From a virus, in the IMG/VR virus record IMGVR_UViG_3300037087_000053, positions 1-45,424 of that record: a stretch of 45,424 bases of DNA; one strand, written 5' to 3'. Shown in pieces: positions 1 through 45,424 of this stretch. Made by a program: the position numbers and the translations under genes. The notes under the pieces were generated by a model that worked only from the letters and a program-made list of their open reading frames with translations, did no database searches and was not told the origin of the DNA. Numbering within the stretch: the first letter of the stretch is position 1; each line of letters begins with the position of its first letter.

Positions 1-127
1 TTGCTGCTTTTATACTTGACTTAGGTTCTTCTTGACCGTAAACCAAAATATTGTAACGGTTGAAGTATTGCTTTGCCAGTGTCGTGTACTTCGCTGCCTT
101 GTCGTTATAATTAACTACATCTGCCGA
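1..127. repeat. Exact 127-bp direct repeat of 42183-42309
   Basis: The first 127 bases are identical to 42183-42309; the first mismatch is at 128 (t) against 42310 (c). Similarity continues at a lower level to about 590, ending where the two connector genes stop being homologous. An exact match of this length right at a contig end is what a de Bruijn assembler with k=127 leaves at an unresolved repeat. It may therefore mark an assembly-graph junction as well as real paralogy. Confidence 0.95.
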
Positions 128-1030
128 TATGCTTGCATCCGTAGATTGAGCGTAAGCAGTGGCAAGTCTTTGACAAGCGTAAGCTGCTGCAAGCGTTGTG
201 ATCTGCGAGAAGTTCGCATTCGTATCTGGAAAGTTCTGTAATCCTACTTGTAGATATGGTTCGACGGTAAATGCAAGAACAAAGAAATCGGACGTTGAGG
301 GATTATTTTCGATTAGCCACAATTGCAGATTGCTACCGTCCTGTGCCGTACCGTCATCGTATATCTGCCAATCCTCGTCTATAAGTAGAGAAGGCGGTTC
401 TAATCCATAAGGATATTCAATACCGAATATTTGAGAGTAGCCATGCTTCCAAAGACCTGTAAGGATCGTGCTCAAGAGATACTTATTGCTTCCTGTCCCG
501 GTAATCTTCTTTGCTACCTTCAATGGAACATCTCTTCCCCAATCGGTAACAGCCTTTTTCAAAAGTAACGCAACATCAATTACCGATAATTTTGCAGCTT
601 CATCTTGGATTAACGATGCAATCTCATCAAGATATGCCTGATAGCCAGTGCTGACTTCAACATATTCTGGATTAGGGTAAAGCTCAACCGTTACCATCCA
701 CACGCCGGCACCAGTACCAAATATTCCGAGCGCTCCGTTGACAGTATCAGCAAGGAATGAGATCGTTCTTGTGATACCCGATTCTTGAGCAGGTATAACT
801 TGAATTGGATCTGCGTTGATGAATGCTACTGTTGCAACACCAACACCACGCCTGATCGCTCCCATAATCTCAAACACTGAACTATCACTTGAATCTACCG
901 CTTTAACGTTTACGTGAACCTGAAAACTATACACTGTATTATCACGTAAGACTATTCGAGTGCCACTGACTGTTAACAGTTCGTGTTGAGATGAATCGCT
1001 AATGGTTTGTATGATACTTTTTTGAATCAC
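1..1030 (-). CDS. Head-tail connector variant, 3'-truncated by window edge, fibre-type N-terminus
   Basis: An open frame of 343 codons runs from a GTG at 1030 off the left edge. The GTG overlaps the TAG of a 15-codon mini-ORF (1030-1077) that starts just after the upstream fibre gene. Residues from about 129 on (starting GYQAYLDEIASL) align without gaps to the connector encoded at 42076-43059, roughly four fifths identical by eye. The last 127 bases are exactly identical to 42183-42309. Residues 1-125 are unrelated to that paralogue. They resemble the beta-rich C-terminal domain of phage fibres (pattern RIVLRDNTVYSF...GAIRRG...WMVTVELYP). The connector role is inferred from the paralogue's position upstream of the gp10-like gene and from an adaptor-like C-terminus. 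The fibre-domain assignment is pattern recognition only. Confidence 0.75.
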   Translation of the reverse strand, partial: MIQKSIIQTISDSSQHELLTVSGTRIVLRDNTVYSFQVHVNVKAVDSSDSSVFEIMGAIRRGVGVATVAFINADPIQVIPAQESGITRTISFLADTVNGALGIFGTGAGVWMVTVELYPNPEYVEVSTGYQAYLDEIASLIQDEAAKLSVIDVALLLKKAVTDWGRDVPLKVAKKITGTGSNKYLLSTILTGLWKHGYSQIFGIEYPYGLEPPSLLIDEDWQIYDDGTAQDGSNLQLWLIENNPSTSDFFVLAFTVEPYLQVGLQNFPDTNANFSQITTLAAAYACQRLATAYAQSTDASISADVVNYNDKAAKYTTLAKQYFNRYNILVYGQEEPKSSIKAA

Positions 1031-1084
1031 TATTTCCCCACTATGAATTGATTGAATGATTGGGTAATAAATGACATCGCTTAA

Positions 1085-3061
1085 TTATTTTAATTTGGTT
1101 ATTGTCATCCAGCTTCCAATTATAACATCTACTTCACCTGCCGCGCCTGTGCTTTCTATTTGTAACTTAATCGTGCCTGCGGTGCTGCCTACAGTCAACG
1201 CTCCGTTCATTATGTAGTTTGTTGTTCCGCTGGTAGCCATGGAATACACCGTTGTTAAATTTTCCGCGATAGGCGATTCGCTACGGAGTACATCTCCAGC
1301 ACCTCCTACTTGTCTAGTTCCCCAGAAAGTAGCTCCTGATGGAATTACCACCTTAATATTTGCTGCATCGTCACCAGAGGAACTCCCTCCAAAAGCTATC
1401 GTTACACTGTAAGTAGTATTTGCACTTACGTTAAGAGACATATTCGTAACATCTACATAGGTCAGTGAGGTTGTAATAAATTCACTGGTTGTTTTTGTAT
1501 AATCGCCACCACCACCCGCCGTACCAGTTCCAATTGCTGTTCTAAAATCAGAGGCAGAAAGTGCGTCAACTGAATTGTTTGCGTTCATTCTTAAAAATGT
1601 AATCGCAGAAGGATTTGTGAGTTTAACTATATTCTGACCTACTGTTGAAGCGTCTGATATTGTAGAAATTGCTTGAGTATGCGAAGATGCAGCAGCACCA
1701 ACATCAGAATAAGTCAAATTTCTATCTGCTGATAAATCAATTGAACTTGTTATCTTTCGAGTCGAAGGAACGCCACCGAGTCCTGACAAAGTAATCGCCG
1801 CTGCCGCGCCCGAAGCGTCTGCACCAACTTCCGTATAAGTATAAGACGGTTTTGTTAACGCCTTTGCCCATGCATATACATCACTTGCTGGAAGTGTCGT
1901 TGGATATGCTGGCAGTCCATAATCGCTTGTGGATGATGGATGACTCCCTGAATACCAATAACCAACACCCGTCCATGGTGTGCCTGTTACATATCCCATG
2001 CCCGTCCAAGGTGTTCCGGTAACATACGATCTTCCTATAACCCACGCTTCTATCTTTGTCATCTGAATATTTGGAGTATCAATTATTGCCGTATTATCTA
2101 CCTTACTCAATAAATCTGTTTTAGTTGCCAGTTTTCCAGCGGACGTATCAGGAATTATCGCCACTGAATCAGTCATATCGTTTATAATTATATATCCAAG
2201 TTGTTTTAATTTTTTGAAAGCTAAATCAACTCCTATTTTTGTTTTGAACAATCCCACTCCAAGACCTGCAAGATTGCTTGCCGTGTTTGCTTCACCGCCT
2301 CCGCCACTTGTTGCATTTATAGTTACATCACCAAGCCCTGAACCTGGAGAGAGTGTAACATTTGAACCAGCTATAATCTTTTTAACTTTTGCTTCTGTGT
2401 GGGCAGTATCGTTTACGGTGACAGTAGTTACAAACTCGGAAGCATTGTGAGTGTAAATATCACCAGCGCCTGAAACAGGTAGATAAACTCCGTTATGCGA
2501 GTGATCTCCATACGCAGCGGTCGAATGAGATGTTCCGAACCCCGGAAACGAAACCGTTGCAATTAAAGCAAATAACTCAAGTGCATGATTTAACGTTACC
2601 GCATGACCAACTTTATTCGTATCTCTTCGAGCTTCATACCAATTCGAATCTGTTTTTGCGGCACTATTCAACCCTACTATCAAAGGTTGATAGCCGTTAA
2701 GAATCACATCTATTTGAGCACGCTTGTAATAATACTGCGTATCTATTCTCGCAAAATAATCTTCAAGAAGTTTATTTGTTCTATATTGCGATTCCATCAA
2801 AGCTATAGAGTCTGCATACTTCACATTCAGTTTGTTAAAAAGTTTCACATAGTTCTTTGAAGCAAACCCCGGATCAGAAGTCGAATCGCTTGAAGCGCTG
2901 CTACCGTTCAATCCTTTTACAACTAGGACCGCTTCATTCTTACCGTCAATTGAAGCGTAGATAGTATCACCTATAAAATACCAATAGACTGGATTCTTGA
3001 CTGGTGTCTGAGAAAACGCAAAAGAAGAAAACAACAATATGAGTGTTAATAATCGTTTCAT
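1085..3061 (-). CDS. Fibre-like virion protein with signal peptide (658 aa)
   Basis: Residues 1-18 (MKRLLTLILLFSSFAFSQ) look like a Sec signal peptide. The rest has the low-complexity, Gly/Ser/Thr/Asn-rich modular make-up of phage fibres: an AGSNVTLSPGSG motif, two YVTGTPWTG repeats, an SDVYAWAK...KPSYTYTEVGA module that recurs in the tail spike at 32227-34464, a GGGG linker, and a C-terminal beta domain ending in SWMTITKLK. It lies between the QEALN-repeat protein and a connector gene, directly downstream of the capsid genes, so a head fibre or decoration is as likely as a tail fibre. The corresponding place at the other end of the contig (43486-44997) holds an unrelated SGNH-hydrolase fibre. 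No enzymatic domain is recognised. Confidence 0.75.
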   Translation of the reverse strand: MKRLLTLILLFSSFAFSQTPVKNPVYWYFIGDTIYASIDGKNEAVLVVKGLNGSSASSDSTSDPGFASKNYVKLFNKLNVKYADSIALMESQYRTNKLLEDYFARIDTQYYYKRAQIDVILNGYQPLIVGLNSAAKTDSNWYEARRDTNKVGHAVTLNHALELFALIATVSFPGFGTSHSTAAYGDHSHNGVYLPVSGAGDIYTHNASEFVTTVTVNDTAHTEAKVKKIIAGSNVTLSPGSGLGDVTINATSGGGGEANTASNLAGLGVGLFKTKIGVDLAFKKLKQLGYIIINDMTDSVAIIPDTSAGKLATKTDLLSKVDNTAIIDTPNIQMTKIEAWVIGRSYVTGTPWTGMGYVTGTPWTGVGYWYSGSHPSSTSDYGLPAYPTTLPASDVYAWAKALTKPSYTYTEVGADASGAAAAITLSGLGGVPSTRKITSSIDLSADRNLTYSDVGAAASSHTQAISTISDASTVGQNIVKLTNPSAITFLRMNANNSVDALSASDFRTAIGTGTAGGGGDYTKTTSEFITTSLTYVDVTNMSLNVSANTTYSVTIAFGGSSSGDDAANIKVVIPSGATFWGTRQVGGAGDVLRSESPIAENLTTVYSMATSGTTNYIMNGALTVGSTAGTIKLQIESTGAAGEVDVIIGSWMTITKLK

Positions 3062-3066
3062 CTTCG

Positions 3067-3345
3067 TTAAGGAGTTTGTGCTTTTAAATTCAATGCTTCT
3101 TGAAGTGAATACCGATGTTTATTCATTTCACCTGCATATAAGCAAGCTGCTTCTTGATCTGTGTAAGTATGCAGATCGATTGCGCTCGCTAAAGAGTTCA
3201 ATGCTTCTTGAATTGAATAATGATGTTTATCTACGGTCTGACCTGCAAGAACATTTAGAGCTTCTTGCAAAGAGTAATGATGCTTATCGGATTGTAATGC
3301 TATAACATTGGCCGCTTCTTGTGCGGTGTAAAGATTCAAGTCCAT
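3067..3345 (-). CDS. QEALN-repeat protein (92 aa), possible fibre-base protein
   Basis: The protein consists of five tandem repeats of about 18 residues with the core Y-(S/T)-x-QEA-(L/A)-N-x-x-A-x-x (for example YSLQEALNVLAGQ). Similar repeats occur in many phage structural proteins, often just before fibre genes. A second copy, cut by the window edge, is at 45217-45424, and the two share 90 identical bases. Its stop at 3067 is five bases from the start of the fibre gene, so the two are probably co-translated. A role as a short oligomerising or attachment element for the fibre is inference. Confidence 0.7.
   Translation of the reverse strand: MDLNLYTAQEAANVIALQSDKHHYSLQEALNVLAGQTVDKHHYSIQEALNSLASAIDLHTYTDQEAACLYAGEMNKHRYSLQEALNLKAQTP
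3185..3274. repeat. Exact 90-bp direct repeat of 45335-45424
   Basis: Bases 3185-3274 are identical to the last 90 bases of the window; the nearest mismatch is 3184 (g) against 45334 (a). Lower similarity covers the rest of the two QEALN-repeat genes. Together with the 127-bp repeat at position 1 it brackets two alternative fibre cassettes of nearly equal length (about 3.06 and 3.03 kb). Confidence 0.95.
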
Positions 3346-3366
3346 TGTGTCATCTCTGAATTAAAT

Positions 3367-3402
3367 GAGCGGTAGGAGGAGTCGAGCCAAGAACTACCGC
3401 TC
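3367..3402 (-). terminator. Hairpin between the 158-aa gene and the QEALN-repeat gene
   Basis: Perfect 8-bp stem GAGCGGTA/TACCGCTC with a 20-nt loop, followed on the minus strand by an A/T-rich stretch (ATTTAATT) but no clean T-run. It could be a weak intrinsic terminator or an mRNA-processing or stability hairpin separating capsid mRNA from fibre mRNA. Confidence 0.4.
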
Positions 3403-3428
3403 TGGAGCAAGACGTACCGAGAGGCACG

Positions 3429-3905
3429 TTACCTTGTGTAATGAATCTCAATACGAGGTCGATACAGATGTCCATTCGTACTGACTTGAATCTTTAATTT
3501 GTAATAAGCTCCGATTACCAAGTGTCCTATTGCAGGAGTTGTCGGGCTTGCTGTAACCTCGATATTAGAAACACAAAGATGTAGCTGTGCAATTACTGTG
3601 CTTGCGATATTGGTTAATGGATAGAATCTATAAAGCACAATTGAGTCAACGCCTGTCGTAGCATGTGATGCTGAGATAGTCGTATCTACACCTGCTGCCG
3701 TTGCAACTAATCCAATAACGTTCATCGAGTAAGGCACATAAAAGATGCAGAGTGTATCGACCGATGCAGCTTTACATGTATCGATTTCAAATGTCTTTAC
3801 CATCACTGGCGTTGCAGCACTTATAGGAACTGTTTGCGCTTGCAATGGTTGTGTAACCGCAGAGAGCGCAAGAACGATGAGAATAAAACCAATTATCTTT
3901 TTCAT
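3429..3905 (-). CDS. Secreted-type small protein after capsid gene (158 aa), possible decoration protein
   Basis: Residues 1-24 (MKKIIGFILIVLAL...LQAQ) form a clear signal peptide. The remaining 134 residues are Thr/Val/Ile-rich and probably all beta-strand, with four Cys that could form disulfides outside the cytoplasm. The gene is the first after the major capsid gene, the usual place for a head decoration protein or head-fibre base. The signal peptide argues for export instead, unless it is retained in the virion protein. No family recognised. Confidence 0.6.
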   Translation of the reverse strand: MKKIIGFILIVLALSAVTQPLQAQTVPISAATPVMVKTFEIDTCKAASVDTLCIFYVPYSMNVIGLVATAAGVDTTISASHATTGVDSIVLYRFYPLTNIASTVIAQLHLCVSNIEVTASPTTPAIGHLVIGAYYKLKIQVSTNGHLYRPRIEIHYTR

Positions 3906-3938
3906 TGTATGTTACCTTTCAATTCGTGTTTATAAATA

Positions 3939-3964
3939 ATCTCCCCCGTTGAATTGAGGGAGAT
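3939..3964 (-). terminator. Terminator-like hairpin after the capsid gene
   Basis: Stem ATCTCCC/GGGAGAT (7 bp) with a 12-nt loop, followed on the minus strand by TATTTAT. It sits between the capsid stop at 3978 and the next start at 3905. The imperfect T-run suggests partial termination, which would lower downstream expression relative to capsid. Confidence 0.5.
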
Positions 3965-3977
3965 CGTCATTTGTCAA

Positions 3978-6179
3978 TTAAACAACAGACCCGTCGAAGA
4001 ATCGATAATCAGTGATACCACCACCATAAATATGTCGAATCTTATAAGTCGTTTTGTCATTCGTGAACCATGAACCGACATTAGGAATATCCGATACTAA
4101 CAGTTCAGGAACTTCTTGACCGTCTAAGAATCCGATTTCAATACCAACACCGCTATTACGTGAAGCAACAAGAGCCCAATCATTTGCATCTGTCCAGTAA
4201 TCAACACGGATTGGAGTGATACCAAGTTGCTGATAGAACTCAGGAACCATATTCGATTTACCGAACGCATTGGTTGTTAACTCGTAACCCGTCTTTTCCA
4301 GATCTGGAGGCACGAGCAAATAACCTGCAACAATACCGAGACGCTTGCTATTGTCGCCTTGAGCTTGTTTAAGCATCCTTAATCGCGCAGCAGTCAAATA
4401 GGTTGAGTCAAGCGCGCTTGCGCCTACGTTTGAATGACCTGCAACGTAAAGCACCGAACCATCATAAATTAGTCCAGTATAAGATGGTTTCACAAAATCA
4501 TAAACGAATTCATGCAATGTCTGTCCTGCAGCACGAGCCATGCGAGTAGGAATTTTCACAATTGCACCAACATCATCGTTTTTAATCATTTCAAGTGTAA
4601 CGTCTTCCGTTCCACCGCGTTTTGATGGGCTGTAGTTCATCGTCTCGTCAGTTGGAGAAGACAACCCAAGGTAGGGACCACCTTCTGCTACAGCAGGTAA
4701 ATTACCATACCCACCGTACCTAACCCTTGTTTGTGGACGGAAGTCTTTCGGTGAAGTAACATCCGTAAATACTCTCCATGTGTCGAGAGCCAGCATATTG
4801 TAATCTTTGACTAATTGCCGATTCAAAGTATTGGCAAGGATGTTTGCCCAGTCAGTCGTTTCGAGAGAAAAGAGCAACCGTTTCGATTCCTTCTTCAATC
4901 CGGTTACATTGACATCACCGGTCGCCATTATGTAAGCTTCTTTAATTGAACGAATCGGTGAAACATTCCCATTGCCTACTTTTGCAATTTTATTGTATTC
5001 ATCCGATCCGGCTTTCAAAGGTTTAATCGCGGAGCCATTGCAAGCAAACATAAGCTCAAGTCCAGCTTGAAGTTTGTCAATGCTTTCCGGCCCAGCGTGA
5101 ATATCCATACCATGATTATTAACTTCTGGATTCGTGAAGTGCGCTGCAATCTGCCGGAATGAATTGATCGTATCATTCAGTTCCGCAGCAGCGAATACCT
5201 TTCCTTCGTAAAGCTTTCGAACTTCCTTTTGAACTACATCGGGAAGTTTGCTCTCTGTGAGCGCCGATGAAAGCTGCGAAGCACAAGCTATCAAACGCAG
5301 TTGTTTGATTTCTGCTTGCTGTGCATCCAGCGCTGCTTTAATTGCCTTATCCTGTTGTGGAGGAGTAGGCGGCACTGGAGGAGTTGGTTCATCTTTATGC
5401 ACTGCCGCTTTCAGTTCATTAATTTTCGTATCAAGGGTTGAGCCAATTGTTTGTGCATCCCATCCTTCCGGTAGATGCAATCGATCCTGTGGCTTATCAG
5501 CCGCAAGTAAATGACTGTAAAGTTCGTTCTCATTCACTTTCAACCAATCGATATTCTTTGAAGCAAAGATAACCGGATAGGCAAGAGCGAAGAGCGCCAT
5601 TAATTTTAGTCGTAATTCCATGAGAGTATCTCCTTGTGATTGTGAATGTGATGCCACTAATCGATTAAATTTTCCACCCGCTGCACCTCTCGGAACTATA
5701 TCGACATCGCCACCTGCAAATCCTGTTACAATAGGAACCGTTTCATTCGCCTCCGATACAAACCTTGTTCCCTCTGAATAATAACCACCATCGATTGACA
5801 GTTGAAATACGTCAAGTTGATTCTCTGCTCTAAGAACAAGTAGGTTGTCTTTAAGCCATTGAGCGGACGGTAGAATATGAAACTCATATCGTAGTTCATC
5901 TCCTTGTACGTAACCGTTCTTCAAAAAGCCAACAACTTCCTTGATTCCTTTTTTGCTTGAATCGATCTTATGCCCGAAGAAATCTGCGTCCTCATTAACA
6001 TATACTCTTGCACCGTCAAAGACGTTCTGCGAAGATGTGAGCGCTTCCTTTGCTATGAACAAATGAGGTCTCGCAGGAGCGAAGCCAGCTTGAACAACCG
6101 TAACATCCCATATCGTTCCTTCTGAATTGCCGGCGGCAATAGAAGCGTTGAACTTAAATATGTTTTTCTTCTTGATCAT
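3978..6179 (-). CDS. Prohead protease-major capsid protein fusion (733 aa)
   Basis: Residues 1 to about 180 resemble the Mu-like prohead protease seen fused to capsid proteins, with FGHKID near residue 69, QLSIDGG near 130 and VDIVPRGAAGGKF near 160-172 as the protease-like landmarks. A linker and coiled helical region (about 190-350, including a Pro-rich PTPPVPPTPP stretch) plausibly acts as scaffold or delta domain. Residues about 370-733 look like a Mu-T-type major capsid protein, with TDWANILANTLNRQL and the C-terminal TTYKIRHIYGGG...DYRFFDG. The start overlaps the previous stop (TAATG), implying coupling. Known for the family: the protease cleaves itself and the scaffold during head maturation. 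Confidence 0.85.
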   Translation of the reverse strand: MIKKKNIFKFNASIAAGNSEGTIWDVTVVQAGFAPARPHLFIAKEALTSSQNVFDGARVYVNEDADFFGHKIDSSKKGIKEVVGFLKNGYVQGDELRYEFHILPSAQWLKDNLLVLRAENQLDVFQLSIDGGYYSEGTRFVSEANETVPIVTGFAGGDVDIVPRGAAGGKFNRLVASHSQSQGDTLMELRLKLMALFALAYPVIFASKNIDWLKVNENELYSHLLAADKPQDRLHLPEGWDAQTIGSTLDTKINELKAAVHKDEPTPPVPPTPPQQDKAIKAALDAQQAEIKQLRLIACASQLSSALTESKLPDVVQKEVRKLYEGKVFAAAELNDTINSFRQIAAHFTNPEVNNHGMDIHAGPESIDKLQAGLELMFACNGSAIKPLKAGSDEYNKIAKVGNGNVSPIRSIKEAYIMATGDVNVTGLKKESKRLLFSLETTDWANILANTLNRQLVKDYNMLALDTWRVFTDVTSPKDFRPQTRVRYGGYGNLPAVAEGGPYLGLSSPTDETMNYSPSKRGGTEDVTLEMIKNDDVGAIVKIPTRMARAAGQTLHEFVYDFVKPSYTGLIYDGSVLYVAGHSNVGASALDSTYLTAARLRMLKQAQGDNSKRLGIVAGYLLVPPDLEKTGYELTTNAFGKSNMVPEFYQQLGITPIRVDYWTDANDWALVASRNSGVGIEIGFLDGQEVPELLVSDIPNVGSWFTNDKTTYKIRHIYGGGITDYRFFDGSVV

Positions 6180-6502
6180 TACAACGTTACTTTCCGATAG
6201 CCATACTTACCTGCATCAACAACAAAGCGATTATCAGTTTGCTTAATAATTTTCAAATCAGATTCTTTCAATTCGTTCATTGCCTTTGTCGTACGTTCTA
6301 ATACTTTTGTTAGAGCGTCCTTATCTTTTTGAGTTTTGGCATTGTCGATTGCTTCTTTCAATGCGTTTAACTGTCCATTATTATCCAGAATATCTTGCTT
6401 GACTGCATCCAGTAAACCTTTCGGTAAGCCCTTACCGGATTCCCTGGGATCGAGTTTGGCGTTTGCTTTTTTTTCGGCATCGATTTCTTCTTGCGTTTTC
6501 AT
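6179..6502 (-). CDS. Small charged helical protein before capsid (107 aa)
   Basis: I choose the ATG at 6502 (MKTQEEIDAEKK) over upstream in-frame starts because the extra N-terminal residues lie in leader sequence and a purine-rich AGAGATGG precedes it. The protein is very rich in Lys, Asp, Glu and Ala and predicted helical, ending in a short Gly/Tyr-containing tail. It is the first gene after the promoter at 6727-6754 and is coupled to the protease-capsid fusion. A scaffolding-accessory or capsid-assembly role is inference; no family recognised. Confidence 0.65.
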   Translation of the reverse strand: MKTQEEIDAEKKANAKLDPRESGKGLPKGLLDAVKQDILDNNGQLNALKEAIDNAKTQKDKDALTKVLERTTKAMNELKESDLKIIKQTDNRFVVDAGKYGYRKVTL

Positions 6503-6649
6503 AACCATCTCTTTATGTGAATAAAAAAAATGGCGAAACGAATCAGAGCCACCACTCTGTTTCATCTCGCCTCAGTTACCGTCCGTTGGGATCAGAAGTT
6601 GTGCGTCGCTTTATCAGCGAACGATTAAAAACTTATTTCAATTAGACAT

Positions 6650-6682
6650 AAAAAAGCACTCAACAGTTGCGCCTGCGAGTGC
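6650..6682 (-). terminator. Rho-independent terminator or attenuator upstream of the capsid operon
   Basis: On the minus strand a GCACTC/GAGTGC stem with a 15-nt loop is followed immediately by six T. It ends the transcript coming through the membrane-protein gene at 6751-7635. It also lies downstream of the promoter at 6727-6754, so it could attenuate that promoter. Confidence 0.6.
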
Positions 6683-6684
6683 CT

Positions 6685-6756
6685 ACTTGACAAGTTCTAT
6701 GATGTTCCGGTTAATCATTGGGTATAAATATAATAATTTCTTAGAACTTGTCAAGT
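6685..6756. repeat. 15-bp perfect inverted repeat, operator-like pair
   Basis: ACTTGACAAGTTCTA at 6685-6699 is the exact reverse complement of 6742-6756, 42 bases apart. The outer 11 bases of each arm (ACTTGACAAGT) are themselves an odd palindrome, as expected for a dimeric repressor site. The distal arm contains the -35 box of the minus-strand promoter. Either two operators that can loop, or a long hairpin. Confidence 0.6.
6727..6754 (-). promoter_or_regulatory. Sigma70-like promoter for the capsid operon
   Basis: Minus strand: TTGACA (6754-6749), 16-nt spacer, TATATT (6732-6727). It reads toward the 107-aa gene and the protease-capsid fusion. Its -35 box lies inside the inverted repeat at 6742-6756, suggesting repression by a protein binding that repeat. 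Confidence 0.55.
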
Positions 6757-7635
6757 ATTATTTTTATAAATCTTTTGCAATCTGAATTCATAGATTAATA
6801 ATGGCACCAGAATCAAATAGACTCTCAGTTCATTGATCTGACCGAACACCATTAACGTTGCCCATATTAACCAGATCAATATACCTATTGCGTTACGCTT
6901 CACGAATAGCATTGTTCCTAAAACAATTGCAGGAGATAATCCTACGTAGAAAAAGCACTTAACATTCGTAACAAAAAGCTCCCATCCACCATGTAGATTG
7001 TGGAACTGATAATCGTTATCTAACCCAACCCAATGAACGCAAGAATAATCGAAGTTCTGTCGCAATCTATAAATTATCATTATTCCAAACATCACCATCA
7101 ATGACGCAAGGAAGATCTTCCATCCTCTTTCTTTCTTTTCAAAGAGGATTGAGAGTAGTAGATATGCAGGTATGTAAAATGCTGATTCCCTGTTAAACAA
7201 GAATACGCTGAAAAGGATAACGTAATAGATTAATCCTACTTTGTTTTTGATGAAAGTCAACAATATGACCATCATCAGAATGTCAAGCAAATCCCATCCC
7301 AGAAACCAATAGGGCACCCATCGCATCAAGAAGAATGCTCCCATTTGTGCGAATACTATCCAAATATTTTTATCATAGAGATAATATGTAACGATATTAA
7401 GTGCAATAAATCCAAAGACAAAAAATGGAACATATCCAATCGCATTGGCAATTATGCCGGCAAGATACCTATTCTGCCAAGCCCGCCACCAAGCATGTCC
7501 AGTTAATGGCTCAAAGATCGCTTTCATTTCACCATCCAGACCCGACACTTGACAATCTAATAACTGCAAGGCAAACATATAACCACCTACAATGCAAACA
7601 AATAAGGGAAGGAACTGGATTATCTTGTTCTTCAT
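6751..7635 (-). CDS. Polytopic membrane protein, GT-C/EpsG-like (294 aa)
   Basis: About nine hydrophobic segments span the length, with short charged loops. An early loop holds Asp and Glu (CQVSGLDGE) and a mid-protein NRESAFYIP motif recalls the membrane-embedded glycosyltransferase and O-antigen-polymerase-like families. The start overlaps the stop of the MuF gene by 4 bases (ATGA), so it is translated with the head genes. A membrane glycosyltransferase-like protein in the middle of a head operon is unexpected; surface-sugar modification of the host (superinfection exclusion or seroconversion) is the obvious guess. Assignment to GT-C is tentative. Confidence 0.6.
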   Translation of the reverse strand: MKNKIIQFLPLFVCIVGGYMFALQLLDCQVSGLDGEMKAIFEPLTGHAWWRAWQNRYLAGIIANAIGYVPFFVFGFIALNIVTYYLYDKNIWIVFAQMGAFFLMRWVPYWFLGWDLLDILMMVILLTFIKNKVGLIYYVILFSVFLFNRESAFYIPAYLLLSILFEKKERGWKIFLASLMVMFGIMIIYRLRQNFDYSCVHWVGLDNDYQFHNLHGGWELFVTNVKCFFYVGLSPAIVLGTMLFVKRNAIGILIWLIWATLMVFGQINELRVYLILVPLLIYEFRLQKIYKNNT

Positions 7636-8441
7636 GTCTCATCCTCGAATCTCATTACAACCGGAACTACCGTACAACGGCAGTTAACGACCTCACCAAC
7701 TGGCAAATCAGGATCATGTGGAGTATCCACTTGATACAGTTCACCGTCCGCACCTATCAAATCGAATTGCTCATCTGCGGCAACCACAACACCGTCAAGC
7801 ATTAAATGTCCTGGCCGTGGAACACCTATGTGCGAATGAACCCACTTCTTTCCCATGTCCGATACCTGTTGCTTCGATTGCATTATTCTATCATGCGTTG
7901 TCATGTTCTGGATCCGCTTAACTTCCGTTTGAAATATAACTTGTGCTCGTTTCGCTATCGTCCCGAAGATAGAAGCGTCGTTGAGGTTCTTACCGATGTT
8001 CGCAATGACTTCACTTGCTGATTTCTGTCCTAACACTGCAAGGTCTAATTCATTTGAGACATTCTGTAAAGCATTGCCGACCAATCCATTGACTTGATTC
8101 GCTGAATACTTTTGTAGTATCTCAAGTTTGCGCTCTGATAAAAAGGGAAGTGCTGTTGCAATACCTTGTTCTTTCAGAATCTTATCTACGGTTTGAATGC
8201 CCTTGACAAATAACCGTCTTTGGTTATCGGTCATTTGCTTGGTAAGGTTCAATCGAACTTGATACGATAATGCACCAAGACGAGCTTTCAATGTTTCAAC
8301 GGTGAGCGCGTCAAGCGGTTCGTTCTCTGCAACCATCGTAATGACTTGCCTTCGCCAGTTGTTAATGACGCTCTGTATCTCTACATCACCGCTTTTTGAA
8401 ATCTGATTTATCAGGTTGTCTATTTCTTCTTGCGCTGTCAT
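7632..8441 (-). CDS. MuF-like minor head protein (269 aa)
   Basis: The C-terminal third carries the Mu-F/SPP1-gp7 signature: KKWVHSHIGVPRPGHLML, followed by the PHDP...GEVVNCRC motif near residues 243-257. The N-terminal 150 residues are helical. Family members bind portal and DNA inside the head and are needed for correct head morphogenesis. The gene lies downstream of portal and upstream of capsid, the usual order. It overlaps the next gene by 4 bases. Confidence 0.85.
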   Translation of the reverse strand: MTAQEEIDNLINQISKSGDVEIQSVINNWRRQVITMVAENEPLDALTVETLKARLGALSYQVRLNLTKQMTDNQRRLFVKGIQTVDKILKEQGIATALPFLSERKLEILQKYSANQVNGLVGNALQNVSNELDLAVLGQKSASEVIANIGKNLNDASIFGTIAKRAQVIFQTEVKRIQNMTTHDRIMQSKQQVSDMGKKWVHSHIGVPRPGHLMLDGVVVAADEQFDLIGADGELYQVDTPHDPDLPVGEVVNCRCTVVPVVMRFEDET

Positions 8442-8491
8442 CTTAGTTCAAACTGAATAGTGTTGCTGCTTTCAATGTTTCAGAATAATAC

Positions 8492-8713
8492 CTAATGAGA
8501 TTCCGGTCTATCTGCCAAAGTAGAAACAACGCTATCGATTGAAGATTGAACCTTATCATTTCTTTGCTCTTTGAATAATCTCTTTTCGATTTTCATCTTG
8601 ACAAAGACTTCAAACGATGTATCGCAATCTAACTTTCTGCTACCAGCAAGAAATCCCTCTACAAACGCTTCCTTAAGCTCTTTCAAATATTCATCCGCTT
8701 CAAACTGTGCCAT
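8492..8713 (-). CDS. Small helical hypothetical protein (73 aa)
   Basis: Charged, probably helical protein (FEADEYLKELKEAFVEG) between the portal-side genes and MuF. The ATG at 8713 follows the preceding stop by 3 bases, so the pair is likely coupled. No family recognised. The frame is intact, in operon, and has no overlap conflict. Confidence 0.6.
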   Translation of the reverse strand: MAQFEADEYLKELKEAFVEGFLAGSRKLDCDTSFEVFVKMKIEKRLFKEQRNDKVQSSIDSVVSTLADRPESH

Positions 8714-8716
8714 TGA

Positions 8717-8956
8717 TTACAATACTCGCCAAGTTCTTGACTCTATCGTGTAACGATCTCCGTATCGTTGCTTGAGGTATGGTTCAATCTCTTTGATACG
8801 TGAAAATCTAACCAAAGAAACGTGCCTGCCGCCTTTATATGCTACAACTCTCCGCCATTCATCAGTATCAAGATACTCAAGAGCAAATTCAATCCCATTT
8901 GTAATTATTCTGAATTTAATCGGCTCGAGTACGCTTCGTTTTGTATTCCCAAACAT
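8717..8956 (-). CDS. Hypothetical protein downstream of portal (79 aa)
   Basis: A compact, basic protein with alternating strands and helices (EFALEYLDTDEWRRVV, YLKQRYGDRYTIE). It starts 12 bases after the portal stop. Nothing in it identifies a function. Small genes at this point often encode minor head or structural accessory proteins, but that is position only. Confidence 0.55.
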   Translation of the reverse strand: MFGNTKRSVLEPIKFRIITNGIEFALEYLDTDEWRRVVAYKGGRHVSLVRFSRIKEIEPYLKQRYGDRYTIESRTWRVL

Positions 8957-8968
8957 TTTAATCCCTTC

Positions 8969-10552
8969 CTAAGTTGTGCCATCGCCTTGCTGCTGTCCTT
9001 TACCTGCATACTCACCAATACCGGCCTTCTGCCTTGCTTGCCGTAACTTCTCCTGTTGATTCATAAACTGATTCAATGGAGGGGCTTGGTTCAGTGTGTC
9101 CGTTGCAAGGTTCTCTTGTTGCTTCGTTTGATTGAGTTCCTTGATGTCCTCTGCGGTCTGTGATTGATCTACTTCGAAACCGATTGAAGTTAAGAAGCCG
9201 TCAACAAGTTTCTTTGCCGTGTCATCGGTAGCCCATCCGGAAGATACTGCTACCTTCATTGCGTTAATCATTTGCGTGAATCCTGATCCTGCTTGATCCA
9301 ATTCCTTTTGATCGAGATTGTATAGACTGACCTCAATGTCAAAGTATTCATCAGGAGCAAGTTTCAATTTACCTGCATCTTGAACACACTGCAAAACGTA
9401 AGTACACATGAACTTCAATTCACGTTTCAAATACGCCTGAATCCTTTGAAGCATCTTCTTCGTAGGGATAGCCATGGAATCTGCGGTTGCTCTGTTGGTT
9501 GTGTCCGCTTCACCAAACCAAACCTTTGAGAATCCTGCCGTGCCGACGATGAAATCCTTGATTAACTTCGCGGCCGTTGAAACATCGTTTGCTGCTAAAT
9601 CTGCTTTGATAGTCGTCCACTTCGCTTTCTCGTTATGAACGTTTACCATGCCTCTATCCGGTCGAGTAACCTTTTTAGCGTCTATTTCTTCTTGTGTCAT
9701 TCCTTCTAGTGTGCAATCAAAGAAGTAATCGTTCCTTGCATCGAAACCGTCAAGAGCTCCGAACAAGAATTGATCGAATGCATCCGCCCAATCAATATCA
9801 GTCATAAGAATCGAATAGCCGCGTAATTGAGTAGGTAGTTTATTTAATTGAAAGAAGAACACCTCACCAACTAATTTACCGTATAGTTTATTGGTTTCGG
9901 GATTGCCGTCCATATTGAAGCGGATAACTTTCAAATGAACTGCTTCCGTTGTGTTCGGTGGTTGCATCACAATCTCATCCACCTTGCGAATGTTGCCCTG
10001 CACTGGCACGACACCGCTTGATTGAACGTTCCCGTTCGCGTCGTATGAAACGGGAAGTATATAGCGTGGATCAAGGTAGCCAATCCAAACCTTGCCGTCT
10101 GTCTTGTTGACGTGGGCCGGTATGATCTGCTCGCCGTTAATCAGGTAATCTGTGAACATTGAACCGAGATCATCCTGCAGATCGTTTTGTGGATCTTCGT
10201 AGAAGTCATCCCAAGCCTGCTGTCCTTCGTTCCTGTCCTTGAGATATTCCTCGCCATCTGCGGTTCGTTTCTTACACTTCACAACTACTTTCAACTCTTC
10301 CCCTACACAGAAGTCAACAAGAATCTCTATAATGCGTTTAGCGAGTAGATTGCGTTGCCAAAGGTAGAATGCTTTCTTGCATACGTCTAAATAAGCAAGC
10401 GGAGTCAAGTCTCGCTCTGACTTCGAAGTCAAACGCCGGTACTTTCCTTCATCTCCTTGATCAGTTCCGGTTAATCCAATCTGACCTGCTTTCATCACAT
10501 TTGTTCCGGTAGGAGAGTAAGCCGGTAGTATCCGTGATTTAGATTCTGGCAT
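8969..10552 (-). CDS. Portal protein (527 aa)
   Basis: Length, position between terminase and MuF, and sequence match phage portal proteins. Landmarks are an N-terminal helical region with NLLAKRIIEILVDFCVGEE, the wing region (IGYLDPRYILPVSYDANG), and the helical stem and crown with TADSMAIPTKKMLQRIQAYLKRELK. The Gln-rich C-terminus (KQQENLATD...GKGQQQGDG) is typical of portal tails. An AAAGGT site precedes the ATG. The dodecamer forms the DNA entry vertex and docks the terminase and the connector. Confidence 0.85.
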   Translation of the reverse strand: MPESKSRILPAYSPTGTNVMKAGQIGLTGTDQGDEGKYRRLTSKSERDLTPLAYLDVCKKAFYLWQRNLLAKRIIEILVDFCVGEELKVVVKCKKRTADGEEYLKDRNEGQQAWDDFYEDPQNDLQDDLGSMFTDYLINGEQIIPAHVNKTDGKVWIGYLDPRYILPVSYDANGNVQSSGVVPVQGNIRKVDEIVMQPPNTTEAVHLKVIRFNMDGNPETNKLYGKLVGEVFFFQLNKLPTQLRGYSILMTDIDWADAFDQFLFGALDGFDARNDYFFDCTLEGMTQEEIDAKKVTRPDRGMVNVHNEKAKWTTIKADLAANDVSTAAKLIKDFIVGTAGFSKVWFGEADTTNRATADSMAIPTKKMLQRIQAYLKRELKFMCTYVLQCVQDAGKLKLAPDEYFDIEVSLYNLDQKELDQAGSGFTQMINAMKVAVSSGWATDDTAKKLVDGFLTSIGFEVDQSQTAEDIKELNQTKQQENLATDTLNQAPPLNQFMNQQEKLRQARQKAGIGEYAGKGQQQGDGTT

Positions 10553-10557
10553 GGTAT

Positions 10558-10905
10558 TTACCTTTCATAAATTGTTCTAAGGATCGTTCCAACAAAAGTA
10601 ATTACCACTCCCTTTGCTGTTATCACAATCGTTCTTTTACCGATTGATATTCTTTCGATAGGAGCGTGAACGCACGTTTGCGGATCGGCTTTACAGTTCC
10701 CGAACGGTTCAAGATGGATAGTTTGTCCTAAATAGATTTCAGTGTTTAACGTCTTGCCTTGCTCGAGGAATATCACGCCTTGAATCACTTTCTTTGGTGC
10801 AGGTTTGCATTTCACTATAACTGCTTGCCAGAGTGCCTTTATTCGTGCGTAGAACGCACGAAGCGCGATAATTATTCGATTGGTATACATAGATGTCTTA
10901 TTCAT
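10558..10905 (-). CDS. Hypothetical protein with hydrophobic ends (115 aa)
   Basis: The N-terminal helix (IIIALRAFYARIKALWQAVIV) is amphipathic to hydrophobic. The middle is beta-like with three Cys, and the C-terminus again hydrophobic (VVITFVGTILRTIYER). An AAGG site precedes the ATG. It stops 6 bases before the portal start. Could be membrane-associated; no family recognised. Confidence 0.5.
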   Translation of the reverse strand: MNKTSMYTNRIIIALRAFYARIKALWQAVIVKCKPAPKKVIQGVIFLEQGKTLNTEIYLGQTIHLEPFGNCKADPQTCVHAPIERISIGKRTIVITAKGVVITFVGTILRTIYER

Positions 10906-10917
10906 TTCGTACCTTTT

Positions 10918-11370
10918 TTACCATATCCCATTTTTATCAATTCTAACGGTTCCATTTGGCAAAATAACTTTGATGTCTGTTCTCAAATAATCTTCCCACT
11001 TAAATTTTGCTATCCCCCTTTCAACCGCCTCACTGTCTAATATTCCATTTTTATCCGTCAGCCAATGTTTTCTTTTATCTGGGACCAATATCTTAATGAT
11101 CAATCCCATATCATTCAAGGTTGTATAACAATGTTTCCCATCCCACCAAGTCATTGCCTCAAAAAATGAGGTATCGGTCAAAAAAAGATGTTGTATTCCG
11201 AATCCATCCTTACCACCCTTGTTATAATAATCAACACCAGCCCTTCCTTCGAGACAATCGCATATAGATAATTTTTCGACCTTTTTCAAAACCATCATCC
11301 ACCTTTTAGCAGAAACATTTTGTGCGTTTGCCATACCTAACCCAAGAATCAATATCATTATGTATTTCAT
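10918..11370 (-). CDS. Secreted hypothetical protein (150 aa)
   Basis: Residues 1-17 (MKYIMILILGLGMANAQ) form a short, convincing signal peptide. The mature part holds CDC and further Cys, several Trp, and a KNGILDSEAVERGIAKFKWE segment. The start overlaps the stop of the 43-aa gene upstream (ATGA). It is one of several proteins here with a Bacteroidota-like AQ-ending signal peptide, in an operon otherwise devoted to packaging. No family recognised; a periplasmic role affecting the host is inference. Confidence 0.55.
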   Translation of the reverse strand: MKYIMILILGLGMANAQNVSAKRWMMVLKKVEKLSICDCLEGRAGVDYYNKGGKDGFGIQHLFLTDTSFFEAMTWWDGKHCYTTLNDMGLIIKILVPDKRKHWLTDKNGILDSEAVERGIAKFKWEDYLRTDIKVILPNGTVRIDKNGIW

Positions 11371-11498
11371 TTTTCACCTCTCATCAATCTCCGCGCTTTT
11401 TTCTGCATCCTGCGAAGTCCCTTGCCGGATACGCGAAGTTTTCGCATAATGGCTTTCTTTTGCTGCCTCTCAAGGTTTATCATTCTGCCTAATCGCAT
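11367..11498 (-). CDS. Small very basic protein (43 aa)
   Basis: ATG at 11498 with a strong GGAGG eight bases upstream; stop TGA overlaps the next ATG (ATGA). About 40% of residues are Lys or Arg (QQKKAIMRKLRVSGK, RRMQKKARRLMR). Its size, charge and tight coupling on both sides support a real gene. DNA or RNA binding is plausible from composition only. Confidence 0.6.
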   Translation of the reverse strand: MRLGRMINLERQQKKAIMRKLRVSGKGLRRMQKKARRLMRGEK

Positions 11499-11506
11499 AT
11501 CGCCTC

Positions 11507-11698
11507 CTAATGAATGTCGTCAACAGTTGGAATAACACTTGCCGGTTGGATTAACGGCTTTTTCTCTTCTTGGTTTGCAAGAACCTTGATGGCATCTGCA
11601 AGCAAATTGAGACACAGTTTCTTATCGCCTGGCGCTGCTATCATAATCTGATTCTTGTCATTAACCATAATCTGTAAAAGTATCTTGAGTTGTGCCAT
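11507..11698 (-). CDS. Hypothetical protein after TerL (63 aa)
   Basis: ATG at 11698 with a perfect AAAGGAG, 11 bases downstream of the terminase stop. The sequence has a beta-strand start (KILLQIMVNDKNQIMIA), a helix (CLNLLADAIKVLANQ) and a Pro-rich acidic tail. No family recognised. Possibly a terminase accessory by position. Confidence 0.6.
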   Translation of the reverse strand: MAQLKILLQIMVNDKNQIMIAAPGDKKLCLNLLADAIKVLANQEEKKPLIQPASVIPTVDDIH

Positions 11699-11708
11699 CT
11701 CTCTCCTT

Positions 11709-13160
11709 TCAATGACTGTATTCGTGTCTCTTTTGTGGTTTGTATTTGAACTCTAATTTACCGTTGACTATCCTGCTTCTTAGTTCTCCAGGCACTTCTA
11801 CACCTTCCTTTCCGTCTCCATTGTCTGGATGATTACTCTTTTGTGCCGCCTTAACGTTTCCTTTCAATTCGTTCAACGCCCAAACAAGAGCGTCAAGTCT
11901 ATTAGGACTCTTATCGCCTGGACACCATAAGCATAATTCATCTTCCAACTTGCTGAATGTTCCAACGTGATGTACTCTATGTTGCTCGTAGATAGTTGCG
12001 ATTGGCTGTGCTCTTGTTTCTTTACCCCGACTTGCAAACGTCAAGAATACCGGAACATCTTTATCAACTTCGTGAATAACCTGCGATACCATCTCACCGC
12101 CGTTGTTCTTCTCTGCGATTATCTTATCCGCTAAATGCTTTGTATATGCAGCAACGGCTTCCTTCGCCCAAGCATTAGGGCTGCCTTGCAATGAGTAATC
12201 ACCGAAGACATAATACTCGTTTCCTTTTCGCCCCGCAACCACTATTCCGGCTTCATCACCTTCACTTGATGCACTTGGATCGACACCGACATAAATCAAG
12301 TCAAGTTCTGGCATCTTCACAACCCTATCGGCATCGATCTCTGAACGCTGCCATAACGCACCAGGAGCGCTATCGACATCCTCTGCCATAATCTCTTGCC
12401 GATAAGCAAGGGAAGTCATATCTAATGTTATATCTGTAAGTGCTTCCTTGGATAAGTGAGGATTGTCATGTGATGTGAAGTGAAATGCTTCCCAACGTGA
12501 CTTGCGTCCTTCCATCTTCGCAAGTTCCATTTCTGCTACCGCTTTCTCATATAACTTTGAGGCGTGCCGTGGATCATCTGCTTTTGAAACGCTTCTCGTA
12601 TGCAGTGATGGTGGAGTGAAGATGAATATTGCATCACCGTTATTGTCAAGCAACATAGGAGCACCAACGACTGCCCACGTATCTTCGTTCATCATTTGGA
12701 ATTCATCAAGGATCAATACGTCTGCATAGTCGCCTCTCAATGTGTCTGCATTCCAAGCTGTCTTCGCTCTAATCCTTGCTTCAGTTCCACGTAAGGTAAG
12801 ACTATGCTCTGTTTCGTTCTTCTTGACTATACCTGCATTGATTAACTCGGTGAGCGCAATCGTAACCTCCGTCCAAAACTTCAATATTTGATCTCCGGTA
12901 GGAGTAGCGTATAAAACACGATGCCCTTTTAAGAATTGCTCAACGGCTATCTCCGCAGCACCAACAGTCTTTCCACCTCTGCGTCCTGCTTTGATTACCT
13001 TACGCTTTGCAGTTGAATTGATAAACGCCCACTGCTTATCATGTGGTATAGGCACTTGAATTGTGAACTGCGATAGATCGTCTTGCAGTTCTTCTTTCTC
13101 AGGATTGTCGATCTGGAACTGTCGCGCCAAATTCGCCATTGGTCTGTTTACGATTGACAT
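11709..13160 (-). CDS. terL: Terminase large subunit (483 aa)
   Basis: ATPase domain: Walker A GRRGGKT at 59-65 and Walker B VLILDE at 148-153, then a motif-III-like FIFTPPS. The nuclease domain starts with YVGVDPSASSEGDEAG near 290, carries the middle acidic region, and ends with the SPNRLDALVWAL motif expected in the RNase-H-fold nuclease. The start at 13160 lies within the small subunit gene (62-base overlap); the ATG at 13139 is an alternative, and neither has a strong ribosome site. Motor and nuclease that package concatemeric DNA through the portal. Confidence 0.92.
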   Translation of the reverse strand: MSIVNRPMANLARQFQIDNPEKEELQDDLSQFTIQVPIPHDKQWAFINSTAKRKVIKAGRRGGKTVGAAEIAVEQFLKGHRVLYATPTGDQILKFWTEVTIALTELINAGIVKKNETEHSLTLRGTEARIRAKTAWNADTLRGDYADVLILDEFQMMNEDTWAVVGAPMLLDNNGDAIFIFTPPSLHTRSVSKADDPRHASKLYEKAVAEMELAKMEGRKSRWEAFHFTSHDNPHLSKEALTDITLDMTSLAYRQEIMAEDVDSAPGALWQRSEIDADRVVKMPELDLIYVGVDPSASSEGDEAGIVVAGRKGNEYYVFGDYSLQGSPNAWAKEAVAAYTKHLADKIIAEKNNGGEMVSQVIHEVDKDVPVFLTFASRGKETRAQPIATIYEQHRVHHVGTFSKLEDELCLWCPGDKSPNRLDALVWALNELKGNVKAAQKSNHPDNGDGKEGVEVPGELRSRIVNGKLEFKYKPQKRHEYSH

Positions 13161-13548
13161 ATTCTACAAGTATCCTTATTGCTGTGTCATCGGTTATATT
13201 AACTTCATCCGGTACTTTACCATAACAGATTTCCAGGAAGTTACGCCAACCGGATTCTTGCTTGCCCATTGCCATTTTCAAAAGTATTGCTTCAACGGTA
13301 GATACTTTCTTCCGCGCGTTATCCATCACTAAGCGCAAGCTATTGATCGCTGCTTCGTTATGCCCTTTTTCAATCTCGCCAATTATAGACTCAACGCGCT
13401 TCATCACCTCTTCCCTGTCAAACACAACAAGCTCACGCTCTGCTATCGATAGCGCAAGATTGCGGAGTTTGTCAAATGTCTTCGGTCTGCCATTACGGTT
13501 AATTCTGGGATCGTTCTTTGTAAAGGGGATTAAATCTTTTTGGCTCAT
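13099..13548 (-). CDS. terS: Terminase small subunit-like protein (149 aa)
   Basis: Lies immediately upstream of, and overlapping, the large terminase gene. The N-terminal RINRNGRPKTFDKLRNLA resembles DUF5681-type phage proteins found in this position. A central helical region and the GWRNFLEICYGKVPDEV motif are typical of the same family. Small terminase recognises the phage DNA for packaging. The family identification is moderately secure; the role is by synteny. Confidence 0.7.
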   Translation of the reverse strand: MSQKDLIPFTKNDPRINRNGRPKTFDKLRNLALSIAERELVVFDREEVMKRVESIIGEIEKGHNEAAINSLRLVMDNARKKVSTVEAILLKMAMGKQESGWRNFLEICYGKVPDEVNITDDTAIRILVEYVNRKQTNGEFGATVPDRQS

Positions 13549-13615
13549 ATTTCTTTTGAAACCCTACTGTATTGCAGTAGAGAATTGCAGAAATATAATC
13601 AATTTTAATGGAATG

Positions 13616-13855
13616 TCAATAGGTGGGGAACAATATAACGAGAATTGAGGATATTATAATCCTTCCACTGACTTTGGACGTTTCACGCTTTTGTGCTTTC
13701 TCGTTTGCTATTCGAACTTGTTCTCGAATCTTCTCAGCTTCCGGTCCCTGTAAGTAATGATAGGAGCAAGGGAATAAAGCAGATGAATCGGAATGCCGAG
13801 GCTCGAAGGCTTGTCCCAAATTTTGTTGAATTGGATTCAATGTTGTATCACGCAT
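13616..13855 (-). CDS. Hypothetical protein, possible membrane anchor (79 aa)
   Basis: I choose ATG 13855 (MRDTTLNPIQQ) because GAGGAG lies eight bases upstream; an in-frame start at 13876 lacks this. The sequence has a helical charged middle (EAEKIREQVRIANEKAQK) and a C-terminal hydrophobic stretch (RIIISSILVILF) that could be a membrane anchor. It is the first substantial gene after the promoter at 14051-14079, ahead of the terminase genes. Confidence 0.5.
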   Translation of the reverse strand: MRDTTLNPIQQNLGQAFEPRHSDSSALFPCSYHYLQGPEAEKIREQVRIANEKAQKRETSKVSGRIIISSILVILFPTY

Positions 13856-13908
13856 TTGATTTCTCCTCGACGGCAACCAATAGATTTTGTTTCCTGTGCG
13901 CGTTCCAT
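13837..13908 (-). CDS. Possible 23-aa leader peptide
   Basis: ATG at 13908 has a good TAGGAG site, and the short frame (MERAQETKSIGCRRGEIKC...) overlaps the start of the 79-aa gene by 19 bases. The frame is also open upstream to 14034, but that start has no ribosome site and lies about 10 bases from the predicted transcription start. A translated leader that couples to the next gene is plausible; it may also be chance. Confidence 0.3.
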   Translation of the reverse strand: MERAQETKSIGCRRGEIKCVIQH

Positions 13909-14050
13909 TGTGATGTCTCCTAAAATGAATGCAGCGGAAGGACTGACAACCGCGACACGACTCGAGGAAGGGTCAATCACAACCGCTGCAAAGGTTAAAT
14001 TCAAATAGGGATTATTTTTATTGAGCCGTGTCATTGTGTTTCTCTGATAT

Positions 14051-14079
14051 ATTATAAGATTTACTTATCAGAGTGTCAA
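14051..14079 (-). promoter_or_regulatory. Consensus sigma70 promoter for the packaging/head operon
   Basis: Minus strand: TTGACA (14079-14074), 17-nt spacer, TATAAT (14056-14051), both hexamers perfect. The -35 overlaps the stop of the upstream gene. Bases around the -35 (AAATCTCTTGACA) are identical to those of the early promoter at 27132-27161. Confidence 0.85.
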
Positions 14080-14942
14080 GAGATTTGTTCACTATTTTTG
14101 ACTAATTTCATACCGTAGTTATTGATTCCCTGCGGAATAACGATGTTTTTCTTTAATCGGAGTTTATTATTTTTGAAAGGTCTATAATCTACCTGGTGTT
14201 GCCAGCGTCCCCATTTCCGAGTTATCTTCGCAACATCTGGATGTTGTCTTTGTAAAGATTTTGCCATTTCTAAAAGACCATCAAATTTATCATCCTTTTT
14301 ATAAAGTTCATCAGTATTACCACCTTTCATGTTCATTGTTGCTACTTTTTCGCACAGAAAAGTATTGAATAGAATTGTACAATATCCATCTTTTAAAACC
14401 CGTAGAGATAGATCGGTATCTTCATTATATTTACCGCGCCAGCGATATGGAATACTGTTTTTGATTGAGATACAAGAATAGATCCTATCATTTAGATAGA
14501 ATAAAGGTTGCGATGCTGAAGATGGAGAATTATTACCGAGAAAATGATAATTGAAACCAGCAAGAGCTATATTCTCGTACCTATCAATCAGCCCTTCGTC
14601 AGTCACTTTTGCATAAGCACTCGAGTACACCAAAAGAAGTTTGGCTGCTTCCTTCCTGTCCTTTGCATCGATGAAATTAGCGGGAAGTATTACGGGAACT
14701 GATATGCCTTCATTCTCAAGGTCAAGCAATACTCTGCACCTATGCACTCCATCAAGTGTATAAATCTTTCCATCCTTCGCTTGCCAGACTGCGAATGGAG
14801 CAATGAACTGATTCTCTTTCATCGAGTGCTTTAATTTCAGATAAGATGCCTCTGATAACTCTTTGAAGTTCTTCCCTTGGATTGGGAGTAACTCTTTCCA
14901 TTTCACATTTTCGGTCTTTAAGATTCGGTTCTCGATGTTCAT
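14076..14942 (-). CDS. ParB-like domain fused to C-terminal half of a TET-associated glycosyltransferase (288 aa)
   Basis: Residues 10-115 form a ParB/Srx-like domain with the GVHR motif at 65-68. Residues about 122-260 closely match the C-terminal half of TET-associated glycosyltransferases (TAGT): NIALAGFNY, DRIYSCISI, IPYRWRGKYNEDTDLSLRVL, LFNTFL, MKGGNT and KWGRWQHQVDYRPF. The N-terminal, nucleotide-sugar-binding half of TAGT is absent and the ParB domain joins directly to the remainder. Family knowledge: TAGTs glycosylate 5-hydroxymethylcytosine in phage DNA. A working enzyme is doubtful; an in-frame deletion joining two genes is the simplest reading. AAAGGAG precedes the start. No TET gene is seen in the window. 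Confidence 0.75.
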   Translation of the reverse strand: MNIENRILKTENVKWKELLPIQGKNFKELSEASYLKLKHSMKENQFIAPFAVWQAKDGKIYTLDGVHRCRVLLDLENEGISVPVILPANFIDAKDRKEAAKLLLVYSSAYAKVTDEGLIDRYENIALAGFNYHFLGNNSPSSASQPLFYLNDRIYSCISIKNSIPYRWRGKYNEDTDLSLRVLKDGYCTILFNTFLCEKVATMNMKGGNTDELYKKDDKFDGLLEMAKSLQRQHPDVAKITRKWGRWQHQVDYRPFKNNKLRLKKNIVIPQGINNYGMKLVKNSEQIS

Positions 14943-14978
14943 TCGTTCTCCTTTGAATAGACCTCTTCGATAAATAAC

Positions 14979-15368
14979 TTATACTTCATCTTCAATGGCA
15001 GTTCTAATAAGTTCTGTAAATGGTTTCCCGCTTTCCTTCGATTGTTGCTGAATAGGCTTTGAACTTTTTCTGAGATTATGGACTGGAAGCATAAGTTGTA
15101 AATTGCTTGAATGATTCAAGTCTGTTCTATTCGGATCACAGTGATCCATGTGGTTTGAGCGTGCCGGAACAATTAATCTCTCTCCGCAACCGCAAGCACA
15201 TATTCCACCTTGCCGATCAAACTTCTTTTGATAAAGAGAATTCGGAAACTTAATCCTTTTATCTCTATCAGAGTTGACGCGTTCACGCATTAGCTTCTTC
15301 ACAGAAAAATCAAACTCAGAAGTTCCATACTTGATACGGAGTGCTTTCAAATCTTCGTAGCAACTCAT
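14979..15368 (-). CDS. HNH endonuclease-like protein (129 aa)
   Basis: A Cys-rich zinc-binding core (GGICACGCGERL) is followed by NHMDHCDPNRTDLNHSSNLQ and HNLRKSSK, the layout of an HNH fold with MDH as the central His pair region. The ATG overlaps the resolvase stop (ATGA), and GAGGTG precedes it. Phages use such HNH proteins in packaging or as homing nucleases. The next gene is unrelated, so this one is probably a stand-alone nuclease. Confidence 0.65.
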   Translation of the reverse strand: MSCYEDLKALRIKYGTSEFDFSVKKLMRERVNSDRDKRIKFPNSLYQKKFDRQGGICACGCGERLIVPARSNHMDHCDPNRTDLNHSSNLQLMLPVHNLRKSSKPIQQQSKESGKPFTELIRTAIEDEV

Positions 15369-15829
15369 GGTTTCACCTCACTGGCATAGACAGCGATTGC
15401 AACTGCACTCCATACGTCTTTTGAGACACCCTTTAAGATTCCTTTCGGTCTCTCTTTTGGTTTGAGTCCCGGTTCAAACTTATCAATCAATGCTTGCCGG
15501 ATATTTGTGTCTTTCGCTCGCATTGAATTGCAGAGATACATCTTCACATCTTTTCGGTAGATTAAGCGGAAAGGCAATCTTGATGCTTCGATGAATCTAC
15601 CTATCCAAATACAGGTATCGAATATTTCCTTTCCAACAGGCATGCCATAGCTCGCAATTGCTTCAATAGCAATTAAATCTGCTTCCGGTAAAAATGAATC
15701 AAGTCTTAAAAATGAAAGAAGTTTATCATTGTGAACTTTTTCAAAAACCTCTAATGGAGTCGATGCGTTGTTCTTGTCAAATAGAACGTATGCACTTTCA
15801 GAACTTCCAGGATCAATTGCGAGTAGCAT
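15365..15829 (-). CDS. RuvC-like Holliday-junction resolvase (154 aa)
   Basis: N-terminal LLAIDPGSSESAYVLFD gives the first catalytic Asp (residue 6) in the RuvC-type first strand. LIAIEAIASYGMPVG gives the acidic residue of the second motif, and SKDVWSAVAIAV near the C-terminus the last. Length is normal for phage RuvC-like resolvases. It probably trims branched DNA before packaging. AAGG precedes the start, which lies inside the end of the 60-aa gene. Confidence 0.8.
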   Translation of the reverse strand: MLLAIDPGSSESAYVLFDKNNASTPLEVFEKVHNDKLLSFLRLDSFLPEADLIAIEAIASYGMPVGKEIFDTCIWIGRFIEASRLPFRLIYRKDVKMYLCNSMRAKDTNIRQALIDKFEPGLKPKERPKGILKGVSKDVWSAVAIAVYASEVKP

Positions 15830-15995
15830 GCATTGCCTTCTTTCTTTTGTTTAGAAGTTCACATATAAGTTTCGCATGACCTCTTGCGTTCTTAATGTCA
15901 TCGTCAACTTCCATGTAAGTATGCCCTTGCGGATCACGAATAATATATCCGAGATTGTCTTCGTTACGTTCAACATAAAACTCTTTCTTTTTCAT
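15813..15995 (-). CDS. Hypothetical small protein (60 aa)
   Basis: GAGGAAT upstream of ATG 15995; overlaps both neighbours by a few bases in a tight operon. The sequence starts with strands (EFYVERNEDNLGYIIRDPQG) and ends in a basic helix (AKLICELLNKRKKAM). No family recognised. Confidence 0.55.
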   Translation of the reverse strand: MKKKEFYVERNEDNLGYIIRDPQGHTYMEVDDDIKNARGHAKLICELLNKRKKAMHATRN

Positions 15996-16165
15996 GGTTC
16001 ATTCCTCATGCCGTCAACTTCAAACTGCCTGTTCCTTCTCTTCCTTTTCTCCAAACGTATCTCCTGAACCAACTCTGGCCACGTCTTATCAAGTAATCCC
16101 TTTTTACGGCTTACTCTGCGTGAGCGTTTCGCCATCTTTTTAATGTCCGGCTTCTTTGTTGCCAT
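15992..16165 (-). CDS. Small basic hypothetical protein (57 aa)
   Basis: ATG 16165 (MATKKPDIKK) is chosen because AAGGAAG lies 5-6 bases upstream; the in-frame ATG at 16180 lacks a site. Highly basic (KRSRRVSRKKG, EKRKRRNRQ), helical. Overlaps the next gene by 4 bases. Nucleic-acid binding is a guess from composition. Confidence 0.5.
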   Translation of the reverse strand: MATKKPDIKKMAKRSRRVSRKKGLLDKTWPELVQEIRLEKRKRRNRQFEVDGMRNEP

Positions 16166-16176
16166 TGTTCTTCCTT

Positions 16177-16812
16177 TCAAAATAATTCTTTCTGCCTAAG
16201 TCTATCAATAGCGATACGGCAGTATTTTTCGCTAATCTCAATCCCTATTGCTTTTCTACCAAGGCGTTTTGCCGCAACCAATGTTGTCCCACTTCCCGCA
16301 AAGGGATCTAAAATATTCATACCCTCGTATTGTAATATCAAGTCGGTCGATTCAGATTCAGGTTGTCCCCATTTATGAAATCTCTTGCCCGACGTTTCCC
16401 TATTCTCAAATACATCTTTCCTTATTTTATGCGATTCTTTTCCATCCCCGCCGTTTTGGAAAAGCAAGATCGGTTTCCATCCTGCAAAATGTTTTACCGG
16501 CCATACAATTTGCGTCTGCGCGTGAAGAAGCGCCACACACCAACGGTATTTCAAATATTCTGTCATTCGGGTTAATACTTCTGGCAAGAACATTTGTCCT
16601 GAATAAGACACACAGTAATGCGCTTCTTTTAATATCCGCGCAGACTCTTTTGATAAAGTTGACCATAGCGGTAAAAATTCTCTCGGGTACGGCGGGTCAG
16701 TCAAAACAAGGTCTGCGCTCATAGGCTCAAGTAGCGGCAAAACGCGAGTACAGTCAGCGCAGTATAACGTAACTCCATCTTCCGAATAAATAGGATCGGG
16801 TAGAGTGTTCAT
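16177..16812 (-). CDS. DNA amino-methyltransferase, beta-type (211 aa)
   Basis: Catalytic motif IV DPPY at 39-42 precedes the SAM-binding motif I DPFAGSGTT at about 169-177, the beta-class order of N6-adenine/N4-cytosine methyltransferases. Short for the class, so it probably recognises a short site or methylates with low specificity. GAAAGG precedes the ATG, which overlaps the upstream stop. It lies outside the attC array and has ordinary phage-style signals, unlike the two methyltransferases at 18291 and 19190. Likely protects phage DNA from host restriction. Confidence 0.85.
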   Translation of the reverse strand: MNTLPDPIYSEDGVTLYCADCTRVLPLLEPMSADLVLTDPPYPREFLPLWSTLSKESARILKEAHYCVSYSGQMFLPEVLTRMTEYLKYRWCVALLHAQTQIVWPVKHFAGWKPILLFQNGGDGKESHKIRKDVFENRETSGKRFHKWGQPESESTDLILQYEGMNILDPFAGSGTTLVAAKRLGRKAIGIEISEKYCRIAIDRLRQKELF

Positions 16813-16967
16813 TTTTTCCTTTCAAGTTTTGGATTATATTTTAATCCGATAAACATCGAATCAGGTATGCCGATCTGCTTTTTAAACTTCCTTCGCTTAT
16901 GCAATAAAAATACTATCCACAAAAAAGTAGCAAAGAATGTGATAAATAACCATATCAAGGGATCCAT
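16809..16967 (-). CDS. Small single-span membrane protein (52 aa)
   Basis: ATG 16967 (MDPLIWLFITFFATFLWIVF) starts directly into one transmembrane segment, followed by a very basic tail (LHKRRKFKKQ). The longer in-frame ORF to 17096 would run through the neighbouring 57-aa gene in another frame, so I reject that start. It follows that gene by five bases. Confidence 0.5.
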   Translation of the reverse strand: MDPLIWLFITFFATFLWIVFLLHKRRKFKKQIGIPDSMFIGLKYNPKLERKK

Positions 16968-16972
16968 TTTTA

Positions 16973-17146
16973 TTACCCAATCGCTTTCATAACGCAATAA
17001 ATAATAGCTCCGAATGCAATCAAGCAGAGAAATGCCGGTGCCAACCAACTGTGTCTTACCGTGTTTTTCATATCCACGTTTTCGCACTTGTCCCAATCAA
17101 GGCAATTAATAGTACAGCTTTCACATTTATAATTATCAGGCGTCAT
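16973..17146 (-). CDS. Small Cys-rich, single-span membrane protein (57 aa)
   Basis: ATG 17146 has a strong GGAGGT and overlaps the upstream TGA (ATGA). The N-terminal half has CESCTINC and another Cys, a possible metal-binding knuckle. The second half is one hydrophobic span (SWLAPAFLCLIAFGAIIYC). Too short for default ORF callers, but start, coupling and composition are convincing. Function unknown. Confidence 0.6.
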   Translation of the reverse strand: MTPDNYKCESCTINCLDWDKCENVDMKNTVRHSWLAPAFLCLIAFGAIIYCVMKAIG

Positions 17147-17457
17147 TTGTTACCTCCATTCCAGTTAGCATTGAATTTACGTACAAGTTCATTCGCTATC
17201 GAAAGATATTTAACGTCTTCGTCTTTAAATGATTGCAGAATCTCTTGCGCTTCACCTGCATAGATTGATTCAAGATCGATCCCTGCTTCAAGCAAGTGAA
17301 TCCGCTTGGTGTAAAGAGCAATTAGTTCTTCCTTCGTACGTTGAATGATATGTGTCTCATGGCACGTATCGCATTCCCAATAAAACTTTATTGAGTCATC
17401 TTGCTCTGGCTTCAGTTGCAATCTACCTAAGCAATCTTTTGTTAAGTTACACTGCAT
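17143..17457 (-). CDS. Hypothetical protein with zinc-knuckle motif (104 aa)
   Basis: ATG 17457 (MQCNLTKDC) is chosen for the GGAGG six bases upstream over the ATG at 17469. N-terminal Cys residues plus YWECDTCHETH form a possible zinc site; the rest is helical (KEELIALYTKRIHLLEAG). It overlaps its neighbours at both ends in a tight operon. No family recognised. Confidence 0.55.
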   Translation of the reverse strand: MQCNLTKDCLGRLQLKPEQDDSIKFYWECDTCHETHIIQRTKEELIALYTKRIHLLEAGIDLESIYAGEAQEILQSFKDEDVKYLSIANELVRKFNANWNGGNK

Positions 17458-17830
17458 TTTGCCCTCCATTGATTATCTTTCTCTGAAATTCAGTTCCAAA
17501 TACTGACAGCCAGTTTCTTTTACCATTTTGTGATGCTGGCAACCTTTTGGGTTTTGGTTCTTCGGTGAAATCAAGTATTGATACTTCACATTTTTCAACT
17601 TGTATCGAAAGATATTCTGCTTGTGCAAGACTTCTCAAAATAAGCCAAGTGAGATATTTGGTTGTGTCCAATCCTTTTGATTTTGCATGTTGTTCTACCA
17701 AATCCCAGATGTATTGATATTGCACAATTGGCTTTCTGCTTTTCTCGATAGACAAGCCATGTGCATTAAGGTATGTGCATACCTTTTCCGAGATTTCCTC
17801 AAACTGCTTTAATTCTTTTGATTTCTCCAT
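17447..17830 (-). CDS. Hypothetical protein downstream of cassette array (127 aa)
   Basis: AAGGTG precedes ATG 17830. Mostly helical (ELKQFEEISEKVCTYLNAHG, LEYLTWLILRSLAQAE-like stretch) with a Pro/Lys linker and basic C-terminus. It is the first native phage gene after the attC array: its leader begins at 17857, one base outside the first core site. No family recognised. Confidence 0.55.
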   Translation of the reverse strand: MEKSKELKQFEEISEKVCTYLNAHGLSIEKSRKPIVQYQYIWDLVEQHAKSKGLDTTKYLTWLILRSLAQAEYLSIQVEKCEVSILDFTEEPKPKRLPASQNGKRNWLSVFGTEFQRKIINGGQNAV

Positions 17831-17857
17831 GTTTCACCTTAATCTATATATCACGTA

Positions 17858-17864
17858 GTTAGGC
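17858..17864 (+). other. Solitary GTTAGGC core site, left edge of the cassette array
   Basis: GTTAGGC fits the GTTRRRY core at which integron integrases cut after the G. No L box can be found to its left, so this is either an attI-like or secondary insertion site rather than a complete attC. The TTA at 17859-17861 is the reverse complement of the TAA stop of the 59-aa gene. Confidence 0.6.
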
Positions 17865-18038
17865 GGCAATGCTCAAATATGCTTTTATGTATCTATGATA
17901 TGTTTTATAGGTTGGACGTGTATCTTTCGTCCCACGCTTTTCAAGACTCATTCTCAGGTTTACTAAATGCGAATGTTCTGTGCAATATTTTCGTTGATAC
18001 TCATTCAAGGACTTTTTGCAAAGTTTGCACCGTCTCAT
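17859..18038 (-). CDS. Cassette A: small zinc-finger-like protein (59 aa)
   Basis: ATG 18038 (MRRCKLCKKSLNEYQ) with GGAAAG upstream; its A overlaps the upstream TGA (ATGA). CKLC...YCTEH forms a C-x2-C...C-x2-H knuckle, followed by a basic helix. The stop TAA coincides exactly with the first three bases of the cassette. DNA or RNA binding is plausible; no family recognised. Confidence 0.55.
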   Translation of the reverse strand: MRRCKLCKKSLNEYQRKYCTEHSHLVNLRMSLEKRGTKDTRPTYKTYHRYIKAYLSIAA

Positions 18039-18250
18039 TTTGTCTTTCCAAACGGTGGGTTGCCTATCACCGTTTTCCATTTGTTAATGTAGTCCAGTAC
18101 GTTTTTCGGGGTATAGTAAATTTTCGGCAGGCAATCCAAGAGAAATGTTCCGCAGGAATTGCCGCCTAACCCGCAACTCAACCTGACGCTATCAGCGTCC
18201 GGTTGTCGTTCCGTATTGGTTTTGATTTTCTTTAGCATCGGCTTTTTCAT
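18035..18250 (-). CDS. Cassette A: ORF beginning inside attC (71 aa)
   Basis: The ATG at 18250 lies inside attC A. The first 29 residues are encoded by the site (KKPMLKKIKTNTE matches the peptide encoded by the other attC sites), and the rest by the cassette body (LDCLPKIYYTPKNVLDY...GNPPFGKTK). No ribosome site is visible. It overlaps the 59-aa start by 4 bases. The terminal NPPFG recalls methyltransferase motif IV, but no other methyltransferase motif is present. Possibly a remnant or a coupling ORF. Confidence 0.4.
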   Translation of the reverse strand: MKKPMLKKIKTNTERQPDADSVRLSCGLGGNSCGTFLLDCLPKIYYTPKNVLDYINKWKTVIGNPPFGKTK

Positions 18251-18296
18251 TTATTCAGTCTTTCAGTACGCGCAGGTTAGTTGCCATCCGTTAGGT
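18164..18296 (+). other. attC site A (133 bp)
   Basis: R'' GCCTAAC (18164-18170), 2-nt spacer, L'' 18173-18189, central variable part, L' 18270-18284, R' GTTAGGT (18290-18296). L'' is GCAACTCAACCTGACGC. Deleting one C and one A leaves 15 bases that pair perfectly with L' (GCGCAGGTTAGTTGC). These two extrahelical bases are where canonical attC sites have them (extra C in TCAA, extra A before CGC). By this polarity the site reads along the plus strand. Confidence 0.9.
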
Positions 18297-19040
18297 CGTC
18301 ACGGCAAACATATCTGAAAAAATACGCTTGCGGGCTATCTCAAAATACTTTGCTTCCTTTTCTATCCCAATAAAATTCCTTCCCGCGTTTTGACAAGCCA
18401 CGCCAGTGCTTCCGCTTCCCATTGCATTGTCTAATACCGTTTCATTTTCGTTTGTGTATGTTCTTATGAAATGTTCGCAAAGTGGCACTGGCTTTACTGT
18501 CGGGTGTTTTATCGCTCCTCGCTCTCCCGTTGTTATCTCTATTACCGTTCCTACCATCCTATCCTTGTTTGCGTATTCAAATGTTCCGTTCTTCATACCA
18601 AATTTGTGTTCAGAGTTATTTATGTACTTTACTGGGTACTTCGCTCTTGAATATCCAGAACCCTTCCGATCTATGAATTGTTTATTGTATATCGGTGGTT
18701 TCTTGTAGAACACGCATATTGTCTCGTGGTATCTCAGTGGTTTCCTGTTCCCGTTTCCAAAGTCTGCTGGCTTATCTTTGTGCCATATCAAGTCGTATCT
18801 AAATAGCTTTCTGTTGCTGTTTATTAACTCGGTTGTGAAAGGTTGTGTTGAGAACAATAGTATTGCTCCGTTTGGCTTTATTATCCTCTCGTATTCCTTC
18901 CACAACGGTTCAAATGGTATCACGGTATCCCAACTACACGCTGTTGTTCCGTAAGGCAAATCGCAAAGTATCATATCCACACTTTCGCCCGCAAGCGTAG
19001 GCATTATCTCCAAGCAATCTCCATGTTTGAGGGTTATCAT
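18291..19040 (-). CDS. Cassette B: DNA methyltransferase, beta-type (249 aa)
   Basis: Motif IV appears as DLPY at 27-30 (CDLPYGTT), and the SAM motif I as NAMGSGSTG near 205-213 with FIGIE after it; beta-class order for N6-adenine or N4-cytosine methylation. The central region (RKPLRYHETICVFYKK) is the usual TRD-proximal part. Start ATG 19040 overlaps the TGA of the attC-encoded leader peptide (ATGA) and has no ribosome site of its own, so translation probably depends on the leader. The stop is the TTA that begins the cassette. Confidence 0.9.
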   Translation of the reverse strand: MITLKHGDCLEIMPTLAGESVDMILCDLPYGTTACSWDTVIPFEPLWKEYERIIKPNGAILLFSTQPFTTELINSNRKLFRYDLIWHKDKPADFGNGNRKPLRYHETICVFYKKPPIYNKQFIDRKGSGYSRAKYPVKYINNSEHKFGMKNGTFEYANKDRMVGTVIEITTGERGAIKHPTVKPVPLCEHFIRTYTNENETVLDNAMGSGSTGVACQNAGRNFIGIEKEAKYFEIARKRIFSDMFAVTT

Positions 19041-19168
19041 AATGTTGTTTGTGTTTGCCGTGCGAACCTAACCAAGCACTCAATTTGACCGTCAGAGCTT
19101 GGGTGTAATATTCCGTTTTGTTTTATTTCTTTTAGCATCGGGTTTTGAGTATTATTCAAGTTTTTCAT
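19037..19168 (-). CDS. attC-encoded leader peptide before cassette B methyltransferase (43 aa)
   Basis: The frame starts in attC B and encodes NPMLKEIKQNG...SSDGQIECLV, then runs 10 codons beyond R'' and stops at a TGA overlapping the methyltransferase ATG. The N-terminus of the cassette C methyltransferase is nearly the same peptide. Its likely role is to bring ribosomes to the methyltransferase start; there is no reason to think the peptide itself acts. Confidence 0.4.
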   Translation of the reverse strand: MKNLNNTQNPMLKEIKQNGILHPSSDGQIECLVRFARQTQTTL

Positions 19169-19195
19169 CGCGGCAAATTAGTGCCACCGTTAGGC
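19066..19195 (+). other. attC site B (130 bp)
   Basis: R'' ACCTAAC (19066-19072), CAA spacer, L'' GCACTCAATTTGACCG (19076-19091), L' CGGCAAATTAGTGC (19171-19184), R' GTTAGGC (19189-19195). L'' minus one C and one A pairs perfectly with L' over 14 bp. The central part is nearly identical to attC C. Confidence 0.92.
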
Positions 19196-19918
19196 CGTCC
19201 GCGTTAATAGCGGGTACCATTGTTCTGCCATCGCGTTTGCAATGCCAATCCAAAACTTGCTCCTTGTTTTCCCGCCGTGCATTGCCTCTGTCCAGTGTAT
19301 TTTTTTTCCGTTCGTTTTCAATGTGTATATTGCTTCCGGTTTTTTTATTGCGCTTTGTTTTTCAAATAGGGTGTCCATCTTTGTATGTTTTAATGGCGGC
19401 AAATTTTTCAACCATAGGCACGTTCTCTTTTGTGCTGCATCTCCGAAGTAGTATGGTTGCACAATTTGGTCGTATCTTTTGAACGCCTTGCTTGCATACC
19501 CTAATGGGTTCTCTACGCATATTTTGTCTATTGGCGCATTGTAGAGCAACTTGAAAAATTCCAATGCTTCCTCTCTTTTCTCTGCTCTTCCTGGCTTGTT
19601 CCAATGCCGTGTCCCAACATAACTAAGATACGTGCAAGGCGGGTGCGCTATCATAATATCCCAACCATCTGAAAGAATATCGCGCACATCCCCTTGGTAG
19701 TGCCTTCCCTCGCTTTCCGTGGGTAACAAGTCGCAAGACATTGCAAACGCTCCGAGGCGTGAGAAAGCATCTCGTACTATTCCAGAAAATTCGCAAGCTA
19801 CCAAAACACGCGGCGGCCTAACCAAGCACTCAATTTGACCGTCAGAGCTTGGTTGCAACATTCCGTTTTGTTTTATTTCTTTTAGCATCGGGTTTTCAGT
19901 ATCATTAAAATTATTCAT
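19190..19918 (-). CDS. Cassette C: compact C5-cytosine methyltransferase-like protein (242 aa)
   Basis: Motif I-like RVLVACEFSGIVRDAF at 37-52, catalytic HPPCTYLS with Cys 95, and motif VI VENP at 135-138 match small phage C5-methyltransferase-like proteins that lack a large target-recognition domain. Typical relatives begin at about RVLVACEFSG. Here residues 1-34 come from attC C, so the attC has supplied the start codon. No ribosome site precedes ATG 19918. The stop TAA is at the cassette boundary. Known roles: 5mC formation, sometimes a first step to hypermodified cytosine. Confidence 0.8.
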   Translation of the reverse strand: MNNFNDTENPMLKEIKQNGMLQPSSDGQIECLVRPPRVLVACEFSGIVRDAFSRLGAFAMSCDLLPTESEGRHYQGDVRDILSDGWDIMIAHPPCTYLSYVGTRHWNKPGRAEKREEALEFFKLLYNAPIDKICVENPLGYASKAFKRYDQIVQPYYFGDAAQKRTCLWLKNLPPLKHTKMDTLFEKQSAIKKPEAIYTLKTNGKKIHWTEAMHGGKTRSKFWIGIANAMAEQWYPLLTRTA

Positions 19919-19945
19919 CGCGGCAAATTAGTGCCACCGTTAGAC
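19816..19945 (+). other. attC site C (130 bp)
   Basis: R'' GCCTAAC (19816-19822), CAA spacer, L'' GCACTCAATTTGACCG (19826-19841), L' CGGCAAATTAGTGC (19921-19934), R' GTTAGAC (19939-19945). Same 14-bp stem and the same two extrahelical bases as attC B. The R' TTA at 19940-19942 is the stop codon of the 121-aa phage gene. Confidence 0.92.
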
Positions 19946-20305
19946 AGTCGTTCGCGAAGCGTTGGAACGCCTCTTAAATGCAACGTTTAGCTTTAGTTTC
20001 GGGAGAAAAATAAGTTCTTCGCTTTCTCGCGGTGTAATCGGCGTCGATCTGTATTCAAAAATGTCATCCATAATTAGATTTTTGTCGCCGCTAACAATTC
20101 TCAGCTCATTGAGAATTTCCTGGTCTATATTTGCAATGTTCATATATCCTCCATCCTTTTGTATCGGTATTTTATATTGTTGGAAATATTTTATCCAACA
20201 AAAAATGTTCCATGTTGAATGAAATGGTATTTTTTCCGTATTTTTAATTGCCATCCAAGAACGACATCGCCTACAAATTGTTTGTGGTTTTCCAACTGTC
20301 ATCAT
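19940..20305 (-). CDS. Hypothetical protein at the array insertion point (121 aa)
   Basis: GGAAACAG precedes ATG 20305, and a very strong GGAGG precedes an internal ATG at 20143 (MNIANIDQEILNEL, 67 aa); either could be the true start. The N-terminal part has a CRRC pair and Trp/Phe-rich segments; the C-terminal part is charged (EYRSTPITPRESEELIF). Its TAA stop coincides with the R' core of attC C, so it is the native gene next to which the cassettes were inserted, or a fourth cassette lacking its attC. No family recognised. Confidence 0.5.
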   Translation of the reverse strand: MMTVGKPQTICRRCRSWMAIKNTEKIPFHSTWNIFCWIKYFQQYKIPIQKDGGYMNIANIDQEILNELRIVSGDKNLIMDDIFEYRSTPITPRESEELIFLPKLKLNVAFKRRSNASRTTV

Positions 20306-20342
20306 ATCTGTTTCCTTTCTTTCACGTTAGCCGTTGCACTTC

Positions 20343-20453
20343 GCAAAGCAATGACCGCCACCATGTAAGAGGCGAATCTCTTCCAATATATACCTGTGTC
20401 TCTCAACCAGACGAGGAGAAATTCCCACGTTGGCGGTCATAAAACCGCTTTGC
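20343..20453. repeat. Long imperfect inverted repeat between cassette region and replication genes
   Basis: Arms GCAAAGC (20343-20349)/GCTTTGC (20447-20453) and ATGACCGCCA (20351-20360)/TGGCGGTCAT (20431-20440) pair with an asymmetric internal loop; the apical 70 nt contain a further AAGAG/CTCTT hairpin. It fills most of the 209-bp gap 20306-20514. It lacks R boxes, so I do not call it attC. Possibly a structured RNA or a terminator-type element. Confidence 0.55.
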
Positions 20454-20514
20454 TTACTAAAAATGTAATATTTATCATATCATTTTTCCTGCTTAACGAA
20501 GGGGCGGAAAAGCG

Positions 20515-21222
20515 TCATATTCTTGCGATCTCTGCATCTGTAATGTCTCCTGCAAAAATACCAATGTTTTTAATAAATGTTTCATACTCCCATCCCTTTT
20601 TCTCTGTCGTTATTATTCCTTTCTTGTTAAGTAAATCAATGAGTTTCTTGCGCTTTGCTAAATTAAAACCATTGATCGTCACGCGCCTTGCTCTTATTTC
20701 TTCAATCTGCCGTTCATACTCTTCCTGCATTATGAAATCTATTTCACGTCTTCGTTCCACTTCGTAAGTCTTAATAACTTGATCGGCTACTGCCAACCTT
20801 AATCCTTTATTATCAATCTTGAAGAATTCACAAAAGTATGCTCGCAAATCCGTTGGCTTACCCTTCCATTCTAAAATTTCAATAGCCCTTTGAATTATAG
20901 AAGCGATTCTCTTGTTGACCATGAGATTGATTTCTGACTCCGTGAACGTCTTCTCATCTTCAAAAAAATCGTCGATACGAACCGTTGCATTACCGTATGA
21001 CTTCCGTTTTAAGATTGCCCAAACCTTATCCTTGACTTGTCGCTCTGTCCATCCCATCTCGTGGAAGATCGAATGCCATGCTCTTGCGGTTTCTTCCGGT
21101 ACAGTATCACGCTTTGCAGCATCAAGCAATGCAATAATCTTTAGAAACGGTTTCCACTCAATGATCGTATTTTGGTGGATTGTTAGCGAGCCGTTCGTAT
21201 TTCGCTTTGTCAATTGTTCCAA
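20515..21222 (-). CDS. Replication-associated hypothetical protein (235 aa)
   Basis: Starts at a TTG (21222) with AAGG upstream, overlapping the replisome-organiser-like gene by 65 bases. No better start exists near the overlap. The N-terminal part contains WHSIFHEMGWTERQVKDKVW and a conserved-looking IDDFFE; the C-terminal half is highly charged, helical, ending in a winged-helix-like LAKRKKLIDLLNKKGIITTE. Position directly after the initiator suggests a helicase-loader or replication accessory, unproven. Confidence 0.55.
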   Translation of the reverse strand: MEQLTKRNTNGSLTIHQNTIIEWKPFLKIIALLDAAKRDTVPEETARAWHSIFHEMGWTERQVKDKVWAILKRKSYGNATVRIDDFFEDEKTFTESEINLMVNKRIASIIQRAIEILEWKGKPTDLRAYFCEFFKIDNKGLRLAVADQVIKTYEVERRREIDFIMQEEYERQIEEIRARRVTINGFNLAKRKKLIDLLNKKGIITTEKKGWEYETFIKNIGIFAGDITDAEIARI

Positions 21223-21907
21223 GTGCTGAACCTTTTATTAGAGTAGGCGTTTTTCGTTTAACATTTAATTGGTCGAAATGTTGTCGTAACTTTGCAGTGG
21301 AAAGTATGTTATTTTGCCAGAACGAATCTTGTTGACACCAAGCAATGACCTCAGCAACCTCACGCTTATCCCGCTTATCGATCCGTAGCATCAAATCGAC
21401 GTGCTTACACCATTGCTGCATATTCGGTTGCTTATGTCCGGGATTGCGCTCAGAGATTTTCTTGAATAGGTATGAAGCAAGTTTATAAGAATCGGTGTCC
21501 TCTGTGTACTTATCTGGTTTGATATCTGTATTGTTATATGGTATAGGTTTGACATTTTCGTCAAATGGAATTACGTTTTCTGTAGAATCGTTTTGATAGT
21601 CTTGCAAGGCACTCTCATCGTTGAGCGCATACCAAAGAGTCCTGTCATAAGGAGCTTTGTTGAAGTTTCCGGTTATTATCGCTTTCTCCTCTATCAGTTT
21701 ATTCAAAGCATAATTAATCTGTCTTGGTGTCAAATATGGATGCAACAACTGCATTGCTCTAACAGAATTATATGTCCATGTTTTACCCTCGAACAAATTT
21801 GTTCCATTTGCTTTATTTGTCCATACCCAGAATGTTATATTATGGAGAATAACAGCCTCGACTACTCCATACTTTTTAGCAGCTTCGACGTCAAAATGAT
21901 GTTCCAT
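21158..21907 (-). CDS. Replisome organiser-like protein (249 aa)
   Basis: The N-terminal winged-helix region (EHHFDVEAAKKYGVVEAVILHNITFW, then LTPRQINYALNKLIEEKAI) is the layout of phage replisome organisers. The C-terminal region contains EVIAWCQQDSFWQNNILSTAKLRQHFDQL, a motif shared by phage replication initiators and DnaD-like proteins. AAGGTG precedes the ATG. It is the first gene after the promoter at 22019-22047 and the leader structure at 21930-21987. Predicted to bind origin DNA and recruit helicase. Confidence 0.7.
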   Translation of the reverse strand: MEHHFDVEAAKKYGVVEAVILHNITFWVWTNKANGTNLFEGKTWTYNSVRAMQLLHPYLTPRQINYALNKLIEEKAIITGNFNKAPYDRTLWYALNDESALQDYQNDSTENVIPFDENVKPIPYNNTDIKPDKYTEDTDSYKLASYLFKKISERNPGHKQPNMQQWCKHVDLMLRIDKRDKREVAEVIAWCQQDSFWQNNILSTAKLRQHFDQLNVKRKTPTLIKGSALGTIDKAKYERLANNPPKYDH

Positions 21908-21929
21908 TGTTCACCTTAAAATAAATACA

Positions 21930-21987
21930 GCCCGAAGCTATGAGCGTGAGGCATAGCATCATTGAGTTTTGGAGTTCAATGTCGGGC
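21930..21987 (-). ncRNA. Three-way-junction leader RNA ahead of replication operon
   Basis: Minus strand: P1 GCCCGA/TCGGGC, P2 CATTGA/TCAATG (10-nt loop), P3 GCTATG/CATAGC (9-nt loop), every stem a perfect 6 bp and the junction strands only 0-2 nt. It lies between the promoter and the ribosome site of the replication gene, about 20 bases before the start. No T-run follows, so it is not a terminator. It does not match a riboswitch or ribozyme family I know by its conserved bases. Confidence 0.6.
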
Positions 21988-22018
21988 CGTATGGAATAAT
22001 AATTAATCACGCTGTTTG

Positions 22019-22047
22019 ATATTAAGCAATCCATTTCTTGTTGTCAA
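22019..22047 (-). promoter_or_regulatory. Sigma70-like promoter for the replication operon
   Basis: Minus strand: TTGACA (22047-22042), 17-nt spacer, TAATAT (22024-22019). It lies in the 162-bp gap between the HNH gene and the replisome-organiser gene and would produce a leader of about 105 nt containing the three-way junction. Confidence 0.65.
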
Positions 22048-22069
22048 GCTTTATTTTCGCTTCCTGAAT

Positions 22070-22492
22070 TTATTTGCTTTCAAGATATGTTAAAGCCGCT
22101 TTTAGTATGTTTATATCGTCTTTAAATAATCCAAGACATCTATTGCACCTTGTGCATAAAAGTCCACGAACTCTTCCAGTGGTATGATCATGGTCAACTG
22201 GAAATCGCTTCCATCTACCGCCTGCTTTATCAGAACCACAAATCGCGCAAACACCCTTTTGAATCTTCAATAGTTCATCATATTCAAACGATGTTATGCC
22301 AAACTTTTTTATCAGTTTTTTGTTCCGTGCCTCTTTCCTATTAAGAGTATATTTTGCTCGTCTAAGAGCTTTGAACCATTCTTGCTTTTGATAAGCATGG
22401 GTATAGTCAAGGCATTTTTTTCGATTGTTTTTATAATAATCGCGCTGTTTTGCTCTATGATGCTCAGTAGTTTTATAATTTGCTTTTATCAT
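22070..22492 (-). CDS. Recombination endonuclease VII-like HNH nuclease (140 aa)
   Basis: ATG 22492 (MIKANYKTTEHHRAK) is preferred to an upstream in-frame TTG in the previous gene. The basic N-terminal half (RDYYKNNRKK...) is followed by CAICGS...RFPVDHDHTTGRVRGLLCTRCN, the Cys-coordinated endonuclease VII signature with the DHDH active region, and a C-terminal LGLFKDDINILKAALTYL helix. Relatives resolve branched DNA or act as homing nucleases. The single-gene tail end of the recombination operon fits either. Confidence 0.8.
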   Translation of the reverse strand: MIKANYKTTEHHRAKQRDYYKNNRKKCLDYTHAYQKQEWFKALRRAKYTLNRKEARNKKLIKKFGITSFEYDELLKIQKGVCAICGSDKAGGRWKRFPVDHDHTTGRVRGLLCTRCNRCLGLFKDDINILKAALTYLESK

Positions 22493-22493
22493 A

Positions 22494-22724
22494 CTATTTA
22501 CATTTTCTAAATCGAGAAGCAAATTTACACGTGGCGAAATGTGACATGTGCTTCGTCCGGTCGAATATCAGATCGTCCGTTGCTTCAAGAACCATCAGGT
22601 CACCTTTTGTAATCGTATCTGCATTGACAGGCGTGAATCCACCTTTCGATGTGTGCAACATCCATATTGCAACCTTACAAGCTGGGCACACTTTTTTATA
22701 AGGTTTGTTTTCATGATATGCCAT
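22494..22724 (-). CDS. Small zinc-finger-like protein (76 aa)
   Basis: VCPACKVAIWMLHT near the N-terminus and HFATCKF near the C-terminus give C-x2-C...H-x3-C, a likely zinc ribbon around a beta core. Start five bases after the stop of the 56-aa gene. Stops with TAG one base before the next ATG, showing that TAG is used as a stop in this genome. No family recognised. Confidence 0.55.
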   Translation of the reverse strand: MAYHENKPYKKVCPACKVAIWMLHTSKGGFTPVNADTITKGDLMVLEATDDLIFDRTKHMSHFATCKFASRFRKCK

Positions 22725-22728
22725 TTGA

Positions 22729-22899
22729 TTATACTCCTTTACGAGTGCTTAATATTCCGGTTCTAAAATCAGTAATCCTATAACTAATTTGGACATGGAA
22801 TAACTGAAATAAAAAGTTAAACCCATAACCCTTTGTAAATATGAACTGGAAGGAACTTGACTTTATCAGTCGACACCTAAGTTCTCCTATCTTAAACAT
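22729..22899 (-). CDS. Small aromatic-rich protein (56 aa)
   Basis: ATG 22899 has AAGGAG upstream and overlaps the end of the nuclease gene by eight bases; TAA lies four bases before the next ATG. Phe-rich and basic (FQFIFTKGYGFNFLFQLFH). It exactly fills the gap between its neighbours, which together with the ribosome site supports a real gene. Function unknown. Confidence 0.5.
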   Translation of the reverse strand: MFKIGELRCRLIKSSSFQFIFTKGYGFNFLFQLFHVQISYRITDFRTGILSTRKGV

Positions 22900-23518
22900 A
22901 ACTTTTCTCCTTCACCTTAATGAATTCCTCTACCTTGTGATGAATGCAGAAATCAATGAAGTCCTTGGATAACTGTAGGACATCACGCTGCATATCCCTG
23001 TATGGGTAGAATGTAAAAGGATTGTGGTATTTGAACTTCACCGGTCTATTCTCAGGTTTGCAATCTGAGAACGTGATGCAGTGATACGTAACACTCTGTC
23101 CACCGGTCCCAAGTAGATATAATCTCCACTGCATTGAAACGTCGTAAGAATCAACGCCGTGGAATTGCGAACCAGTTTTAAACTCATGCACTTGCCTACC
23201 AACCATTCTATCGATATACATATTGTAGCGTATGTCTTCAATCTCGTGGCTGATATAAAGCTCACCAACACCTTGAGGTATCAATTCATTGATGAGCATT
23301 AATTGATCAACTTCTTCACCTTCAAAAGAGGTCTTGGCGTGTTCACTCCGTGGATCAGGTTCTTCAAGGAACTTATGTATCGCAGTTCCAAATTTCATCT
23401 TCTCGTTAGGAATAAACACGCCTTTGATCTGTTGAAGATAGTCGTCAAGTGAAGTACCGTATAGGTCGTATTTGAAAGCTCTATACGATTCAAGCATACT
23501 TGGACTTAGCTTCCACAT
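22892..23518 (-). CDS. PD-(D/E)XK exonuclease-like protein (208 aa)
   Basis: ATG 23518 has GAGGTGG directly upstream and is preferred to a GTG six bases earlier. The sequence matches RecB/Cas4-like phage nucleases: KLSPSMLESYR N-terminal motif, FGTAIHKFLE, then YIDRMVGRQVHEFKTGSQF providing the D...ExK catalytic set, and a helical QWRLYLLG after it. Pairs with the adjacent Sak4-like ATPase; a 5'-3' exonuclease generating single strands for annealing is the likely role. Confidence 0.75.
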   Translation of the reverse strand: MWKLSPSMLESYRAFKYDLYGTSLDDYLQQIKGVFIPNEKMKFGTAIHKFLEEPDPRSEHAKTSFEGEEVDQLMLINELIPQGVGELYISHEIEDIRYNMYIDRMVGRQVHEFKTGSQFHGVDSYDVSMQWRLYLLGTGGQSVTYHCITFSDCKPENRPVKFKYHNPFTFYPYRDMQRDVLQLSKDFIDFCIHHKVEEFIKVKEKSYV

Positions 23519-23525
23519 ATCCACC

Positions 23526-24449
23526 TCACTTCTTAATCACAAAAACTTTATCAGTGGAATTGTATTCGAGTCCAACTGCAATCGCTCTCTTTTTCAAGAG
23601 TGCAAACATCTGCAATTGAATCGTCCGGTCCGGTTCTGCACCGATAATTGGTATCTGCTTATTGATGCCCTTCAAGTCGTCGATTTTGACAAGCGATGCA
23701 TCGAATCCCTGAATCTTCTTTACCGCTTCCGCTTGCGCTTCATCCAGTGCGTTCATCTTTGCAAGCGTTTTGTCTATCAAGTCCTGCAGGAAGGTTGCAA
23801 ACTCTACTGTTCGATAGTCCGGTATCTCTACCAATGGAAGCTCAGCGCAATTCTTACCGATGTGTGAATCGGTAGGATTGAAGTCAATCACTCGCTTGTT
23901 CTTGTTGGAAGTCATGTAACCAATAAGATCACATTCCTGCCTGAGTATATCGTAACTTCCACCTGTTACCTTCGGGATGAACTTCGTATTGTCGCCTTCT
24001 TCCATCGATGTTGTGTGCGATATGAATATCAGGTTGACGTGTTGCATCTTCGCCCAACTTTTGAACTGCGAAAACACATCCTTCATTGCACCGTAGCCCT
24101 GCAATGAAAGCTCTCCACCTCTCCGCTTGTTCTTTGGATCTTCATTCTTGACGTAATCTGCTACGTAGTTGTCAAGCATTCCGCCTGCCGTATCGATGAT
24201 AAGAGTCTTTGGAGCCATTTCTTTGTACTCTGCGGATTCTTGAAATGCTTTTACATCTACCCAACTATTGACTCTCAATACGGTCTGCCGGAAGCAAGCC
24301 CGTTGAACACCTCCATCGAAGTCAAGCAGTAGAGGTTGGTTGGTGGTGAATGCAAGGGATGTCTTTCCAATTCCCGGATCACCGTATATCAAGGCGATTA
24401 AAACTTCCGTCTTGATCGTCTCAGTTTTACTTATGATTTTGTAGCTCAT
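23526..24449 (-). CDS. Sak4-like RecA-fold ATPase (307 aa)
   Basis: Walker A GDPGIGKT at 23-30, Walker B TLIIDTAGG near 82-90, and FISHTT near 143 as the sensor strand give the short RecA core of phage nucleotide-binding proteins of the Sak4 type. The C-terminal 100 residues are helical. AAGGAG precedes the ATG. Sak4 proteins anneal or exchange strands in phage recombination, and the neighbouring exonuclease and SbcC-like genes fit. Confidence 0.8.
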   Translation of the reverse strand: MSYKIISKTETIKTEVLIALIYGDPGIGKTSLAFTTNQPLLLDFDGGVQRACFRQTVLRVNSWVDVKAFQESAEYKEMAPKTLIIDTAGGMLDNYVADYVKNEDPKNKRRGGELSLQGYGAMKDVFSQFKSWAKMQHVNLIFISHTTSMEEGDNTKFIPKVTGGSYDILRQECDLIGYMTSNKNKRVIDFNPTDSHIGKNCAELPLVEIPDYRTVEFATFLQDLIDKTLAKMNALDEAQAEAVKKIQGFDASLVKIDDLKGINKQIPIIGAEPDRTIQLQMFALLKKRAIAVGLEYNSTDKVFVIKK

Positions 24450-24469
24450 TACTTTACTCCTTCGTATGG

Positions 24470-24739
24470 TTAACGTTTGGAATTAGTTGATTCTTTCATA
24501 ACGATCTTCGCTTTCGCGTTCGGTGTGGCAACTTTAATCAGGAAGCCACCATGAAGTATCTTCTCCTTTCCGGCTTTCTTCAATAGGCCAATGAGATTCC
24601 GTTCTTGGACTTGCTTCTTTTCTTTGATAACGGAAGCGTCCTTGACGAGTTGAATGTATCGATCTGCTGATTTTACAACTGGCGTTTCCAGTTTGTCGTC
24701 TATCAGCGAAAGTTGTTTTAATTCTTTACTACGTGCCAT
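24470..24739 (-). CDS. Hypothetical protein in recombination operon (89 aa)
   Basis: ATG 24739 (MARSKELKQLSL) is chosen because GGAGAG lies about nine bases upstream; the in-frame ATG at 24754 is less well placed. Lys-rich and helical (VKDASVIKEKKQVQERNLIGLLKKAG), ending with strands and a basic tail. No family recognised; could be a small DNA-binding partner. Confidence 0.55.
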   Translation of the reverse strand: MARSKELKQLSLIDDKLETPVVKSADRYIQLVKDASVIKEKKQVQERNLIGLLKKAGKEKILHGGFLIKVATPNAKAKIVMKESTNSKR

Positions 24740-24757
24740 TGTGAATCTCTCCAATTG

Positions 24758-25330
24758 TTATTTAAGATACCTCTGTAAAATTGCTTCTGTTACTTTAATG
24801 TCTGCATCTGCATCGTGCGCTCCACCTTCACCGAACTCAATACCAAGATGCTTCGCTACGGTCACTTGTTTGAAGTTCGGTAGGAATACACGCTCATGCA
24901 TCAAGTTGAAGATTGCTGTCTGCATAACGTCGATTGGCGGAAAGAAGAACCACGAACCAAAATACTTATCATTCAGTTTGTTGAACCATTCTCGCATGAA
25001 GTCATAATCGAATCGTGCGTTATATCCAACAAGGAACATCTTATCATCCTTGTTATATTTATCGCAATACTTCCCGAACAGTACCGTTAAAACACGATGG
25101 ACTTCATTTGGTTGTGGATATGAATTGATCTGTTCAACCGTCAATCCATTAACATCAAGAGCGGTCTGCTCGAGTACGTCGTTTGGCAGTGTTCGCATCC
25201 TGAAATTAAAGCGCTCAACAATCTCAAGCTCTTTATCGAAACGCGCCATACTACCGGCTATCTGCACAATGCCGTTCTTCTTTGCGTCGAGTCCAGTTGT
25301 CTCTGTGTCAACAAAAACAAGTTTAATCAT
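24758..25330 (-). CDS. DnaQ-like 3'-5' exonuclease (190 aa)
   Basis: DEDDh-type motifs: FVDTETTG (Asp 8, Glu 10), NARFDYDF near 103-110, and HDADADIKVTEAI near 174 with the catalytic His and Asp. The domain fills the whole protein. Directly follows the SbcC-like gene without a gap, so they are translated together. It probably proofreads or degrades ends in replication or recombination. Confidence 0.85.
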   Translation of the reverse strand: MIKLVFVDTETTGLDAKKNGIVQIAGSMARFDKELEIVERFNFRMRTLPNDVLEQTALDVNGLTVEQINSYPQPNEVHRVLTVLFGKYCDKYNKDDKMFLVGYNARFDYDFMREWFNKLNDKYFGSWFFFPPIDVMQTAIFNLMHERVFLPNFKQVTVAKHLGIEFGEGGAHDADADIKVTEAILQRYLK

Positions 25331-26713
25331 TTACGCTTTCTCTCCTTTCTTCATTTCCTGTTTGATGTCCTGTGCATCTTCGATCTCTTTTTCAGAGTGC
25401 TTCTTGCCGTTCTTCTTGACGGGTTTCTTTGCTTCAACCTTTGCAACAATTGAACCGTCCTCGATGATAACCGCCGTTTCACTCGAATCTTCGACGCGCT
25501 CAATCCATACCTGGAAGTCCTTATCCTTTGCCATCGAATCAATGACCTTCATATTCTCTGCGTCCAATAGACTTCCATCCATTATGCGTATCACGCGGAG
25601 TTTAGGATTCAAGGCCATTGCAATTGCAAGAGAGACACGTAAACGCTCTGCGCTGCTGCATTGTGTAAATGGTATGCCTTTATATGTCACGCCGTTTTCA
25701 TCGAAGCTTAATCCAGTTATCGGGAACTTTGCTTTTGCGATTGCATCTACCTTTGAAGTTTCAAGTGCTTCCATCTCTCCAGTCAAACGATCCGATTCAA
25801 GTTTCTTGTCGTCCATCTGATTGTGAATATTAACGTAAGCAGCACGCCGTCTAATCTTCTGATTGACCTCCTCTACATCGTCAATCTGCGCTTGAATATC
25901 AATCAGGTCTGGATCGATAAGAGCATCAACAATCTTCTTTCCTTTGGCAGCACGATCAAGAGTCTCTTTGCGCTTTGCCTCTAAATCCTTTTGAAGTTTA
26001 AGAAGTGAGTCAATGCGTTCTCTAGCATCCTTGAGACTTAATTCGAGAAGCATTGCTTCATTTTCTACCTGTCGAAGTAGTTCACGCTTCTTGTCGTTCT
26101 CACGTATAACGTTTGTTGCTTCGGTGAGTGTCGCGGTTGCACTTCCAATTGGAATCTCTTTGTCAGGTAGATTCTTTTCTGGCTCCGGTAGTTGTGAGTG
26201 TGTTGCTTGTAACGTTTTGAATTCTCGATTGATCGCCGTTCGTTCATCGTAGAGTTGTTTCTTCTTCGCTGCAATTTCATTCAGATCAATCTTGAGATCG
26301 ATCAGTTGCAGCAAGGTAGAGACCTGTTGACTTCGTTCTAACTTCGAGAATTCGAGAGGATCAAAAGATAGATTGCCAATAAGCTTATCAAGCATTGCTT
26401 GTGGAGAGGAATAAGAAGCTCCATCCTTTGCCATCACCTTGAGATATGTCTTGTCGTTCGCCGTCCAAGTCCTTTCGATAATCAAGTCCTCGGTCTCAAT
26501 TCGTACTAGCGCATCTTCTGCCCCGTTGTGAATCGGTGTTGGAGTGTCTTTCAACCAGTCCTTCCCACCAAGGCAATAACAGATTGAATCCAACACCGAC
26601 GACTTACCTTGTTCATTCCGTCCGGTTATTATGACGGTGTTTCCGTCCGGGGTTATCTCCACCGCTTTCAGACGCTTGATGTTCTCCGCTTGTAACTTGA
26701 TTATTTTGGACAT
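25331..26713 (-). CDS. SbcC/RecN-like SMC-family ATPase (460 aa)
   Basis: Walker A GRNEQGKS at 31-38, a helical coiled-coil arm from about 150 to 310 (KKQLYDERTAINREFKTLQ and onward), an ABC signature-like CSSAERLRVSLAIAMA, and VIRIMDGSLLDAENM at the D-loop region where Walker B would end (MDG rather than DE). A Lys/Glu-rich tail closes it. Shorter than SbcC, as is typical of phage homologues that work with a nuclease. Next to DnaQ-like and Sak4-like genes; function in DNA-end processing is likely. Confidence 0.8.
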   Translation of the reverse strand: MSKIIKLQAENIKRLKAVEITPDGNTVIITGRNEQGKSSVLDSICYCLGGKDWLKDTPTPIHNGAEDALVRIETEDLIIERTWTANDKTYLKVMAKDGASYSSPQAMLDKLIGNLSFDPLEFSKLERSQQVSTLLQLIDLKIDLNEIAAKKKQLYDERTAINREFKTLQATHSQLPEPEKNLPDKEIPIGSATATLTEATNVIRENDKKRELLRQVENEAMLLELSLKDARERIDSLLKLQKDLEAKRKETLDRAAKGKKIVDALIDPDLIDIQAQIDDVEEVNQKIRRRAAYVNIHNQMDDKKLESDRLTGEMEALETSKVDAIAKAKFPITGLSFDENGVTYKGIPFTQCSSAERLRVSLAIAMALNPKLRVIRIMDGSLLDAENMKVIDSMAKDKDFQVWIERVEDSSETAVIIEDGSIVAKVEAKKPVKKNGKKHSEKEIEDAQDIKQEMKKGEKA

Positions 26714-27000
26714 GTGTGCTCTCCTCTTTCTATGTTTATAAGTTTGACTGTTTGGATTAAATCTCTTCGTGTGAATGCTTGCACAAACTTCTTCATTACT
26801 TTGCGAGACAATTTTCTATTCGGATTTTTGCAAATCAAATGAATCAAGACGTATGATACGTTCGCTTGTTTAGCTATACTTCGATAAGAAGCTCTTTGGT
26901 TGTTTATTCGATCTACGATGCGTTTAACGATAGGAACACATAATGACTCAAGTTCTGATATATCTCTTGGTATGTCCCTATTGTATCGTTTATTTAACAT
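26701..27000 (-). CDS. Helix-turn-helix protein, first early gene (99 aa)
   Basis: GGAG precedes ATG 27000, the first gene after the promoter at 27132-27161 and the leader hairpin. YRSIAKQANVSYVLIHLICK (residues 43-62) is a clear helix-turn-helix, flanked by basic helices. Overlaps the SbcC-like start by 13 bases. A regulator of the early operon or autoregulator is the natural guess. Confidence 0.6.
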   Translation of the reverse strand: MLNKRYNRDIPRDISELESLCVPIVKRIVDRINNQRASYRSIAKQANVSYVLIHLICKNPNRKLSRKVMKKFVQAFTRRDLIQTVKLINIERGEHTCPK

Positions 27001-27022
27001 CGATTAACTCCATCCCCCTCCC

Positions 27023-27079
27023 CGTTAGACCGATAGGTGTATTGACTGCGATGACAAAGGTACGCTATCGGTCGTAACG
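27023..27079 (-). promoter_or_regulatory. Leader hairpin of the early operon
   Basis: CGTTAGACCGATAG (27023-27036) pairs with CTATCGGTCGTAACG (27065-27079) over 14 bp with a single bulged base and a 28-nt loop. It lies in the 5' untranslated region just before the ribosome site of the HTH gene. No T-run follows on either strand, so it is probably not a terminator; it could be an operator or mRNA-level control. Confidence 0.5.
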
Positions 27080-27131
27080 AGAAAGGATTAATTTTCTTTT
27101 CAACTGGATTAGAGTGTGTCATCGCATCACA

Positions 27132-27161
27132 AATATAACATAATGACCATTCATTTGTCAA
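27132..27161 (-). promoter_or_regulatory. Early promoter, sigma70-like
   Basis: Minus strand: TTGACA (27161-27156), 18-nt spacer, TATATT (27137-27132); alternatively 17 nt and TTATAT. The flank AAATCTC before TTGACA is the same as in the promoter at 14051-14079. Reads toward the recombination operon. Confidence 0.75.
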
Positions 27162-27402
27162 GAGATTTATTTCGTTTTAGAAAATAAATGTTGTCAAAAT
27201 GATGGTTTCAGGTACGGTTGTTGTTATGTATTGTATATTGTTCGCTACGTTGCGCTATAAAGAAGAAATGAAGAAAGGTATATCGTGCATCCTATTTTGA
27301 AAGATAATCGCTCTGCGTTGATATTATAGCGATTGGAGCTACCTGTGGCGACGAGTTGCAAGTTCATCAAGTCCTATGCTCCAACTCTCATAGATTTACT
27401 TT

Positions 27403-28200
27403 TCATAGGTCTGTTTTAAGATGTCCATATTTTAATCTTCCAAGATTCATACAGAAGTTAGGACTCATCCATAAATCGTGAGGCGTTATGAATGAAGTCG
27501 GCAATCCAGATTCAGCCGTCTTGACCTCATTGAACTCTGAGATTAATACACTCTCGGATATTTTGTTCTCAATAATACTTCTAAATACATTGTGCATTGA
27601 TTCCGGTAAAACAGTAGGTCTATACTTCTCTCCTGCTGATGCAAAATTGGAATAGACTGCTTGACTACAGATGTCCATTTCTTGACCGTTGGAATAAGCA
27701 TCCTGAATTAACTTTAAAAGAACACTTCCATTAATTAATCCGTCAAGAAGATTCCTTACCCATTGATCTTGTAGAACTCTTTCGTAGATACTTGGATTAG
27801 TAAGCCGTCTAATTTCTCCTAATCCTGCAAGCAAGAGAATATCTGGATAGTTGTATTTGAGTCCCTTGGATAAACGGAGATTGATTTGTTCGAGTACTGG
27901 TTCAAAAGGATAGTCTGGGCTTCCGAGTTGCGTGTTTGGCATGTCGTTTCTATCACCGCAGAATCTTATCACGTCCACGAAAACATCCGTATCAGTAATT
28001 GCTTCTTCCAATCCTACCTCTACATATCCCCTTGCAAGCGCTCCCGCTACGCCTTTTCCTGTCCATTGTGCGCTATGATTGTGAGTTCCCAATTGCCCAG
28101 CATCTAAAATCTGAATGGCTTTATTGACAAAGCTATTCCCGTTGAATTGTAATACATCACAGGGTTGCAGTTGGTCTGGTTCAATGATTGGAAGGAACAT
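27403..28200 (-). CDS. Permuted NlpC/P60-like (YiiX-type) peptidase (265 aa)
   Basis: The N-terminus (LQPCDVLQFNGNSFVNKAIQ) and the THNHSAQWTGKG segment (His 42 region) match the first motifs of permuted papain-like NlpC/P60 hydrolases. MDICSQA with Cys 178 is the late catalytic Cys expected in the permuted order. GGAGG precedes the ATG. Lies last in the lysis cluster, after a lysozyme and a small lipoprotein; an accessory cell-wall peptidase is the likely role. The order of active residues is by pattern only. Confidence 0.65.
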   Translation of the reverse strand: MFLPIIEPDQLQPCDVLQFNGNSFVNKAIQILDAGQLGTHNHSAQWTGKGVAGALARGYVEVGLEEAITDTDVFVDVIRFCGDRNDMPNTQLGSPDYPFEPVLEQINLRLSKGLKYNYPDILLLAGLGEIRRLTNPSIYERVLQDQWVRNLLDGLINGSVLLKLIQDAYSNGQEMDICSQAVYSNFASAGEKYRPTVLPESMHNVFRSIIENKISESVLISEFNEVKTAESGLPTSFITPHDLWMSPNFCMNLGRLKYGHLKTDL

Positions 28201-28390
28201 ACGGCCTCCAAGCGTTCACAGTGTCTTTATACGCCTTAATTGTCGTCCGGTCAAGTGAGTCTGCACGTTTCCACTGCTGACATTGCAGAGACCAGTCACT
28301 GATTGCCTTGGCGTCTTCATCGGAACGAGAAGCACAACAACTTAGTGCGAACGTGGAAATAAAAATCAATGCAACTGCTTTCTTTTTCAT
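28181..28390 (-). CDS. Small lipoprotein, possible o-spanin (69 aa)
   Basis: Residues 1-18 (MKKKAVALIFISTFALSC) form a lipoprotein-like signal with Cys 18 or 19 as the likely acylation site. The mature 50 residues are polar with one further Cys and a C-terminal Pro. Follows the lysozyme (overlap 4 bases) in the place of Rz1-type outer-membrane spanins. Spanin identity rests on position and type. Confidence 0.5.
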   Translation of the reverse strand: MKKKAVALIFISTFALSCCASRSDEDAKAISDWSLQCQQWKRADSLDRTTIKAYKDTVNAWRPYVPSNH

Positions 28391-28839
28391 TTTATACTCT
28401 CCAATTTTGGAAGTATGTCATTCCAAAGAATGCCTTGGAATAGTTGTTGTTCTGCGTATCTTCGTTTCTTCAATCCGAGAAGCTCATGCCCTACTGCATC
28501 GTGGCAATAGAGAAGAAGTTTCATCAAATAAGTTTCTCTGCATTCGTTCAGGTGTCCTGCTAACATCGGGAAGCTCTTAATGTTGTATGCCTGTGATATG
28601 AGAGAGTCAAGTTCACACTGTTGCAATTCGACATGCACAAAAGCATAGACTCTCTTTTCAGCATCGTCAAGATCATTAAGTAAACGTGCGTTGGCTTCCT
28701 CTTGTGTTATGACTAACCCCGAATGAACATTTTTGGTTGAACCGTAACCGATAGTCCAGATTCCACCCGTATCTTGATATGCAGTAAGTTTGCATCCCTC
28801 AAAATATTTTATGAGAAATAATCCATTTTCGGTTATCAT
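28387..28839 (-). CDS. T4-type lysozyme endolysin, GH24 (150 aa)
   Basis: Catalytic set Glu 14, Asp 23, Thr 29 with the family spacing (FEGCKLTAYQDTGGIWTIGYG). N-terminal GLFLIKYFEG and the downstream ITQEEANARLLNDLDDAE are also typical. No signal peptide, so release needs the adjacent holin-like proteins. Cleaves the MurNAc-GlcNAc bond. Confidence 0.9.
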   Translation of the reverse strand: MITENGLFLIKYFEGCKLTAYQDTGGIWTIGYGSTKNVHSGLVITQEEANARLLNDLDDAEKRVYAFVHVELQQCELDSLISQAYNIKSFPMLAGHLNECRETYLMKLLLYCHDAVGHELLGLKKRRYAEQQLFQGILWNDILPKLESIK

Positions 28840-29060
28840 TACTGCACCGGAGGATTAGAGTCGTTAATCTGTTTTTGCACGTGCTGCCATATCGTACCGC
28901 CACTAATCGCAAAGAGCAACCATACGATATACTGTGATAAATTTGTTTTGGCTATAACATCCATTAGCATTGCCTGTTGCATAGCATTAGCAACGGATAA
29001 AAGAATAATACTTTTATTGCCGTCAAGCCATTTCCAAATTGTTATGAGAATGTCTTTCAT
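28839..29060 (-). CDS. Holin-like membrane protein (73 aa)
   Basis: Two hydrophobic segments (SIILLSVANAMQQAML and YIVWLLFAISGGTIW) separated by a short polar loop, with a charged N-terminus and polar C-terminus. It is directly upstream of the lysozyme and overlaps its start by one base (TAATG). This is the best holin candidate in the window. Confidence 0.65.
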   Translation of the reverse strand: MKDILITIWKWLDGNKSIILLSVANAMQQAMLMDVIAKTNLSQYIVWLLFAISGGTIWQHVQKQINDSNPPVQ

Positions 29061-29074
29061 TGCTTTACCCTTTC

Positions 29075-29353
29075 CTATTTGAAAAGTTTTATTACTTCTA
29101 AAATTATTAAACCCACTGATATTGCATAAGAAATATAAACTTGATTGCGAGATGCCATACCATCTAATTTTGATTTTGCAATTCTCAATTCATCAATTTG
29201 CAATTCAAGTATTTTGTGGTGAGCGTCATATTCAGACCTTGGAAGAGATTTTTCTGATGACTTATACAGTTTCTCTATATCTTTTTCAGTGACTCTGAAT
29301 TTGTCATCGTAATGTTTTTCAACCCATCTTTGCTCTGTTCTTTCTGGAGTCAT
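29075..29353 (-). CDS. Coiled protein with C-terminal membrane anchor (92 aa)
   Basis: A charged helical body (KHYDDKFRVTEKDIEKLYKSS, HHKILELQIDELRIAKSKL) ends with a single span (YISYAISVGLIILEVIKLF). AAGGTG precedes the ATG. This arrangement is common in phage lysis clusters (holin-associated or XhlA-like proteins). Confidence 0.55.
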   Translation of the reverse strand: MTPERTEQRWVEKHYDDKFRVTEKDIEKLYKSSEKSLPRSEYDAHHKILELQIDELRIAKSKLDGMASRNQVYISYAISVGLIILEVIKLFK

Positions 29354-29356
29354 AAA

Positions 29357-29689
29357 TCACCTTGTTGGCATTGTTAATGGATAATCAGGTGTAGGAATAT
29401 TATGCTTTTGATTCAGTATGACTATACAACTACGATCTACTTTTTGCCTGATTCCTAATTCAATTACAAGTTTTTCATACTCTTGATTATCATAGCGTTG
29501 CTCTCTCCAAAGACTGTCTGACTTCACTTTTGTTTGGAAAATCTGAGCAGCATCAGATTTTGTTTCAATTCCATAATAAGTAATAATGTAACTCATCAAG
29601 AACGAACTCAGGATAATTGCCGCCGGAACAGCGAACTTCACAACCCAGTGCAACCACCAAGTATTCTTTTCAAACCAGTCTCTTGCCAT
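29357..29689 (-). CDS. Single-span membrane protein, possible i-spanin (110 aa)
   Basis: One N-terminal transmembrane segment (FAVPAAIILSSFLMSYIITYY) is followed by a long polar, partly helical domain in type II orientation with one Cys. GGAG precedes the ATG. Topology suits an inner-membrane spanin or lysis regulator; no sequence match recognised. Confidence 0.5.
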   Translation of the reverse strand: MARDWFEKNTWWLHWVVKFAVPAAIILSSFLMSYIITYYGIETKSDAAQIFQTKVKSDSLWREQRYDNQEYEKLVIELGIRQKVDRSCIVILNQKHNIPTPDYPLTMPTR

Positions 29690-29698
29690 TTGAGTCTC

Positions 29699-30631
29699 CT
29701 ATAAACTATTAACTTCATGAGAGTATTTCTTCCAATTCACCTGTAAAACAAATGCAAGCATCCTTTCGATTTTCTCTGCGAAGATGTGCCACTTGCGATA
29801 AGGCGCTCGTTTATCCCACCCGGGTTCTTCGTCGTCTTTGTGAAGTCCCTGCAATCGTTCCGCCTCATACATCTCATCGAACGCCTTAATATCTTCCTCT
29901 TTGATTCCATGAAATTTGCAAAGAACTGCTTCAATAAGTTCGTGAAAAAAGACTAATCGCTCGTATCGTTCATCACTCATTTTGGAAACAAAAATCACAA
30001 GAAGACCTTCTTTCGTGAACTTCCAATTTCCCACCGTTTCATACTCATGATATTTATGTGGAATCGTCTTTGCTATTACCGTCAGATGTCCAATGTCTAT
30101 ATTTATGATTTCTTTGCTTCTATTCTTACCTCCATAATTTTCTGTTTGACCGTGACACTTTTGGCACAGAGAAACACCATTCCAAGTTTCAAATGCAGTT
30201 GATTTTGTTTCTTTTAAAGATATAATATGATGCGCTTCTAACCCTTCTTGCGAACCGCATTCTTTACACTTGTGTCCATCTCTATCAAAAACTGATCTTC
30301 TCCACCTTAAAAGTGCCTTCCAATTTTTATTGTGCCATTTTGTTATTTCATTTGCTATACCACCCTGCCAATTTGGATTGTTCTTTCCAGAAACATCAAA
30401 ATGATTCTTAGATATTTTATTTTTCCATTTGTCATCCATGATAACAATTCTTCCCTTAAATGCGACATGAGCACATTTAAGGCTACAATATTTTCCCCCA
30501 CCTCTCTTAATAACAGAAGGGAAACAATATTTCTCTGTCCCACACGTAAGGCATTTAATCATCACACCTCTTTTAGGAAGTGTCCAGTGTTTTCCCAAGG
30601 CATACTTGTTTCCAATTAGGTCTTGTCTCAT
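29699..30631 (-). CDS. HNH nuclease fused to a phage HExxE domain protein (310 aa)
   Basis: Residues 1-170: zinc knuckle CLTCG...YCSLKC (27-53) and an HNH core with DGHKCKECGS (118-127), EAHHI (132-136) and SLCQKCH (154-160). Residues 176-310 correspond to a stand-alone phage protein seen elsewhere, with IAKTIPHKYHEYETVGNW, FHELIEAVL (HELIE 230-234) and RAPYRKWHIFAEKIE. The sequence is one uninterrupted frame starting at TAGGATATTTATG. It looks as though a homing-type HNH gene has been inserted at, and fused in frame with, the start of the host gene. The HExxE part might be a metalloenzyme, unproven. Confidence 0.7.
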   Translation of the reverse strand: MRQDLIGNKYALGKHWTLPKRGVMIKCLTCGTEKYCFPSVIKRGGGKYCSLKCAHVAFKGRIVIMDDKWKNKISKNHFDVSGKNNPNWQGGIANEITKWHNKNWKALLRWRRSVFDRDGHKCKECGSQEGLEAHHIISLKETKSTAFETWNGVSLCQKCHGQTENYGGKNRSKEIINIDIGHLTVIAKTIPHKYHEYETVGNWKFTKEGLLVIFVSKMSDERYERLVFFHELIEAVLCKFHGIKEEDIKAFDEMYEAERLQGLHKDDEEPGWDKRAPYRKWHIFAEKIERMLAFVLQVNWKKYSHEVNSL

Positions 30632-31935
30632 AAATATCCTAATTCAGCTAATATAGGTATTTCTTCTTCTGCAAACTTGGTTCCTATGTCATGCCTGTAA
30701 TGTGGAGCCCGAACATCTATCTCTTGCATCTTCTCTACACACTTTTGATTCGTTTCGATGATGTCATCGCCAACGTAAGTAACACCAGCCACATATTCGT
30801 AATAATCTGCTATGCGATAATAATTCTTGTCTTCATCCCACCTGATAAAAAACGGTTGAATGTTTTGATCGATCTCCATTCGTACCGGTTGATCCTTAAA
30901 ACATCCTTCGTGACTATCTCCTTCATCTGGATATTGACCGCTGCCAAGAACCGTAACCACTCCCCATCCCTTCTTCCAGCTTCCGGTCCAAGGATTGCCT
31001 TCGATCAAACCGATAAAGAAGTTTCCAACATTAGGAGCCAATAAGAACTCAATCAATGCAGAAATAGGATAGCCAGTTCTTGTTGTTAATTCGTAAAGCC
31101 AGCATTCTCCGGTATCAATTACTCCACAGTTTGCATCTATCGCCACGCAAACGTCAGGAGCGTTCTCTTTCAATATCGGAGTAAGTTTATCAAGTGTTGC
31201 TGCAAAGAGTTTCGTTTGATCGATTGTGAAGCGTGCTACCGTTCCCATCTCTCCACAAGTCCGTCCGGTGTCTCCATCTCCTTCTTTCTTGTGTTCTTTG
31301 TTAACAACCATTATGACATTACCATTTTCATCTTTAAGCCAATCTGTGTACTGCCAGAAAGCAGTAACCGCAAATTCAATCCCTTCTACAAACTCCTGCA
31401 GCATGAAAGGACAGTCAGCCATATCTTCAAACTCCGGTTGCATCCTTATCCATTCCAATTGATCGATAACGTCAGTCCCATCTTCAAAGTGTCCTACATA
31501 GTTCCAAGTCTTTGGAGCGTGTCCCATTTGTTTCAAACAGTATTGATCTGGATTGTCTTTGATGAACTGTATTCCTTCGTCAATATTCTCGAGCAAGTGG
31601 AAATTAGGAATAGGTATTCCTGCACGTTGTGCTATTTCCATTTCGAACTGCCTATCGTTTTCTATTCGCTCTGTGAAAAGATTGCCTCCGTACCCTTTGT
31701 ATCCGCGCTGTCGTAATTCAGAGCAGTCGAGTTCGTCTCCACGAATGAAATAATTACTCTTGCCTAACCATCCTAATCCTTGCTCAATAGTCTGCACCTG
31801 TGCAACTATACCGTTAAGATGCTCTCTGCCTTCTGGCTTCTCAGAAAACATCTTAACCTCATGCAATTCTCTTTGCTGCAATTGATAAGCAAGAGAGCAT
31901 GGAGCACCTTCATCATCTATCAGCAAGAATCTCAT
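30628..31935 (-). CDS. PurD-like ATP-grasp enzyme (435 aa)
   Basis: Similar to phosphoribosylamine-glycine ligase: N-terminal MRFLLIDDEGAPCSLAYQL preATP-grasp domain, then AGIPIPNFHL, LQEFVEGIEFAVTAF, KEHKKEGDGDTGRTCGEMG (PurD has a DHKR..DGD.GPNTGGMG motif), and YELTTRTGYP in place of the metal-binding E-x3-R-x-G-x-P. Clearly diverged from bacterial PurD. It lies between a tail-spike region and lysis genes, away from any nucleotide genes. Could make purine precursors, or ligate an amino acid to another phosphate-activated acceptor. Confidence 0.75.
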   Translation of the reverse strand: MRFLLIDDEGAPCSLAYQLQQRELHEVKMFSEKPEGREHLNGIVAQVQTIEQGLGWLGKSNYFIRGDELDCSELRQRGYKGYGGNLFTERIENDRQFEMEIAQRAGIPIPNFHLLENIDEGIQFIKDNPDQYCLKQMGHAPKTWNYVGHFEDGTDVIDQLEWIRMQPEFEDMADCPFMLQEFVEGIEFAVTAFWQYTDWLKDENGNVIMVVNKEHKKEGDGDTGRTCGEMGTVARFTIDQTKLFAATLDKLTPILKENAPDVCVAIDANCGVIDTGECWLYELTTRTGYPISALIEFLLAPNVGNFFIGLIEGNPWTGSWKKGWGVVTVLGSGQYPDEGDSHEGCFKDQPVRMEIDQNIQPFFIRWDEDKNYYRIADYYEYVAGVTYVGDDIIETNQKCVEKMQEIDVRAPHYRHDIGTKFAEEEIPILAELGYL

Positions 31936-32213
31936 TTTAATTCTTTCTTATCCATAGTAATTAGAGAATCTTTTATTGATAACAATCCATCTGTTCTACC
32001 TTGTAGGTAAGCAAGTCTTTGCTGATATGCAATGAATTCTGTATACCAATCACGTCCACGCATCTGAGATTGTATTCCCCTAATTTCATTTGTGAACTTT
32101 TCGATTTGACTACTCTGTGTAACAATAGAGTCAGTTTTAATAATGTCCTTCTTCTGTGCTATCGAAAAGCAGCAAAGAATAATTGTCAAAACAATTACCA
32201 TGATTAATCTCAT
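31932..32213 (-). CDS. Small exported or membrane-anchored coiled protein (93 aa)
   Basis: ATG 32213 (MRLIMVIVLTIILCCFSIAQ) is chosen for a perfect AAGGAG; residues 1-20 form a signal peptide or anchor with two Cys. The rest is a polar helix (IEKFTNEIRGIQSQMRGRD, YQQRLAYLQGRTDGLL). It directly follows the spike gene. Could be a lipoprotein, spanin-like, or a spike-associated secreted protein. Confidence 0.5.
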   Translation of the reverse strand: MRLIMVIVLTIILCCFSIAQKKDIIKTDSIVTQSSQIEKFTNEIRGIQSQMRGRDWYTEFIAYQQRLAYLQGRTDGLLSIKDSLITMDKKELK

Positions 32214-32226
32214 TTGTTTCTCCTTG

Positions 32227-34464
32227 TTATTGAGTTTTAAGTAATCCATAAGTTTGTCCCACTCCCAAGGTGACATAAATAATTTTCAATTTATATGTAG
32301 CTAAACCACCTAAAGTCTCTGACACATATAATTCAACATCCGATTGACTGCCAAAATTAGCATCGGTTATTCCGTAACCAGCTAAATTTGTTGGAGTGCT
32401 TCCAAGGTCTGAATAATTGTAGCTTGGTTTTGTGCTCGCTTTTGCCCAAGCATAGACATCGCTTGCTGTACGAGAATCAGAAAGACGTGAATCATTGCCT
32501 TGACAAATCTTGCCTGAAGCAGTACCAAAATTTGACGACCAATTTCCCCATCCATAAGCAGTATTCCAATTCGTGGAGTTTCCACCTGTTGCGGTTATTG
32601 TTCCATTAAAATATCCATTGCCATTTACAGCTAATTTATTATTGGTGATTTCTGTACCTGTGGAATACCCGATGCCGACGTTGCCGCCTGTGTAGCTTAT
32701 ATCACTCCCACTTGTTACCCACTGGGAGGAAACAAGAGGAGTTCCGCCAATTTGGTATGTCTTGCCTGATGCTATGTTGACGTTGCCTGTAGCTCCAAGA
32801 TTGCCTAAATTGTCTATCCAAAAATGCTTAATACCGTTTGTGAATATCTTTAAAGAATCAGTTGCGTTGTCATACGCAATCTTTCCAGCTTCGACATCTC
32901 CTGCATTTGTAAGCCGTATAACTGATTGACCTGTTTCATCTGCAATTATAGAAATAGCTGCATTTGTTCCTGATGAGATGTTTCTTTGAAATGTGGCAAC
33001 TTCATCACCGACAGGAGTGTAAGTAGAGCCAATTCCACCCGATACAACATAAAGAGGTGTCTTGATAACTGATGTTCCTATACTAACTTTCCCTGGTGAA
33101 TAATATATATCGCTTCCAATCGTTGTCCACTGACTTGTATTGGCATTCCACTTTAAAGTATCTGAGAAATCTCTCGTTGTTCCCCATGCTCCATTAATTA
33201 CAGTTGGCACTCCCGTTCCAGATGGAAAGTCATCAACCTTAACATTCGTGCAGTTTGTTTGAGTTAACAAAGTAGGAAATGAGCTATTAATACAACCAGT
33301 AATGAAAACCTTATTAATATTTGTCAAGTTAATTGCGGAACCACTTGTCTTTCCATAAAAAATACAACCGTCGATTACAATATTCTCTAATTTACCGAGT
33401 GCATAAGAAGACATTGAAATCGCTTTACCAGTTGCCGTTACGGGAACACCAATCCCATCTCCGACAAAATATAGATGCCGATAACTATTATTTGATGAAC
33501 CTCCATTATTTACTTCGACGTGAACGCCATCATTCAAGAAGTTCTCTATCGAAGTGTTAGCAACATGCAGTATGATTGTCGTTTGCGTGCTTATTAATTC
33601 CAAACCGTTAGAGAATTCTTGTGTTGGTCCCGTACCTTCATCGAAGTTATACCCTGCATTTATTTTTACATTACTAATCTTACCTCCACCAGATCCCTCT
33701 ATTCTTATTGCCGATTGAGCTTCATAATCGTTAGAATAGAAGTTCGAATTGGATATGCACCAATCTCCGGCATCAACATTAACAGTGTTGTTAATTCTAA
33801 GTCCACAATAAACAGGACTGTAAATGAAAAGATTATCGGCTACCCACTCTGACCCTACTTTTACATCGATACAAATATAAAAGCCATGAACTGATACCTT
33901 GGTATAATCTACTTTCTGGGCATGGTAATTTGTAACGCTACTTGTTACAAGTATTCCTATTGAACTGCTTAATGGATTTGTGCAAGTATTCTTTAATGCA
34001 ATATTTTCAAATCTTGCACCGTATGTGTTGACAGTAAATAAGACTGCAGTCTGTGAAGTGCAATTAACTTGGCTCACACCATTTGACAAGCGTGTTTCCA
34101 TGCCACAACCCAAAATAGTCATTGGTGATGTTATTGCAGTAAGACCTTGACTGACCTTGTATATCCCCGGAGGGAAATAGAGTGTTCCACCAACAGAAGC
34201 ATTCAATACCGCTATTGCGCTGTCTATCGCCTTGTAGTCATCGGTCGTTCCGTTTCCAGTTGCTCCATAGTCCTTAACATTTATCCATCCGTTTATAGGT
34301 GATACAGGATTAAATTTATTTAAAAAGAGCGAATCATTATCATTATGAGGTTTAATTCTATGACCTGCTGGATTGACCGCCCCCGATTGATCCTTCTTAT
34401 CCCATTGAGCATTTGCAATCAACGGAAGAAGCATCATTAACAACATTAATATTTTCTTCTTCAC
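32227..34464 (-). CDS. Tail spike with pectate-lyase-type beta-helix and signal peptide (745 aa)
   Basis: I choose the GTG at 34464 (reads MKKKILMLLMMLLPLIANAQ), which overlaps the previous TGA as GTGA; an ATG 12 bases earlier is the alternative. After the signal peptide, WINVKDYGATGNGTTDDYKA opens a Pectate_lyase_3-type right-handed beta-helix to about residue 420. A fibre part follows (SIGTSVIKTPLYV, SGSDISYTGGNVGIG). The C-terminal region shares ASDVYAWAKASTKPSYNY with the 658-aa fibre. A receptor-degrading spike is probable; no catalytic residues can be pointed to. The signal peptide on a virion protein is odd. Confidence 0.75.
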   Translation of the reverse strand: MKKKILMLLMMLLPLIANAQWDKKDQSGAVNPAGHRIKPHNDNDSLFLNKFNPVSPINGWINVKDYGATGNGTTDDYKAIDSAIAVLNASVGGTLYFPPGIYKVSQGLTAITSPMTILGCGMETRLSNGVSQVNCTSQTAVLFTVNTYGARFENIALKNTCTNPLSSSIGILVTSSVTNYHAQKVDYTKVSVHGFYICIDVKVGSEWVADNLFIYSPVYCGLRINNTVNVDAGDWCISNSNFYSNDYEAQSAIRIEGSGGGKISNVKINAGYNFDEGTGPTQEFSNGLELISTQTTIILHVANTSIENFLNDGVHVEVNNGGSSNNSYRHLYFVGDGIGVPVTATGKAISMSSYALGKLENIVIDGCIFYGKTSGSAINLTNINKVFITGCINSSFPTLLTQTNCTNVKVDDFPSGTGVPTVINGAWGTTRDFSDTLKWNANTSQWTTIGSDIYYSPGKVSIGTSVIKTPLYVVSGGIGSTYTPVGDEVATFQRNISSGTNAAISIIADETGQSVIRLTNAGDVEAGKIAYDNATDSLKIFTNGIKHFWIDNLGNLGATGNVNIASGKTYQIGGTPLVSSQWVTSGSDISYTGGNVGIGYSTGTEITNNKLAVNGNGYFNGTITATGGNSTNWNTAYGWGNWSSNFGTASGKICQGNDSRLSDSRTASDVYAWAKASTKPSYNYSDLGSTPTNLAGYGITDANFGSQSDVELYVSETLGGLATYKLKIIYVTLGVGQTYGLLKTQ

Positions 34465-35159
34465 AATGTGATCCATCCTATAATAAGTCCAGCGTCATCC
34501 GCTCCAGCAGCGGAAGTTATCGTGAAGCTCACCCCTTCGATAACCGCACTGACATAAATTGCCATATTACTTTTTCCTGCTTGTCGAGATAAAAATATCT
34601 TTTCGATGGTAGATATATTTGCATTAGCAACTGTAACGGTTCCGCTTCCATCGAGTGTAGCATTCCCATCCGCTAAGATTACGCTACTACTACCACCTGA
34701 CTCACCGCCTTCGCTACTACCGTCCATTAAGGTTACGCCACTCGACAATAAGATATAGCCATTCGCATCCTGTGCTATACTCACGTCCACAATGTTGCCA
34801 GATTGACCACTTGCTTGATTAAAATCGCTTGGTGGTTCACATAAACACAAATTTGAATAATCGTAGTTTCCAATATCTTTGAAGTCTCCATAGACAGCCC
34901 ACTTATAGGGTGCAGTAAAGAACGCATTGAAGAAGCTCCTGCCTGCAGCAGTAGATAATATCGGTCTGCCTATTTTAAATTCTAATCGCTTTGTTTTGCT
35001 AACCGAATCTCTTATCGTAACAAAGTCAACAAGTGTATGATAGATAGAATTTATTACAGTTGTTGCTTTAGCCCAAGCAATCGTATAGGTAGCGATTGTA
35101 GCGGTATCCAAGCTGTTCTCTGTGTTGTAAGCAAATATGACTGAATAAGGTACGCTCAT
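34461..35159 (-). CDS. Tail tip/fibre-related protein (232 aa)
   Basis: N-terminal 130 residues resemble a tail-tip component (YNTENSLDTATIATYTI...RPILSTAAGRSFFNAFF...APYKWAVYGDFK). The C-terminal 60 residues form a fibre-type beta domain (GTVTVANANI...SAVIEGVSFTITSAAGADDAG...IIGWI). It overlaps both neighbours by 4 bases, between the hub protein and the spike, and so may link them. Moderate confidence in a structural role. Confidence 0.6.
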   Translation of the reverse strand: MSVPYSVIFAYNTENSLDTATIATYTIAWAKATTVINSIYHTLVDFVTIRDSVSKTKRLEFKIGRPILSTAAGRSFFNAFFTAPYKWAVYGDFKDIGNYDYSNLCLCEPPSDFNQASGQSGNIVDVSIAQDANGYILLSSGVTLMDGSSEGGESGGSSSVILADGNATLDGSGTVTVANANISTIEKIFLSRQAGKSNMAIYVSAVIEGVSFTITSAAGADDAGLIIGWITL

Positions 35160-36715
35160 GTTACATCCATAAAGATTGCAGTCGTTTCATTAGCAAATAA
35201 ATCATACTCAAAAGATATTGATCTCAATGTTCTGCTGTCATAACTATAAGTAGAAATAAAAGGAAACTCCGTTCCATACAGAACCAAAGTAACCTTTTCC
35301 CTAAACACATTCAAATAGTTGTAATGATACAACGAAACCGTTCTACCTAAAGCTCTGTATGTATTATCAATTGATGGATCAATAACGCTTAGAACCCATT
35401 GATGTGTACCAGGAGCAATAAAATCGTTCGTACCTGTATCACAAGCAAGATTTGTATTTCCCGCCACTGCATCAATATCTAAGTCGATTCGGAATGAATC
35501 ATCTGGATATTTTAATGTATCATCACTGAAAACGAAGTCAGTAGGAAATCCAACGGTTGGCTCATCATAGTTCACATTGAGAAACGTATCGACAACCCTA
35601 ACATATAACTTCTTCTGAAGAAACGATTCAGGAGTGCATTTCTTGACGAGACCGCTTAAAGATGTAGGTGTTGAGCTACTCTTCCATCTTTTAAGAAAGT
35701 AAGCTGTAGTATTATCTACCATACCAGCGACACAACCAAACGCATCACAAAGCAACGTCAAAAGGTCTGAGGCTGCCTTGGGCTTCCCTGCATCAAAGAA
35801 ATAAGTGGCGGTTGGAATGTAAATTTGATCGAACGTATATGGACCTGAACCATAGGTCTCACTAAATGACCAATCCTGATTATGCAACAAAGTAACACTT
35901 GGATTGGCTACTTTGAAAATATCTTTAAGAACCCTTGTAACTCTTACCCATTGCTCGTTTGTATATCCAAAAGGATTTTCAGAACTATCGTTCCCGTCTG
36001 CAATTACACAGTCTTTTATTTTATGTGCATTATCAAGCAAAGTGAATGTAGTTGTATTCCTGTCTTGGTCCGTTGTGATGGGATGCGAAACAGATTGAAT
36101 GTCCACTAACCCCACAAACTTTTGAACACCGTTTTTATAGATTGTTACTACTCTACTATTCACGCGTAGATCGTTATAAAGCGATTTATCAAGATCATGA
36201 AATGTCAAGGTTACATTCGACGGATAAAAAATAACTTCGTCCTGATTAACTTCGTCTGGATTGTCATACCCTACTTTAATCTTTCCGAGCGTCTTTAGAC
36301 TCGAAGTGGATAAGTCCACCGTGGAATCAATCGTTATTCTTACGGCTCCTCCAGCAGCAACGTAAGTTTTATCAAAAGACATTACTCCGTTCCCATACAA
36401 GGGTATATCAAGAGGTGTGTTATCCGCACTATGTATTAGCCGGAGTGACGTACTCTTTCCCCCAAGAGTTATAGGATAGCATTTCAATAAGATATTATGT
36501 GAAGTGTTTTTAGGAATAACTAATGGAGTGCTTCCACCGGATGTAATTTCAAAACTTCCAGTGTCTCCACCTGTCAATGCAATAGAACTTACTGTGATTG
36601 TGTTTTCTGTCCCGTTACTTAAAATAAGAGTCCAAGCAGAACTTTCGCGCCCAATAAAGCAGTTGCCAAAGTTATGAGCTACATCGTTCGTATCTAAAAC
36701 ATTAGGTGCTGACAT
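35156..36715 (-). CDS. Tail hub-like protein with N-terminal Ig-like (ASH) domain (519 aa)
   Basis: ATG 36715 (MSAPNVLDTNDVAHNFGN) is two bases from the tape-measure stop; an upstream in-frame start lies inside that gene. Residues 1-105 match a choice-of-anchor-D/ASH beta-sandwich (FGNCFIGRESSAWTLILSN, GDTGSFEI, PLDIPLYGNG). The remainder fits a tail hub or distal-tail protein (NDLRVNSRVVTIYKNGVQKFVGLVDI, ATYFFDAGKPKAASDLLTLL, RALGRTVSLYHY). Follows the tape measure, as expected of the tail-tip complex. Confidence 0.65.
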   Translation of the reverse strand: MSAPNVLDTNDVAHNFGNCFIGRESSAWTLILSNGTENTITVSSIALTGGDTGSFEITSGGSTPLVIPKNTSHNILLKCYPITLGGKSTSLRLIHSADNTPLDIPLYGNGVMSFDKTYVAAGGAVRITIDSTVDLSTSSLKTLGKIKVGYDNPDEVNQDEVIFYPSNVTLTFHDLDKSLYNDLRVNSRVVTIYKNGVQKFVGLVDIQSVSHPITTDQDRNTTTFTLLDNAHKIKDCVIADGNDSSENPFGYTNEQWVRVTRVLKDIFKVANPSVTLLHNQDWSFSETYGSGPYTFDQIYIPTATYFFDAGKPKAASDLLTLLCDAFGCVAGMVDNTTAYFLKRWKSSSTPTSLSGLVKKCTPESFLQKKLYVRVVDTFLNVNYDEPTVGFPTDFVFSDDTLKYPDDSFRIDLDIDAVAGNTNLACDTGTNDFIAPGTHQWVLSVIDPSIDNTYRALGRTVSLYHYNYLNVFREKVTLVLYGTEFPFISTYSYDSRTLRSISFEYDLFANETTAIFMDVT

Positions 36716-36716
36716 A

Positions 36717-38600
36717 TTAGTATTGTAACCTTGTTCTATTTTTGTTCTCTGCATCCCAGGCAATCCACAAACCGGATCGATCTGCTTTCAGTGTTGCGCT
36801 TGAAAGTTTATTGTTCAAAGCTCTGATTTCACTCACGATTGCATTATTATTTCCACCTGAAACAAATCCACCGCCCGAATAATTGCCTCCAAATGAAGTC
36901 GATGGAGTTGACTGTAAGGACGCTCGCATAGCAAGCATTCGATTCACTCCTACCTTATCTACGATTGGTTTCTCGAATACAACCTCTCCACGATGGACTA
37001 TGCCAGCCGGATCGTATCTACCTCCATCGCCTGTATATCCACCAGAAGCAGCAAATAATGGAAGTTCACCCGCTAATGAAGCACCGCCCGTAAATGGAGC
37101 GGCAAGAACAGCCCCGATGCCCAACAAAGTTTCAAAGCCACTTACAGCATTTGATACGGATTTGATTGCCTCTATAATCATTAGAATCTTTTGTAATCCC
37201 TCCAGAGACTGACCGAGAAAGGTATTCGTATTCATATTCAACATTGACATTAAGTTTTGCAGAGCACTGACACCTTCGCCAATGTTTCTTAATGCCTGCT
37301 CTGTTTTTTTTGTAGAGTCATCTTCAACATGTTGAATGGCTTGCTCAATCTTCAATCGCTCTTTTGCATCTGTTGTTAATGCAAGTTTTGCCTGTAATTG
37401 TTTTATCGCAGAGTCAGAAGTAATCTTCCCAAGCGAATATTCTTCTTTTATTAATTCTATTGCTGCATTAAGTCTCTCTTCATCTGCTTTTTCTATGCCT
37501 GCTTTTCTTGCTGCATCAATGTCTGCAAGCGCCTTCTCATTCCTTAGCATTTCGGATTGAAGTGCCGGCTGATTAGATAGCTGTCCAGCTATTGCCGCCT
37601 CTGTTTGAATGTTCTTTATTGCTTCATTATGCCTATCTTCTTCCTCTGCTTTTCGTTTCTCAAATTCATCTGTTATAAGTGCCAACTGATTCTGATGTTC
37701 TATTTGTGCAAGAGCGCTAACTCCACCAGCTTGCTCACCTTGTAATTGTAAAGCAGATTTCGCTTGCTCTTTTGCTAATTCATCTGCAGACTTCTTTGTC
37801 TCTGCCAGTTTTTTATCTATTGTGGCTTGAAGGGCATTAATCGTTTTCTGTATGTCAAGCACCTTGTTACTTGCATTTGTAGCATCCAACATTCGCTGTT
37901 GAATCATTCCTTGATTACCACCGATAAGCGCAGCCCAAATCATTCCCATTGAGCTACCGCCAGATTGTGCCGTTTCGGTTGCCTGTATCTTTGCAACTGC
38001 TAACTGTGCGTTCAACATCTTTAAATATACAGCATCCGAAACCTGACCAAGATCACGCATTAATCCAATCTGTTTCTCGAAAGCTGTATCTAAATCTGCC
38101 AAACGTTCATTATTTGCTTTCGCAATCTGCCCGAACAGAACGAACGTTCCCAGTGCTACTCCTGCCGGCCCAGCGAACTGAGCAAATCGTTCGCCCAACA
38201 TTTCCATTCCAAACTTTAATCCAAGTCCGGCAGCTAATGCCTCTTGAATTCCTGTCGTAACACCTCTCAATGCTTTTTTATTGTCTTCTGATGCACCGGA
38301 CATAGCGCTGATCGAATCAGAAACACCATTGAATGCCTGCATAGCGGCGAGCAAACCAAATGCCATTAATCGATGCTCACTACGAGCACCTCTTACAGCA
38401 TCCATCATTGTATTTGTTTTGCCGGAAAGTTTATCGGTTGCCGTTCCTAAGGCATTGGTAGCAGCGGCACTTCCAGCAAATTGATCGTCAAGTTGCTGTA
38501 ATGAGGATGTGAGCTTCTTTATATTCGCATCGGTCTTGAGTATAGCTGCATCTGCTTGCTCATTGTTTAAACCGAAAGTTGCATTTAATTGACCAGGCAT
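36717..38600 (-). CDS. Tape measure protein (627 aa)
   Basis: Long helical protein with coiled coils (QIEHQNQLALITDEFEKRK; DEERLNAAIELIKEEYS), hydrophobic segments (PAGVALGTFVLFG; LLGIGAVLAAPF), and the C-terminal GGYTGDGGRYDPAGIVHRGE motif found in many tape measures. It follows the frameshifted chaperone genes by one base. At about 0.15 nm per residue the tail would be near 90-95 nm, an estimate from length alone. Confidence 0.9.
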   Translation of the reverse strand: MPGQLNATFGLNNEQADAAILKTDANIKKLTSSLQQLDDQFAGSAAATNALGTATDKLSGKTNTMMDAVRGARSEHRLMAFGLLAAMQAFNGVSDSISAMSGASEDNKKALRGVTTGIQEALAAGLGLKFGMEMLGERFAQFAGPAGVALGTFVLFGQIAKANNERLADLDTAFEKQIGLMRDLGQVSDAVYLKMLNAQLAVAKIQATETAQSGGSSMGMIWAALIGGNQGMIQQRMLDATNASNKVLDIQKTINALQATIDKKLAETKKSADELAKEQAKSALQLQGEQAGGVSALAQIEHQNQLALITDEFEKRKAEEEDRHNEAIKNIQTEAAIAGQLSNQPALQSEMLRNEKALADIDAARKAGIEKADEERLNAAIELIKEEYSLGKITSDSAIKQLQAKLALTTDAKERLKIEQAIQHVEDDSTKKTEQALRNIGEGVSALQNLMSMLNMNTNTFLGQSLEGLQKILMIIEAIKSVSNAVSGFETLLGIGAVLAAPFTGGASLAGELPLFAASGGYTGDGGRYDPAGIVHRGEVVFEKPIVDKVGVNRMLAMRASLQSTPSTSFGGNYSGGGFVSGGNNNAIVSEIRALNNKLSSATLKADRSGLWIAWDAENKNRTRLQY

Positions 38601-38601
38601 G

Positions 38602-39233
38602 TTAGTTCCGAGGTTGGAAGCGTTCGACTTGTTGTTCGTAATCCGCTAATGCTCTTTGATCTTCCCGTCTTTGATTTCGTTTAGCATTCAATAGGAACCA
38701 TTTATAAACTTCGATTGCAGGTGCATCCGCTATTGCTTTCTTGTCTGCATAGTTTCCATCGGCTGCGTTGAAGATTGACTCTTCCCATTTGATTGGATCT
38801 CCATTGGGCTTTTTGAGTTCAACGAGATCAAGGTCGAGATAAATTCTGAACTCATTGAGCTCATCATCGAGGAGATGTTTAATACGAAAAAATCCTGTAA
38901 AACTTTTCTCCTTTGCCACTTTTGCATACAGAGAATTGGCTTCTGTAAATCTACGTTATTCTTCCAGGCAAAGAATCGCTGCTTAATCTTATTCCAAAGT
39001 GAAGGAGTGTGTTGCTTCAAAATTACCTTGAATAATTCAGGAAGCAATGGATTAGCTAAGAACTGATCGATCCCAAAAACAATATTAGTGATCTTGACTT
39101 CTGATTGCATACGTTCTACAATTTCATTCGTCTTGCAATCTTCTTCATACGTTCCCTGTTCCTGCCTCCAGTTTGTGCCATTGATTAAATAATAAGCTAT
39201 TGGAGGAGCTTGTTCTAATTCTTTAGACTCCAT
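38602..39233 (-). CDS. Tail assembly chaperone GT product by -1 frameshift (about 210 aa)
   Basis: Frame 0 from ATG 39233 would shift by -1 at TTTTTTC (38892-38886), after codon 116, into the frame that ends at 38602. The joined protein continues RIKHLLDDELNEFRIYLDLD and ends ADYEQQVERFQPRN, natural-looking sequence, whereas the unshifted continuation is low-complexity. Position directly before the tape measure is diagnostic of the G/GT arrangement. An independent start at a GTG (38919) cannot be excluded. Confidence 0.75.
38730..39233 (-). CDS. Tail assembly chaperone G product (167 aa)
   Basis: ATG 39233 (MESKELEQAPPIAYYLINGT) lies inside the end of the LamG-bearing tube gene (11-base overlap). 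The first 115 residues are ordinary protein (VFGIDQFLANPLLPELFKVIL, WNKIKQRFFAWKNN). Beyond the slippery site the frame becomes Ser/Met/Gln-rich. G proteins are made in excess over GT and coat the tape measure during tail assembly. Confidence 0.7.
   Translation of the reverse strand: MESKELEQAPPIAYYLINGTNWRQEQGTYEEDCKTNEIVERMQSEVKITNIVFGIDQFLANPLLPELFKVILKQHTPSLWNKIKQRFFAWKNNVDLQKPILCMQKWQRRKVLQDFFVLNISSMMSSMSSEFISTLISLNSKSPMEIQSNGKSQSSTQPMETMQTRKQ
38886..38892 (-). other. Programmed -1 frameshift site TTTTTTC
   Basis: The heptamer reads T TTT TTC in the frame of ATG 39233 (TTT starts at 38891), the X XXY YYZ pattern for tandem tRNA slippage, within the overlap of the two chaperone frames. 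Confidence 0.7.
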
Positions 39234-40395
39234 AGATCGACCTTTCCGCAGCGTAATGAGCAGGCGCCATATACGCAAGACTAATATCGGTACTGCTGAT
39301 GTGGAATCTTGCATCTCCGAAATCTGCCTGTCCGTAAGTTGCACCGCCTCTACCGATATAAAGATGAACGGTGTTTGTTAGGCTGCTTTGACTGCCAATC
39401 GCTACTTGCGTTTGATTGGTAACGTCTCCATTCGTAACCAATTTCATATAATTATCTGCAATTATATTGTAAGAAACAAAGACATGCGTCCACACGCCTT
39501 GAGTAACCGTATGATAAGATGCAACTGATTTCGCAGTCGAACCATCGGAAATATGAGCATAGATTTTATTATCTGCACCTCTTTCAATCCAAAATCCTAC
39601 GGATGATGAACTTGCTGCCTTTGTAATAAGTGGCACGAGCGTTCCATCTGATGCTTCTATTCTCACCCAAAAATCAAGAGCCCAAGAGTTCACTGTTGGA
39701 TCGCATACATTACCAAAGTCTGCCATACCATCTGCACCACCAAAGCGCAAGAACCTTATCGGAGTAGTTGCTGTCTGCCAAATACCTGCTATTCCTCCGG
39801 AGGTTTGCGATAAGACTCCGTGATTTGCGAATCCAGATATATCAAGGATTCTCGATGTTGCATCATTCCATAATCTTCGTGGAGAAATCCAAAGAACGTT
39901 CTTATCCAAATACATTGGACCAAACGTCTCTGCATCATAATATTCAGGAGTGTCAAATACGGAGTTATCCTGTTTTAAAAAGAAAGCAGTCAATGGAAGA
40001 TTCTGTTTGCCCGCCTTCCATGTCCGAGGAATGTAAGGAACGATCTGTGCTAATTCAGCGCATTTATATTGGAATCTCCATGGATTCATCATACCGTAAT
40101 AACGGAGTGAATGAGTCTTTAATGCAGAGTTCTTTATAAAGTCAATCTCATCCTGTCCTACCTGAGCTAAGAACGTAGAGAACTTATGAGATGTTTCACC
40201 TACACTTATCTTTGAAAGGTTACCGCCTTCGTCCTTATGCTCAATGACTTGCGCTTGAGGATCAATAGTTGTGCCGTCTTCCGATAACCATCCAATGTCA
40301 GTGTAAGCGGTTTCAAGATTTGGAGAAAGCTCTCGCACCCAAAGATTAGCGAGCCCCTTTACTCCCTCACGAGTACGATCGCGTTGCAGTCCCAT
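39223..40395 (-). CDS. Tail tube paralogue with C-terminal LamG-like domain (390 aa)
   Basis: Residues 1 to about 150 are a paralogue of the next upstream tube protein (MGLQRDRTREGVKGLANLWVR against MGLQRLRTRENAKGGGNLWIR). Residues about 170-390 form a concanavalin/LamG-type domain (NHGVLSQTSGGIAG, ALDFWVRIEASDG, GVWTHVFVSYN, VHLYIGRGGATYGQADFGDARFH). AAAGG precedes the ATG. The added domain probably projects from the tail surface and may bind carbohydrate. Confidence 0.75.
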   Translation of the reverse strand: MGLQRDRTREGVKGLANLWVRELSPNLETAYTDIGWLSEDGTTIDPQAQVIEHKDEGGNLSKISVGETSHKFSTFLAQVGQDEIDFIKNSALKTHSLRYYGMMNPWRFQYKCAELAQIVPYIPRTWKAGKQNLPLTAFFLKQDNSVFDTPEYYDAETFGPMYLDKNVLWISPRRLWNDATSRILDISGFANHGVLSQTSGGIAGIWQTATTPIRFLRFGGADGMADFGNVCDPTVNSWALDFWVRIEASDGTLVPLITKAASSSSVGFWIERGADNKIYAHISDGSTAKSVASYHTVTQGVWTHVFVSYNIIADNYMKLVTNGDVTNQTQVAIGSQSSLTNTVHLYIGRGGATYGQADFGDARFHISSTDISLAYMAPAHYAAERSIYGV

Positions 40396-40413
40396 AGTAT
40401 TATCCTTTCAGGA

Positions 40414-40986
40414 TTAAAGAACTGCCGTTGCAAGACTTGACGCTGTATCCGTTGGCTTGCCGTATGCAGAAGCTAATACGATCTCAGTCATCACATAAGG
40501 TATTCGTTCCGGTGAAACGACAACGTTAAACGCTGTCGGTGTCCGTGTGAAAGCCGCTGCAGGAGCCAACATATAAATATCGCAAGGCAATGTCCGTTGA
40601 CTGGATTTATATTCGATTGGAACACCCATCTTAATTTGACAGATGGCCGCACTGATTTCTTGTATGTCTCCATTTTCAAGCAATGCCGAATAATACACAT
40701 CGTAGAATACGTTGTTGTTTGAAAGTTTGTTGACAAGATCAATTTCGTCTTGACTGACTTGATGCAAGATAGTTTTCAGCATCGCTGTACGATCGGAGTA
40801 AAGAACGATAACGAGATCGCCACGTTCATCCTTCGATTCAACGGCTGTCTGCTTATCGTCAAGTGTTGTTCCACCTAACCAGCCAACATCGAGGAAGGTA
40901 TTTGAAGCTGTTGGAGATATTTGCCGAATCCAAAGGTTTCCTCCGCCCTTTGCATTCTCACGAGTCCTTAATCTTTGCAAACCCAT
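40414..40986 (-). CDS. Major tail tube-like protein (190 aa)
   Basis: Beta-rich protein of typical tube size in the correct place between tail terminator and chaperones. It shares its N-terminal half, including the QDEID...SL pattern, with the longer paralogue downstream. AAAGGG precedes ATG 40986. The call rests on synteny and size more than on a motif. Confidence 0.65.
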   Translation of the reverse strand: MGLQRLRTRENAKGGGNLWIRQISPTASNTFLDVGWLGGTTLDDKQTAVESKDERGDLVIVLYSDRTAMLKTILHQVSQDEIDLVNKLSNNNVFYDVYYSALLENGDIQEISAAICQIKMGVPIEYKSSQRTLPCDIYMLAPAAAFTRTPTAFNVVVSPERIPYVMTEIVLASAYGKPTDTASSLATAVL

Positions 40987-41009
40987 TGTAGTGCCCTTTC
41001 AATAAAGTG

Positions 41010-41495
41010 TTATGATAAATCTACTATTCTTTCCGTAACTTGCAAGCGGAATTCTGCTTTATGACACATACGACCGCCCAGAAAAACAAATATTGCATTC
41101 ACAGTCCGTTGTAATGGATAACTCATTTCATCGATATCACCGCCAAGATTCTGAATGAATCGAAACTTGTCTTGCACCGCATCCACCAACGCCTGGAAGA
41201 TTGGCTCGCTAACATTCTCTTTGTAACCGTATAGAATCGTTATTATCCAGTTGTCATCGGCTTGCGTGTGAGTAATTATATCGCGTTCATCTCTTGATCC
41301 AAACTTTGAATCAGCACTATCCGTTCCATTCGACCTACTCAACCAACAGGTATTAATTACATTGTTCTTCACAAACCGTGTCGTATAGTTTGCTTCGTTG
41401 GTAACGTCTTGCGGTGTAGCATAACACATACCAATTCCATTAACTGCTTGAAGCAATGCAAGGATAGCACTATTTTGAACTGTGTAAAAACCCAT
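41010..41495 (-). CDS. Tail terminator/completion-like protein (161 aa)
   Basis: ATG 41495 overlaps the upstream TGA (TGATG); a GTG three bases earlier is the alternative. Mixed alpha/beta protein with NWIITILYGYKENVSEPIFQALVDAV and a C-terminal strand-rich segment (EFRLQVTERIVD). Length and position between the gp10-like neck protein and the tube suit a tail terminator, by synteny. Confidence 0.6.
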   Translation of the reverse strand: MGFYTVQNSAILALLQAVNGIGMCYATPQDVTNEANYTTRFVKNNVINTCWLSRSNGTDSADSKFGSRDERDIITHTQADDNWIITILYGYKENVSEPIFQALVDAVQDKFRFIQNLGGDIDEMSYPLQRTVNAIFVFLGGRMCHKAEFRLQVTERIVDLS

Positions 41496-42079
41496 CACTT
41501 CATCATCCCCGATTGACGCATAATCGTATCAAGCTTTGATTGAAGATAGCCGGCAACATCTACAATGTAATGAGCGCCGATAGAATCATAAACTATTTCT
41601 GCGGTTAAACCCATTTCTTCTAAAGCTCTCTTCATAAAAAACTGTGGCTTCGCTGGATGGAATGCTTTGTACCTTTGAATCGCATGAGCTATTTGAGATA
41701 TCTGTCTTTCACGTGGGCTAAATTTCTCGCCCTCTTTACGCTTCAATCTTGCACGTGTCGAGAATCCTTGCTTGACAAATCTTTGCACACGATCTAATTG
41801 ATGCGTATCAACCCAAGCGATTAACGGTTCAATCGGTATCCAATGTGCCTTAGAACCAAACTCAACATACTCACCATATTGCAATGGCGTTCCTACTTCC
41901 ATATAAATATCATTTGCGAACGGTGCTACGTAAGGTTCAAACGATCCACGTAAAACAACTGGCGGCGCATAAGTATTAACAAGTCCCGATAGATGCTCTG
42001 CGAGTGCCAATAGATGCTCTGCAATCGCATCCTTGCACTTTTTCCAATCAGCTTGAATATTTATAGTGTTCTCAATCAA
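41495..42079 (-). CDS. HK97 gp10-like neck/tail-completion protein (194 aa)
   Basis: TTG start at 42079 overlaps the connector TGA (TTGA), with GGTGAG upstream. Sequence pattern of the family: VLRGSFEPYVAPFANDIYM, YGEYVEFGSKAHWIP, ISQIAHAIQRYKAFHPAKPQFFMKRAL. Members join the head connector to the tail. Strong on pattern and order. Confidence 0.8.
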   Translation of the reverse strand: MIENTINIQADWKKCKDAIAEHLLALAEHLSGLVNTYAPPVVLRGSFEPYVAPFANDIYMEVGTPLQYGEYVEFGSKAHWIPIEPLIAWVDTHQLDRVQRFVKQGFSTRARLKRKEGEKFSPRERQISQIAHAIQRYKAFHPAKPQFFMKRALEEMGLTAEIVYDSIGAHYIVDVAGYLQSKLDTIMRQSGMMK

Positions 42080-43059
42080 TGTCGTCTCACCCGATGGAAT
42101 AAATATGAACTTGAAATAACTCCGCCTGTCAATGAAGACATATTATCCTGATTTGTAGTTGGAGTCAGTTCTTTTTGAGACATTGCTGCTTTTATACTTG
42201 ACTTAGGTTCTTCTTGACCGTAAACCAAAATATTGTAACGGTTGAAGTATTGCTTTGCCAGTGTCGTGTACTTCGCTGCCTTGTCGTTATAATTAACTAC
42301 ATCTGCCGACATGCTTGCATCCGTAGATTGAGCGTAAGCAGTAGCGAGTCTTTGACAAGCGTAAGCTGCTGCAAGTGTTGTGATCTGGGAAAAAGTTGCG
42401 TTTGTATCAGGGAAGTTCTGTATTCCCACCTGCAAACAAGGTTCAACGTTAAATCGAATGACAAAAGACTCAGTAGTTGACGGTTGATTCCCGATAAGAT
42501 ATAGAACCAAATTACTGCCGTCCATTGCCGTACCATCGTCATATATCTGCCAATCAGCATCTTCAAGAAGTGAAGGCGGTTCATATCCAAATGGATATTC
42601 AATTCCAAGGATTTGAGAATAACTATTAGCCCAAAGCCCTGCAAGGATTGTATTGAGAGCGTACTTATTTGATCCTGTGCCGGTAATCTTCTTTGCTATT
42701 TTCAAAGGGACATCTCTTCCCCAATCAGTTACGGCTTTTGTTAGAATCAAGCCATTATCTGTCGGTGAAAGTTTTGTGGCGTCATCCTTTATTAGTGACG
42801 CGATTTCATCCAAATAATCTTGATAAGTATGTCCGCTCTGATTAATTAATGTAACAGTTGTTACCGTACCGTCTGCAGAAGGCAATGATCCGGACGCAAC
42901 CAATACGACGCTTGTCGTTATTCCAACAACAACCGAACTAATGACACCAAAATAGAACGCATCTCCAATAACGAATGACATAGGATTACCAACGTAACTT
43001 GCATCTACCGTTCCATTTGTAATTCCCGAAATCGTTCTTGTTAGATAAGTGTAGTTCAT
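42076..43059 (-). CDS. Head-tail connector/adaptor protein (327 aa)
   Basis: The middle and C-terminal part (YQDYLDEIASLIKDDATKL onward to RYNILVYGQEE) is mostly helical with AAAYACQRLATAYAQSTDAS and KYTTLAKQYFNRYN, as in connector/adaptor proteins. Residues 1-75 form a Gly/Val/Thr-rich beta domain not shared with the paralogue at 1-1030. ATG 43059 is adjacent to the stop of a 23-codon ORF. The exact 127-bp repeat of the left window end lies in its 3' third. Confidence 0.7.
   Translation of the reverse strand: MNYTYLTRTISGITNGTVDASYVGNPMSFVIGDAFYFGVISSVVVGITTSVVLVASGSLPSADGTVTTVTLINQSGHTYQDYLDEIASLIKDDATKLSPTDNGLILTKAVTDWGRDVPLKIAKKITGTGSNKYALNTILAGLWANSYSQILGIEYPFGYEPPSLLEDADWQIYDDGTAMDGSNLVLYLIGNQPSTTESFVIRFNVEPCLQVGIQNFPDTNATFSQITTLAAAYACQRLATAYAQSTDASMSADVVNYNDKAAKYTTLAKQYFNRYNILVYGQEEPKSSIKAAMSQKELTPTTNQDNMSSLTGGVISSSYLFHRVRRH
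42183..42309. repeat. Exact copy of the first 127 bases of the window
   Basis: Identical to 1-127, inside the connector gene. Similarity continues with substitutions up to about 42770, where the genes diverge. Confidence 0.95.
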
Positions 43060-43131
43060 TTAATTTTGTCCTTGAAATCTGAATCCTGCATATTGTGTCG
43101 ACTCTACTGGATTGATTGATCTCTTTGCCAT
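43060..43131 (-). CDS. 23-codon ORF coupled to the connector gene
   Basis: ATG 43131 (MAKRSINPVESTQYAGFRF...) stops with TAA immediately before the connector ATG (TAAATG). A comparable 15-codon ORF (1030-1077) precedes the other connector copy, where its TAG overlaps the GTG start. Shared position in both cassettes suggests translational coupling; the peptides are unrelated. Confidence 0.35.
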   Translation of the reverse strand: MAKRSINPVESTQYAGFRFQGQN

Positions 43132-43163
43132 TACTATAACCAAGTTGCTATTGCTACTCTCTG

Positions 43164-43457
43164 CTATGTGTTTGTTGCAACGCAAATGTAAGTATATCCA
43201 TTTACTATTCTTATTTCTCCGAGCACACCAGTATCTGTTGGATTTGCTGGTGCGGTATTGAGTGCAGATAATCTAAATTGAGTTGTTGATATACTACCAT
43301 TGATTTGGAATTTATTTACACCATCATCTGTCGCTTTTCCGACACATACATTTCCGCCATTCGGATTAAGATATAGATTGTAATAATCAAGTGAGTTTGA
43401 ACTTTCACTTTGTATCCACGAGTGTCCACCTGACATACATCTGAAATCTTGAGCCAC
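43164..43457 (-). CDS. Small fibre-tip protein ending at an in-frame amber codon (97 aa)
   Basis: GTG start at 43457 with a strong GAGGAG. LYLNPNGGNVCVGKATDDG, FRLSALNTAPANPTDTGVLGEI and NGYTYICVATNT match the C-terminal domain of many phage fibres, which continues W(K/Q)RVA. Here TAG stands where TGG is expected, and the next codons read QRVAIATWL before another TAG at 43134-43136. The gene may thus have lost ten C-terminal codons by one base change, or be suppressed. It lies between the SGNH fibre and the connector. Confidence 0.7.
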   Translation of the reverse strand: MAQDFRCMSGGHSWIQSESSNSLDYYNLYLNPNGGNVCVGKATDDGVNKFQINGSISTTQFRLSALNTAPANPTDTGVLGEIRIVNGYTYICVATNT

Positions 43458-43485
43458 GGCACTCCTCTTTTAAGTCCTGTTGAAT

Positions 43486-44997
43486 CTATTGGATTAAAAT
43501 TATTGCATCTCTTACCAGTCCAGCAACGACCGAATAACCATTGTCGTTAAGATGGAGTTTATCGCTATTAAAACATGTTGTGTTTGTCGCATCCTGCAAT
43601 CTTGTATCTGCGCCCAAATCTATTAACCCATCACAAAATGCATGATTTGCACGAAGTAATGCATTCAATGCAGGTTGAATTGTTGTATGCCAACCGACAG
43701 CATTTGCGGCAAAACATTGTGCATCAATCTCGGTGCAAACCAATATTTTGTTGTACCCAGCCGCTCTGCGCCCTGTGCAATAAGTGTTTATTAAAGCATA
43801 TATATCTGCTGCGTTTTTAGCATCATTCATAGCATCGTTTATTCCACCCCATAAAACTACAACATTTTGTTTCGCACCATTCAGAGGAAAATAATCTTCA
43901 AAATCCGCTGCTGATGCAATCATTTGTGAAACAAATTTACCTTCACCTCCAAGATTTATAGCAAGTGCCATTGAATTGTTATTGTCTAATCGCATTAATT
44001 GTTCTGGATAACTATTCCCCGTTGTTGCATGAGTACCATAGGTGCGTGAATCACCTTGAAATGTCCAATGTCTCTGATTAATATTTATTGCATATTTCTT
44101 TGATAGATATTGATACACTTGCAACATCTGCGCTTGAGTTTGTGCTGAATTGTATAATATTAATTCTGCTATGTCACCAGGAAAAGCAAAACCTCCGCCC
44201 GTCAAGTCTCCGATGGTCAATGCACCGCTTAATCCCATGTTTCCAGTTGTGGACACAACATGGTAAATGCCATTCATTCCAAACGTGGCATTCGTGCCAT
44301 CGTAAGAATAACTGTCAATCACAATTGCTGTTGCCAGTGTTCCCGCCGAAATGGCTGGATACAATTTTGAAATAAGCACAGGAGATAAGTACCCTAAATG
44401 GTCATATATATAATCGTGATCCCTTGCTGAATACCATGTCATTCCGTTACTTGCATATATTTTAAGACCGGATGGTTGGGTCAATACAACCGCATACCAT
44501 GTAAAGGCCTGATCGAATGCAGATGATAAAAATGATGGTGTAATTAATTGACTATTGTTAAATCGAATAATTGAATGTCCATTAATAATACCCGATTTTA
44601 ATATCGGTTGTAACTCCACGATGGTTTGAGTTGCATCATTATAATTCCCGCTTTTATCTAACCAGCAACCTATATTATCAGCATCTTTTACAACAGGTGC
44701 TGTCTTTGCCGAATCCTTAAAGAGTGTTAAAGGATCAGCTGCATCGAGCCATAGCCTCAAGTTGGGGAGTTGATCTGGACGAAAATATTGAATGTTTTGT
44801 GATTGAAAAATAGAATCTACAATTAAACGCTGTACATTAAGTTGATATTGAGTTGCTATTTTGCCGATATCTTTTACGGTATCCCTTGCCATCCTCGCAT
44901 TCAAAGTATCTCTCATAATTTTTTGATCTACAAGTTGACTTTGTGCAATGGATGTCCCCAGGAAGAACACAACTAAAAACAATAATGCCTTTTTCAT
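43486..44997 (-). CDS. Secreted-type SGNH hydrolase fibre with LamG-like domain (503 aa)
   Basis: ATG 44997 (MKKALLFLVVFFLGTSIAQ) gives a clean signal peptide and starts one base after the upstream stop; longer in-frame starts overlap that gene. Residues about 75-305: concanavalin/LamG-type domain (LWLDAADP...DKSGNYNDATQ, GDIAELILYN). Residues about 310-503: SGNH/GDSL hydrolase with GDSRT at 315-319, INLGGEG as block II, GGIND at 384-388, and SDKLH with Asp 479 and His 482. A complete catalytic set, so it probably deacetylates or cleaves an ester of a surface polysaccharide. Confidence 0.85.
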   Translation of the reverse strand: MKKALLFLVVFFLGTSIAQSQLVDQKIMRDTLNARMARDTVKDIGKIATQYQLNVQRLIVDSIFQSQNIQYFRPDQLPNLRLWLDAADPLTLFKDSAKTAPVVKDADNIGCWLDKSGNYNDATQTIVELQPILKSGIINGHSIIRFNNSQLITPSFLSSAFDQAFTWYAVVLTQPSGLKIYASNGMTWYSARDHDYIYDHLGYLSPVLISKLYPAISAGTLATAIVIDSYSYDGTNATFGMNGIYHVVSTTGNMGLSGALTIGDLTGGGFAFPGDIAELILYNSAQTQAQMLQVYQYLSKKYAININQRHWTFQGDSRTYGTHATTGNSYPEQLMRLDNNNSMALAINLGGEGKFVSQMIASAADFEDYFPLNGAKQNVVVLWGGINDAMNDAKNAADIYALINTYCTGRRAAGYNKILVCTEIDAQCFAANAVGWHTTIQPALNALLRANHAFCDGLIDLGADTRLQDATNTTCFNSDKLHLNDNGYSVVAGLVRDAIILIQ

Positions 44998-44998
44998 A

Positions 44999-45211
44999 TT
45001 ATACCCACTCCGTTCCATTCCACCAATAAGGTCGATTGTCATCGGTATCAAAATATTGTATCTTGCCAGCATCTATATTTGCCAACGTTATACCCAATGC
45101 TATTCTATCGACAGATGTTCCCACCACATTTCTTGCTACCTGATTAACATTCGCTGCATTAACCGCAATGTCTGCTATCATTGCAACTATATCTTCTTTT
45201 ATGACTGACAT
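44999..45211 (-). CDS. Short fibre-linker protein (70 aa)
   Basis: Helical N-terminal part (VAMIADIAVNAANVNQVA) and a C-terminal IDAGKIQYFDTDDNRPYWW module ending NGTEWV, common in fibre modules. Tightly spaced between the QEALN-repeat gene and the SGNH fibre, present only in this version of the cassette. Function likely oligomerisation or attachment, inferred. Confidence 0.55.
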   Translation of the reverse strand: MSVIKEDIVAMIADIAVNAANVNQVARNVVGTSVDRIALGITLANIDAGKIQYFDTDDNRPYWWNGTEWV

Positions 45212-45216
45212 TTTCG

Positions 45217-45424
45217 TTATGGAGTTTGTGCTTTTAAGTTTAATGCTTCTTGAAGTGTATATCGATGCTTATTACTCTCACCTGCATATAAGCAAGCTGC
45301 TTCTTGATCTGTGTAAGTATGCAGATCGGTTGCACTCGCTAAAGAGTTCAATGCTTCTTGAATTGAATAATGATGTTTATCTACGGTCTGACCTGCAAGA
45401 ACATTTAGAGCTTCTTGCAAAGAG
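45217..45424 (-). CDS. QEALN-repeat protein, 5' end cut by the window edge
   Basis: Four repeats are visible; the frame is open to the right edge. Nearly identical to 3067-3274. The final 90 bases match exactly. The complete copy suggests about 25 residues are missing at the N-terminus. Confidence 0.75.
   Translation of the reverse strand, partial: SLQEALNVLAGQTVDKHHYSIQEALNSLASATDLHTYTDQEAACLYAGESNKHRYTLQEALNLKAQTP

Follow-up and report, generated by a model that had tools for sequence, protein, structure and literature searches.

The window, by which we mean the whole 45,424-nt stretch of viral DNA analyzed here (IMG/VR record IMGVR_UViG_3300037087_000053), ends on both sides in a group of genes encoded, like the neighboring genes described with them, on the minus strand. 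At the left end, the gene for the major capsid protein, which has an N-terminal protease-like part (3978–6179), is followed by a gene for a 158-aa protein of a conserved family with a Sec-type signal sequence (3429–3905). Next comes the 5′ flank of the cassette, an ORF for a 92-aa QEALN-repeat protein (3067–3345; here called Q), which is 71% conserved at the amino acid level in the related contig L004. The ORF behind it (1085–3061), also present in contig L002, encodes a 658-aa fibre-like protein with short matches to phage tail fibre and pyocin knob proteins, and the adaptor gene at the end is cut by the contig start (2–1030). At the right end we observed a partial second copy of Q (45209–45424; 94% identical to 3059–3274 over 216 nt), an ORF for a 70-aa linker-like protein (44999–45211), a 528-aa SGNH/GDSL hydrolase fibre (43486–45072), a 97-aa fibre-tip-like protein with weak matches to PHROG tail proteins (43164–43457) and a second version of the adaptor gene (42076–43059), downstream of which a neck/tail completion protein is encoded (41495–42079). 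The SGNH fibre matches PF13472 with 41.8 bits (cut-off 32.9) as well as the virion structural PHROG phrog_10356, and its start is likely at 44997. Sec-type signals were found on the fibres of both cassettes, and also on those of L004 and of a further contig, L139. No carbohydrate-esterase-like domain was found in the first allele, while the second contains the SGNH/GDSL domain. A sequence search with the SGNH protein, the fibre and the adaptor against solved structures gave no match. The original prediction had described the contents of the two ends as a 658-aa fibre against a 70-aa linker, an SGNH fibre and a fibre tip, which is correct.

By comparing the window with itself we confirmed the exact flank matches of 127 and 90 bp. 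At the 3′ flank, where the alleles fork in the C-terminal part of the adaptor core, positions 1–127 are an exact copy of 42183–42309; at the 5′ flank the last 90 bases of the window (45335–45424) equal 3185–3274. It is out of the question that a 127-base match occurs by chance. The cassette ends are also nearly equal in length, as had been noted: the fibre allele comprises 3,057 nt and the SGNH allele 3,025 nt, the part common to both is 39,125 bp, and the resulting genomes have 42,182 or 42,150 bp. The content between the flanks had been called completely different. This is true for most of the DNA, which is unrelated, but not for the 3′ flank, where homology between the left and the right window end spans 643 nt at 80%. 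Here the identity falls from 100% (positions 1–120) to 78% (201–240) and further to about 60%, and the homology ends where the core of the adaptor gene gives way to the N-terminal domain. The label ‘connector’ for the gene at this flank was right but understated, as each allele has its own N-terminal adaptor domain.

A scan of IMG/VR contigs with the capsid protein yielded two contigs from other metagenomes than the window, L002 (IMGVR 3300037225_000094) and L003 (3300036884_000039), in which this protein is 100% identical to that of the window. Their backbones are more than 99.7% identical to the window and each of them carries one cassette. L002 follows the window colinearly between 14512 and 1275 (99.9% over 13.2 kb) and leads from the capsid gene through the 158-aa gene and Q directly into the 658-aa fibre. 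L003 tracks the window from 16798 to 3059 at 99.75%, apart from one gap of 619 nt, and past 3059 switches to the sequence of the right end: Q, the 70-aa gene, the start of the SGNH gene, the end of the 97-aa gene and the SGNH-type adaptor, with an SGNH flank identical to the right end of the window over 578 + 759 nt. About 1.57 kb of the SGNH part is deleted in L003 at the 9-base microhomology CAACTCAAT (13475–13483 of L003), and the remaining 112-aa reading frame fuses the N-terminus with the C-terminus of the fibre tip; this deleted version either represents a third variant of the locus or arose as an amplification or assembly artefact. Together, the three contigs present a core of more than 99.7% identity with two sharply different modules at one place. 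Because L002 and L003 join the same head module to either one, the cassettes are alternative alleles of one site. At the level of assembled contigs, a near-identical backbone thus occurs with either cassette at the same site, which supports the proposed replacement between haplotypes. The contig itself suggests that both alleles are present together in the window's own sample.

The repeats at both contig ends would also fit a duplicated flank, that is, a single genome, at least about 45.5 kb long, which carries both cassettes in tandem and whose assembly was broken at the repeated flanks. However, a tandem of fixed order gives only one join, whereas the capsid module meets the SGNH side in L003 and the fibre in L002, each junction leading to one cassette. 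The longer contigs of relatives mostly measure 40–43 kb, and the complete genome of Microcystis phage Mae-JY22 measures 41.4 kb. Moreover, searches with the fibre, the SGNH protein and the adaptor found no contig with both cassettes and returned only L002 and L003 with one allele each. The tandem arrangement, the second reading offered in the original prediction, is therefore unsupported and in our view very unlikely. An exact 40-mer from the shared 3′ flank had no match in viral contigs, nor had the region 39001–45424 in a DNA search against named phages. A chimera of two unrelated phages made by the assembler is already contradicted by L002 and L003, two independent contigs which repeat the head module of the window plus each cassette, and capsid, adaptor, neck and tail genes of the window's kind occur together in the related contigs L083 and L084 and in Mae-JY22. 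Such contigs may occur, since the tail module of L139 is of the window's kind and its head module apparently is not, but for the window we regard this origin as barely credible. The contig in question (L139/L145, IMGVR 3300049914_000047; 40.4 kb, from the same metagenome as L004) has its own terminase, portal, capsid and connector, seemingly joined via fibre genes to a window-type adaptor and tail module, and is either a natural recombinant or a chimeric assembly.

The order of capsid, adaptor, neck and tail genes in L083, L084 and the complete Mae-JY22 supports a circular map, as had been suggested with about 42.2 kb; the genome would have about 42.15–42.18 kb. De Bruijn assemblers stop a contig where the path forks, and the resulting contig ends overlap by the largest k. 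Settings quoted for metaSPAdes include k up to 127 (PMC10914622), and if such settings are assumed for the record, the 127-base contig start fits an assembler fork between the alleles. At the right contig end the exact overlap is 90 instead of 127, so a graph node does not fully account for this end. The assembler would have made a single circuit of the shared 39.1 kb, with a different allele taken up on either side.

For the 5′ edge of the cassette (3127–3184) we compared the differences in four sequences. Those at 3382, 3184 and 3179 are common to L002 (fibre) and L003 (SGNH) against the fibre copy of the window, and from 3127 down every difference tracks the cassette type in all four sequences. 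This comparison places the edge inside Q, at some point from 3179 to 3127. At the opposite flank, the divergence of the alleles falls inside the adaptor core. Because the identity decays at both flanks and flank SNPs reassort, we infer from these few sequences that the exchange took place by homologous recombination in the conserved flanks. Candidate agents are encoded on the minus strand of the window, namely a Sak4-like annealing protein (23526–24449) and an endonuclease VII of the Holliday-junction resolvase family (22070–22522); the phage also encodes an exonuclease.

Taken as a whole, the locus is very probably one variable locus with two alleles exchanged by homologous recombination. A single phage species, whose genome forms a circular map of ~42.2 kb, holds between its capsid and adaptor genes either the 658-aa fibre or the 70-aa protein together with the SGNH-esterase fibre and the fibre-tip protein, and each allele brings its own N-terminal adaptor domain. 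Co-infecting relatives would swap these alleles by homologous recombination in Q on one side and in the adaptor core on the other, probably aided by the Sak4-type annealase and the endonuclease VII that the phage itself encodes. An active programmed switch, by a site-specific invertase or a diversity-generating retroelement in place of ordinary recombination, could account for clustered, mostly amino-acid-changing differences between L002 and the window near the end of the shared fibre (codons 527, 529, 588 and 595), but these sit near the end of contig L002. Among the scanned ORFs of the window there was no invertase, integrase or reverse transcriptase, and neither a template repeat nor inverted repeats around the cassettes were detected at the settings used. 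We consider such a switch highly improbable. A diversity-generating retroelement was rejected in the absence of a reverse transcriptase in the scanned ORFs and of a template/variable repeat pair, and an invertible fibre segment of the phage Mu G-loop type was rejected as no inverted repeats (at the settings used) and no recombinase were found. Elsewhere in the backbone, the portal gene contains clusters of mostly silent differences among the window, L002 and L003 (9560–9758 and 10412–10486), which, with the backbone otherwise near-identical, look like another recombined tract.

Under homologous exchange of two alleles, the adaptor gene is the place of one crossover. Its core occupies 2–646 in the fibre-allele version and 42076–42828 in the SGNH-allele version, and its N-terminal domain about 647–1030 (a beta-sandwich) and about 42829–43059, respectively. 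The cores of both alleles share 83% amino acid identity and the N-terminal domains, of about 128 aa (fibre allele) and 77 aa (SGNH allele), are unrelated. In most relatives the adaptor protein has about 225 aa and begins at the core; the N-terminal domain type of the fibre allele recurs in L083 and L139 and that of the SGNH allele in L084. The AF2 model of the right-hand adaptor has a mean pLDDT of 78.7, with most of the core above 90, and in Foldseek it matched adaptor/connector chains of N4, GP4, P1 and phicrAss001 (E 3e-4 to 3e-3, probability 0.99–1.00). Portal-adaptor proteins of these four phages were matched by the models of both versions, with modest TM-scores (0.3–0.5), so that the predicted fold is that of P22 gp4/N4/GP4-like adaptors within the limits of these scores. 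The gene lies between the capsid/portal and the neck/tail genes. Its predicted fold and position identify the 3′-flank gene as a head-to-tail adaptor. For the fibre-allele version, modelled with an all-strand N-terminal domain, there were further matches of low TM-score, over about 130 columns, to tailspikes and tail fibres from phages of Acinetobacter and Klebsiella; on the model we assigned these matches to the N-terminal domain. It is conceivable, though rather doubtful, that the N-terminal domain of the adaptor in either allele is the attachment point of the neighboring fibre, and that crossovers in the core swap a neck fibre and its matching socket as a unit while the head–tail ring is kept. 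The link between fibre and adaptor domain is not strict, because L083 has the domain of the fibre allele without a fibre gene at the site.

Next to the capsid gene the site is variable in relatives as well. In most of them, the interval between capsid and adaptor contains either almost nothing or a single small gene. It measures 2.4–4.1 kb in five contigs (L006, L025, L044, L053 and L080), where the genes are larger; several of them are fibre-like, and Ig-like, peptidase and unknown types also occur. L004 (capsid about 73%) has the 158-aa and Q genes as well, and behind them a third signal-bearing fibre. The 158-aa family was also observed in L005, L083, L006, L053, L033, L040, L015, L048 and L007, with a Sec-type signal at the start of nearly all members; the member in L054 has no signal and starts at the mature part. 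Signal sequences on proteins encoded among head genes are unusual, and our literature search on signal sequences in phage virion proteins found nothing pertinent; a sequence search of the 158-aa family against solved structures gave nothing meaningful. A scan of genome contigs recovered only distant relatives (31–49%), mostly in Proteobacteria, which is too distant for assigning a host. Further along the window, a gene for a TET-associated-type glycosyltransferase (14076–14942), 619 nt of which are missing in L003, suggests modified phage DNA, and two direct repeats of 133 nt each (19067–19199 and 19817–19949; 92% identical, 750 nt apart) lie beside DNA methyltransferase genes.

Capsid and neck genes flank the cassette site, which is separated by about 8 kb from the gene for a pectate-lyase-like tailspike (32227–34476, minus strand), a separate candidate receptor-binding protein of the tail end. 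Since this tailspike is recognizable, the cassette is probably not the only receptor binder, nor the one at the tail end. The original prediction's view of the cassette genes as receptor-binding is plausible, but their place is in the head/neck module, with the tailspike elsewhere. We tentatively propose, at somewhat less than even confidence and by analogy with phage DEV, that the cassettes are alternative neck or collar fibres which bind or deacetylate surface glycans, with the extra adaptor domain facing outward. Capsid (head) fibres are a second possibility which the map position allows equally. One would not expect Sec-type signals on parts that assemble in the cytoplasm, and we counted them against the fibres being in the virion as our best explanation has it.

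In this natural population both breakpoints of a fibre swap are visible, with one crossover inside the protein that joins head and tail, so that the exchange affects its accessory domain only. Should the fibre and the adaptor domain prove to belong together as a pair, this would point to a rule for the viability of natural fibre swaps. The window also calls for caution with viral contigs: a 45.4-kb record consists of one ~42.2-kb genome plus the second allele of one locus, so that both its length and the number of its genes make the genome look larger than it is.

Mae-JY22 (PP438414.1), the closest named phage found (capsid 33%, adaptor core 28% amino acid identity), resembles the window in the order of capsid, adaptor and then tail genes up to the tape measure in its complete genome of 41,362 bp. 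Unlike the window it has no cassette; its adaptor gene begins about 150 nt after the capsid gene and encodes 226 aa, with no room for an extra N-terminal domain. In the N4-like Pseudomonas podophage DEV, the head-to-tail adaptor gp83 has an extra outward-facing lectin-like domain, and the collar at the adaptor is made of gp53, a long fibre with a coiled coil and a carbohydrate-esterase-like domain, which the phage needs to infect O-antigen-bearing cells (PMC10925440). We consider DEV the best analogy for the cassettes; following it, one of the two putative neck or collar fibres would carry an esterase (SGNH). The extra adaptor domain is inserted into the helical bundle in DEV but extends the N-terminus in the window, and we found no exchange of alleles described for DEV (PMC10925440). 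Exchange of fibre modules in near-identical phage populations is already known: Bellas et al. (2020) described near-identical phage cores with interchangeable modules (metagenomic islands), including tail fibre and GDSL lipase, of which several variants co-exist in one sample, proposed recombination and found that a constant-diversity model fits (PMC7468147). Compared to these modules, the alleles of the window are largely non-homologous, lie in the capsid–neck interval and include the N-terminal domain of the adaptor, whose exchange together with the fibre is a new detail.
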